Position numbers and translations under genes: made by a program. Shown here one piece after another: positions 1 through 64,000 of a DNA stretch of 64,000 bases. The notes beneath the pieces were generated by a model. It was not told where the DNA came from, searched no databases, and saw only the letters and a program-made list of their open reading frames with translations. How positions within the stretch are numbered: the first letter of the stretch is position 1; each line of letters opens with the position of its first letter. The DNA is from Branchiostoma floridae (lineage: Eukaryota > Chordata > Leptocardii > Amphioxiformes > Branchiostomatidae): the NCBI RefSeq assembly GCF_000003815.2, contig NC_049982.1, positions 23,505,918-23,569,917 of the forward strand, in the 5' to 3' direction.

Positions 1-3000
1 AGTAAATTGATTCTGCACTCTGAAGGTACTTCATTTCCATGCTATATGGTTACCATCACTTCTCCAGAGCATTTATAGGAATTATATGATCATGAATTAG
101 ATGCCCAGCCTAATGATTGTCTGAAACGCAGCAAAAAGCAGGCCTCTAGCGGTTCACCACCCAGGCCACCAGGTTGCATTTATGTCCGTGGAGCTGCCAC
201 AAACGACGCGCTGCTGACGGCACATGGCTTTTCAGTTCAGAATGGGAAGGGGTTGTGAAACTCCACTTGGCAGAAAGGTGGCCCAGAATGTGTATTAAAG
301 CATAGGCTATTTCATGTTCCGTGGCGCAACGGTTATTGTTACTTTGTGAGCGATTTTCGTGTAGACTACGTGAAATTCGGGTAGACGGCGGCCATTGGGG
401 GTAAAGAGGAATGACGGGGGCACAGATGAAGTACAGCGGGGGTTAAGGGGAAGTCCGGGGGAAAAGGTGAACGGGTAGGGGGAAAAGCAGAAGGAGTTAG
501 GTGGGGGTGAACTTGGATATTTTTTGCAACACCCCAGCGTATGAACTGGTAACAACGCTCATTATGCTCATTATTTGTACTTTGAAAGCAAACAGGGATG
601 TTGCGAATCAGTATGGCATCCGACAAATCTTCTAGTGCATATCTAGTTTAATTACGTCAATGACAATACTAGTAACCATGAGCCACTGTGCATTATCCTG
701 ATACCAGTGGCAACCCCTGTTACAATCGCTGTACCGGATGGTTTGACTTTCTGAAAACTCTAGCCCAAACCTTCGTCGATCGCGATCTCATGAGTGTTGA
801 CGGACGTTTGGCCGTTGCTAAGAGTAACTACTCTCCGAGCAGAGGTCTAGGTTTTGTCACAGCAAGATAAAATACAAAATAGAAAGCCCGATAAAAACGA
901 CTAAAAAAGACGTTAAAAACCAGCCGGAGCCTAACCTCTGTTTGGAGAGTAAAGAGTAACGATAATATTGACTTGTCGAAATTTTCTAAGATACAATAGG
1001 CAAGCACCACGGTTCAGCTCCATCCTCGATGTGCAAATGTCGGGGTGAAATGTTGAGAGAGAATTCAGAGTGTTTCTATGGATTTCTCAAGAACGGAGTC
1101 CACACCTTATGGACGATGCCTAGAAGTGTCTGGAGCGGTTCACGCTTGCAAACATGCTTTGCTTTGCATTGTTTAAAACTGTAGCGGAAAATTTGGTTGG
1201 ATTTAACGAATGAAGGGCGGGGAATGGAAACAATTCAGGTCGCTTTTTAAAAAAAATACAAAATCGTTGGCACTATTCATGACTGGGTACAAGGCATTAA
1301 CACGGTTAAGTAACGCCCATTCAGACATTTACAACCTCATAGAACAAACAGAGACGATGTCTTCTATCGGCATCCGTCCATGATAGTTTCCCGAGCCAGC
1401 TCTTACCGTCATGACGAGTACGACAATTTCATTATCGGCGCTTCTTGTTCAGACCTCACACTGTATTCACAGACCTAGACATTTATATTGATAATGTCAT
1501 GAAATTTGCGAAACAAGTTCTTCTCGCCGTTTTTCTTTCACACGGTAAGATACCTCCTCTTGCCATGCGTTTCTTTCCTCTCTGTAGAAAGCTTTTCCTC
1601 TCATTTTTATACCCCCTTTGGCGTGCCATAAACCGGCGGGAAACAAACCAATTATGAAATTTCATGTCATGTCGCCCTACTTGCTCTCATTCAGCTCCGC
1701 TTGCGCATGCTTTCGAAGAGAGTTGGAAATATATGATTCTAGAACACAAACCAAGCTTTATCCTTGTCCTCTCTTAACTACATTTGTAACCTAATTCACG
1801 ACCTTCCACGACCGCTGGCGTTTTATTATCGTGTCTGCATTCTCCCAAATCCGTTTTTTGTACGGAGTCGGTACTTACCACTTACGGATCCCAAAATTTA
1901 CCCACGTTTTTGCACGTACATGGCACACAGTTTCAAGTACGGCGGGTGTCACTGGCTTTATGCAAGCAGTCCAGCATTGGTGTGATCAATTATAAACAAA
2001 GCTATCAGTCCGTATCTCTGAGCTTAAAACCGTTTTCAAACAATGTCTTGCGTTCAAAGTTATGTAGTAGGCATCCTTACATCTTCTCAGATGCAAAACC
2101 CAAAACAGTTAAGAGTGTTCACAATTTCTCCCCAGGTTTGGAGCTAGGGATTAGGTAGCGTCTGGTTAATAATAAAAAAATAATAATAAAACGAGATTCA
2201 TCGTTCAAATGTCTTACTTGGCACGTTGAACAAGTGACAAGTGGATAAAATCCAACACGATTTATGTCAACTTAATGATGAACGAAGCCCGGCTATACCT
2301 ACCAAAAGGCAAGGCGGCCAACAGGTGGTCACAGAGCTATCGTGCCTTATATCCACCAAAATGACGATTTCACATGTCAAATTGCGTCTTATGAGATATC
2401 AAATGTTTAAGCTATTCACAATTGCTGAAAAGTACAAATAATGTCGTTACCTGTTGATTCGAACATGATAGAACTGCACATTTGAGTGTCGCCGTGATGT
2501 GAGTTTAGTTATATGTTTGTCTTACTTTCACATAGTAACCCAGTTAGCTTAACTCGTACGTGAATTTAGCTAGCTTGGGATGTCAAATGACGACTAAATT
2601 CAGTCATGAATACAGCAGCTGGATTAGAAAGAAATCCGACTCTATGACATCGATCGATATCGAACACATTCTGGTCTCGCGCCGTCATCAAAACGCGTTC
2701 TAATGGCTGCTTTCTGCAGACACGATTCGGAGTTAATTTCAACCACGGTACGGTGGAATTACGCCATTCTTTCTAAAACGCGAACAAATTGGCATTTGTG
2801 AACGAAATTTTCTGTAAAGTAGCTTCGTAATATGACCTACTTGTGCTATTGATAGCTCTGATCTTTCTTTATTAATTATTCCCCGAAAATAACAGTCGAA
2901 TAAACTGTCTTCAATTTTCACAAAGCGCAAAAGTGCATCATTTTTAAAAACTCTGATAGCGTATAATACTGTGTTACTTGGAATGAAATCAGTTGTTTGA

Positions 3001-3319
3001 TACCCTACACATTTTCATTCCACATTTTTCATTGCCCATCTTTTTTGTTGAACAAATCTATCAGGAACTTGTCAATATTACGTGTGAATCCTGTAATGTG
3101 CAACATATACCCAAGGTGCAGAAACACCTACGCTTGGCAGAATGGGCGTCTTTTTCCATCATATATTAAAAAGACATTTTACACATCGACTGGCCTACTT
3201 TGCAATACACCGTACGCTGTGAAAATACACATATCATAAGAAAATCCCCTTTCCGTATCTTCAAGAGATCCACTCGCCCACTGTGCGTCAACACAAAAAA
3301 GTGCGTCAACTCAAGGTTA
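1..3319. other. Intergenic sequence, no gene recognised
   Basis: I see no coding exon with a recognisable domain or a coherent splice pattern. Open frames here are all under 90 codons, overlap on both strands and have no domain character. The only structure found is one copy of an ACGT-rich dispersed repeat near 1,815-1,965 and a GTGGCGCAACGG string near 321, which resembles the head of the tRNA-derived SINE seen further right. Confidence 0.55.
1815..1965 (+). repeat. ACGT-rich dispersed repeat, copy 1
   Basis: The stretch shares ordered motifs with 8,970-9,270 and 9,280-9,420: CTCCCAAATCC, then GGTACTTACCACTTACGGAT, then ACCCACGTTTTTGCAC, then GTACGGCGG. Spacing between motifs is nearly the same in each copy. 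The family is unusually rich in CGTACG and ACGT. I do not recognise it; it is probably a non-autonomous element. Confidence 0.6.
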
Positions 3320-4545
3320 CTCTACGTGTTTTTGGCTCAGATGAGCAAAATAAGTATTTTTGATAGAAAATGTGCATACATAGTTTCAGAAAATTATTGC
3401 ACACCCAAAAAAGTTTGTCCGAAGGAAATCGGACATTGTATCACGATATCTGAATTTTGAGGTCAAAAACCGTGTTTTTGGCTCAGAAGAGCAAAATAAG
3501 CATTTTTGATAGAAATTGTGCATACATAGTTTCAGAAAATTATTGCGCACCCAAAAAAGTTTGTCCGAAGGAAATCGGACATTGTATCGCGACATCTGAA
3601 TTTTGGGGTCAAAAACCGTGTTTTTGGCTCAGAAGAACAAAATAAGCATTTTTGATAGAAATTGTGCATACATAGTTTCAGAAAATTATTGCGCACCCAA
3701 CAACGTTTGTCCGAAGGAAATCGGACATTGTATCGCGACATCTGAATTTTGGGGTCAAAAACCGTGTTTTTGGCTCAGAAGAGCAAAATAAGCATTTTTG
3801 ATAGAAATTGTGCATACATAGTTTCAGAAAATTATTCCGCACCCAATAACGTTTGTCCGAAGGAAATCGGACATTGTATCGCGATATCTGAATTTTGGCG
3901 TCAAAAACCGTGTTTTTGGCTAAAAAACCGTGTTTTTGGCTCAGTGATAGAAATTGTCATTTTTGATAGAAAATGTGCATACATAGTTTCAGAAAATTAC
4001 CCAAAAAAGTTTGTCCGAAGGAAATCGGACATTGTATCGCGATATCTGGATTTTGGGGTCAAAAACCGTGTTTTTGCCTCAGAAGAGCAAAATAGGCATT
4101 TTTGATAGAAAAGGTGCATACGTAATTTCAGAAAATTATTCTTCACCTGAAAAAGTTTGTTCGAAGAAAATCGGACATCGTATCGCGATATCTGAATTTT
4201 GGGATAAAAACCGTGTTTTTGCCTCAGAAGAGCAAAATAGGTATTTTTGATAGAAAAGGTGCACACAAATAAACCAGTCACACACACACACACATAATTT
4301 CAGAAAATTATTCCGCACCCGAAAAAGTAACTCGAAGAAAATCGGACATCATTTCGCGATGTCTCAATTTTTGGATAAAAACCGTGTTTTTGCCTCAGAA
4401 GAGCTAATTAAGCATTTTTGACAGAAAATGTGCGTACATAATTTCAGAAAATTACTCCGCACCCAATAAAGTTAGTTCGAGGAAAATTGGGACATCGTAT
4501 CGCGATATCTGAATTGTTGGGCAAAAGAATCGTGTTCTTGCCTCA
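3320..4545. repeat. 146-bp tandem repeat array, about 8 copies
   Basis: The marker GAGCAAAATAAG (with single changes) recurs at 3,343, 3,489, 3,635 and 3,781, exactly 146 bp apart. Later copies are degraded: one carries an internal deletion near 3,920-4,010, and one has a (CA)n expansion near 4,275-4,292. The unit includes AAAAACCGTGTTTTTG and GTCCGAAGGAAATCGGACA, the latter a short inverted repeat. Because 146 is not divisible by three, all frames show repeated peptides that I treat as non-coding shadows. Confidence 0.92.
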
Positions 4546-5750
4546 GAGGATATTAAGCTGAAAATTTCCTCTTAACGTTAGTCTTTATTGCTACGCGTAC
4601 GTGTCAGATAAAGTTGTACAGTCATAACTACCTATAAAAACCATACTGAGGACCGACAACATATGATCTTTGGGAGCCGGTGGTTGTCACTACAGACAGG
4701 ATGCTTTGAAACAGTGTCAATAGGAAAATATCTTTCTGAACACCAAAATGTGGTGACATTATTCAGTGGTGCCTAGGTCGTCTTTGCGGCGAGGATGAGT
4801 GAGTGAGTGAGAGGCCGTCTTTCCAACAGTATGTCCATACGCCTCTTTCCTTCTAGACGGTGATCGCGCCACTACCCCGCTGCGACCTGAAGTTTAGGAC
4901 AGAGCGCACAGTGCGCACTGAAACCCAAGAAAAGCTACGCTAGTGGAATCTAGTGAAGACCCTTTTGCGCTCATTGAGATTAAGGGTCACACGAGTCCAT
5001 TTGGGTCACTGTCGTCGTCTAGTGGAAAGGGGGCCTTTGCGATTGTTGAACGTTCCTTCACTGACCCTGAGCGATGTTGGCGATCACTGACCGCTTGTCT
5101 GGAGATCGATACGAGAGGTGATCAATAAGTTTGTGGCATCGCCCAGATATAAGGTACACAACTCAAATCTCGGGGCATCTTACAATTGTCTACCAAAGTT
5201 CAAATCATTACTTTACAGCCGATTCATTTACCTTCAAATGATGCATAGCAGGGGTACAGCTAGTGGCGCTTTTATGTGCGTTATTGGTTGGCTTCAAAGA
5301 CTTCAAACATTCATCACTAAAAAGTCGTAAAAATCGCAAAAAAATTTGTTTTCATATTGCCGTTGTCCAATTGTCTTTTCAATGCGTTTGATTTATTTTA
5401 TCCTAGCGACATCAAGAAACTCAGGGTTCTTCTGACATTGTGATGAAAATCACCGAAATAAGTAAAAATTTAATGATTCCACGTGAGCCTGATTAGCCAT
5501 GAAAGGTGATATGAAACTGATGGAACTTTCTGAAAAAATTCCGACTCTCAAGGTGCACCGGTGATATATGAATTCCAGCATTGCATTCCGGCGAAAGTTT
5601 GCGTCATGAATTCAAAGGCGAGATTGCGCGTAATTTAACATAAAACATCCAAGTTTATAATCTTCACAACAGCTTTTAGTCCTTGTACTGACGTTGAAAG
5701 AACAACTAGTGTCATAAAACGTCAACCCAAGCTCTAAATGATTCTCAACA
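4546..5750. other. No gene recognised
   Basis: Nothing beyond a short GAGT run near 4,797-4,812 and several short unconvincing open frames. No repeat with a clear second copy was found here. Confidence 0.5.
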
Positions 5751-5753
5751 TCT

Positions 5754-5960
5754 GTGTGGCGTAATATCTTCAGGGTCACGGTTTGGCCCAGAACCCAGAG
5801 GTCCTGGCTTCAAATCTTGCCATGTAACGGATATTTGTTGTGCATTTGGGAAAGGCGCTTTTCACGACTTTGCTCACTCCACCCTTGTGTAAAATGGGTA
5901 CCTGACCTGTCTTCGGTTGGGTAGATAAAATGCGGTGGGAGGAGAGGGGTCCGCCTTGCC
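5754..5960 (+). repeat. tRNA-derived SINE-like copy
   Basis: The head resembles a degenerate tRNA gene: TGTGTGGCGTAAT at the start, CCAGAACCCAGAGGTCC in the anticodon to variable region, and a T-arm-like GGCTTCAAATCTTGCC (compare the B-box GGTTCRANTCC). The downstream body, with CATTTGGGAAAGGCGCTT, then AAAATGGGTACCTG, then CTTCGGTTGGG, is shared in order with the copy at 10,774-10,960. This fits a tRNA-headed SINE of the kind described in amphioxus. The exact family name is not determined. Confidence 0.6.
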
Positions 5961-6059
5961 TTCCAATACTGTACTCTAGACACAGTAGGTAACTATCTAA
6001 CCCACTGTCCCTACAACCTCAGAAAGGCTATGGGACTACCTGTTATTGCCTTTCCTTCT

Positions 6060-6170
6060 TTTGACCGTTTACCTTAATAATAATTTATAATATTTAATAG
6101 CCTACGGCTAGTTGGGCAGCCCTGGCTGTTTGTAAACAGCTGAACAAATAAATAAATAAACCGTTTACCT
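6060..6170 (+). mobile_element. 3' end of a non-LTR retrotransposon with (AAAT)n tail
   Basis: A short AT-rich lead is followed by GTTGGGCAGCCCTGGCTGT and then an AAATAAATAAATAAA tail. A simple-repeat tail preceded by a short conserved 3' UTR is typical of LINE 3' ends and of SINEs that borrow them. No reverse-transcriptase coding sequence is attached, so this is a 5'-truncated remnant. Confidence 0.5.
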
Positions 6171-8279
6171 TTACGTTCGTTGAGCGATTTTGCAACCGTG
6201 AAGTTGTGGCTGGAACACCGGATTTTGTTCAGGACATAGAGTGTATGGAGCCCCGTAAGAAATCGGACAGCACTCAATCTTAATAAGCGCCGACTGTGAG
6301 AGAATTACGAAAAGCAGGCTCTATGAGTCGGAAATATATATGTGTAATGCTTATGATATGATTTTTGTATGATGGCATCTTTTTGTTGATAGCATATCAT
6401 GATACGATCTTCGAAAGAGCCTGACACGTAGAGCCGGCAAGCAGGCCGAGATAATCATACCATTACTCACGCTTGATTTGAACTTTTCTTGTAATACTCT
6501 TGTTGTCATGGTCTCTTTTAATTTATTTTTACAGTTAAAGATATTATACGAAGGTATTCAACAGCTAAGTCCACATTTTGTTGGTTAAAGAAGCACAAAA
6601 GCGGCCAGGCGGCTATTCAAAAGAGACACAAGTGAAAAATCGTACGACGCTGGAAAAATTTTGAACATCATCCGATGCGTTGCGATGGCTGATTTTGCTT
6701 ACGATTTTGCTGCGATTTACTGCGCTCATCGTACGATATGCGGAATATACCATCGCAAGAAATCGTACGCGCTTTGTGACCGGGGCTTAACTTATACTAT
6801 AACGTTCAAGTTGCATAATATGGAGGACTTTTATTACGAGTTGTTTCGTGTTTATTGATGCACGATGAGTTGATCCTGGGGGCATAGATGTTTGTCTTGT
6901 TGAAAATCTTGCCGACTTATATAGTAGTGATGATTACGTGGTGATGATTACACAGGTGGACACTGTAGGAACGGGTAAAAACAATTATTTTATTAGTTTG
7001 TAACTGTTGAAAACTAATTACATTTCAACATTGCTTTTACCCACTGGTTATGTATCTGACAAAAATGCTATTCAGTTGTAGACGAGCTTTCTTGCAACAT
7101 GTTAAGAATTTCTGGATTACAGTGGACCTGCGCTGTCGTATTACCAGCCTCCGTCGCAGCCTTTTATGAGCGATAACGTTAATTTTTCGACGAAGCGCTG
7201 ATTCGCTATTTTCACTCAACATGTAGGCCAGGTTCGTTATGAAGCCATGAAGCGATGTCGTTTAGGGTACTCGCACTATTTGCGATACAAAGATAATCCT
7301 ATAATGAGTGCCAACATTGCAACATTCATGTTGACGAACAATATCAAGTTGGTATTGTCCTGCGCACAAGTAAAACGCCATGTACTGAATGAACGTGGGG
7401 GAGCGTATCTTTCTTTTTCCTGTCGATGTCCTTGTGACTGATCAAACTGTTAAGGGGCTTAGATATCGAAATCCACATGTTAAACCACCCCTAAGGTTTT
7501 AGATAAATGTCAGACGACCTAAAATCAGTTTAACTAAACTCACTGCTAAGTTACTGGTAGTCCTGCCGTCCAACAGGTGGTTTAACTGGTACTGCTCACA
7601 GATCCTTTTCGGCCCGAGTCTGCACTTTGAATGCAAAAATCGGTGGGCTTTTTGGAAAATGAGAAACATTCAAAATATTGCATTGCACACATCTTATTGT
7701 CCACAAGCTTAAGGCCAGGCGATGCCAGATGCCACATGAAAGGCAATAAGAACCCTTCATACATTTTCAACATTTCCCCTATCATTGCCCATCTGACAGA
7801 ACTGCCGCTTGGTACCATGGCAGTCACAGGAAACGTAGTGCTACCCAATGTCGTCCTATTTGTTCAAAACGCCATTTTCCTTTAAAAAAAGCACCGTCAG
7901 AGCCAAATATTTAAGTTAATTTAACCCATGGGGAGAGAGATCAGCTGTACAAAGAACAATGGCGGTATTTAACTTTATCTCTCGCTGTTTAAACGCCGTG
8001 CGATCTTGGATCTATTCCTGAGGCGTTTGGTGACTTGTGCCTCGGAGACATACATGTATTGTTGTTCATTCTCTTTATAGTTCTAGTACTATCTACGTCA
8101 AAGACACAAATACTCCATACAGCTAAGGGCACAAACCGCCGAACGTGGTTTTTGTCCATAGTTTTTTTGGTGGGGAAAGCCACGCCCGCCACTTTTGTCT
8201 GAAAATATGAGGACCTTCGGGACTGGCAAGAGCAAGGAGGGAGTACGTCAACGCAAGTCACCCGCACTGTTGACATACG
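6171..8279. other. No gene; one possible DNA-transposon end near 6,620-6,790
   Basis: Between 6,620 and 6,790 the string ATCGTACG recurs three times, and the block ends in GTGACCGGGGCTTAA, which looks like the inner-to-outer end of a Harbinger-type terminal repeat. No matching left end was found, so this is a fragment at best. The rest shows only short open frames on both strands and no repeat that I can pair. Confidence 0.4.
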
Positions 8280-8525
8280 CGGTAATAAGTACGTGGTCTG
8301 CATGCCGTGAGCGGTTGCCTGCATCATTCGTTGCGCAAGTGGTGAGTTGTACGTGCTTACAACGTACGTTCTCTGTGCGATTGCTACGTTACCGTATATA
8401 GGCCGTACTTACACGTGCTCCGTACGTAAGGTTTAATAACTCACTATACTCGCTTTGCGGAGCACGTGCGTCGTCCGTACTGACTCGTACTGTGGGTGAA
8501 ATCGCAGCCCAAACGCAGAGGATGT
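8280..8525 (+). repeat. ACGT-rich dispersed repeat, copy 2
   Basis: Shares GGCCGTACTTACACG, then a CGTACGTA-rich stretch, then GTCGTCCGTACTGACYCGTA and GTGAAATC-GCAGCCCAAACG with the copy at 8,970-9,270. It sits immediately left of the long hairpin at 8,536-8,672. Confidence 0.6.
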
Positions 8526-8535
8526 TCTAAATATA

Positions 8536-8672
8536 GAATACAACACGGTGTATTCCGTATCACCTGAGGTACCAGCCCGACCGCGGGAAGGATCACCCGA
8601 AGGCCGGAAGGTGATCCGACCCGCGGGAGGGCTGTTACCGAGGGTGATGCGGAATACACCGTGTTGTATTTT
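8536..8672. repeat. Long near-perfect hairpin (about 135 bp inverted repeat)
   Basis: The left arm begins AATACAACACGGTGTATTCC and the right arm ends with its reverse complement; the centre is around CGAAGGCCGGAAG. Intermediate blocks pair too: ATCACC with GGTGAT, CCAGCCC with GGGCTG, CCGCGGG with itself, and GGATCACC with GGTGATCC. As a result the plus and minus strands can encode almost the same peptide over this stretch. It resembles a small foldback MITE or the two arms of a palindromic transposon end. No clean target-site duplication was seen. Confidence 0.85.
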
Positions 8673-8969
8673 ATTTATGTCATACTCACCTGAAAAAACA
8701 ACAACACATGTTTCGATGCGAAATGCACCAGAAGTTGAGAAAATGTTGTGTCCTCGAACAAAAAATTGTAACAACAGCAATTCTAACGTTCGAGTCCGGT
8801 ACTAGTCGAATTTTCACCCGTGCCACACTCGGCCCGCTAGAAAGAGTTCGATTTATTCGAAGTAAGCCCGTGTGATACAACTTCGAAGTCAGTTTGATAC
8901 AGAAAATTATCACACGGTCCGAAACACCTGTATCGAACGTTTTCGCGACCCAGGTATGACATAAATGCA

Positions 8970-9425
8970 CTTATCGTGCTACGGCGTGTCTACATGCTCC
9001 CAAATCCTTTGGATTCGGTACGATTTCGTAAGGAGATGGTACTTACCACTTACGGATCTCAAAAGATTACCCACGTTTTTGCACATAAACATCACGCAGT
9101 TGCACGTACGGCGGAATTGGCTATTAGCTTTTCCGTATGCAGGCCGTACTTACACGCGCTGCGTACGTACGGCTTCCATACTCACTCTATTCACTGTACG
9201 GGGCACGTTCGTCGTCCGTACTGACCCGTAAGCGGGTGAAATCCGCAGCCCAAACGCAGAGAAAGTTCTGCAAGGCGTGTTTGCGTCACGGTTCCCAATC
9301 CCGTTGGTCTCCGGACGATTTCGCACAGAGGCGGTACTTACCACTTAAGTGGCAATAATATGGATTCCAAATATTGCTCACGTTTTTGTACGTAGACAGC
9401 ACGGAGTTGCACGTACGTTGGTATG
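8970..9425 (+). repeat. ACGT-rich dispersed repeat, copies 3 and 4
   Basis: Two partial copies stand in tandem. The first (8,970-9,270) carries TTACCACTTACGGATC, ACCCACGTTTTTGCAC and the GTCCGTACTGACCCGTA block. The second (9,280-9,425) repeats CCCAATCC, then GGTACTTACCACTTA, then CACGTTTTTGTACGTA, then GTTGCACGTACG. Together with copies 1 and 2 they define a local family of at least four members. Confidence 0.65.
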
Positions 9426-9479
9426 TGCTCTTAACTGAAGTGAATAGTGTAGTCAAATCAAATACGGTCCCCCACACAT

Positions 9480-9735
9480 CTCGTCTCGTCCCAGCAGCTC
9501 GGTGCTGCCGCCGCATCATGCTTTCAAGCTGCAGACCAATGGCCACCAATGCGTGTAAGACCAGCTACTACGGGCTCTCGTTCTTTCTCCGGACCATCAA
9601 AGAGTGCAATGAACTTGAACCTAGTGTGGCGGAGGCGGAGTCCCTCTCCCAGTTCAAAACTGAGCTGGGACGGTTTCGCTGCCCTGCGCTGCCCCACGTC
9701 CGACCACCCGGGGGACCGGACAAAAGCGGTCCGTT
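9480..9735 (+). mobile_element. LINE remnant: C-terminal end of a reverse-transcriptase ORF
   Basis: The plus-strand frame reads through SFFLRTIKECNELEPSVAEA and SLSQFKTEL. This matches the C-terminal signature of jockey/CR1-type LINE polyproteins, in which a polar SFFPRT-like block is followed by WN.L and then F+..L. Here the usual W of the WN pair is replaced by C. Everything 5' of this signature is missing, so the copy is severely 5'-truncated. A TGGTCGCTGAGAAGA-containing repeat follows directly. Confidence 0.7.
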
Positions 9736-10369
9736 TGGACAGGTGGTCGCTGAGAAGAGTATCGACTCAAAACATGCCCGATGCAAAGTATAAGTGGTTT
9801 CCGTTGTATTTAATGGCAAGTAGCAAGCACACTGCACGCACGCAAAGAAGCGAGGCATTAACCCTTTAATACAACACGCACACTGTAAATTGTAAATCTA
9901 ACCCCAAGCTTTTATCGAGCTTTTATACGATACAGTGTTTTAAAGCTCAAGTATTTGTACACGTATTAACGTTTTAGACAGTAAGGGAACTTTGATGCTG
10001 TCTGTTACCATACAAGCCTTTATGCGTCGCTATGTTCTTGATGTGAAATAACTACGGTACACCTTTCGAATTCGATGCCCGGTATTTCCCGATAGCGTAC
10101 CACGGGTGAATGTACAGTACAGTTGGACAAAAGCACTCACACGTATAGATCTTTCTTAAAAAGGTATGAGCTACACAGATCTTTCTTTAAAAAGTATGAG
10201 GCTACATACGTTTCAGCATTCGTTCACTTGATAATGATATAGATTTTTAAAAAAAAACTTCTGTAACAACTAAATTCGGATTTTCTTACAACGATTTCGG
10301 CACAAAATCGCGCTAGTTATCATCAAATATCGATGAAAACCTCAATTTTGAAAATGATGTGGTCGTTAT

Positions 10370-10535
10370 GGGTCCCAATTTGGGCCGGTCGCGTTGACCA
10401 GGTGGTCGTTGAGAAAAGGTCGCTTAATGTTTACGTCAATGGGAAATAAAATCGGGACCGAGAAAAAGCGATCGAAATGGCCAGGTGGTCGCTGAGAAGA
10501 GGTGGTCGCTCGGGCAGGTTTGACTGTAGTGTAAA
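10370..10535 (+). repeat. TGGTCGC-rich element, copy ending in CAGGTTTGACTGTAG
   Basis: Contains several CAGGTGGTCGYTGAGAA and AAGGTCGCTTAATG strings and ends with GCAGGTTTGACTGTAG. The reverse complement of the whole block is found at 13,588-13,800, and the terminal CAGGTTTGACTGTAG alone recurs at about 54,281. The conserved outer end (CTACAGTCAAACCTG) suggests the terminus of a non-autonomous DNA transposon. Confidence 0.65.
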
Positions 10536-10773
10536 TGTGTGTGTTGTATCACTAAATTATCACTAAGGAGGAAAGGACTATGATGATGACCACTAAATTA
10601 CACTTCGGTCCTGGCCTGTCTTGGCACATATCCGCGTCCTTTCCCATTTCTGTCTGCACATGCACCAATATTGGTCATCGCGCAGCTCAGTAATCCACCT
10701 TGTACGTGGGCTTCAAGCAGTACCGAAGATAATGATGATGTACCATGGCCAATTTGCTGTACGAGTTTCAGAC

Positions 10774-10960
10774 TTGCGTGGCGCAACGGCAACGGTTTGA
10801 TCCAGAACCCAATGATTTAAAATCTGAGGTCATGTCACCGATCTTGTGCCCCTGGGAAAAGCACTTAACTCAGTTTACTGATGACTTTCCTAACTTTGCT
10901 CAGGTGGAAATGAGACCTGCGGTTTGGGACGTCCCTCGGATAGGATGTTAGACTATGCTA
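10774..10960 (+). repeat. tRNA-derived SINE-like copy 2
   Basis: Begins GCGTGGCGCAACGG followed by CCAGAACCCA, then a body with TTGTGCCCCTGGGAAAAGCA, TTTCCTAACTTTGCTCA and GGTGGAAATGAGACCTG. This order matches 5,754-5,960. The T-arm region is more degraded than in that copy. A third short body fragment, around TTGTGCCCTTGGGAAAAG, lies near 19,426. Confidence 0.55.
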
Positions 10961-10974
10961 TAATCATCAACATG

Positions 10975-11117
10975 ATGAAGTAGACAGGGCTAGACAGGAG
11001 TGAAGCCGGCCTAAGAGTGTGTTTCGCTACCGGGGATGTACACCACTTGGCTGACTACACTCCTTGGCCAGTTTGGTTCTATCTTATGCCATCGTAGGAT
11101 CTGCTTGGAGATGGCAT
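10975..11117. mobile_element. MITE with CAAGCAGATCCTACG-type end, copy 1
   Basis: The interior GGAGTGAAGCCGGCCTAAGAGTG and the right end CGTAGGATCTGCTTGGAGAT match the complete copy at 19,455-19,613. The left terminal repeat is not evident here. A solo end (ATCTCCAAGCAGATCCTACG) also occurs near 13,306. Confidence 0.55.
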
Positions 11118-13587
11118 AGACGAATCGTTTGCAAATTGTGACAAGACAGCATTGAATCATCTAGGTAAACATGTGATTGATTGTAAGTAATGTTATTCAG
11201 TTGAGAGGATAACAGACATGTGAAAATCTGAATACAACTCTAAAACGATTCTCAACTTCTCTTCCAACCACAAGACCTTCCGGTGTCGGAATTTTGGAAT
11301 TGTCTCCAAAGCCTTTTTGTGTCGCAGAACTGTCCGCTTTTCATTGTTACCGGAGAGAATCTGTACTCTCTACAAGCAAATGTAGGCGTATTCACCAGGT
11401 GTTTTCTGGATGTGTGCACTTTATTAATAGATTTTCATATTCCCGTCTAGCCCTCCAAACAAGCCCAATTGTCACATCTGCTTGGAGATTACAATAGACA
11501 GCGCACTGAAGCCAGGAGGCAAAGCGGTAGAATTCGACAGTGTGAGTCAGTGCCTGGGGAGTATAACATTTTCCTGTTTACATGTTGGACAAATGTTACC
11601 TTATGGTGGGACTTATTCACCCGGCAGATTATTCCGTATCATTGCCAGCGTTTTAGTCTGACACGGCTGTACAGATGGGAGCATTCTCTCCTAAAACACT
11701 TTCTTCCTGTTTAGTTTTTGCCTTGCCCCCTCGGGACTTGTGTACCCATATGTGAGTGGCGGGAAACAGGGAGCTGGCCGGCATGGCCGGGGTTTCAAGC
11801 TGTCCTAGTGCACAATCAATGAGGTTCTAATGTAATGTATTCCACAAGACTGGAATTACGACGGCCGATGGACAATGTGACAGAGGAACCAAGATGACGT
11901 GGGACTTCTCATGGACTCCTCATGGTCATCTGCGGACAGATAGCGAAGCCCAAGTGAGATTTTCATTCTTTTGGTTATAGGAGGGAGGGGGAGGACATAT
12001 TTGTGCGGTGCAGTCCTTGTTGTTGATCCTTGTTGGATTAGAACGCTTCCGTGGACTCTTCCGAGTGGGTGTAGATTATGCTCCCTTACACAACGGCACA
12101 CGCGTGCACGATCGATAATCATAGAACTTACCGGGTACCTCTACTCAATGCATGGTGTAACAAAACATTTCAATGGTTCAGATATCCCGGCTGGTGGACA
12201 TGAAGGAAACAGAACATAAGGCCAGGGCCGACAAAATCGCCTAAAACACGTCAAAATACAGCTGGGGCCGAACGTCTGCTTTGAGAGTAGAAATGCAGAA
12301 ATAGTCCTGCTTGTTGCGTTTAGGAAATTATTCTGAGCGACAGGCTTATTTCTGCATAGTCTCTTTCAGAGGCCGGGAGTCGGCCGGCCAGAGGAGTTAT
12401 TTCCTGACCACGGTCGACTCTCCTAAAGTCCTAGCGTGCTCTATGAAAGTCTATTTGTCCAGTTTCTACTATTTTATGAGACCACCGATCTGCGGAGCCT
12501 GGTAGACCGTAGAGGCTATATTTTCTTTGTACACTTTTGAAACATTTTGCAGACGGATTACTTGAACCAAAATGATATAATCCCCTAAATGTTTGGATAG
12601 TGAGAAATGTCCTTCCCCTATATTCTTCCTTCATATGTGCATGTTTTTCAAATCAAATTCCGAGCCGAAACCACCGAAGCAGGATTAATGGGGCCTCATC
12701 ATATCCACCACGAATAGAAACGCGCGAAAATATCTCTGAGGAGTCTGGATCATTCAGGGACAGTACTCGGGTCTTAGGTACCTTGTCGTGTCCCACATTC
12801 CCCTGATTCTTTCCTTAGGTTGAGAGATATTACCGTGACCCATGCAGAAGTGGGGGAAATAACTCTACGACACTCCCGTAATGCCAGTAAATAGGTGTCC
12901 ATTTGAAACGAAGATTCAAGCAAAGGAAGTTCTTTTCCTTCGCCCCTTGGCTATTATCGTACGTTCCCTTACACCGCATTTGGTCTAGAAACAGATTTGG
13001 TCCATGCCCAGAGACATGTGCCTGGCCAGAGACCTGTACCTGGGTTTGTTGATATAAGCTGGCTTCCCGGCGGGGGGAAGTCGTTCAACCATGTCGATCC
13101 GGGAGGACTGCCCGGCCCAGTCTGCAGTTTCAACAAGCCGTTTGAAACAGCATAAATACAACACATGTATTGGCATGTTTTTCAATGTTCTGGCCCTGGC
13201 GCTCAAATCTATTTTTGTTTATGTGGTCACAAACACTTAAGACGCTTCCTGTCAAATATCAGCCCAAAGGATTCGTGCAGTAATTGGATACCTCGTATTG
13301 ATGTAATCTCCAAGCAGATCCTACGGTGGTGTAAACAGGAGCTGTACACATGAAGGCTGTTTGAATATCCCGCACCGAGTCCTCTCAACCAAGCACAGCT
13401 TTATCTTGTAGTTTCCCCCGCCGGGAAACATGAGAGGGCGTACGTATGAACAACAGCAGCCAGCTTGTTTATGAACCTGCCGCAGCGGCGCAGGGTCTAT
13501 AAATCATTTGGCACAGATTCACTGTATTGTTCTACCGAATACATGTATACCTAACAGATTTCCTCAGTCAGATCAAGGTTATTACTA
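11118..13587. other. No gene recognised
   Basis: Only short open frames on both strands without domain character, plus solo MITE ends near 11,478 (TCTGCTTGGAGATTACAA) and 13,306. A string near 12,220-12,260 loosely resembles one near 880-930, too weakly to define a family. Confidence 0.5.
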
Positions 13588-13800
13588 GTCTAGTACAGTC
13601 AAACCTGCTCAAGCGACCTCTTCAAGCTGATCACCGGGTCATTACGACCGCTTTTTCTCGATCTCGAAAATTTTCCCCATTGACGCAAGCATTAAGCGAC
13701 CTTTTGAAGACGACCACGCACCTGGCCAACGCGACCGCGACCGCCAAAAATTGGGACCGCACAGGACCAAATCCCTGCCCATAACGAACGCTATCCGTCC
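13588..13800 (-). repeat. TGGTCGC-rich element, inverted copy
   Basis: Starts with TACAGTCAAACCTGCTCAAG and continues with GCGACC, GACCACGCACCTGG and GCGACCGCGACCGCC blocks. Read on the minus strand it parallels 10,370-10,535, ending in the same CAGGTTTGACTGTA terminus. This is a second copy in opposite orientation about 3 kb away. Confidence 0.65.
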
Positions 13801-16800
13801 TGTAATCTTCCGCAGTTAAACGCAATCTTCCACAGGACCAGTAAAAATTCTGAACGTCCCGCAATTATCCGCAGAAATTGTAAAACGTTATGCAAGACGC
13901 CAAAAGCCTTCCGCTGAGATCCACAAATTCCTACTGCGGCCGTGCGATTTCAAAATAAACAGCTCTCAAAACTAACGATCTAAGTATATGGCTTGAGTGA
14001 ATGCCTGTATGTGGTTGTAACGCAATATGAAAAGCTAGTAATGATTCGACATTGTCGGCATTTTCATGTCATCCCGGAAAACTGAAAATATGCCAAATGT
14101 TCAAGAACAACGCAAGCGTTAAGGTCAATGACCGCACGTGCTTACCGCGTAAATAAACACCCCATCGGCATCGGGGGCACAGCTTCTCTACAGGTACAAC
14201 TCTCCAAATTGCAATTTATTTGGCGGAAGATACGAATAAAATTAGAGCACTGTCACAAAAAAGATAGCAATGATAGTCTGGGATCTGTCCGTTTCTGGAT
14301 AAAATTGAACTATTATGCGATGATTTGATACACGCAAACAGCAGCATCGATATCGAGGCGGCACCTAAACTTTCTCTTGATTGACAGAGCGGCTCCTTTG
14401 AAAAGCCCACCGCTGGCTCCGGGCTGTCTGAAGTTTCGCTTGGCACAAATTCAATCAATTCGGTAGCCAATCAGCTAAGAGGAATACTGACAGAAAAAAA
14501 CCTGATATTCGTCGCCTATAAACGAGGTTCTGTCATTTGTCTTTAAAGAATCCCGAAAAATTGCTTGCAAAGGCATGTTATTGTGCTATAAAAATAAAGG
14601 ACTCGCGCTTTCAAATCTGAAATCGTAAGACGGGCGATTTGTGAAACTGAGACAAATCACACAAAATTAGATATGTTTCGTATACCAGCCGCCGCGCCCA
14701 TGGTCACGACGAGCTAGCGCAACCGTTACCAATAAATAAACGACTGAATTGTTGTATTTATTTAAACAACTTTGAAGGCAGGAGGCCCGATACAGGTCAG
14801 TCATAAACCATTTTTTATTTCCCGAACAAAGAACCAATAGGAAGAAGATCTTGTTTTGTTTGTTTAGTAAAATTCATCATGCTTATGTAACTTTTTGCGT
14901 GCGTGTGCGTGTTGTATTTAACATGAAAGACCTCGCTGACTTTGCGTGCGTGTGCTTGTTATTTGCCATAATAACACCACGGAAACCATTTATACTACGC
15001 CTCAGGTACGTTGTGAGTTAATACTAGTACTCTTCAAACCAACCGGTTTTGTCCGGTCTTGGACGGAAGACAGACGAGACTCACTCGCGGGAACTTTGTA
15101 ATACTTTGGATACAAGGAAACGGCGAATGTGAAACAAGGCGGGTCGGGTTTCAAACTGATGAACGAGCAGCGCGACTGTGCTGTCAATGGCTCATTTCTT
15201 GATTCATGGCGTCTGCGCGTTGCGTTCCACGTCTTTTTTTGGTGGAATTTCTGTGCGATTTTCAACATATCGCAGCCAGGTTTTTATGCCAGGAACATCC
15301 TTATTTCGAAAGATCGTGTAGCCGGGCGTCTTGAAATTCTAACGTGACATTCTGGCAGTTCACTCAGAGCATGCAACGTGGACGGCGCATGTATAGACGG
15401 GTTCAGTTGAAGCTTCGCCGCCGGAGTAACTCACTGTGGGGATGTTCCCGCTCAGTCGCGCTGTACAAGCACTCCCCGCGGGGCAATCCTACCGAGACAT
15501 CAACAAAACAACCTTTCTTGTTGTACCGCGGATATTTTGTAGACGTGTGGTGTTGTGTCCTCATGAGATTGCCAGGGCAGTTAAAATTTGGATATCGATC
15601 GATGACATCATACTTCATAGCACAATCCCGCGAACTGACTCATCTTATTCACCCTGTTTTCTCAGCATTCTACTATCCATAACCCCATATTTACAGTCCA
15701 GCAACTGCCTGAGCGTTTGTCATTACAGGCAAGCTCCCTTCCTGACCTTTATCACCTCCTCAGTCACTGCGCTTTGCGTACGGAAGGGGGCGTTGCGGCA
15801 CGGCTACCGCGGTAGGCAACCACACATGGTTCGTATTTATGGACTTAGGCATTTTTGCGGACACGGCAGCAGAAATTGACTAAGTGTTTGCAACGCCAGA
15901 GGGTTGACCACGCCAAACCCATTTTAACCCAGCGGAACTCATCGACCCGGCTAATGAGGGTTAAGATTCACTGGACCTTAGCGAATCTGAACCCTCTGAA
16001 AATGCCCCACAACTCCCAGAACCCGACTTAACCCTCAAAACTCAATTTAACCCTGTTTAACTCACTTAACCCACCAGAACCCAAAGGTTTTTACAGAGGT
16101 TACTAGCAACCCCTCCCTTGCAATTGGTCCCTGTAAAAATATAGCCTGCCATATGGAAACAGCATGTACATTTGTAGCCCTATGCACCGCTAGGTCTACA
16201 AGGGTCTGAACTAACAAACATAACAAACAAACGTACATACATTCGCTGCCCCATGTGCCACTTGGCACTACAAGAGTCTGAACGAACAAACATTACAACA
16301 TGTAGACATGTCTACAGTGAATGCAGGTTGATACGTCATGAATAGAATATCTAAAAAAAGTCTGCTTCTGACAGCTTAGTGCTACTTGGTAGGACTCATT
16401 CGAGTTATTGACTTGTGGATGGATGGCATTATTGATGCCTAAGTATTGAAATGACTTGTGAGTGGATAGCATGTCTCAGACCCCACCTGGTGTGACCCAT
16501 GAACTTGACGCAATCCTTAGACAATGGCTCAACACAATGGAACAGCTCAACATTCTCCAATTATCCAAACTATCATTGACACTGCTGAAGTAGATGGTTT
16601 ATTTCAGAAGACAGGTGTGAAACTTTGTCTTAAGTCCATCTTTTCTTTAGACATATATTATAAGTGCCTTATAATCAACATCCCACCTTACTGTCTTTAT
16701 TGTAGTACTTATTATTCAATTTTGAATGTAAAGCTTGAGTGTTAAGAGGACCCAATAAAAAGACTATTGTTTGTACAACTAGCAAGCTAGGCCGTTCAAA

Positions 16801-19454
16801 CAAAACATCTATACAATCATTGTAGTAATTGTATGCTATAGTATACTGTTTTTACTGTGTTTGGCTCAGTTATATGTTCTCTGACCCTGGAATTTGACAA
16901 CAAATACTTGGAACATGAGTTGTCCGTCAGTTAGCGTGTTTGTGCACGCCTCCCAAATAAAGGCAGCGCCTGACTAAGCCGCCTCCCAAACAAACAGCGG
17001 GTAACCCGACACTACTGTGGCTCTCTGTAAGTCCTCACGAGGGGTCAACAGGTGATGTAAGACTCTTCAGTCCAATCTTAATCAACAAACTACCGGTACC
17101 TGCAGCAAGCAAATGCTAAAGGTATAACGAATGAAAGGATATGACATGTACATACAATACTGTAAATCTTGATTGATCTTGAAAGTGTTTTCCTCTTTGC
17201 GGTTTTCGCAGTGACTCTCTATCACATACATTTTATTGCATTACTTCTTACATGTAAGTGAAAGATTCTTTCCCCTCCTGTTGCAAGGCTTAAGTAACCA
17301 TGAAAAGAACTGGATTTACAGTGTGCCATTCTTTACATGTGTATTTCTTTAGTAAGGTCAGTTCTTGGGACTTTTTTCTGCGTACCTGCTCTGGTGCAGG
17401 TAACATGTAAAAATCCGTCTTGCACCAGAAAAGTACCCCTGCAACATTAAAAGATTGTTGAGAAAGTATGACTTAAACTTGAGTATGACTTTAACTTGAA
17501 AATGTTAAGAATTTCAATGTTTATTTATTATTTCACAGGTGTTAACAAACAATACAAGAAATAGACCTGGTCCATATGAAATTAATTACCCCTATACATG
17601 TACTAGTAATTGGCTGGTACAGGTTAGGTACAGGCAGACATATAGCTGCACTAACCTGCATACATACAGGTGGTTTTCCAACCCTGAAGTTTGCACCTGT
17701 ATTTGCTGCAGCCATGATCAAATTACTGCTGAAAAATGACCCATTTAAAGGAGAACAGCTGTATCAATGGAGGTAGCTCTGTTTTCTGATGATGCCTAGA
17801 ATCTAGTAACCAGCAAAAAATGTACAATTTTTTTCAATTTCATTGGTTTCACGGTTAACAAGGTAACAGAAAAAATCAGTCAAGCTTTTTAACTTGACAA
17901 TTTGTAATTGTTGAACCCAAAGCAAAGATTCAGGATAAAATCTAACGAAAGAAAAATCAACAACACTATTGAATTTTATTCAATTGTTGAGAATGAAGTG
18001 TCGAATCACTCAAATGATTACAATGTAAATGTTTGAGTTGTAGAGCAATTATAAATGTATATGCAATAGTAATGACTTCTATACATGCATTCCTCTGGGA
18101 ATTAATTGAATTAGTGAGAGCTACAATAACCTGGTGGGTACATGAACAGGTGCTGCCATTCGGGGGCACTGTTTGACATTTCTATCCATGCACATTAACC
18201 TGCTTTGAACCCAAATAAAGCAGGCTGGAACTAAAGGGTTCAAGCTACCAACCTTTAGAACTGTTGTGAGATTAGTCATGGTTGAAATCTAAGAGCTGGA
18301 GGAAAGGTAAACAAGACCTGATTCATTATCGTTACAAGTTTTCTACTCTACAAGTTTTAAAGTGTCGTCACAAACTAGCAAACTAGTGAAAAGGTGAGAA
18401 CAAATTACAATAAACAAGCAGCAATAATAGATGATTATTATATGATAATTCATGGTGTATTTAACAAGACCTGTGTTACCTTTATGTTTCTCCAACTTGC
18501 CCTTCCTCGTGGCTAATATGCATTCTTGTATGATTTATAATACAATGTACAAATTTCTTACACTTACAGTTTTGCCAAAGTTGTAAATGATCATCGTATG
18601 CCAGACTCAGTTATTTGAAATATGATAGTAAAACTATGATTTCAGAAGAAGAAAAATGATGAATTTCTGATATACATGTAGTAATTGGCTGTCTACACAA
18701 AGTATGTTCATGTACACAGTATTTAATTTCAACCTCCAGGTATGGGATTTGGAATACCACACTTGCAGCTCAGCAAATATCCTCAATCAATATTGTCAGG
18801 TTACGTAATTGTTAAATAAAGCTTCTGTAGTCATGATATTTTCTACAGGCCGTTAGGTATTAGCTGGAGGTTAAGTCTGATATTTTGATGTACATGTATC
18901 TGCTTAATGTTACTTTAATATTCAAAGGTACTTTGCAGGTTTCTTGCATGTGGGTGTGTTACCTTAAGTGATTGCTCAGGTTGAGTTCTTTGACTGCTTT
19001 TGTATATGTAAATGGGGTTAATATTAATCAAATGTTTGAAAACATGTATTACTAACTGAATCACAATTCTTGTCTCTGAATTGTTACATGTAGTTAGCAA
19101 CACCTGCCAGGATGTCTTAAAAATTGTTCTGTTATATTATAATCTAATAGCTGTTAGAGATACCTATTGATTAATCAGATTGCTGGATTTTGCTGAAAAG
19201 AGTGGCCACTTTCTCCATGCGAGTATCTTGAATTATATAGTATCGTCTATATCATACATCATTGTACATTTATGATGTTAATTAAATAGATTTCATCATT
19301 AAGCAATGTGTTAAACTCTATACTTTGCTTGAAGAAGAAATTTATTAGATTAGCATCATGCAGATTTGTCGGTAAGGTAGTTGATTCAGAATCTAGAGAC
19401 TGGAACCCATAGCAGGATTGCCTATATTGTGCCCTTGGGAAAAGTACTGTTCAA
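13801..19454. other. No gene recognised; minor repeats
   Basis: The stretch holds two GCGTGCGTGTGC strings near 14,896 and 14,945, an AACCC/TTAACCC-rich block at about 15,900-16,085, and two ~85-bp direct repeats at about 16,150-16,310 that share TAGGTCTACAAGGGTCTGAA-like and AACAAACATAACAAAC-like strings. I looked here for missing N-terminal exons of the downstream FBXO41-type gene (a zinc-finger or coiled-coil exon) and found none I could defend. Confidence 0.45.
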
Positions 19455-19613
19455 GCAGATCCTACGGGGGAATAATTTGGTCAAAGGAGTGAAGCCGGCC
19501 TAAGAGTGCAAACAGGTGGGAAGTGCACACTTGGCTGGCTGGCTGGACTCCTTTGACCAGCTTATAATTACAATATTTTTCCACCATAGGACCTGCTTGG
19601 AGATTGGGGAAAA
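19455..19613. mobile_element. MITE, complete copy with inverted ends
   Basis: The left end TCAAGCAGATCCTACGG and right end CCATAGGACCTGCTTGGA form an imperfect inverted repeat about 160 bp apart. The interior GGAGTGAAGCCGGCCTAAGAGTG is shared with 10,975-11,117. A GGCTGGCTGGCTGG run and GGACTCCTTTGACCAG follow. Small size, inverted ends and several copies in one window fit a MITE. It interrupts a SINE-body fragment ending near 19,445. Confidence 0.65.
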
Positions 19614-20204
19614 GCAATTTAAACAAATTTTCCTTCACTTAACCCAGATAATGCTGAGAAGCTAGCGATATCCAATTGAATTGAATGGGACCTAAAGCAG
19701 AGGTTTTGTAGGTATTTATACCAGGGTTACCTAGAAAAATGTTAAGTACAGTTTGATTGAATCCCTCTGTGAACTAGTTTGAACAGTAAATACAATAATA
19801 ACAACAGCTGAATTGAATGCAAGCGTTGTGTGCTACAGCTTTTATTATCTGACACAATACACAAACTTTCCAGGTCAGTGACAGTGAAAAGAGTTTGAGC
19901 ACTAGTTAGAGTTTGTTTAAAGAAGGGATTATCTAATGATAGCAGGTGTGCATCTTAAAATGCTTCATGATCAGTAATATTCCCTCTCAGTAGACGCCGC
20001 TACCCTACCCCACATATCGTGTCTGTGTTATCTGTGAGTAGACAGGAAATGGAGTTCTCTTCGGAACTTGTGGAGAAGAGAACAGTAATATTCCCTCTCA
20101 GTAGCTGGTCTGTTCCAGCTCATTGAGGTTTGACCTCTGTCTGCTTTGTATGTACATGTACATGTACAATTACGAAGTCTTGTTGTTGTGTAGAGTCGAC
20201 TATC

Positions 20205-20450
20205 TGTCAACCCCTTCTCTTGATTATTCCAAAGTCTAAAACAGAATTGGCCCTGCACAAGTTGCAGTTTGAAAAAGCCACTAGGGGGCCCGAACCTACT
20301 TGCCATGTACCATCTGTTGCAAGAGCACCTGACACTTCAAAATCATGACTGCAGCATGTCCAAACACAAGATATATCAAAACCACGACTTCTGCAGTACC
20401 TTAGAGAGCAGTTAGGAGGCCTGTTATTGAACTTGACCTTCATTTTTCCG
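20205..20450 (-). repeat. Dispersed GGGCCCCCTAGYGGC repeat, minus-strand copy
   Basis: On the minus strand this reads TCAAGTTCAATAAC, a degenerate GGCCTCCTAACTGC, AAGGTACTGCAG, ATATCTTGTGTTTGGACATG and CAGTCATGATTTTGA, then GTTCGGGCCCCCTAGTGGC. The same order occurs on the plus strand at 45,215-45,400 and, more diverged, at 42,030-42,230. The 159-residue minus open frame here is an artefact of this repeat. Confidence 0.65.
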
Positions 20451-21916
20451 AAGTCCACCTGCTGACTAAGAATCCATCCACAGCCGCTTGAGTCATGCCA
20501 TCCAAAAGAAAAGACACACAGACTATAATCTATATAGTTTTTTTTACGTTTTTGGGAAAGATAAAGATACACTAACAAATTTTTGTCAAAAGTTGTTCCT
20601 GAGAGTGAGAGTAAGACTGTCACATTAGATCTAACAGACCATATATCAGAAGACATTAACGTACAAATATCTTGATGTATTTCCATCTAGTAGCCAATAT
20701 TCTGCTGCCTATACATGTATATGAATTGTGAAACGTGGGTTTGTGAATAGAAGCACAAGATAAACATCATAAGGCCAATACAGCCATGCAACTTGAAATG
20801 TTGCCATTTTATCCAAGTGTGTAATACTCAACAGTATCGTGGTGATGGTAACCTTAGTCATACCACAGCTATTAAAGCTTGACGCTGATTTGTTATTCAG
20901 ACTGAAGGGGGTGTAGTGTTGTGTGAGGTGCATGAAATATTGATGACATGGATGTTAAGTTGTCAGTGTTCAGTAGGATGGCCACCTCTCAGGCCACTCA
21001 AGGCATTACACATAAACCGCTATTCTTTGCTTAAGTCAGACTTGTCAGAACAGTAATAGTAACGCTAAGAATTGGACTTTCCAAAATGTTTGATTGACTA
21101 ACTCCAGTCTTTGGCAAGGAATGAGGAATCAAAAAACAAGTTGTTGTATTACAGGATTCATTTCCAGGTCTTGAATTTCAAAGCAACATTGGGGCATATA
21201 CAAATACAATCAACTTTGTACTGCATTTCATCTGCAACCAATTTGCATAATTAATGATTGGACCAACATAGTGACCAGCTTAGGTTATTTACAGGTGTAC
21301 ATAATTAAGCATAGATTATGCAAATGTCGAAGTCATTTACATAATCAGACTATTTCATGGAGATACGAGGTCTCCGAACTCTTGTTAACAGCAGCAGTTA
21401 CAAATTGTGTGCAAATATGCAGGTAAGTATGCAAGAGTACTTCAAGCTATTTAAAGTACAAAGTTTGGTCAAATGTCATACCAATTTCCTGTACATTTTT
21501 TCCACTGTTTGATCAGGGTGGCAGTGTAAGAGTAATGTCAATGATGTAACATATGGCAGGAGGGTTGAAGGTATGAGGGACAGCTGCTACATAGAACATG
21601 CACACATTGCTAGTTCTCACAGTTTACAGCTACAGTGTTTGAGAAGGCTTTATTTATTGGGTTATTAGGTGGGCCAACTATGTGTCATTAGCTTAACTTG
21701 TTATAAAGTAACTTACGTATGAATGATTTTAATACATGTATGTAGCAGTAATTTGATTACCACATTTGCAGAGTTGCTAGCAGTAACTTGTTTTGCAACC
21801 AATCCCTTACAAATGAAATTCTTCCCTCTTAAATATCATCTGCTGCTAGATACACAAATGAAGGGCATAACAACTGTCGTTCCCATTACGTCAATGAAGG
21901 TTAGACATCCAGGTAA

Positions 21917-22028
21917 TAAGATATGCAAAGTAACAGTCACTGACAAAATACAGCCGATTGTGTCTGAAATCTTGGACGCTTTCCAAATCTCATCCAGTTG
22001 CTTTAGTGACTGTTACTTTGCGTATATC
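21917..22028. repeat. Short inverted repeat (24-bp arms, about 60-bp loop)
   Basis: GATATGCAAAGTAACAGTCACT at the left pairs with AGTGACTGTTACTTTGCGTATATC at the right with few mismatches. It could be a small foldback element. A nearby TTTGCATAATTAATGA string (about 21,242) belongs to the AT-rich family at 45,430-46,330. Confidence 0.6.
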
Positions 22029-22222
22029 ATTCCCATCGCAATAAAGTGAAAGTTTATGTCAGATGATCATGATGATAGACACCTGTGAACAGGTTTTAAC
22101 AATGGATAACCAAAAGCAGAGATCAGCTTTTACTGCATGCTTTGAAGGGGGTTCCAACTAACTGTTTGTTAACTTTGAATTTTTTTTTCAAATGTGAAAT
22201 CCCTTTCTATTCCCCCAACCAC

Positions 22223-22577
22223 CAGGCTTTTAGCTAGGATTTTATAATAGGGAGTCCAAACTTAATGGTGAGTCGCGGTAAGTGACTATTGTAGGGGGGT
22301 CTGGGGGCATCCACCTTCCATGGTGCAGAGTTTTTGATGATTTTAAATTAAGACAGTGCATTCTAAGGTATCCAAGATGCAAGAATACTGTTACAGATGT
22401 CACAGTAGAAGACTGTGACCACAGATGACCTGGTAGCATCCCTGGTCAATCAGAATTTCATGCTTGTCAGAGGATTTTCTCCCCAGTATAGGGCGTCCAG
22501 GGGCATCAAATTTCTTGTTATTCTAAGAAGAGTGCGTCCAGATGACGCGTTGACGCGTGTCTGGCTAAAAGACTGCC
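22223..22577. mobile_element. Inverted-repeat element with CAGGCTTTTAGCTAG end
   Basis: The left end CAGGCTTTTAGCTAGGATTT is the near inverse of the right end TGGCTAAAAGACTGCC. The interior holds GGGGGTCTGGGGGCATCC and GGGCGTCCAGGGGCATC. The same CAGGCTTTTAGCTAG end begins a larger element at 47,569. I take it as a non-autonomous DNA transposon. Confidence 0.55.
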
Positions 22578-22917
22578 AACCACACATCATGAGTTTCAAT
22601 TGCACAGAAAGATTGAGTTGTTGAAATTTCAATATACACATACATAGCACTGCTATTGCATTACAATCATGAATATTCTTTTTTCTCAGTAAAGTCAACA
22701 AGATTCTTTGAAAAATCATATACATGTAATATGCCTTGCTTTTAACCTTTGTTACACAGAAGGTGAGATTTACTTAAAGGCAGAGACACCATCAACAATA
22801 CATGTAAATAGAACACTTTATCACCCTGTTGTCACTTAGTAATCCATGATTCATCTTACCAGACACCTCAAACAATACCAGGGATCCATCTCTCCATATG
22901 CAATCAATATAACCTAA

Positions 22918-23600
22918 ATATAGTTCTGTGTACCATACATTGTGCTAATGTCAGACCAATCTTAACTGATGAGATTCTTTTCTTCAAGACTACATGGCAC
23001 CAAAATACAATATTTTCTTATTATATTCAATAACAGTGAAAACGATTTTCATTTAACGTACACTAGTCGTGCTTGTTTAGATAAAGTGAGAAAAAAATTT
23101 ATTTTGATAGGTGCCTTTTGTCAAATAGTTCTGTGTACCATACATTGTGCTAATGTCAGACCAATCTTAACTGATGAGATTTCCTTTCTTCAAGACCAAC
23201 CGCATTACACCAAAATACATATATATATTTATTTTCTTATCATATTCTACAACAGAGAACGTGATATTCAATGTACATTTAGTTTTGCTTGTTGAATAAA
23301 GTGAGAAAATCATTATTTTGATAGGTGCCTTTTTACTTAAGTCAAATCACCGAACCTACCTGTCATATAGTTCTGTGTACCATACATTATGTACATTGTA
23401 CAAACATCAGACCAATCTTAACTGATGAGATTTTTTTGTTCAAGACCGGCAGCATGATACCAAAATACAATATATTCAACAGACATAGTAACTTACACTA
23501 GTCTTACTTGTTCAGATAAAGTGAGAAAAATCTTTATTTTGATAGGTGCTTTTTTATTTAAGTCAAATCAAAGAACCTATCTGTCAAATGAAAAAGAGTG
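22918..23600 (+). repeat. Three-copy tandem repeat, 205-242-bp unit
   Basis: The string TAGTTCTGTGTACCATACAT recurs at 22,921, 23,126 and 23,368. Each copy continues with CAGACCAATCTTAACTGATG, CACCAAAATACA (or a close variant) and a TATTTTGATAGGTGC end. Unit length varies through small indels. Confidence 0.85.
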
Positions 23601-23773
23601 ATGAAGAGTAGGGTGGGGAAATGTGTTTTGATAGGTGCTGGTTCCTTCCCAACCCCACTAAAGTCACATCACAGAACCTTGTATCTGGGCAACAATGTCT
23701 CAAACACATCCAAACTGTCACAGAGCACATTCTAAAGATGTACCAGTGGATGTCTGGAAGTCATTGGACCAGA

Positions 23774-23972
23774 TACTGTAAATGCATTCACGTTTGCAGG
23801 GATTTACTTTCGCGGTAGCCAGGAAAAATGGAGTGTTTGCGGAGGTTTTAAGTTTGCAGTAGCGCCATACTGCAGTCTCATACTGTAATGGAAAAATGTA
23901 CGCGGTGGTTTTAAGTTTTATTATAAAACAGTGAACATATAACCACCGCAAACATTTCTGTATTTACAGTTA
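23774..23972. mobile_element. MITE with TACTGTAAATG / CATTTCTGTATTTACAGT ends
   Basis: The left end TACTGTAAATGCATTCACG and the right end TTTCTGTATTTACAGTTA are inverted. Interior strings such as GCGGAGGTTTTAAGTT and GTAGCGCCATACTGCAGTC recur in diverged form at 24,190-24,375 and faintly at 26,440-26,540. A larger element with similar TACTGTAAG termini lies at 52,994-54,181. Confidence 0.6.
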
Positions 23973-24189
23973 CATGTACATAGCCAGCAGGGCTGCTAGG
24001 GGTGTTATCATGTGGTTTCCTAGGTACTTAACAAAGCAAACACAGCAGTGGGAGGTCATGTTTAGGTGGGGAGAATGTCTGGAATCCCCTGATACTGGAA
24101 CTGGGACCTGACCTGAAATTTGGAGGGAGGGAAACCTCTCAGTAGGGGAAGCTAAAACATCAGGGAACTCACATGTGGTGTCCTCATGA

Positions 24190-24375
24190 GGCTGAGGGTA
24201 AAATGCATTTCATGGGCAGTGGTTTTAAATTCTCGGTAGCACCATGCACTGTAGTCTCTCAGTAGAGTCTTACTGCCATGGGAAAATGTTCTCGGAGGTT
24301 TTAAGTTCGCTGTAAATTTGCAACGCGAAAAATGCAAACACAGAACCACTGCAAAAATTTCGGCATCTAAAGTAT
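24190..24375. repeat. Diverged copy of the TACTGTAAATG MITE
   Basis: Shares GTAGCACCATGCACTGTAGTC, CGGAGGTTTTAAGTTCGC and AACCACTGCAAAAATTTC with the copy at 23,774-23,972, in the same order. The terminal repeats are degraded. Confidence 0.5.
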
Positions 24376-24625
24376 ATGTCAAACTCAGAGACTGTGATTG
24401 TGAAACACAGCAACTACCAGGGATGACTTTGCCTCATTCAATCATTCAATACTTGGGACCACAAATAACATTAATTCCTTATATGCCTGGCGCTAAAACG
24501 AAAATCAAGGCAACATTATCAATCTCAAGTCTTACAAATCTAGTTTATTTAAAAGTTTAGGTGGATTTTGGAATGGTATCAAAAATTATAGAAATCATTT
24601 GAATGTCGCAGCAAACACCCTCATG

Positions 24626-24654
<29 letters not shown>
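24626..24654. repeat. (CA)n microsatellite
   Basis: An uninterrupted CA dinucleotide run of about 29 bp. Confidence 0.95.
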
Positions 24655-24658
<4 letters not shown>

Positions 24659-26051
24659 ACAGTTACAGTACATAATATATAAGCCTCAAATCCCTCCATA
24701 CAATAGTAGGTCAGACAGTTTATTTAAATGGTGTGCGTAGATATTTATTACCCCTATGTACAGGATTATGGTGGTATTGTGACCCTGATTTCAGGGTCAT
24801 GTAATGATGTGATGTGACAACCTCAATAAGGCTTACAGCCCAGACCCAAAGACAACATTTTTTTAATATTCAAAAACTTTACAAATTGCACCTTTACATT
24901 TGCCAAACACTTAGTGCAATAAGTCATTGTGGGGTGATTGGAGGTCTTTGTCAGTTTTATGATTAGATTGAGTGTGTGCAATGGGTACATGTAATAAATA
25001 AGCATGAGCAATAAGTTGCTGTGAACTTTTATGTATGGTAGAGATCCTCAACATAGAGGTACTTGTAAAAATGTAGCCCTTCTCTTTCAATGTGCGAACG
25101 GTCTGAGACAGAAAGAAACAAATGCTGCAATGTGTACATTTAACTTTTATCTCCGCAGCTGTTACCTTTTTCAATACAAGTCCTAGTGTATGACTGTGTA
25201 GTACATGTATGTAACACCCCTGAGTCAGTCAGTGTACAATCGATCAAGTAGCCTTGACTGTCTGCATCCTTGAGAGGTGATGAGCATTACTCACTCCTGT
25301 ATGTGGGCTCAGCCTTGAGACAAGCCACCACACATGCATGCATTGTTGCTGATGTATGCCAACTGATTTTGCCAGGTCTTTCTACAATACCATATGATGT
25401 CTGCCTTTATGAACAACTGCCAATGGGGGCGTAAACAAATGAGAAAATGTCTCGTAATCCAGACAATCATATATTTTATCTGTTGTTCATTTCTGTACAC
25501 ATTTTCAGTTTTAGATTACCAGTTCTATTTCTGATAAAGTTAAGTCAGTGATATAAAATGGCAGAGGAATGCTTCATTATACACCATTCACATAAAGTAT
25601 AATGATGATTGTGTACATTGTATATTCTAGTACATGGGGACTTGCCAGTATTTCCTAAAGCTTGTTTTTTTTTTGATAGCACAAAGGTGTTGATGTATAA
25701 CATTAATTTTACAGCACCACAGAATTACGGAGTAGTTTAAATGTCTTTTAATTTTTTTTCCCAAAAACTATATAATCATAGAGCACATTGTCAGCAAGTA
25801 CAGCAGGGACATCTTCACGTCTAGATACTTAGTATATCAATACAGCACCATTAAGTAACACCAGAGTTAGAGGGTGTGCCAGGTGGTTTGATGTACATTG
25901 TAAGTTTAATAGATATCAAGGGTGTGACAAGTGGTTTATTCGGTGGTTATAGCAAAGGACCAGGCGTTATACCTCGCGGGGACCATATACACCTCGGGGC
26001 AGGTCATTAAACCTTAATTAAAACATGATCTTCCTCCTGTCATGTCTGCAG

Positions 26052-29000
26052 GTCCACAGATCAGATGGAAGACTTCATCCAGACAGCCACGCAGCAGGAG
26101 ACAGAGGCCAAGGACAAGCTGAGGAACTTCATCGAGGCCCTGACCAGCCGGACTGAGCGGGCGGAGAAGGAGGTGGAGTTCTACCGCAGCCAGTCTTCCC
26201 TGGTCAGTCTCAACTCTGCTGTCAGCTGTACCACATCTCTGTGTACCAAGTGCAAGAAGAGACAGGTACGTTTCCCTAGCATCTTTCTCGCTAAAAAAAT
26301 GTGTAAAACATTCAGGTACAGTTTATATGACACTTGGCTTGGAAAACTATTATGATGATTTTTTTAAGCCTTGAAAAGTTTGCAGTGGTATTAATGCAAA
26401 GTCATGATACCTTGAATATGTGTTTTGTCATTCAATACTTCAGAATTGTTCCAACCGTGAACTTCAAAAGTCGCGGAAACGTTTCCCTTCCTATATACAG
26501 CAAAATAGAACCACGGCAGAAATTTGAGTATAGCTTCCAAAGAGTTGCTTTTGTTATATCAGTAAGAATCTGTAGAATTTGCCAGCCTAAGATTCTTTCA
26601 TCAGATTTCTTTTTTGTCAATAAATGAATAATGAATTTAGCAGTTGAGATTTCGTGCAAATCAACATATCCATGTCATATTTTGTGTCCATCTACTACAA
26701 CTGCTTTTCTATATACTCTATATTGTCTTCATCTACATAACATCATGCCATTTAAACTAATAAGTGTAAAGCATTATATATCATAGCTTTGAGACTCTAG
26801 GAGTCTTGATAAGCATACACAACATTGCTTTTGAGATTTTAGTATCAATTTAGTAGCCTGGTATATATGTCTTAATGCCTGGTCCTGTTCTCAGGCACGA
26901 ATGTCAGCTCCTCTGGGCATGTTGCAACGCTCAGCCAGCGCCTGCAGCATCCAGCATCCCTCTGACATGGACACCAGCAGGAGACCCAGTGTCAGTCATC
27001 ATCAAAGGTACACACTCCAGCCAGCTTTCTCTTGTAGCATCTTGTATGAGAGCCTCCTGTTGGCTGTTACTAGTACTGCAACATACCATGTCAAAGTTAG
27101 ACCTTCTTATAGTTTATACCTGTGTTGAATGGGTGGTGCCCATCTCCATTCCCTTAGCCCTTGAGCCACCCAGATGTGCAAGCACAGAAAATGCTATAGC
27201 TGGGGCTAGTACATAGTTGCTAGCATTGAGCACGTTCAACTTTATTGGTAGTTTTATTCTTTTCGTATATACATTGTAGAGGATCAGCATTTTGTATGAC
27301 TTGGTTGAGGAATTGAACTACACATCCCATGCAAAAGAAGCATTCCTACCACTAGGCTATTGCTGGAGTTGCCAAAGATACCATCTGTTTCATGCAATCC
27401 TAACTTATTACATACACTTGACTTTATTTCCCCGTTCCATGTAGGTCCAGCAGTGTGGACCCAGTCCAGTTGAACGGTGGCCTGTCAGACCTGGTGAAAC
27501 AGGCCCGTGTTTTACACAGCAGCCAGGGGAAGGGCTCCCCCAACCAGCCCTCCACCTCCCCCAGGGGTTCCAACGACTCCGGCCTAGGGGACAGCGGCAA
27601 CGGCTCGTCACAGAGCGGCACGTACGCGACAGTCAGCCCACCTGCACCGCAGTATTATGACAACGACCTTCAACATCCCCAAGGTCACGGCATGGAGGTC
27701 CCTTACAACCGAGCCCTGTCGCCAGAGGAAATTGATGATTTGCAGGCTCAGGGTGTGATTTTCCCAGATAATACACCCCAGAACCAGAGAAGGTCACATA
27801 CATTAAACAATGGTTACTTGAGTAACAGCTATCCTATGTCATCACCATCCACAGGGCGGAGGGGAATGGCTAGTGAAAATGGTTACCACAGTAACAGGAA
27901 TGGTCTTCCCAATGCAACCCCTCCCACCCGCAGGAGGACAGCATCATATTCAAATGAGGAGAGATATCCAACCAATGACATGGCGTACCCAGTAACCACA
28001 CCCCCAACTGGGAGGAGACAGACTCCCCATTCAGGTTACCATAGCAACCTGACCACGCCCACTGCCACGCCCTTAAATGCTAGAAGAATGCAAAACAGTC
28101 CCAGTGGTTACCATGGCAATGGAATAAGTCCAAATGCCACCCCTAATATGGCACGAAGGAATCCCTATGGGAACGGTTACTATGGCAACAGTAGTGGGTT
28201 CCCTTCACCACAGTCCACGCCCAACCCTGTCAGAAGGCCGCAGTTCACAGATGAGGACAGCTACTTTGAAGACAGTTGTCAAGACGACAATAGTTTCCAT
28301 GACAACAGCGACAACTACGACCCCAATAGACAAGAGGTAAGAAACCATGTCAACAATCCACGGCAGAGAAATAACAGGAACCCTCCACAGCAGCAGCAAT
28401 ATCATCCAAGTGCAATGCCTTCACAAACCCCAGTGGGATACCCGCAGAACCGCAGCAAGAGACCTTCCATGGAGAGATTTGGTGGCAGCTTTGATGACGA
28501 GACCCTGACAGAAACGGGTTCCATTACCACGGTAACCACAGAATCAGCGTTTGATGATGACGATATGTTCATGAGCAGGAGAAGCAGTAGGAAGAGGAGC
28601 AGGAAGAGGCAGCAGGCTGAGCTGGTGAGGCGCAGACAGGATGCCTTGACTCTAGCCTTCAGCTACCTGGACACTAAGAGCCTGTGTGCCTGCTCCATGG
28701 TGTGTAGGGAGTGGACACTGATCAGTCGACAGCCTGCACTCTGGAGACAGGTTCACTTGGAGAGGGCCAGGGTTGGCTCCAAGGTTAGTATGAGGACTCC
28801 TATCAAAACTGAAATCCAAATATCTTAAACTTTGACTTCACAAACAGGATACTAGTATCTGGCAGACTTTGAGAGATTCTTGCTCAGGGCTAGATCAGTT
28901 GTACATGTTTCTCTTTTTGCTTAACAGTCTGCTTGTTGTCACTACAACTTACAAGTGCTTTTATCAACAAGGCAATTAGTCCTGTCCAAGTTTGCATATG

Positions 29001-32000
29001 CTTCAGTACTAGAATGCTGAATTGTGATAATTTTTATTGCTAAATCTTGTCTGTTTTTTTTCTGCAGTTCCTACAGACTATTGCTAGGTGGTGCACAGAG
29101 CTACAGGTGCTGACTCTACAGAACCTGAGACCCAGGAAGAGGAGGGATGGGGAAAACAAGAAAGAATACTTTCACAAAACTAGGTACTGAACTATGCCAA
29201 ATCAAATCAAATTTCCAACAAACTTGATTTAATATTCATCATCATCATCATTTGGGTTATTTGTTGGTTTAATATTAGATGTTTGCACTCGTCTTCTTCT
29301 CTTTTTTTTTTACAATTTCCCGGTCCCGGTCAAGCATATTTCCGTACTAACATTGTACATTGCTTACAGAGGGAGTTTAGAACCAGGTCTGGAACGGCTC
29401 CTCTCAGCCACCAAACAGAACTTACTCAGCCTCAGGATCAGCAACTGTGGCAACGTCCTCACAGACAGGTATGAATCCCAAGGTTTTAACACTTATGCAA
29501 ATACATTTGTACATTGTACATCTTTAAAGCTTATGGGTCCTGTTACACAAGCATTAAGAATTCTGCATATCAAAGTGGCCACCTGTTTGTAACAGGTGGT
29601 CACAGCTACTTGGGAACAGACTAGGACGTGTCATGGACTGACTCTAACATGCATGACTTGTGTAAGAAACCTAAAATGAGATTCTAAGACCTTCACAGAT
29701 AGACTTCTGCTGTGAAACAGAGCAGAATAAAGCATCATTGCTAGTTTTTAGCAACAGTGTCATCATTTGAAGTTCCTGCATCAAGATCTCACACTCACAG
29801 ATCACACTCACACAAAAATTTGTTCTACTGACCACTTAGACCAGATTTTATTTGTCCAAGTGAGTCAGTTTTTACTGTATACATGTAGCTGCACTCTAGT
29901 AATACTAGTCTATTAACCTACGAGTAGATCTTGGCTCCAGTTTGTCAGTCACTATGTCAATCAGTGGTTGTTTTTTTATTCTGTTACAATAGAGCGCTGT
30001 GGTTGGCCAGCTGCCATTGCCGGCTGGTGAGAGACGTGATGTACAAGAGTGAGTCAGACCCTGTAGGACAGGAGGTCATCTGGGCACTGGGCGCCGGCTG
30101 TAGGGAGATCACATCACTCAGTCTGGCTCCTATGTTCCCATGGTAAGTATTACTATTACTATTCATACTCTTTGTAAAGGAGTGTTGGCCACATAACTTG
30201 AAAAAGGCCACAATTTGATTCAATTTTTTGTTCTTAGATTGGAATATACTGGATTGGAGCTTTGAGATGATACAGTCTGGGGAAAAAGGCTGTACTTTAG
30301 TGCACACAGTTTCAGAAGTGTCAAGTGGAGGTTTCACCCCAGCCTTCTGCTTTTGTAATACCTTTTTGCTAAAATCGTACATAAAAGTTCTTAATAAGAA
30401 CCAACAAGTTAAATTTGCATGGTCCAATGTAGAGGTGCAATTTTACTATGTCGTTGCAAAGGTAGAGGTACCTATCTAATCTAGAAGTTGATTTACGTCA
30501 GAAATGACAGACTATGCCTATTTTATCTGCAGCAGTGATTCCTCCGCAAAAGAGTTCTGAGGATACTTAGTGAGACCAAACTATTGTTGAAAAATGATAG
30601 AATAGCCTAGGCTAATATATCACATCAAAAGTGTCAGTACTATCACACATCACAATTTCCACATGAAGACATGTTTGTCAGTGATAACCTTGCCTTACAG
30701 CCAGCAGCCTCAGAGATTTAACAACCGGTGCCTACAGATGATTGGTCAGTGCTGGCCCATGATGCAGCAGCTTACCGTGGGAGGAGTGGGGATCACTGAG
30801 AAGGGACTGTCCACCATTGGTCAGGCAAAACATTCATCTTAAAACATTAAGTTACTGTACTGAAACCACTTACAATGCCATATTGACTGTAAGCTTAAAA
30901 GTATTTAACATGCAAAGATTTAACATCAACAATATAATTCAAACTTTGGAGCATTGAGCAATGCAAAGCAGTTAGACAATAATGAAAAAATTGTCCGTTT
31001 TATAGATGCTATTTCTATACTTGTTCAACTTTAAAAAAATGTTTGCAATGGTTTTTGTGGTGAACATGTACAAAAATTACAATAATTCTTGCTTAAAGTA
31101 GTTAGAGATTAGAGATATACACTGTATGTAATCTACTTTCCAAAGATGCAAAGTAATGTACAGACTAGTATTCCATTCATTCAGGGAATGTCCACCCAGT
31201 ACACTGTATATGTATTGATGAGCCAAGGATGGAGATCTGTATATCAACTGTTTTTCTGTGTGGTCCTCTACAGCCAGTAACTGCCCCAGATTACAAGTCC
31301 TAGAGTTAGACCACATGCTGGAGATCACAGAGGCCTTTGCTGTGGAGATGTGTAGGAATGGTCTGAAGGGGCTTCGTGTGCTTGAGTTCAGCTTCACCCC
31401 CGTCACACCACAGGCACTGCTGCACTTCAACAGTAAGTCAGCATCAGCATCATCATGCCTACATGTATGGTTTACTGGACTTAGATCTATCTGTGGTAGA
31501 TGGCATTTACCTGAGTAAAGCCATCCAAACTGTGGCGTAAATGGACATATTTGTTGAGTTTTGAATTCTGGATGACCCCCGCTTCTCGGAAAGCCGCACA
31601 CAGGCACCAGTGGGTCCAGCTCACTGGACACAGGATGATCTCAGCAGGGGAACATCCCCAATCTATCCTGACTCAGTAGATTGTAAAGATGAGTCAACAG
31701 GAAGGAACTAGCGTCTTTTGTCTTATAAATAGATAACATCCATTGTCAGAGGCACAAAGCCATGCTTTGCAATTCGAACTTCATGATTTACTGGACTTAG
31801 ACATCTGTGGTAGCTGGCATTTACCTGAGTTGGCCATCCAAACTTTGTGTTTGAATCAAAGTCTGCACGTCGACAGTAAATTATCATCGTAGTGACCACA
31901 TAAACTCAGTGACTGACTGAAGTTGGACAGTGGGGCATGGTAGCATAGTTCCAATAGTTGTACAGTCAGCCATCTGAACTTTGAGTGTACGACGGTCTTA

Positions 32001-32967
32001 GAATAACCTTTTATGATGTATATCATTAAATAGGACAATCATGTAAACCACTCTTTTACAGAGTCCATCAATGTCCAGAATTGCCTGTCTGATGGGTAAA
32101 TCTATTAGGCATTGAGCTATCTTACCTTCTACAAAATAAACCAATCAACTGGATATGAGGTCTCTTAGATTAGGTTCTGGGTGTTGTCTGTAACATTAAC
32201 CATTGTTGATTTTGATTGACAGGTAGCTGTCCTAACCTGAGGGCCATCAACATCCACATCAGCATCTCAGACTACTTTGAAGACGTGGAGAATGAAGATG
32301 TACAGGAGCTGTATAAAGATGTTGTCATCAAGTTGAAGGTATCAACACGTTAGAAGTCTGTTCTTTAAATCACAAAGCGACCATTTTCCTTAATCATGAA
32401 AATCATTCTAGTCAAACTCCATCATAATATACTTGGTGCTATTCAATTTCCAAAAGTGTCAAAGAAATATTTATACAAAATTTTTCTTAATTTAGGTTTT
32501 GTTCAACATTCATGGTGAACATCATGTAAGCTAGCATACATGTATCAATGTTCATGTTTGGCATGCATTTACATATTGAATAAAACCGGCACCAGTACTT
32601 ACACATTGAAAGTAAAAAAAAAATATCGTCTGGTTTATGTTTTTAATGCCAATTGCTAAATATAAATAATAGTTTATGTTGCTTGGACTAGTTTCCTAGA
32701 TGTCCAGTTTTTCTATGCAGTACTATGTTAATAAAGTCGAGGACAATTAGCTTCTTGCATTTTATGTAGTTAGCTAATAGATTCTATATACATGTATATC
32801 CAAAGTCCAAAGTGTATCCCACTTACCTTATATGGTTACTATTGACAATGTATAAGAAACTTGAATGTTGAATATGATAATAAAATTTTGTTCATTTTTC
32901 TCCTTTCCAGCAACTGAAGAAGAGACCAGGGTTTGCTGGCCTACTGCATATCAAATCAGACTACTAG
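26052..32967 (+). CDS. FBXO41: F-box only protein 41-like, last ten coding exons (5' partial)
   Basis: Predicted SCF ubiquitin-ligase substrate adaptor. Exons: 26052-26265, 26895-27007, 27445-28783, 29068-29183, 29370-29468, 29993-30142, 30701-30819, 31274-31432, 32223-32338, 32911-32967. All junctions are GT-AG, the phases fit, and they give about 826 residues to a TAG. In order: a coiled coil (DKLRNFIEAL, TERAEKEVEF), a Ser/Pro-rich linker with tandem GYH.N...TP..RR repeats (27,815-28,235), the basic run RRSSRKRSRKRQQ, an F-box (ALTLAFSYLDTKSLCACSMVC, then W and RQPALWRQVHLERARV) and leucine-rich-like repeats. ARWCTELQVLTLQNL, DPVGQEVIWALGAGCREI, RCLQMIGQCWP, LQVLELDH and TPVTPQALLHFN correspond closely to vertebrate FBXO41. 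The first listed exon opens one base into a codon, so upstream exons exist. Vertebrate FBXO41 has an N-terminal zinc-finger-like segment that I could not find in this window. Confidence 0.92.
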
Positions 32968-33235
32968 TAACAAAAACTGAAAGACTTTGCTGAAGACTTC
33001 AAACATACATTGTATACACAAACCTACCTGCCTTCTATACTTGTCTCACTCGCAGATTTGTTTTATTAGAAGAAAAAATATGGAATTTGAGTTGACTACT
33101 ACAAACCTATGGAGAAGAGCATGGGCACTTAGGACTACAGACCTTGATTTGTGTTCTGTACATCTCATGTTTTGTGGGATATAAATATCTATGACCAATG
33201 CTACACAGGGTAAATATATGTTCACCAATAACTCT

Positions 33236-33241
33236 AATAAA
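33236..33241 (+). terminator. Poly(A) signal AATAAA for the FBXO41-like gene
   Basis: A canonical AATAAA lies 269 bp after the TAG stop, in an AT-rich stretch and followed by a T-run (CACTTTTTACTG). It is the first canonical signal after the stop on this strand. Confidence 0.6.
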
Positions 33242-33888
33242 GCACTTTTTACTGTAGTCTTCATGAATTCTGTTGTTGTATGTGGCCAGTATCAAAATAT
33301 TTAAGAATACTATTACACTTAACTAGTTTTCTTTTAAGGTATGAGTGACTACTGTCTTAAATGTTAACAGTGTATTCTATAAAAAGGATTATAAATTATT
33401 ATATCTTTTTAAGATATATCTAGTGACTGCAGGCAGTCAGCATGGATTTTGTACTTCAGCTTTTATTTTCTATGTCAGTGACTATTTTCAGCTTGACAAG
33501 GAAGAGAGATTTGGATCAAATGTTTTCTTGTCGCATTATTTAACAAGCAGTGAAAGTAATATGTACTTTGCAGTAACTAAGGCACAGTAAAGATACTTTT
33601 ATGAGTTGGTCTATTCTGTAACAAATATAGACTAAAAGTGGTCTGTTTATGCCATGGCCAAAACATTCCTTAACTTAAGATCCACATCTTAAAAAAGTGG
33701 AAACTTTAGTACATAACATGCTGTTTTTTTCATCAACAAAAATGGAAAATTGTAATGTGCTTATTATCTACAACTGTCATTAATTATGGTCTTGTCAGTG
33801 TTTAAATAGTTATCCAAAAATGTTTTAAACCAAATTTTAACAAGTCATGTTTTGGAAATGCATCATAGTCAAAAACAATTTTGATAAA

Positions 33889-33894
33889 TTTATT
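33889..33894 (-). terminator. Candidate poly(A) signal for the RING-UBL-TerD gene
   Basis: TTTATT on the plus strand is AATAAA on the minus strand, about 790 nt downstream of the stop of the gene ending at 34,683. The convergent FBXO41-like gene ends at about 33,260, so a 3' UTR ending here would leave the transcripts non-overlapping. Another minus-strand AATAAA lies at 33,462-33,467. Choice uncertain. Confidence 0.3.
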
Positions 33895-34682
33895 GTAACA
33901 GTTGTACACTGTATAGGAATGCAAGTCCAGTATAGAAGACAGTGTGATACCTATTGTTTGTTGAATGTATAAATTGCATATTATTAGTTCATTCAGATTG
34001 GATATGAATGGTGTACAGTTAATGTATGCGTCTACATATGGCTTATAAGAAAAACTCTGCATTGTCCAAATTTGAAAATACAGTGTAACATAACGGATAG
34101 TTCATGGCAGCAAAGTAAGAGAAGCAATTGTTACAAAATATAATACTTAATGACAGTGAAAAATTTAGTACTGTTAAAAGTAGTATTAAAACACTCTTCT
34201 CAGTACAAACAAATAGTATTACAATGTTAAGTGTGTACATGATATAGATAAATGACAAATACAACATGTAAGTCATGTCACAACCTTCAACTTTGGACAA
34301 TGAATTCTGTCAAAAATACAGGTACTTTGAAATAGAACTATGACATCAAATCTTGTTTGTATTGTTCTTGTTAAACTTTTATGTGTAGTGTGATACTTTG
34401 TTTATAAATGAAGACTGAACTTAACAAGACAAAACGTTGGTCTTTTAAAGTTAGACTTCATTTGTAATCATTCTGTCATTTACCAACACAGATGAACTTT
34501 CATGTTAGATACTTGCTACCAGCTAAGGTTAATCAACATTAATCAACAAAGACACGGGACCTGTTATACATATACATTGATATAAATGTAGGAAATTTCT
34601 TAATCATTTTGGTCCAAAACTGTCCAATAGTTTTACTGTTTTCCTGATTGTGACAGCAATTACTGCAACAGCAGTATGTATT

Positions 34683-37296
34683 CTAAACACCCTGTTGAAT
34701 CAGCTTGCGAATGGTAGCTTTTAGGGAATCATAGTTCATTGCATTTCCTTGCGACAAGGTTCCCAAACTGTCAATTTTCCACACCCCAGTTTTGCGTGAG
34801 ACAGAGCACATGACAATGGCCTGAGAATGGGCAGCATGGTTCATTTGATCGCTACACAGTTGCTTATTCTTGTTGGAAGCTTCAAAGAACCTAAGACTTG
34901 GATTGGGATACTTGGAAATGTTTGGGGAGCTCCAAGCACTGAGGGTGAAGAACATGTGAGTGATATTTGAGGGTATTTCTTTGAGCTTAACATTAATAGT
35001 GTGATGGCCTTTCCTGTTATAGTCATCCATAACATCTCCTGAATGGCGGATGACACCACCATGGTAGAATGTATGACCATAATCAATGACAGCGATAAAG
35101 GATGTACCACTGAACAGCAAGCAAGAGGCATCCAAATAGTCACGCCCTTTATAAGGATACCCCCAGAACAGATCAAAGATGACGTGGTTGAAGTGCTCTG
35201 GGATGGCATACAGCATGATGATGAGGTGTACAGTGCTGTGGGGCTGTACTCCATAGTCCCCCATTGTGGCCAGTTGTCCACTGTTGGCGTATGTCTGTAC
35301 AAATTGCAAATATAGACACATAAAATGTATGCCCGTACAAAGTGTAATTCCATCATTCATTTGCAACTTCATAATACAAAAATTTAAGCGAAAGAAAATC
35401 TCTTGGGCATCAATATACAGGTATGACACTTTTAGTAAAAATTACAGTAACTGTAGTGTCAATTTTATTGTTACATCATGTATATAGAACTATACCTTAT
35501 TTCTTGTGGATATTGTTCAGCTGTAGTTCTTTGTAAAATGGTTACATGCATATCTTTCTGTAATGGCTAATGCAAAAATTGCATGCTATATTAAGAGAAA
35601 AAGTACATGGAACAGTGCATCTATTACTGAAAGTGAGAAAAAAACAGCTTGAGATTAATTAAAACCTTAAGAAGACAGAAGGGCAGCAAAAGATATTTGA
35701 CAAAGTTTCACATGCAGCCTTGTTTGTGTTACCTTCAACTCCACTTCATTGTAAATGAGCCGTTGTTTCTCCACATTATGGTGAAGCTGCTTCTGGATTT
35801 GCAGTTTTATCTGATGAATTGTTGTGGAAGGGTTGTAGGACAGACTGATGCTCTCTCCATTCATCATCACCACAGAGATCACCTTCGCCCCTCCCGATGC
35901 TCCCAATGCCGCCTGTAGGATAAAACATGAAGTCAAGGTGAGAAAGCTTTGTACTCTCCATACAGAATTATTATGATGCTTTAATATGCCATCATTCCAG
36001 TTGGTTTCCAGAAGAAAATGTATCTTTTCAAGTGAAAATCAATGTTGCTTTTGAAGTGAAAAGTCGTCAATGATTTTCACAGAGACAGTAACACTAACAA
36101 AGACAGTAACACCTTTGAATATGCAGGAATGCCACAGCACTGGCTACCTTTACAATTTGGGGCACGAAATGCTGCCTGCCAAAACGGCTATTGTGTCACT
36201 GCCTTCTCCGCAATCCAATTTGATTCAATATGTTATAATACAAGACCCATCCTACATGAATACAAACATTTGAACATGCAAATATTACATAGAAATCCTT
36301 CCATTCTCATTGGTCAAACTGAAGTTTGGCATTTTCTCATTGGTCAAACTACTAATTGTGATGGACAGTCAGAATCAGTCTCTTGTATTAACTCTATATC
36401 CTTTCGTTTTAGCAAAAGCAAACAGTGTAAACAAATCCTACGGATACAATGTACTATATAACAAGTTTTTTTAAATGTCCTGTATCCCCGGGAGATGGAT
36501 GCCAAATGCATATGGAAAGGTTAGATAAGAATTCCTCTCTTGCTTACAGTAGTGTAGTCCACAGTAGAGGTACTGGTGTACTCTGCAAACAGCCGGTTTA
36601 CTGTTGCCTGGAATTCTTTCAGCCTCACACAGTTACCAGGCACTTCTGCTTGGCAGGTTGGGTGTGGGCACTTCTTCTGTTGCTCAACTACTTTGATCAG
36701 ACACTGAAAATTGCAGGAACAGTACATGATTAAATATTGATACCACAAGCCTTCAGTGAAGATCAAGAACGCCAGAGGAAGGCCAAGAATATAAATTAGG
36801 CCACACTGTCTTAATTTTATGGATGACATGCACGCATTGATACATTTGTACATAAAATTCTATTATATGGCTTAACATTACATGTTTATAATTTTAACAA
36901 TAGAAAACAGCATGAAACCATCAACATAACTTTACTATTGGACAAGGACTTAACTTAGATTCACCTTTATCCATCGGCAACCTTTATCCGTTGTATTGAA
37001 AAGCAGCATATTTAGGGACATCAAGACGATGGAGGGTGGTTTTAGACTGAAATATTTTCAAATATTCTAGTTTGATACCAACGTTCGTAGATTTGATACC
37101 CTGTTTTTCAATACAACGGATATAGGTTACTAGTATCCTGCAGATAAAGGTGAACTGCCGTTACATGTCAAATGTAAAAGCAATGTTACATGCTTACCCT
37201 GAAGCAGTGAAGTGGAGGATGATAGCATGAGTCCAGTATTGTAACTGATGGGAACTCCTTTGACAGCTTCTCTACCTTACACCCAAGACACTTCAT
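34683..37296 (-). CDS. RING finger - ubiquitin-like - TerD domain protein (348 aa)
   Basis: Four exons in phase 0, transcribed right to left: 37296-37198, 36703-36548, 35912-35733, 35294-34683; every intron is GT-AG. Residues 3-50 form a RING-type zinc finger (C3-x2-C6, C24-x-H26, C31-x2-C34, C45-x4-C50), which suggests E3 ubiquitin-ligase activity. Residues about 96-170 form a ubiquitin-like fold (TIHQIKLQIQKQL, VEKQRLIYNEVELK, MGDYGVQPHSTVHLIIML). It lacks a terminal diglycine, so it is an integral domain and not a processed tag. Residues about 180-348 match the TerD stress-protein family (YLDASCLLF, IRHSGDV, TINVKLKEIPSNITHMFF, AIVMCSVSRKTGVWKID). The Asp-rich and SGD segments correspond to the TerD calcium-binding region. 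The ATG is the first in frame; an in-frame TAG lies 27 nt upstream if unspliced. A 5' UTR exon probably lies at 39,123-39,308. The gene is convergent with FBXO41 and divergent from RNF213. Confidence 0.85.
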
Positions 37297-37664
37297 GTTT
37301 CTTAACTTTACACAGTTGCTCTAAAATGACCAGAAATCTGAAGGAAAATGAAACAAAAATGAAAGTGAAAGTCCATCCATTGTCAGGGTTGACTACATAG
37401 CACAAAGCACTAAGAATTGGGATGAATAACTTGCCGAAAGAGCTTGTCAGCCAGCCAGAGAAATAGCTGCCTGTGAAGTATAATCTCCAAGCAGATGATG
37501 GGATGAAAAATCATAACGTTTCACTGATCGAATGTGCTGTAGAATGCATGGATGTACAAAAACATTTCAATTTTCCACCCAAACATCTGCTTGAAGAATA
37601 TTAGCCATCGGCCAAACATGATACCTTGATACTAGCAAATAAACTTTCATGATAAAATAACGTA

Positions 37665-38076
37665 AGGCCACAGCAAGTAAATTTTATGGATGACATCCGC
37701 GCGCGCATTAATTTTTGTCTGATTTCAGGAAAAAAAAGTTTTTTTTCTTCTGCAGGGATGACGATAAAGTACCAAAATGAGCAACTGGAAGCTATGAGTG
37801 TGGTTACCAACTTTGTTGGTGATGCCAGTCTACCACAAAAGTGTCACTTTTACCACACCAGTACATGTCTTAAATGCAGGAATGAATGCCTTGTTGGCTC
37901 TGATGCCATGTTTTGTCTCTTTTATTCTTTTTACAACAGGCATCACAACTTTATGGTGCCTATTTTTGAAAATGTAGCCATCTTTTTTTTTCCACCTATC
38001 TTGTTTTTTTCGCCCTATCGCACTATTTTTGCAGTCTGCAGAGGATGTCATCCATAAGATTTACTTGCTGTGGCCT
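37665..38076. mobile_element. 412-bp element with 34-bp terminal inverted repeats
   Basis: The left end AGGCCACAGCAAGTAAATTT, continuing with TATGGATGACATCC, is matched in inverse by GGATGTCATCC followed by TTTACTTGCTGTGGCCT at the right, with only one or two mismatches over 34 bp. The interior has no coding potential. Diverged solo ends occur near 36,800 and at 46,793-46,885. It sits in the presumed first intron of the RING-UBL-TerD gene. A non-autonomous DNA transposon; superfamily not assigned. Confidence 0.85.
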
Positions 38077-38107
38077 ATAAACATAATGTTTGAAATACCA
38101 CTTGAAT

Positions 38108-38122
38108 GGGGGGGGGGGGGGG
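38108..38122. repeat. Poly-G run (15 G)
   Basis: An uninterrupted run of 15 guanines, 32 bp right of the 412-bp element. Potential G-quadruplex on the plus strand. Confidence 0.9.
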
Positions 38123-38164
38123 TCAAATGGTTAGGTCCAAATACACAATGATAAAGTGGTATGA

Positions 38165-38196
38165 CGGTAAATAGACGAAACGGTAAATAGACGAAA
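38165..38196. promoter_or_regulatory. Tandem 16-bp GAAAC-type motif
   Basis: CGGTAAATAGACGAAA occurs twice back to back, each followed by C, giving two GAAAC cores 16 bp apart. GAAAC is the core half-site recognised by IRF-type factors. It lies in the presumed first intron of the RING-UBL-TerD gene, about 1.1 kb from the divergent start region. Regulatory function is inference only. Confidence 0.35.
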
Positions 38197-38591
38197 CGTT
38201 ACACCAGACTCAATGCAGGAAGCCGCTACTTGATAGCCCTACGGCCCTGGATGGCGTTGATCAAAGTAACCTACAGAATCATTTAAATTCACTCCGCAAT
38301 GGCAACCATATGCTGTATAAACAAGACAATGAACGGATGTTTACGTATCAAAAAGGAGTATAGATGTTTCGCTGATATCTGTCAAAAGCATACCTTCCGG
38401 GTGCGTAACCTTGCCTTGCCTTTCCTACCCAAGTTCACCAAATCAGGGGTTTGAACCCGAAGCTGTGCTGCTGTGCGGGATAAGGAGGTTTAGGGAGGCC
38501 TCTTTGCTATGGCGTGGTGGTGTGCTATACGCCCTTATGATGCCAAACAAACACGTAGAAAGAGGAACTTGAAGCGATTCTGTAGTCAACA

Positions 38592-38607
38592 GGTTTCGTA
38601 CGAAACC
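38592..38607. promoter_or_regulatory. 16-bp perfect palindrome GGTTTCGTACGAAACC
   Basis: A perfect 16-bp palindrome presenting GAAAC cores in inverted orientation. Just right of it are an inverted CCAAT box (ATTGG at 38,663), two CAAGTTTC strings (about 38,691 and 38,713) and a full CRE, TGACGTCA (38,707-38,714). The cluster looks regulatory; whether it acts as enhancer, promoter or neither cannot be told from sequence. Confidence 0.4.
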
Positions 38608-39122
38608 ATTACACCATCCTTTGGGAATTCAAGGGTCACGGCGGTCAACACCCCGTGCTGCTATTGGTCCGCGTAGCGGTTCCCGGGGTGACAAGTTTCG
38701 GTCGCTTGACGTCAAGTTTCATAAATTATGAAAAACTAGAAAGACTGCTGGGAAAGCATATCTCATCAGTCTTCGTTCAGAAAGGATACTAGAGGTATTA
38801 TAGCGTCCAGATCTGAACTTGAGCGAGCAAAACTGTCGTCTTTCTTTGTACTATGTGTACTATAGTCTTAGGCATCGGGGGACATCCGTGAACTTTATGA
38901 AAATAGTGCAGAAAAGCACGATCACGAGGTGATGGAGACTGAATCGCGACCCGCTGTGGTGAGATCGAGCGAGAAGCGAACCATCGTCTGAAGTTTTCCG
39001 TAAGTAGATCTAAGTACTGTGGGCGTTTACATGAGTCCTAGTAACGTTTTGTAACATCTAACATCTTTTTTTCAATCCTTATAAGCATGCAAGTTCGTAT
39101 AAAGTAAGGTTAATATACTTAC

Positions 39123-39308
39123 GATTGCGTGGTGGCTAACAGATTTGGCAGTCTGCAACCCAGGACGTTCCAGTCTGTTTTGAGTTAGATTGGGTAGGGT
39201 GTCCTCGAGGGACTGCTTTTGGCGCGAAAGTTTTGGCCACGTGTTTTCCGGGGTCAAATCAGCATAAATGTTACCATGCAGTTCTTTCGGTCGCTTTTCA
39301 GCTACCAA
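39123..39308 (-). other. Probable 5' UTR exon of the RING-UBL-TerD gene
   Basis: On the minus strand an open stretch ends in GCAATC|GTAAGTATATT, a strong donor at 39,122. Spliced to the acceptor TTTTAG|AGCAAC at 37,320, the frame stays open into the RING exon. However, the exon has no in-frame ATG: the frame opens at a TTG after an in-frame TAA. It also contains a short upstream ATG frame (ATGGTAACA, ending within eight codons). I therefore read it as untranslated, with initiation at 37,296. A non-AUG start here cannot be excluded. The right boundary is only the limit of the open frame. Confidence 0.5.
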
Positions 39309-39546
39309 GGTTTAGCTTGGTAGGTCTTGGTAGCACGACGCAATTTATGATTCCTCGACGCGTGAAGTGCTGTAACGTGTAGCACCGTAGGGCTGTTCCA
39401 CTTGTAAGAAAGGAGTAGGAAGTGAAACTTATCTAAACGGTCGTTTTTGTGGGATCAACTTGGAGCAAAATCGTTCCTTCTTTAACGGTTGATACATGTA
39501 TCTCGGGTCATGTATTTAATGGGACTGCTCTTTTCCTGTTTTGCAG
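39309..39546. promoter_or_regulatory. Compact divergent promoter region
   Basis: About 240 bp separate the minus-strand 5' exon from the acceptor TTTTGCAG at 39,546 that precedes the first coding exon of the RNF213-like gene. The region contains GGAAGTGAAA at 39,418-39,427, an exact match to the ETS/IRF composite consensus GGAANNGAAA, and a donor-like CTT|GTAAGA at 39,403 that could end a short RNF213 5' UTR exon. An alternative donor, TTTTCC|GTAAGT, lies at 38,999. Transcription start sites cannot be fixed from sequence. Confidence 0.45.
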
Positions 39547-39588
39547 AATCAGTCCAGGGGGCGCGCGTCGGCGCAGGGGGCGTAAGTC

Positions 39589-42500
39589 ATGGGTGACGAA
39601 CAACCTTTGTTATCCACCAGCGTGGACTGTGATCAGGTGAGCAAAAGTCCAGGATGTGAAACTGCTGATGTAATGACTGTGGTGCTCTTTTGTTTACCCC
39701 CATGAAATATTCATGGCGGTTTAATCTTATATTTACCTCCAGGGAAAATGGAGGTATATATTGTTTTTGCATGTGTGTGTGTGTTTGTGTGTCCGGATAT
39801 GTGTAGTAAGCATAAGTCAGGAGCTACGACTGGGTGGATTGGTTTCATAATGTACAATAGCAGACCTATTATCGTTTAAGGGGGGGCCCCAATATGCCCT
39901 TTTGCGTAGAGCGTAATCAGCTGTTTTAGTTTTACGTAGAGTGTAGACGGATCGCTTAATTCAACGAAGAGCGTATCAGTGCATTTTGCGTAGAGTGTAA
40001 TTGGCTCTTTTAATTCTACGTAATGCGTTGTAGCTCCCCAGAATTTACCGAAAAACGTAATGGATGAATTTTGCGTAAAGCAAAATCAAACCTGCCCTAA
40101 CCATTGCCCTAAGTCCCTTCAAAATGCAGGAAATTGCGTTTCAGAGGGTCGAGATTTCAAAATTTCCGTGGATCTCCTCTGCGGGGCATCAGCGACAGGA
40201 AATTTCGTATGGGGGGGCAAACTTTACTGACAGAATTTTGCAGCACGTAGAGCCGAAGGCGCTAGCGCGACAATCCTAGGGGGTCAGGGGGCATGCTCCC
40301 CTGGGAAAATTTGACATCTTGACCCTCTAAAACGCCATTTCCTGCGTTTTGACGGGCAAATTTTGCTGCCAGACTAAGGCCCCGTTCATGATGCAAACAA
40401 TGAAACGGTTCTATTGGTTAGGCCTGGAAATCCGTCAGCAAAAGACAGGAAACGGTTTGCATTTTGCGCTCACGATCAAACTTGCAAACCGTTTCAGTTC
40501 CTAGAAAAGGCATGGTAATGCGTGGTAATGCGGCCTCTGACCCCTGAGGTTGTTGTGATCTTGCCCTAACTTGTACTTCTGTGTCAGATTATTGGTCTTT
40601 GATTGAAATTGAACCAATGTCTTACTGAATTCGAAGCTTGTTTCTGTTATGACCTTGGAAATGCCTCTAAAAACATTTTGGTCCCAATATATGCCATGCT
40701 ACAGGTATGTCATTTCCACTGGATCTCCTGACACATTCCCCTTGCGATATCATGACTGCTGGCTCCTCAGTCGACCAGGAGGCGGCCCGCTAATAAAAAT
40801 GAATTTTACGATTGAAAACGCGGCCAAAACACCCGAATGACGCCACCAAATATGAACGCACATGCCCCGATGTAAAACGGATCGCGTCGCTTTTGCGTTC
40901 ATAATGCAAATAGCGATTCCGGATAAGGAAGAAACCATTTCAATACTACCTCGCGAGGAGGTAGTATTGAAATGGTTTCAATACTACCTCCGAAAAAGCC
41001 GTTTCCTATCGCTTCAGATCCGTTTCGGAGTGTTCATGATGACAAAACTTATCCTTTTCAGCTGGCCTAACCGATAGAACCTTTTCATTTTTTGCATCAT
41101 GAACGGGGCCAAAGCTAAATTTGATGGCAATTTTGTAAGAAAGACACGCGAGGGCCATGCCCCCAAAATATTTTCATGATTTTGAGTACCAAAGGTGCGA
41201 GCTGTCGCAAGGTTGGTCTGGGGAAATTTCGAAATCTGCACCCTCTGGAATGCCATTTTCTGTATTTTTAGGGACAAATTTTGCTGGCAGACTATGCTAA
41301 ATCTTATGCCATTTTTGTCAAAGAAAGAAATTGAGGGCGATGACCCATACAAATTTTCACCATGTCGTTGTGAGCGCCCGAGGCGCTAGTTATTGCTCGT
41401 GTAGTCCGTAGAAAAATTTGAAATCTTGACCGTCTGAAACATCATTTCCTCCATTTGGGGGCCACATTCTGCTTGAAAACTAAGCTAAGTACGATAGTTA
41501 AATTCAGTTTAAAAGATTTTTGAGAGCAGCGCTCCCGCAACATATTGTCCTGTGCCGAGGACGCGGGCCGTCACAAGGGAGGTCTGGCGAAATTTTGAAA
41601 TCGGGACTCTCTGAAACGCCATTTCTTGCATTTTCGGGGGTAAATTTTGCCGTTAGACTAGCTTGATTTAATGAAATTTCCATCATCAAAAAAATACACA
41701 AGGTTTCAGCTTGCTTTTTTTGGGGGTGGGGGGTGGGCGACACCCCCCAACATATTTTCCGGAGGGGGGGGGGCAGCCGTAATACATAGCCGGCCACCAG
41801 AATTTAGCGTAGAGCGTTGTCGGGACAATGGGGGCCCTCTTTAAGTTGTATATTGCACTATGTCAATTCGCCATTTATGTTCACATTCCTGTACTTAATG
41901 TAGTTATGATAATACATATATGTAGTGTCACTGTATAAATTGATCTATTACTGTTGCCTTAAATTGTACCATGTACAAATGTTCAATTAAGTTCATTCAT
42001 TAATACCTGGTGTGTTGGTTGGGTGTGACGAAAGCTAGAAATTTGGGGGCCCCTAGCAGCTTCCCTTGGTACTGCAACGTTTTAAACTTCTGGTTTTGCT
42101 ATCTCGTGTTCTGAACAAGATATGGTCACAATTTTTGGATGTTAGATAGCTCTTGTGCGCGTAAAGAAGTGACATAAGTTTGGCCCTCCTAGCAGCTAGT
42201 TTTGGGATAGTAGGGGAATTTCTGTCAAAAATTTCTGAAGACGATTAGATCTACTCAAGAAAGGAACAACGGATTTTCATGATTTTTTTGGCATGCAGGA
42301 CTAACTTGGACAATGTTGTACCGGTACTACATGAAATACTTAAAATGGGAGTAGCAGTTTTTTTCAATGTATCTCTTGTCCCGGACATGGTATGGTCTAA
42401 TGACAATTGAGTGGTAAATACATGTAGATTTCAACATCATGACCAAATGGGGCTGGTTTGAACCACCTAACATTTAATTTTGGAACTGCAGGGGCACTTT

Positions 42501-43198
42501 TGTCAAGAATAAGGATAAGATAACTGGAGATAACCGAGACAATTTTAGGCATCAAGGAGGAAATTGCATGATTCAATTGTTTTCCATAACTGGACTTCAA
42601 AGAACTGATTTGCATAATCTATGCAAAATTGACAAAACTGCTTAATGCTAAATGATGGAGATTTCATACTTGCGACATGTGAACGTTAGTCAATGATGAA
42701 CACCATGCATAAATCATGTAACAAGTCATTTGCATAAAATTTTAAAAAGTTCTAAATATTTCATGGAGGTATGAGCTCTCTCTCTCTCTGTCTCTCTCTC
42801 TGTCTCTCTCTCTCTATATATATATATACAGGGCTCGAAATACTGGGTGCATGTGCACCCAGGTGCACCCAAAATTGGAGCTGTGCACCCAATTACTTTC
42901 TGTGGGTGCACAGGGTGCACCCAAATATTTTCTTGGGTTTGTGTATGTAAAAATATCAAAGTATACTAGTATACATCATATTCTTGACATCTAAGTGTGA
43001 AAAATAATAAGAATGTCTCATGGTACTTGTATAAGAATTTGATGGCATGTAACTACGTTTTGTTATTACTTTTTTCTGACATTCTAGACTTAAATTTAAG
43101 TGGTGCACCCAAAAAAATTTTGGTGCACCCAATTTTTAAAGCTGGGTGCGCCAGTGCACCTAATCCAGAAAATGAATTTCGAGCCCTGATATATATAT

Positions 43199-43252
<54 letters not shown>

Positions 43253-43326
43253 ACTATATATATATATATAACTATATATATATATATATATTTACTATCT
43301 GTCTATCTGTATCTATGTAATCTATC

Positions 43327-43376
<50 letters not shown>

Positions 43377-46300
43377 CATAACAGCATAACTCAAGATGCC
43401 TTGGATGGATCCTAACGATATTTGGTAGGTGACAAGTTTGACAAGTTGACAAGTTTTATTCCGACATGTACGGCATTGCATCTGGTAGCTGAATTGCGCC
43501 GTCATTTACAAAGTATACGAACAGCTGTAATAAGATATGGGCACACTATTAAAAACTTAACAACACAAAACCAACAAGTAATTCTTAACTACAATGTTGT
43601 AGTGCATTCATCTTTGTAAAACGTTCATTATACATATAGAATATCAAGTTGCCATACGAAGGTTGTATCATTACAAATCAGGAGCAGTTCAAGATCTGTG
43701 GAGTAATTACTTATTCAATAAAGTATGGTATGGGGGAGTTCTTATATCTGTTAGTTTGGTACATTGGGGTGTCCAGTTTCTCGGACCTGCGAGTGGTACG
43801 TCCCGTCATGTGCTTTCTGGAGGGTGGGAGCCAGTCCCGGAACTCAGACTGTAGTAGTGACTCGCCGAAACTGGTCCAGATACGAATCCGTCGGTCTGAC
43901 AAGGTACTAAGGTCCAGTGTGGAGAGAGCCGAGGTATAGTCCGTATATTGGGATCTGAGAATGTTTCGACATGCCCTCTTTTGGATTCTCTCAAGTTTTA
44001 CTGTTTGGGCCATGGTCAGTGCCGAGTGCCACGCCGGTGCTGCGTACTCTAGCGTGGGTCTCACATACGACGTGAAGACTGACTTAAGGTCTGGGAGAGT
44101 TACACCAAAACGCTTGAGTCGACGAAGCATGTACAATTTCCTGTTGGCTGACACTAGCATGTTGTTAACTTGCATGTCCCATTTCAAGTCATTCTGCACA
44201 GTTAAACCTAGCACTTTGATGTGTGGCACGCACAACAGGGGTTGTGGAGGAGGAGGGGCCTTCATGAAGCACACTCGGAGTACGAAACATTTCTTTGGAT
44301 TTAAGGCCATTTTGTGGTCACTAACCCAAGTGCTAAGGTTGTCCAGAGTAGATTGTAGTGTACATGGCTGACGCACTAACCGGGTCTCTGCAATGTTCAT
44401 ATCGTCCACGAACTTCCAATGGTTGAGGACTTCACATAACGCTCCATCGATCAATGCCATAAAAATAACTGGTCCAAGAGGTGTTCCTTGCGCTACTCCG
44501 CAGCTGAGGTAGAGCCAGCCCGAGGGTTCACCCTGATAAATCACTCGCTGCCGTCTGTCGGTTATGAAGCTACAAATCCAAGGGATGACTCCCGGACAAA
44601 CACCAAGATCAAGTAAGGATCTAATAGCTGTGGTATGGTCCACTTTGTCGAAAGCTTTGGACAGATCGGTGGTAACAAGAGTGCAGATTGACTTTGACAC
44701 GGAAGTAGATTTGTAGAGGAAGTCCACTAAACTGACCAACGTGTGTGTTGTCGATCTGTGCTTCCTTCCACCAAACTGGCGGGGATCAAGCTTTGGAGAA
44801 ATGTCTTGTACTATCCAATTTGTCACGAAGCGTTCACAGAGTTTAGATAACATTGGAGTAAGAGAGACGGGCCGAAGTTCGTCGATGTTTGGAGGGCTCA
44901 GGACTTTGGAAGTGGAACCACGTTGGCTTCCTTCCATTGACGGGGTACGGTGCCTTCTTTCAGCGACGTGTTGAGTAAGTCACACAGAGGAGTGCTCAGC
45001 TCACACGCGAATTCCTTGAGAAGGCAGGCCAGAACTTTATCCGGTCCGGGACTCTTGTAAGTGTTGGTAGCACATAGATACGAGTAAACATCCCATTCCT
45101 GGATAACAGGTAACGGTTTGGCCGGAAGGAATGATGAGAGAGATGACAGCTCCAGTGGCGGGAGTGACTGAGACACGTCCGCGAACTAGGTGGGTAGGGG
45201 TCGAGAAAACGAAGGTCAAGTTCGATAATGGGCCCCCTAGCGGCTTGCTAAGGTACTGCAGCGGAAACTCAATTTTTTATATCTCGTGTTCTGGACATAC
45301 TGTGGTCATGATTTTTGAGTGATAGATAGCCCATAGGGCAGAGAGTATGCTGTGAGTTTGGGCCCCCTAGCGGCTTTTTGGTACTGCAGGCGCCGGTTTC
45401 CTTTCAAACTTTGGATGAGAATAACTCTACAACGTGTTGACAGATCTTCATGATTTTTGAAATGTAGATAGAATGAGTGTTGTCATACAAAATGGGATAC
45501 TAATTATGTACATGTAAATCAACAGCTAATTTGCATAATTAATGAGAAAAGTTTATAAATCCACTGCATTCCATGATAGGACTTCAAACTTGTCACATAT
45601 GTAGCTGAGAAGGAGAGAAATGTCAATAGATATCAATTATGCAACTGAAGACCCTATTTTCATAATTAATGAGACAATATGAACATGTTGACGGATCATC
45701 ATGTTTTTTGGTATGTAGGTAGTATAAGTGAAGACCTACATAATGAGATACCAATTATGCAAATCAACAGCTAATTCGCATAATTAATGAGGACATTTGA
45801 TAAATCCACTACATTCCATGATAGGACTTTAAAACTTGTCACATATGTAGCTGAGAAAGAGAGAAATGTTAATACATATTTATCATGCAAATGATGACTT
45901 CATTTGCATAATTAATGAGAAAAATATGAACGTGTTGATGGATCGTCATGATTTTTGGCATGTAAATAGCCTAAGTGAAGACTTATATAATGTGATACTT
46001 ATTATGCAAATTAACAGCTAATTTGCATAATCGGTTAGGAAAACTTTATAAATCCACTGCATTCCATTATAGTACTTTCAAAGTTGAAAGAGAGTAAGAG
46101 GTGTATTTAAAGACTTTGAAAGAGAATAAGTCAAGAATGGATCAAAGGATCATCACGATTTTTGGTATGCTGATAGCTTAAGTAATGCTTGATACAATTT
46201 TATATCAATTAATTGTAACTTGGGATCTAATTTGCATAATCAATGCCGAAATTTTATAAACCAACTCCAAGCATATAATTATAAAATGAAATGAGTAATG

Positions 46301-49300
46301 CATTTGTCTACAGACATCATTCTACATACCAAACCTGGTTTATTTGGCAAAGGTATGTGTTCGTGGAACTCTAGTTTATTTCTATAATTCTTCTTCGAAG
46401 ATTTATGAAATCTTAGTAACTTATTCAGTTATTAAGATGGGTTAATGATCTGAATACTAGTGACCAGTGTCAGGCTGTGTTAGGAAGTGACAGGAAGTGG
46501 CCAGGAGTAAATGGGGAGTGTTCCAAGAAAGTAAAAGGAATGGAAAGTGAATATGACAGGATGGGACTCAGAGAATGGGCCACATTGTCAAGGGAGGCAC
46601 GCCTCCAGGACAGAAGGGAAGAAACTAGGTAAAGGGAAATCACTTGTCCAGACTCCTAGCACAGGGACAGTTAAGTAGCGATCATAGAATCTGACAATTT
46701 AGGCAACTTGTTTTTTTTTTCCCACATAGTCTCTTTTTTTCATCCTCGCACATTAATTAGATTTGGAGTCTCCAGATGAACATTGTCATCCATAGAATTT
46801 ACTTGCTGTGGGCCAATTATGCATAAGTTCCATACAAATGTTTGTTTCTTACTTAGGCCACACCGACTTAATTGTATGGGTAACATCCTGAGGAGACCCC
46901 AAAACTTAGTGTGCAGGCGAAAAATAAAACCCCAGCCAAAAAAAAATGGTGCTTAACCCGACTACAAAGCTGGTATTAAGAATTGAACCACAGAACACAC
47001 TGTGTATCATAATAATAATAATGGTTTATTCAAAAGTCAAACGTCACAGTTGCCACGTTGCAGCCAACGGCTGAATTGCGTGGTAAACTTTCCAATTCAT
47101 ATAACATTATACAAGTTAAAATTGTCAAGAGCTCTAGATACACTGGTTAAAATACACTGGTCTAAATACACTAGTTGAAATCATCGATCAACGACGTTTA
47201 CAGTTGATACAGTTTCGGGGCATTTAAATAAAAAATGTTCATAGAATATCATAGGATATTATCATACATATATAAAACTTTGAGGGAAACAGTTCAAAAC
47301 ACAACGAGTAGCGAACACAGAGAAGGCAATTAAGCGTTCAGAAGTCTAGTCATGTGAGGAATAGCGCTGGATCTATATCTATCAGTCTTACAGTGTATAA
47401 TGTCTAATTTCTGTGATGATCGTCAGGGCTCGAAGTTAACTATGTCCCGATGTCCCGGGGCCACTAAAATTTAAGCCGGGACAACTGAAAAATCTTTTTG
47501 GGACACTTTTGGGACAATAGGAAAATAATCAACGAATCAACATCAGAATGTCCGATCTCCCCGCGCCGCAGGCTTTTAGCTAGCAATGCGTACAGCCGTA
47601 CAATGTACGGCCTTCGGTAAAAAAATCGCAAAATGTACGCCCTGTTTTTTGGATATACGCCTTTGGTTTGCCCTTATTTTCCCCCGAAAACTTCGCTCAA
47701 AGTTTAAAATTCGGCGATTCCGGGCGCACCGAGCCGCCATTTTGGGTGATTCTACCTCAAGTCTTGCGCAATCTCGCACTCACTCACATCTCGCGAATCG
47801 CGAGAGTCGCACCCCATTGGCCATTTCGTCGTGACGTAGCGCGCCCAGGCGCCATTATTGGTGGAATATCTGATATCCCCGCTGTTTTCGCGGGAAAAAT
47901 CACGCAGGAAAGCGTAAAAACTTTGATTTGTTTACGAAAACTCGTCGAATGCCTGAAGTCATTGGTGATAAGTACATGTATAGGATTGTTTTGGAGGTTT
48001 TTTTTGCTTGTTTGTCGGTGGAATGTGGGAAAAACAACAGCTAATGTGACGATGACATACTGGGGAGGGGGGCGGTGTCGGCACTGAATTCGTAGAAAAT
48101 GTTGAACGGTAACTTGAGATATTCCTTTTGTTGCAGTCTTTATTTTTAAAATACTGATAAATGGATGTTGTTTGTTGAGAAAATTTCGCTTAATTTGCCC
48201 TTGGAACACATCTTTTCTGCTATATATTTTCAATGAATTAAATGTTTGTACACATTTTTCTGTACTGTGTAAAGTTAAAACGCTGATGTTACAGGATACA
48301 AGTAACATCTATTATCATAATACCGGTACGTTTACGACGATTTCTCTAGCCATACTGATTTGACAAATTGTCAACGCATCATTTTCTCCAGTTACATGTT
48401 GCTGTTATAGGTTACCCTTGCCACTTCTTCTGTGTAACTTTTCTGCCACTCTTGTCCTGCTAAAAGCGTAATATTGTAATTGTAACACGCCGCGGAATTA
48501 CACGGCGAACGGCCGCGTGGTTGGGAGGGGGTACAAAATACCGGTAGGAAGAAACACGGCACAATTAACTGCCGCTATGTACATTTATACATCCTCTGAT
48601 GTTCCTTCCTTTTCTGTCAGTAAATGCATAAAACATAAACCTGCTTGAGCATACAAAATGTCATGAGAAAACGGACGTATACTGTCAAGAATTTTCATTT
48701 AACTTCTGTCCGTCACAACCGCTATGGCGTAACACTTCACTGCTAGCGTAGATATAAAAATGGCGGGAAAATGGCTGCGTACGTTCAATTTTGCCCATTC
48801 AGTCGTAGATCCGGGCTATTATGCAACGGTTCTTCACACTTTTACATGAGTTGTAGGTCACCAACAGAAATTCAAGATTGTTGTTGAATCATGTTCGTCT
48901 TGTGCCGTGAGCATGTGTAATTATGATCTATATAAATTTGGCAATGAATGTGACAGTGTGTTCGTCCCACGACGAGCTGCCTACCCCGAAATTTAAAAAA
49001 AAGTATACTGAAAACTTTTGGCCTTGTTGTCTTCGAATGCATTGTTATCGATGCTTTGTAAATGGTGTATTGGACACCTAGATGTCTGAAGGTTGCATAG
49101 CTCAGAAATAACTATTGTTGCATGTGTAGATCTCTTTAAGTTCCAGCATTTTTAATCTACCGGTATAAATCTTACTACCGGTATTATGCCAATGCATGTT
49201 AACTTTTCAGTGCATTTATTTTCAGCTATGTTCTTAACAGAGTAGATACACAAAAGAAATATAAGATGTACCTGGCAGTCCTGGCTACACTTTCTCCTCT

Positions 49301-52300
49301 GTTGGTTTGCAGATTTTCTTGTAGACTTCTTTAGCTTGCTGTTGTTATATATGTAACAGTCAAGTTTCACCTTTAGCAGTAAGGTTAATTTACTCTCCCT
49401 GATTGTATGTATTAACTCATGAAACATTATATTGTAAGGAATCAGTGTTATATTACTTGAAAATTACCTCATGTATTCTTTAAGCCATACCCACCTCAAA
49501 TCAAGAACACATACCTCCCATTCTCAGGACAAAAGTAGCTATAGTGTTGCAGCAAAGAAAAAAAATTGGCTATACTCTACTTCAAAATGCAGGAAATAGC
49601 ATTTCAGAGGCTTAAAATTTCAAAATTCGGACCCCCCCTACAATGCTCGCGCCTTCGGCGCTCGTCGTGCGGCTCTGCCGCGCAGTGCGGAGAGTACAAC
49701 ACATTACAGGTGTACAGCCTAAAAAAAGTTCCTCGCTAAAAGTCTGCCCCGCGGTTGTCAGGCGTGCGTACTCTGACTTACAGTTGTTGTAATACATAAT
49801 TTCTGAAAATAGGGTTGGGACAGTCCATCCTCACTTCGGGACAGTTGAAATTTATTTTTGGGACAATGCTGGGACAGTAGGGAAAAAAGTTAATTTTGAG
49901 GCCTGATCGTGTCGACCTTCCACTTATTTCCCCCCGAGAAGAAGGGAGAAGGTGTCTGAATTGCTCAGATGACTGCAGTGATCTGGCGAACTTCATCGTT
50001 AAGGCTTCGCGACGGTCTTCGAGTGTGGGTAGGTCTAGTAAGTCACATGCCTTGGTGTAGGACGTAAAGTCAGGGCCTAAAATGATTCTGAAGGCACGTC
50101 TTTGAACGGATTCGATCTTCTTACTTAGCACGCTGGGTAGTCCGGGGTGCCACACGGGGGCACAGTACTCTGTTATGGGACAGATGTAGGTGATGTAAAC
50201 TGTCACAAGATCATCTGTTGGGAGGCGGAAGTGTTTGAGTTTACATAGGAGGAAGAGCCGTTGACTGGCTTTATTATACATAGTGTTGACATGGGTGTTC
50301 CACTTCAGGTTTGATTGAAGATGTATTCTAAGGATTTTCATAGATGGTACTTCTTGAAGGACAACATTACTGACTGTGAGTGGACGAGGGATGTAAGGGA
50401 CTTTGCTGAATTGTATGTGCATAACTTTGCACTTTCCAGGGTGGAGCATCATGTGGCTTTCTTTTGACCAGTTGTCCAAGTCAGTTAGGTCCTGTTGCAG
50501 GTGTGACGGACTTAGGGGTGGGTTCCGGACTTCCAGCATGTTCAAATCATCAACAAATTTCCAGCGCTTTGAGAGAGCTTCCTGCGCTGCACTATTAATG
50601 TAAGCAGTGAAGATAAGGGGGCCCAGTAACGTTCCTTGTGGCAGACCACAAGTGATCAGAACGCTGTTAGAACACACGCCGTGGTATCGCACCTCTTGGC
50701 GCCTGTTTGTGAGAAAATCGGCGATCCATCTGACCAGCAAAGGCCGCAGGCCGAGTTCTACAAGACGGCAAATGGCGAAAGTGTGGCTGACTCTGTCGAA
50801 TGCCTTGCTATAGTCAGTAGAGACTAGGGAACACGGAGTATTAGGCTTGTCACACGCCTTGAATAAAGTGTTTGTCATGTCTAGGAGGCAGTGAGTAGTA
50901 GATTGGCCTTTAATTCCACCGAACTGCTGAACGTCAATATTCGGGAGGATGTCTGTCATAGCCCACTGGCAGATGAAGTTTTCAGCGACCTTACTCAGGA
51001 GTGATGTTAGAGAGATAGGCCGAAGTTCATTTACGGACTGTGGTTTGCACTTGGGGACTGGGACTACCGTTTTTCCACTCATCTGGTACTAAACCTTGTT
51101 GGAGCGATGAGAAGAAACAACAAGCCTTTACAATCATGTATTTGTAGGAGCCACATGTAGGCTGTTTTGTTCATCTTAGCAGGCTGAAGTAATCAATATT
51201 CAATATATCGGCAAGGAAGATCAAAGAAGTACACTTTTAAAAGGTATATAGCTCCAAGGACTGTGGATTTTACATTGCATGACTGTGCTGAGAATATGTT
51301 AAACAGGGCATTTTCAACATACAAGGCATTGAACTCCATATTAAGCATTAATTTCCATAGCTCACACTTACAAATCTTGCTGCAGATTTGTCTACTTTCT
51401 CTCATGGTTGCAAAAGAAACCCATTAATGTGTGAGGGTTGCTCTGGATATGACGTCTTGGAAATTGTCTGTGCAATACTCACTGGCTGCTTGTCTCTCTT
51501 ACAACTGTGCAAACGTAATATCCCCTCGCCGACTTTGTTTGCATACCATTCCATAAAGATGCTCCAGTTTTTCCTGTGATGCATTTTGATGGCACAGTAA
51601 TGTCATCTTGACAGATTTCGAATCTGGGCAAAGCAACTTGCGTGTGCAGAAGCACCATTTACTGCAAAATTAGCACGTTTTGTGACATTTTAGGACAAGG
51701 TGGCATATGCTGGCCTTTTGCAGCAATATGCGACTGTTGAATGGTTCTGTGGTGGCAATAACTTCTGGTTAATCAGGGGAAAAACTCTGTACCACTGTAC
51801 TGTAGTGTCCGTACCCCATGTAGGGTCTCACTCTGTACCCCTGTAATGTCCGCATACCCCATGTAAGGTCTCACTCTGTACCCCTGTAGTGTCCGCACCC
51901 CATGTAGGGTCTCACTCTGTACCCCTGTAGTGTCCATACCCCATGTAGGGTCTCACTCTGTACCCCTGTAGTGTCTGCACCCCATGTAGGATCTCACTCT
52001 GTACCCCTGTAGTGTCCATACCCCATGTAGGGTCTCACTCTGTACCCCTGTAGTGTCCGTACCCCACGTAGGATCTCACTCTGTACCCCTGTAGTGTCCG
52101 TACCCCATGTAGGGTCTCACTCTGTACCCCTGTAGTGTCCGTACCCCATGTAGGATCTCACTCTGTATCCCTGTAGTGTCCGTACCCCACGTAGGATCTC
52201 ACTCTGTATTCCTGTAGTGTCCGCACCCCATGTAGGGTCTCACTCTGTACCCCTGTAGTGTCCGCACCCCATGTAGGGTCTCACTCTGTACCCCATGTAG

Positions 52301-55300
52301 GGTCTCACTCTGTACCCCTGTAGTGTCCGTACCCCATGTAGGATCTCACTCTGTACCCCTGTAGTGTCCGTACCCCATGTAAGGTCTCACTCTGCACCCC
52401 TGTAGTGTCCATACCCCATGTAGGGTCTCACTCTGTACCCCTGTAGTGTCCGTACCCCATGTAGGATCTCACTCTGTACCCCTGTAGTGTCCGTACCCCA
52501 TGTAAGGTCTCACTCTGCACCCCTGTAGTGTCCGTACCCCATATAGGGTCTCACTCTGTATCCCTGTAGTGTCCGTACCCCATGTAGTGTCTCACTCTGT
52601 ACCCCCTGTAGTGTCCATACCACATGTAGGGTCACCACCTGTACTGTCTAACCCCCTGTACTGTCTAACCCCCTGTAGTGTCTGTACTTCGAGTACTGCC
52701 CGTACTCCCTGTAGTGTCCTTACCCCTGTAGCTTCCATACCCCTTGTAGTTTTTGCACTCCCTGTAGTGTCTGAACACCCTGGAGTATCTGTATCCCATT
52801 TAGTGTTTATTCCACTGTGGCTCCATACCAGACCAGTAGTATTCTTAACTTCTGTAATCTACATACCCAATATTGTCTGTACCGCTTGTAGTGTTTGCAT
52901 CCCCTGTAGAGTCTGTACCCCATGTACTATGATGTAGTAGCTGTTCCCCCAAAACTATTCGTACCTGCTGTAATGTCCATTATTATCCCTGTATACTGTA
53001 AGTTTATTTATGTTCGCGAGCACTTGATTTCACGAGTTTGAGCAAATCGGGACTTCGCGAGATCTTTGAGTTTGTGAGTGGGTGTTTCAATTTTTTTCAA
53101 AAGTTGCGATCCGGTACTATGAAGGTAGCGAGTGACGCCCTCCCACCCACACCACAACACCAGTCATGCCGTCAAAGGCACCATTTACGCCTTTGAGTTC
53201 CAAATTTACATGTATAGTTACCCTTCAAACAATGTCTAAAGTTGGTGTACTCAATAAAAAAAATGTGTTTCTACCAAGCCACTGTTTCATTGCTGAGCTC
53301 GTTTCGGCCATGATTTGACGACAGCGCACGGAACGTAACAGGGCCAATGACCTCTGTTATGTCGCAATCACATTTGCCGCATAGGGTGATGGGATATCCC
53401 ACGCCAAACAAGTGACGTGGGCGCCGTTTTTTTATTTTTTCGGTGTGAAAGGCGGCGCTAAGTTTTAAACTTTCAGCGTAATTTGTGGACAAAAGTTGTA
53501 CACAAAAAGGTGAAGAGTTTATCTCTCCGATATTTATTTATTTTATATAATTTTATTTAATTTACAGTAGTTCTAACTCAGAATTATGAAACGAATGTCT
53601 TTTCTTTTTGGCATGTAAGCGGAGTTGTGTTTGCCACGTTTCTAGTCGCGAAAATTCCCCTCTATTATAATAATAGTATTATTCAATTGTTGTAAATCTT
53701 AGTTGCTGTAATTCCATAACCTTTCTTGTATTTGTAAAGACCAGTACTACTCAGTTTTATTTTTTGTTTCGTTCGTAACTTGTAGAAATCTAGTTAAACT
53801 AGGATAATGTACTAAGTAAATTGTTACCGCAGCCATGTCACGGCATGCACGTACAAAGCCGACGTTTCTTTTTCCTCCATTCGCCATTGGGACATTTCTG
53901 TACAATAATGACTCCATGTATCGTTTATGTGTTGAATTAACTTTTATTTCGGTTTGAAAAGAATAAATGGTCTGTTATCAACTGAGTCTTGTCATTGGTA
54001 TAAGTTACTATCATAGTACACACGTAGTTGAGACTGGATCTTTTGGACGGAAGGTATGGGGAGGGGGCGATGTTGAACATCATCATAGTGGCATGTTCGC
54101 GAGTAGATGACTTCGCGAAGAAGAGGTCTCAGCGAAATACGTGAACTTAAAAATCTCGCGAACTTAAATCAACTTACAGTAATCCATATCTGCTAATTAT
54201 CTGCGTGATAGTTACCTGCGTGATGTGCAGGTATAGTTTTAAGGTTCGTGTATTGTGTGTTTGACAGGTATAGGCAGGTTTGACTGTAGCTGTAAAATTA
54301 TTGGAAACTGTTGCTTTTTTCTGTAGGAACATGATCCTTCTGGGCACAACAAGGATGGTGATGTTAAGCACCCACCATCAGAGAGTTCAGGCCCCTTGGT
54401 AGAGCTTGAGCAAGGGAATGGCACACAGCACAGTAACAACAGGACAGAACAGAGCCACACAGACCAGCCTGTAAGCATAACAGTAATTGAATCTTATGCC
54501 ATTTTATGCAAATGCGTATCTAGAGATTGGAGATGGACACTTTTAACTGGAATTTACACACACTACATAATTCTTCATTTTCCATCCAGAAGATGTCTTG
54601 AGTAACTGTTGCGTAATCAAAGCATACACAATATTGTTTCCTCAAGTCAACTCATACATATATAATTACAGAAAGTCTGAGCAGTTTTCCTTATGTGCCT
54701 CTGCCAATTGAAGACACTTAATGTTATTGTACATGCAAGATGCATTGCTTTCCTTTTGAGTAATATTCTTTAGAAATCAGGCTAATTTTAAATTATTGCA
54801 GGACCAGAGGACAAATGGACAAGTGTCCCAAGTGAATGACACAAAGGCAAATGGAGCTGACGATATGCCTGCTCCTGGCGGGTACATGGTCACAAGAAGT
54901 CAGGAGAAGGAGGCTGCAGCAAGACAACAGGCATTTGAGCAGACAAAGGTATAGATTTCATTTAATTGTACTGACAGCATTGCGCACATCAAAATTACAT
55001 ATTAAGCATCTTTCTTTCTGGCTTGTGCTTCGCAATGGTCAGGCCTGGGAAAAAATGTTGTGTTTCCTGTTTCCCTAACTACCCTAAAAAAACTGCTGAC
55101 CTAGACCTTTTTTGGGTGGGCAGTGGTCAGTCACATAGTTTCCAGTTGGAATTTTTATTCAGCCTGCTTCCTATTGGTTCATCAGAAGTAAAACACTGCT
55201 TGTCCTATCTAAATGAAGGATAAATATCCTTTAGAAATTTAAGTTTGACATTGAAAGACAAGTGTCATCATGCATTTCAGTTTACTTTGTTCAACTCTAT

Positions 55301-58300
55301 TGTATGTATTACTAGAGAGTACAAGGAAAAAAAAAAGATAATCCCTACCTACCGATCCTAATTTTTTCATGGATGAAACAGAAAACACACATTTTTTTTT
55401 CTAGGCCTCATGTTCTGATCAGGGTATAAGAATATGTTCAGGTGGTAACATACATGTAACCTGGACACAAAAACAGAAGCTGGTGACATGCAGTCTGTTG
55501 TTCTTTTCCATCTTTGCATGTTTAAGTACTCAGTTGAGCAAAGACTAACAGTCACCTTAAACAACAGGGTGCTGTAACTTTTGTATGTCCCCTGACTTTG
55601 GACGGATTTTTAGTTGTCACATTGCACAGAAACAAGCCATGTTTGTTTTTGTCAACAATGCTGAATTATAGAATTGTTAAAAACATTGGTAAAAAATTGG
55701 TAAAAAAGTTAAAGCATAGACTTGTTGTCTGGATAAAATATTGAATTGTGTACAGTAACCAATTTTTGCTTCGCCAGACAAATTTGAGCATTATAATTAT
55801 ATGTATCTGGTCTCCTTCAGTCAGTAATGACCATAGTAAAATCCTAACTGATATTAGCCTATAGCTCTATGCTATGACCTAAAACAGTCATATGCAAGAG
55901 TGACAGTCTCTACCACATAGGGCACATCCGTGTAGCCTGACTAAGGTCTGTTGTAGAGTCCTTTTCTCAGGATTCGCTTTTCTCCTGCTATGTAGATCAG
56001 TCTGGCTTCTCAAGATTTTAGCTGTCTGGACAGTGTGCATCTTTAGCTGGATCTGTCATTTGCAAGGCCCTCCCAGTACTAGTGCTCTTTGTCAATATCG
56101 AGAGTCTGCATGTCCCTCTTTGAAATGCAGCAGCGGCCGCCCGGTGAATCTCTTTCCTGAGATCAGTTCCCTGTAGAGTATGTCTTTGGGCATTCGACCA
56201 TCCTCCTTGTGACGGATGTGGACTAGCCAGCATAGTCTGTGTTGTCAGAGCAGGGTAAAAACTGGTCACCATGATTTGACCAGTATGCAGTAGATACACC
56301 TCATGTGGAAAGCATTTAGTTCTCCTGCTTGGCATAGGTGGACCTTGTTTTGCTCCCATGCATTTTCAACATGTATCTTGCCATTAAACTGACCTTAAAT
56401 AATTATGTGGAGACAATGGTGTCACCTCTTCGAGGATGAACTGAACTGAACTAGATAACAAAATAACCATGGTGTCGAATGCCCTCCTCTTTTCACATCA
56501 CGGTAATTCTGTTGCCCCCGGTTCAAATGTGCCACAGAAGTAGGGTCACAAAATGGTGAAATTGCATGTAACCTAGCTTGACACATGTTGGATAAACTTG
56601 TGTTTGGTAAATCCTCAGTTGCTGGCTTACAGTACACAAGCTGACCCACGATGGGATATTGGTTGATAGTTTATTGATTGCAACCAATCACCGAATACAT
56701 GGCAACATGTAAGCAAATACATGTACATTGTGTTTGCTACATCAATTCAGCGTGCTACAGTGGTACATCAATATATGTAACCTAGCCCAATGAAGTTTGC
56801 AGACGGACCGGCTTTGATCTGGCATGTGTGGCCTATTTGACAATGAGTGATTGCTGAATCTGTATACGACATTTATATATTAATGGCTTGCTCTATATGA
56901 AATCTGAAAACATGAATAACAGGCTCTAATTCTAAAAAATGAGGAGTGGTTCGGAATATGTCGTAACTTTGCACTCGCATTTTGTACATTCATTCTAAGT
57001 AAGAGCTATTGGTATGAAATGAAGTACTTTCATTTTCATACAAAGACAAAGCAACTGACTGTCAATGTTGACAAGGCTTGAAATGCAACAAGCAGCGTAA
57101 GCAATTGTTAAGTTACAGCAGGCCTCGTATACATGTAGGTGGAGACTTACGCATGATCGGTAGAGACTTATATCTGCATGGTCAACAAATTTAGAGAGAA
57201 GCCAAAGTTAGTTGACACATTGTAATTCGTCCTTCTATTTTACTTAGAATTGTCCCAACTCAAATAGAGACAATGGAAGTTGGTACGCTGTTTGAATAGA
57301 ACAATGTTATGTTATGTTCGTATTGATTAACAACATTTTTCTGGCTTTATCGGCTGACATTCATGGTGTAAACTGTGCATGGTCAATGGACAATCAACTT
57401 CTCAATGGAAAATCTCCAACACACAGTCACTTTCATTTATCATTAGAAGAAACGACACTGGTGCAATTGTGACAATTTCAAATTCCTTAAATTTACGTCC
57501 GAAGTTAGGGGACCCACCATTACTTTTCATGACTTATGAATATGAGATAGGCAGGTTGCAATTGCTTTGTGTATATGCACTTTGGCCCAAATTTGTATGA
57601 TGTTAGAAGTAGATATCTGTAAAAGACTTAACTTTACAGCTTGGTAAATAAATGTTACCAGTGTGTAAGCAAAATTTTCAGAGCTTTTATGTTTATGACC
57701 TGATTGGCTTTACAGCTTCTCCAAGTAGAGTTTTTCCTGTATGCTCCGGAAATTGATGACTACTCAGCATGTGAGGCTGTCCTGTGTGTCAGTGACAATG
57801 GACAGAGTAAGAACTATCCATTATGGGCAATTGATGAGAAGATTTTGTGGACAACAAAATCTCCTGTGTACTTACCAGTTGACAAGGAGACACGCTACAA
57901 GTATAGTGTACTGTACAAAGCCAAGACATCATTCTTCCAGAGAATCTTTAATGTGCGCAAAGACATGGAGGCTTGCTGGGTACATGAAGTGGCAGCCTCA
58001 GTTCATGACACACAGAGCATACACAGGGACATCTTCAAGGACCCAAATGTATTCTACAAGGATGAAGAGTTCTACGGGAAGTTGTTCTTCACAGAAGATA
58101 TTTTCAATGCTGTAACATTTGGAAACCTAAAGGAGAAGCTACTGGAATGGGAATATCTACAATTCCCAAATACAAGCTTGACAACAAAGGAGGAAAGAAA
58201 AGAAATTCTCGGAAGAATTACAAAGTTATCATGGAGAGCAACAAAAGTACAGAAAGCTTTCCTTTGTGTTGTGCTAGGGAAAATGTCCCAACAGAGTGGG

Positions 58301-61300
58301 TTCCACTTGAAGAAGCTTGAAGTCGCCACTGCTAAGTCACTCCTTCAGGGTCTGTCAGGTTTAACAGTAGAAGACCTTCCATCCACCTGCATAGGTGGCT
58401 TGAAGATCATGGTACCACAACTGTTGTCAGCAGCAGATACAGTTGAGCCTTGGCTCTGGCTTCTTGGCAACTGCAGCAAACTTTTTGAAACTGGCTACCT
58501 TATACAGCAGGCAACATCACAAGAGTTGAAAGAGTGGTCAAAGAAGCATACTCCTGCACAGTACATGGAGCACTCAAATGTTCCCATATACAATCTGATC
58601 CACACTCATCCAGGAGGCTCACATAGAGATCGACTTCTTGTGGCCATACAGAGGGAGGCTCCTGACATTGATACAAAGATTGCTATCTTTGATACAGTTG
58701 CTGGAGATTGGCAGGCTGAAAACTTGCAAGAAGTTCTGGAACCCATGAAGCTCAACTGTACAGCAAGTGTTGAGAATGCTATCAGATCACTGAAGGGGCC
58801 CAAGCAGGTAGAGGAGCTGTATCAGCTGTGGAGGAAAGTTGAGAGAATGGGCCTACCCGTGGAAGACATGATAGCATCAGCAGTGACTCAGCTGGCTGCC
58901 AAATCCTCATTTCCACAAGATCAGATCACCAAACTACAGATGCTGATGACAGACAGAAAGCTCTTCTCCAGTAAGAAGGCACTGGACCTTTTCAAAGTCA
59001 TAGCAGCATCAAAAGATCCAGTATTTCAGTCCATGTTCCTCGCACTAGCTCATGATGAAAAAATGAGCCAAGTAGTTGACAAAGAAGATGCAAAGGAATT
59101 GTCTGTGATGTGGCTACAGACTTCCATAGACGCACACTGTACCACAAGCCGGATGTCCTACCAACCCTCTGTGGTAGCAAGTCTAAACATACAAAGAGCC
59201 TATGATGATCTGCTTAAGGTAATGGGAACTGTTCTTGTAGGTCATGACCAAACAATTGAAAGAGCCCTTGGAGAAGTAGTAAAAGGCTTCATCAGAAAGT
59301 TTGGGTGGAAGGTAATGCTGAAGAAGTGTGAAGATATGAAGAATATGTCAGAACAAGCCCAGGGCCTGTATAAAGAACACCTGGAAGAGATGATCAAGCA
59401 AGAGGGTAGTGCCCAGCTGTCTGAGGATCTGCTGGAGATAGCCTACAGTATTTGTGATATGAAGCATGCCAAGGCACCAGGAGGACTGGATATCAAGTAC
59501 AAGTAAGCAAGACTTTGTAAGTTTTAAATTAGAAGAATCAAGGAAAATGTTGGCAAGATGATCTACATATTAGTAAGATGATTTTTTAAAACTATGTGTA
59601 AGTTATGTACAGTGTAGTTGAAGAACAGTGAGCGTTTTCTACTGCTCACACGATTTAAGTTAATCATACAGACACACTGGTTTACATCCATCACTTCTTT
59701 TTACTCAAGAGCTAAATTAAACATGTTGGATATATTACCGGGTAACCATTATATTGCTGTTACTCCTTTTCACATAACCTTAAAGGCAATATCAATTTTT
59801 TTCACGCTGACAGAAGATCTGTTGGTAATGCTGATCAACTTCGTGGACTTGCCCGAGAGAAATCCCGACCAAGACCTGACAGTCAACCTCCAGTTCCTCT
59901 TGACTGTGATAGAAGAGTCTCGATTTTGGCTTGCCATACTCAATGCCAAGGGAAGGACAACTCAACTACATAAGCATCCAAAATGCAAGGCAGTCACTAG
60001 TGTACTCAAGGACTTTGGAGACCAGTTGCAGTCAGGACACATAAACATCCAACTTTTCCAAGCAGTGGTTGAGAAAGCCAATGGTGTGAAAGGAGGTACT
60101 GATGTGCTTGCTGTACTTGTTGATGCTACAAGAAAGAACGCAGGACAGGGCAGCAATGCAAAACTGACAAAGGATGTGCTGAGGGATATTAACAAGCAAC
60201 TGGAATCACACAAGCAATTGCTGGACAACATAGAGAACCTGCTGAAGGTTTTCACCACTATGGTGGAGGACCATGTGAAGATCACTGACATCTCACACCT
60301 TCGAAGTGACCTCCATAAGCAGAAGAAGAGGTTTAAAGAGGACAGAGCTTTGACAGTGGCAGACTTAAGTCAACCGACATACTGGGACAAGCTGCATGAC
60401 CTGCAAGAGCCAGCTTGTCGTCTCAATGGCTTCCAAAATTCATTTGTTTTCAGAAATGTTGTCCAAAAGCACTTTGCAGAGATGGACTGGGAAGACGATG
60501 ATGATGAAGAAGATGATGAGAGCTCTGACAAGTCAGGAGAGAACAAGCCACCTGCACCTTTAAGTGCAGTTGAAACAGATCCCAGTTCATCTACTCCTCC
60601 AACCATCTCAATGGTGCAATTTGTCAGCACTCTGTCAGAAGAGGTTGTAGAACAATTCAAAGATCAATGCCAACCACTCACTGAGTACAACCCAAAGATT
60701 CCATTGGAAACCATACAATACATGTTCGGAGGCATCACTGATGCCAATAAAATGGAGACAGAGTTGTCATGCCTTGATCGCATACTATGTCTTGGTAGTA
60801 GAATCCCTTCTTCAAATAGGAAGGCTCTAAAGGAGTTTGTTGAGTTTCCCAAAACCCAAAAGAAAGTACACAACTTGTCAGCTGCACTTCAACTGTTCCA
60901 AGTCTCAGTGGAAACTTCCAGTGACCTTGGTACTGCCCTCCAACTCTGCGAGAAAGGAGTTGTACAAGGTACCTCTTTGAGCGAGCTTCACAGAGCTGTG
61001 GACAAGGTGGAAAAGATCATCAGCAAACTATCAGATGAGGACAATGACATCATAGAACAGCTGAGTAGATCATCAGAGCTACTGGCCTTTCTTAGAGATA
61101 TAGTGGATGAAGACCTGAGGAACCTAATAGATGCTGTGGAGGAACACTCTGAGCAATTTGTCAATGAATCCACTGTCTCAAATCTAATTGAGGTAAAGAG
61201 GTACTTGCAGCCACTACTTAAAGACAACTTCGACAACAACCCAGAAAGGTTCATCCACAAACTTCAGCACTACCATGAGCTGTCAATCAGAAATCTCCCA

Positions 61301-64000
61301 GAGAAGATCAGTGACTGCAGCATCAATTTCCACAGTTTGAAGGGCCTTTATGCAAGTGTAGCCAATCGAGGAGAGATGACAAAGGAAATAGCTCACAATG
61401 CATACATGAAAGGTCGATACACTTTTGATCTGAACAGTTCGAGTACATGCAAGGTGACCATGTCTTATGACAGGGGGCAAACACAAGCTAACCACTCTAT
61501 GTCAGACCTTCGTGACTTCCGTAGCAGGGCCTTTCTCATTGTTAACTCAGATAAAGGCCTGACATGCCCACCTGGAGAGGTGCAGACAGTCTCTGAATCA
61601 TCCACAGAACTGTCTCACTTCATTAGATGCATAGATCTGGCCTCCAACATTGCCTTGTCCTGTGAAAGTCTCCATTCATCTGGGCACTTCAAGTACAAAA
61701 CCTTTCAAACATCTGTGTCAAACATTGAGGAACTAGAAGACTTAGATGCAAAGTTGAGGCATGACTATGAAAACTGGCAGGAGACACTTAAGAGGGCCAG
61801 AAGGGAGTACTACTATCTCAACTACCTGTACTCTGATCAGCTCTGGATCCTCGATGATTTCTTCAATGGGAAGCCCATTACACCCGAATTGCATTCACTC
61901 TTCCACTTTATTCATCCATCAATCACTGTGACTCAGGATATGAGGAAGAAGTACACATCACCAAAGAAGGGAGATAGTCCTTACAAAAGACTCTGTCAGA
62001 TTGGCTTAGCAATGTACAACATATGTGGAAATCATCAGGCTCCAAAGAGACCAATGGACAAGAAGCAGAAACAACAGTCACCCAGTACAACAACCTCAAC
62101 TATATCATCGCTGCGTACAATGGTCCAACCTGGGAAAGTCTTTGTAGCAGCACTTGATGTAGGAAGCTCACAAGTGGTGAACGTCATCATGAATCTGTAT
62201 GAGAGTACAACAGGAAGTTTCCCAGAACCAAATCAAATCATCATCTGCAGTCCAGACACAGAATGGGAGGAACTTCACCTTCTTCTCCAAAGGTGTGTTG
62301 GAGCTCCAAACCAGCCTGAACTGGGCAAGTGTCTGTTCTGTATTGCTAATGTGGAGGTCCTACAGAGTGACATACAGTTTAGGCTTGTGGATGAGATCAA
62401 ACAACTGCACTCATTAGAGAGCCCTTTCCTCATGGCTTTGGTGTGCAGAGGAGGTGCGCATCATCCAATCCTGGATCAGTTTTCACGCCTCACCCACAGG
62501 ATCCAAGGCATGAGCGATGTTGCTATGAGGCAATGCTTTTCCACATTGTGGCCAAATGTAAAAATGGTGACATCAGACATCCCTGGATTGGGGAAGACAG
62601 AGTTTGTTCAAGAGCAGGCAAGCAGAAAGGGCATGGGAGTGGTGTCATTCCCTATAGGAGGAACAATCACCAAAGACTACATGGTGAAACGATTAGCCAA
62701 CCTCAGAGTACAGCCATACCAAGTTTTGCACCTGGACATTTCACCTGTAGATGACCCAAACCTGCTGGATGCCTTCATTTTTGAGCTCATTGTTGTAGGT
62801 GCCGTACATTCTGGAACAAGTTTTGTTGGTAGACCCACAGAGTACATCATCATGGAAGTAGCCAACACCCTGAATCATGCTCTGCGCAACACATTGGTAA
62901 CAAGCATGTGCTTTGAAAGGGTCCATCTCAAGTGGGAGGACTACCAAAACTTCATCATCAGTCCAGAGGTCAACAGCCCAGTTCAAGTGGTGTGCCACTA
63001 CTTGGAGGCCTTGGACAGAGCAACCATTGATGAGACAGACATACCACTGTCAGGACCAAAGAGGGTCCCTCCTCTCCCTGCTAAAAGGTGTCAGGATCTT
63101 TTGAGAAAGCATTTCTCAACAGGTGCCGACCTTTCCTTTACCATAGTTGAGATATTTTTGTCCGTTCTGGCAGACCAGCTCAAGAAATTCTCAGCTAGTC
63201 AGTACTTTCGCACTGCGAATCTACGCATCATGTTGGGAGATAAACAACAGCACCAAGTACGAAGGAACCTGTTCACAGCCCTGCTAGATGTTTCAAAGGA
63301 ATTCGCATCCCGGTCAGTACTATCCTGCCGCAACACTCAGTCATCTGCAATGACAAAGGAAAAAGCTGTCCAAAAGCTGAAAGAAGCTGCAAGCACAACA
63401 TCGTCAGCCATGCAAATGGTCGATCGAGTAGAAGGAATGATTCGTTGGGCAGACAGCAACCATTTGATGGTCATCTTTCACAGCCAGGATGCACAAACTG
63501 TGTCTGCACTGTACAGGAGCCTCCAACAAGTCCCTGTCAAAATAAAGGAATTGTTCAAACAACAGGTCAACCGACCACTTTCTGAGTTTTCAAGCTTGGC
63601 ACAAGGTGAGTTGCAAATAATACTGGAGCGGATTGCTCGAACTACATCTCACAAGCTGAAGAAAGAAGGGACTGGTACACTTGACACAAGGTATGCCCTA
63701 ACACCAGACAATCTGTTGAAGATGGCACTCGTCATTATGAGGGTGAGGGCTCGCATCCCAGTCATCATCATGGGAGAGACAGGCTGTGGCAAGACAAGCT
63801 TGATCAGATACCTTGCAAAGACATGTGAAGTTCCGTTCAAGGTCCTCAGCATCCATGCTGGAGTCACTGAAGATAAAATCACAGACTTCGTGACAGACAG
63901 AGCTGCAGAAGCAAGGAAAGATCTGTCTCGTGAGGTTTGGGCCTTTTTGGATGAAATCAACACCTGTGACCATCTTGGACTAATCAACGAAATCATCTGT
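39589..64000 (+). CDS. RNF213: RNF213-like giant AAA+ E3 ubiquitin ligase, N-terminal part (3' partial)
   Basis: RNF213 (mysterin) is a dynein-like AAA+ E3 ligase acting in innate immunity, lipid droplets and ubiquitylation of bacterial LPS. Exons: 39589-39636 (ATG GGT GAC GAA), 54327-54470, 54802-54948, 57716-59502, then about 59710 or 59814 to beyond 64000. The first junctions are GT-AG in phase 0. The first ~110 residues are polar and disordered. The fourth exon opens with VEFFLYAPEI and has TKSPVYLPVD...YKYSVLYKAK, suggesting the CBM20-like module known near the RNF213 N terminus. It is followed by long helical segments, as in the RNF213 stalk. The fifth exon has an acidic run (WEDDDDEEDDE), a first AAA-like P-loop DIPGLGKTEF (62,576-62,605), then GETGCGKTSLIRYL (63,773-63,814) and FLDEINT (63,944-63,964). 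GETGCGKT corresponds to the catalytic AAA3 of human RNF213. The sequence ends there, so AAA4 and RING lie outside the window. Confidence 0.88.
39715..39860 (+). repeat. Left part of a dispersed repeat (ATGGAGGTATATATTG type)
   Basis: Contains ACCTCCAGGGAAAATGGAGG, a small inverted repeat, then TATATATTGTTTTTGCATG, a short (TG)n run and GTCCGGATATGTG. The distinctive end AAGGTATGTGTTCGTGGAAC at about 46,350 looks like the other end of the same kind of element. I infer that 39,715-46,385 is one old repeat torn apart by later insertions. Confidence 0.4.
40378..41110. mobile_element. 733-bp element with 47-bp terminal inverted repeats
   Basis: The left end GGCCCCGTTCATGATGCAAA, continuing with ATGAAACGGTTCTAT and GGTTAGGCC, is matched in inverse at the right end (CTGGCCTAACCGATAGAACC to CATCATGAACGGGGCC) with about three mismatches in 47 bp. 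The flanks are TAA at the left and AAA at the right, so a Harbinger-like 3-bp TWA duplication is possible but not exact. The interior carries a perfect hairpin at 40,931-40,979 and no transposase. It is inserted in the GAAACGCCATTTCC repeat. Confidence 0.88.
40931..40979. repeat. Perfect hairpin, 22-bp arms, 5-nt loop
   Basis: GAAACCATTTCAATACTACC with TC pairs perfectly with its inverse after the loop GCGAG. A partial third repeat of the arm (TCAATACTACCTCC) follows directly, which suggests local hairpin-mediated duplication. Confidence 0.9.
41990..42420 (+). repeat. Dispersed GGGCCCCCTAGYGGC repeat, plus-strand copy
   Basis: Contains TTTGGGGGCCCCTAGCAGC, GGTACTGCAACG, CTATCTCGTGTTCTGAAC, ATGGTCACAATTTTTGGATG, a second weaker GGCCCTCCTAGCAGC, and TTTTCATGATTTTTTTGGCA. 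The same order appears at 45,215-45,480. Confidence 0.65.
42775..42828. repeat. (CT)n and (TA)n microsatellite
   Basis: Mixed CTCTCT/TGTCTC runs followed by TATATATATATA, forming the left flank of the element at 42,829. Confidence 0.9.
42829..43188. mobile_element. 360-bp MITE with CAGGGCTCGAAAT inverted ends in (TA)n
   Basis: CAGGGCTCGAAAT at 42,829 and its inverse ATTTCGAGCCCTG at 43,176-43,188 bound the element; TATATATA flanks both sides. Subterminal regions are full of GGTGCACCCA strings. CAGGG ends are usual for hAT elements, and TATATATA could be the 8-bp target duplication, but the microsatellite flank makes this undecidable. The 2.5-kb element at 47,424 shares the CAGGGCTCGAA end. 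Confidence 0.8.
43189..43378. repeat. Compound (TA)n/(CT)n microsatellites
   Basis: Alternating TA and CT dinucleotide runs with CTATCTGT interruptions. They continue the microsatellite into which the MITE inserted. Confidence 0.95.
43425..45195 (-). mobile_element. CR1/jockey-like LINE, 5'-truncated, frameshifted RT
   Basis: Minus-strand reverse transcriptase. The 5' part of the frame (about 45,176-44,900) reads YKSPGPDKVLACLLKEF and VPRQWKEANVVPLPK. A frameshift near 44,900 leads into ELRPVSLTPMLSKLCERF, DPRQFGGRKHRSTTH, DLSKAFDKVDH, GVAQGTPLGPVIF and the catalytic FVDDMNI (F in place of the usual Y/A position). The C-terminal TNRYKNSPIPYF follows. The 3' UTR ends with AATAAA and three AACTTGTC-type 8-bp repeats (43,431-43,455), a CR1/L2-style tail with no poly(A). 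The 5' break is near 45,195, inside the GGGCCCCCTAGYGGC repeat. Confidence 0.88.
45200..46385 (+). repeat. GGGCCCCCTAGYGGC repeat followed by ~246-bp AT-rich tandem units
   Basis: The first 250 bp hold two GGGCCCCCTAGCGGCTT strings. Then units of about 246 bp recur, marked by CAGCTAATTTGCATAATTAA near 45,523, 45,768 and 46,016. Each unit has TATAAATCCACTGCATTCCA, GTCACATATGTAGCTGAGAA and a GGATCATCATG..TTTTGG string. The block ends near AAGGTATGTGTTCGTGGAAC. Several ATTTGCAT octamers and TAATTA cores are embedded. Confidence 0.75.
46386..47009. other. Intronic sequence with two diverged ends of the AGGCCACA element
   Basis: No exon seen. CATAGAATTTACTTGCTGTGG near 46,793 and TTAGGCCACACCGACTTAAT near 46,854 match the terminal repeats of the 412-bp element at 37,665, but they face outward and are diverged. 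Probably the remains of adjacent insertions. Confidence 0.4.
47424..49905. mobile_element. 2.48-kb DNA transposon (non-autonomous) with 5-bp target duplication
   Basis: The left end CAGGGCTCGAAGTTAAC and right end GTTAATTTTGAGGCCTG are imperfect inverted repeats. ATCGT flanks both sides (47,419-47,423 and 49,906-49,910). Subterminal direct repeats built on GGGACA (GGGACAACTG, TTTTTGGGACA) lie at both ends. No transposase is recognisable. The interior includes a second pair of inverted ends (CAGGCTTTTAGCTAG at 47,569; GCTAAAAGTCTGCC at about 49,735), suggesting a nested insertion. It interrupts the LINE at 47,010-51,150. Confidence 0.8.
47569..49748. mobile_element. Possible inner element with CAGGCTTTTAGCTAG ends
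   Basis: The CAGGCTTTTAGC-type left end and its inverse at the right match the smaller element at 22,223-22,577. The left interior (47,590-47,910) is CpG-rich, with ATTGG boxes, GTGACGTA and an E2F-like TTTTCGCGGGAAAA at 47,885-47,898. A second spot near 48,748 has ATATAAAAATGGCGGGAAAA. It therefore resembles a captured promoter. Boundaries are approximate. Confidence 0.4.
51151..51784. other. Intronic, nothing recognised
   Basis: AT-rich intron sequence of the RNF213-like gene. Short open frames only, no repeat partner found. Confidence 0.5.
51785..52640. repeat. 41-bp minisatellite, about 20 copies
   Basis: The unit TCTCACTCTGTACCCCTGTA plus GTGTCCGTACCCCATGTAGGG is repeated with point variants (CGTA/CGCA/CATA, GGG/GGA/AGG), and one unit near 52,285 is shortened. 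Degenerate half-units continue to about 52,930. The unit is itself made of two related halves, each containing GTACCCC-TGTAG. It is located in the large first coding intron of the RNF213-like gene. Confidence 0.95.
52994..54181. mobile_element. 1.19-kb element with TACTGTAAGTT...TTCGCGAG inverted ends
   Basis: TACTGTAAGTTTATTTATG followed by TTCGCGAG at the left is matched in inverse by CTCGCGAA then CTTAAATCAACTTACAGTA at the right (two mismatches in 27). Subterminal CGCGAGATCTTTGAGTT and AACTTAAAAATCTCGCG extend the symmetry. No coding sequence is evident. It ends 146 bp before the second coding exon of the RNF213-like gene. Its TACTGTAA ends resemble the small MITE at 23,774. Confidence 0.8.
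55990..56260 (-). mobile_element. LINE remnant: C-terminal RT-ORF tail, frameshifted
   Basis: The minus strand reads RLCWLVHIRHKEDGRMPKDI, LYRELISGKRFTGRPLLHFK, then after a frameshift RDMQTLDID and WEGLANDRS. This is the well-known C-terminal tail of endonuclease/reverse-transcriptase LINE proteins (RLCWLGHV.RM.DGR.PK..LYGEL..GKR..GRP.LR). Stops and shifts show a dead copy. It lies in the intron before the 57,716 exon. Confidence 0.75.
56261..57715. other. Intronic, nothing recognised
   Basis: Third intron of the RNF213-like gene. Only short open frames and no clear repeat. Confidence 0.5.

Follow-up and report, generated by a model that had tools for sequence, protein, structure and literature searches.

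A RING-like, ubiquitin-like and TerD domain fusion encoded by a four-exon gene in Branchiostoma floridae

The TerD domain is familiar chiefly from bacterial operons for stress response and phage defence. Despite years of study of tellurite and phage resistance, it is to our knowledge not yet settled what TerD proteins bind as ligands. Proteins annotated as TerD are also present in other invertebrates. Eukaryotic TerD-type proteins include Dictyostelium CapA and CapB, T. brucei FAZ28 and FAZ30, and Chlamydomonas radial spoke protein 1 (sources include PMC10953051 and PMC3188802). Among the matches listed from open-licence PMC text, we found no description of an animal protein that carries RING, ubiquitin-like (UBL) and TerD domains together; 'terd' is absent from the main text of PMC12410001, and the main text of an HGT compendium (PMC13342648) contains no 'tellur', TerD, Branchiostoma or amphioxus. 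A coral 'tellurite resistance protein' (PMC3750612) was set aside, as the excerpt identifies it by its KEGG label as TerC, not TerD. Here we describe a gene from a 64,000-nucleotide stretch of B. floridae DNA, hereafter the window. Its RING-like/UBL/TerD product is a real and unusual protein, and it extends the scattered set of TerD-type proteins in eukaryotes by an animal example.

Gene structure and genomic setting

A sequence-only reading of the window had proposed a gene of four in-phase exons, and our analysis recovered exactly these coordinates and junctions (Table 1). The joined exons form a 348-residue open reading frame that runs from ATG to stop with phase 0 throughout and holds the zinc finger, the UBL and the TerD domain in this order. 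All three introns have GT donors and AG acceptors. Splice sites were ranked among the 373 GT and 330 AG sites on the minus strand between 33 and 39 kb, using a simple consensus score with weights set from general knowledge. Reading through introns 1, 2 and 3 meets 15, 8 and 6 in-frame stops, respectively, and GC content is 0.45-0.49 in the exons compared with 0.31-0.36 in the introns. An in-frame stop lies between 37337 and the ATG, indicating that any upstream exon would be non-coding in that frame, which fits a 5'UTR intron.

Table 1. Features of the gene in window coordinates; splice-site ranks are for the minus strand, 33-39 kb
Feature	Coordinates	Strand	Content	Evidence
Exon 1	37198..37296	-	Start codon and first half of RING-like domain; residues 1-33; C3, C6, C24, H26, H30, C31	GT donor of intron 1, rank 2/373; ORF
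Exon 2	36548..36703	-	Second half of RING-like domain (C34, C45, C50) and linker; residues 34-85	Acceptor of intron 1, rank 19/330; donor of intron 2, rank 12/373
Exon 3	35733..35912	-	First two thirds of ubiquitin-like domain; residues 86-145	Acceptor of intron 2, rank 4/330; donor of intron 3, rank 5/373; Pfam
Exon 4	34683..35294	-	End of UBL, whole TerD domain and stop codon; residues 146-348	Acceptor of intron 3, rank 13/330; Pfam; sole PF02342 match found in genome
Probable 5'UTR part of exon 1	37297..37337	-		Top acceptor score in the 6-kb region, with 37337 as first exon base
Possible polyadenylation signal	33889..33894	-	About 0.8 kb after the stop	First AATAAA or ATTAAA 3' of the stop codon

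The window lies at 23.5 Mb of contig 4 in a 513-Mb assembly of 431 contigs, which we searched for relatives. PF02342 had one match in the whole genome. A search with the whole protein returned 15 matches at E 1 or better: the gene's own 4 exons, 10 polyubiquitin-like matches and 1 weak match (E 0.06). The 10, with up to 39% identity, fall at tandem intervals of 228 bp on two contigs, and we read them as polyubiquitin. The genome search found no paralogue of the whole protein and none of the RING part, for which the 3 matches were 2 own exons and one at E 1.47 that, from its E-value, we read as chance. The Ter-system partners TerB (PF05099), TerC (PF03741) and TelA (PF05816) gave 0 matches at E 0.001 in exon-by-exon searches of the animal's own genome. 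The animal host assumed by the sequence-only reading was borne out by Wnt, an animal-specific family with 47 matches in the assembly and matches in 0 of 14 control genomes. The locus is a genuine gene of the animal and, within the reach of the genome search, present as a single copy.

We also searched for the protein's relatives elsewhere. Among plasmids, 1352 of 72,556 records matched, all at <60% identity, and the 20 matches listed were at 26.5-28.9%; among phages, 1 of 50,697 records matched, at 25.2% identity. A scan of genome contigs with two peptide patterns, by which relatives without those patterns can be missed, yielded 86 relatives from 137 stretches; the 80 retained have 22-30% identity. 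No close bacterial donor was seen among these plasmid, phage and genome-contig matches. On viral contigs no relative was confirmed with the full protein (19 stretches) or with alignment A2 (85 stretches), and 13 entries of a viral fold library matched with E-values of 0.001 or better, among them some named as TerD-like proteins of phages and one entry from Tetraselmis virus 1. PADLOC gave no match at E 1, and NCBIfam returned rad23 alone, below cut-off (E 0.11).

Two accounts would make the fusion, or its TerD part, something other than a native animal gene. Exons 3 and 4 meet after residue 145, inside the ubiquitin domain, indicating that the UBL and TerD domains belong to one protein; exons 1 and 2 meet after residue 33, within the zinc-ligand pattern, which supports that join. 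No domain spans the junction of exons 2 and 3, which falls in a linker, as would be expected if a small RING-like gene and an adjoining UBL-TerD gene had been wrongly joined across intron 2; a stop 8 codons into this intron makes a RING-only product conceivable. However, exons 2 and 3 have the same phase with a good donor and acceptor, intron 2 (635 bp) is of the same order of size as its neighbors (494 and 438 bp), and exon 3 has no in-frame ATG, the only start codon considered, back to the stop above 36038. From the phase, the quality of the splice sites and the lack of an ATG upstream of exon 3, we infer that exons 2 and 3 are joined in the RNA, and we hold two separate genes to be very improbable. 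Under the other account, the TerD part entered the assembly as a bacterial contaminant or was acquired from bacteria very recently, which would agree with the mainly bacterial relatives found by sequence search. This account sits poorly with a gene that has three introns, that lies at 23.5 Mb of a contig in the assembly with the 47 Wnt matches, that has RNF213-like and F-box genes as neighbors in the window, and to which the 80 bacterial loci kept are 22-30% identical. We reject contamination on the grounds of the introns, the location well inside a contig of the animal assembly and the animal-type neighbors, and this account as a whole is extremely unlikely.

Several other features of the window were recorded. 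An RNF213-like gene with long open frames and an AAA domain (57704-64000, plus strand) runs off the window; residues 1356-1459 of its frame 59618-63997 match the solved RNF213 at E 2.9e-19, and we note this neighbor as a co-location only. An F-box lies near the end of a long exon at 27422-28828 on the plus strand (Pfam F-box-like, E 1.3e-9). The interval from the TerD gene to the RNF213-like gene contains two LINE-like reverse-transcriptase frames (RVT_1), at 43711-44979 and 49778-51088, both on the minus strand. Just upstream of the TerD gene, two 34-nt inverted repeats (37665-37698 and 38043-38076), 97% complementary and separated by 344 nt, resemble a small MITE-type element, and a diverged copy (79%) of the 34-nt arm lies in intron 1 at 36798-36835. 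Tandem arrays occupy 51800-52633, with a 41-bp unit that is pyrimidine-rich on the plus strand in two adjoining blocks of 12.2 and 8.4 copies, and 3325-4545, with a period of ~146-158 bp.

The three domains

The TerD domain proposed for the C-terminal part was found by Pfam at residues 179-325 (PF02342, E 1.6e-10, 41.2 bits against a cut-off of 25.3), covering positions 19-175 of the 187 in the profile. The predicted structure matched the TerD beta-sandwich fold, but bacterial TerD rows went into the model, and the fold match is therefore not independent of the sequence match; a single-sequence model of exon 4 (pLDDT 37.6) was too poor to use. The suggestion that the domain is a calcium-binding stress sensor found no support in the sequence. 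Only 2 of the 11 acidic columns that are conserved in 35 bacterial relatives are kept, D55 and D87 in exon 4 numbering. In a leave-one-out comparison, each of the 35 bacterial rows keeps at least 71% of the acidic columns (its own 13-14 or so). Other conserved columns are kept at 25/63 in the animal domain, making the contrast with the acidic ones modest. Opposite the bacterial GDN-x-TG-x-G-x-G-DDE loop in the alignment, the animal domain reads GDVMDDYNRKGHHT; the calcium-binding Klebsiella TerD (2kxt) is the reference for the role of such loop residues. The aligned loop still has some acidic residues, and to judge from these it may bind metal weakly. The description of the domain as prokaryotic-type calls for caution: the 80 bacterial loci kept are distant (22-30%), and TerD-type domains are already present in other eukaryotes.

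The UBL rests on a Pfam ubiquitin match at residues 98-171 (E 2.6e-10, 40.3 bits against a cut-off of 25.4), in agreement with its earlier identification. Compared with ubiquitin, 26 of 69 aligned residues are identical. The Leu8/Ile44/His68/Val70 patch of ubiquitin corresponds to M102/I138/H168/I170, and this kept Ile44-type patch is consistent with the docking role that had been suggested. The diglycine reported as missing is indeed absent: the sequence from the final UBL strand onward (residues 171-182) is IMLYAIPEHFNH. Judged by these residues, the UBL can plausibly dock but not be conjugated.

The case for an N-terminal RING is weaker than first put forward: the spacing of the zinc ligands follows a relaxed RING pattern, but no RING profile reached its cut-off. 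The only RING profile matched in Pfam, zf-RING_2 (cut-off 27.3), gave E 8.7 and 7.1 bits with the whole protein and E 1.3 and 0.31 (9.7 and 11.8 bits) with two fragments, and a phmmer search with residues 1-93 found no PDB match at E 10. The ligand series is C3-x2-C6-x17-C24-x-H26-x3-H30-C31-x2-C34-x10-C45-x4-C50, with H30 or C31 as a ligand. Its last pair is C-x4-C and departs from the strict pattern, which ends in C-x2-C. The relaxed pattern occurred in 4 of 20,000 shuffles of residues 3-78, a count that overstates significance because the pattern was written after the sequence had been seen. The C-P-x3-C spacing of the final pair resembles that in RING1 of RBR ligases. At the positions that typically contact the E2, active RINGs usually carry an aliphatic residue, Trp and Arg/Lys; under the ligand assignment above, the residues here are G5, V38 and Q51. 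We conclude that the N-terminal domain is a probable zinc-finger ubiquitin-ligase domain whose catalytic competence is doubtful, given the C-x4-C final pair and the G/V/Q residues.

Proposed function

We favor, with a probability of roughly 0.45, a reading in which the protein is an adaptor of the ubiquitin system or an E3 ligase that uses TerD as its recognition domain. The C-terminal TerD domain would bind a protein or small-molecule ligand, the non-conjugatable UBL with its Ile44-type patch would dock to ubiquitin receptors or the proteasome, and the N-terminal finger, if it binds zinc, would recruit an E2 or a partner RING. Recognition by TerD could in this way lead to ubiquitylation of a target or to its delivery. 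TerD hard-wired to ubiquitin-system modules would have a testable read-out: a change in ubiquitin transfer or proteasome docking when TerD meets its ligand.

The poor catalytic markers of the RING make a non-catalytic scaffold a serious rival. The zinc finger would then not be an active RING, the UBL would dock to ubiquitin receptors and TerD would carry cargo, much as in a shuttle factor. Profile scores that never reach the Pfam RING cut-off, the residues at the E2-contact positions, the final C-x4-C pair and a well-kept UBL all agree with such a protein, but the zinc ligands are complete and in order and the spacing of the final pair is also that of RING1 in RBR ligases; on balance we find a pure scaffold possible, if somewhat unlikely. 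TerD-type proteins of the radial spoke, the flagellum attachment zone and a centrosome screen raise another alternative, that the protein is a component of the cilium or centrosome and TerD a structural interaction domain rather than a stress sensor. This is unlikely: the excerpts on those proteins mention no RING or UBL, a fold in common shows no function, and nothing seen in the window points to cilia. In excerpts of two further papers, TerB and TerD are proposed as possible sensors of a nucleotide-like signal in jumbo phages (PMC7824862), and TerD is listed with other domains as a possible recognition module for specialised nucleotide derivatives (PMC7159879). These proposals underlie a more ambitious variant, which we consider quite unlikely, in which a bacterial stress or defence ligand sensor was turned into a one-chain ubiquitin switch: TerD would bind a small nucleotide-like or pathogen-derived signal and thereby control the RING-like module and the UBL dock. 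If true, the protein would be an innate-immune or stress sensor with ubiquitin as its readout.

Comparison with known systems

The bacterial TerD/TerE/TerZ stress-operon proteins (PF02342; 3ibz, 2kxt, 2qz7, 2qng) have the same predicted fold as the animal domain, and the LDAS and H-x-GD motifs are common to both. The animal protein differs from them in its identity to the 80 loci kept (22-30%), in the replacement of most conserved acidic positions and in the fusion of TerD to RING-like and UBL domains. CapA/CapB, FAZ28/FAZ30 and radial spoke protein 1 resemble it in that a TerD-type domain was recruited into a eukaryotic protein, but they belong to cAMP-binding/centrosomal or flagellar contexts and, in the excerpts, come with no mention of RING or UBL. 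TRIM proteins with a C-terminal PRY-SPRY offer a comparison in mode of action, having an N-terminal RING and a C-terminal beta-sandwich recognition domain. They differ in carrying a B-box and coiled coil where the animal protein has its UBL, SPRY in place of TerD, and a canonical RING where ours is doubtful; the Pfam list has no B-box after the RING, and residues 51-97 contain one Cys (C58) and no His. Pfam reported no IBR domain in the 348-residue protein. Parkin, HOIL-1 and UHRF1 have a domain order and partner domains that differ from RING-UBL-TerD, but they too place a UBL without a free diglycine, in a docking or regulatory role, within a zinc-finger ligase.
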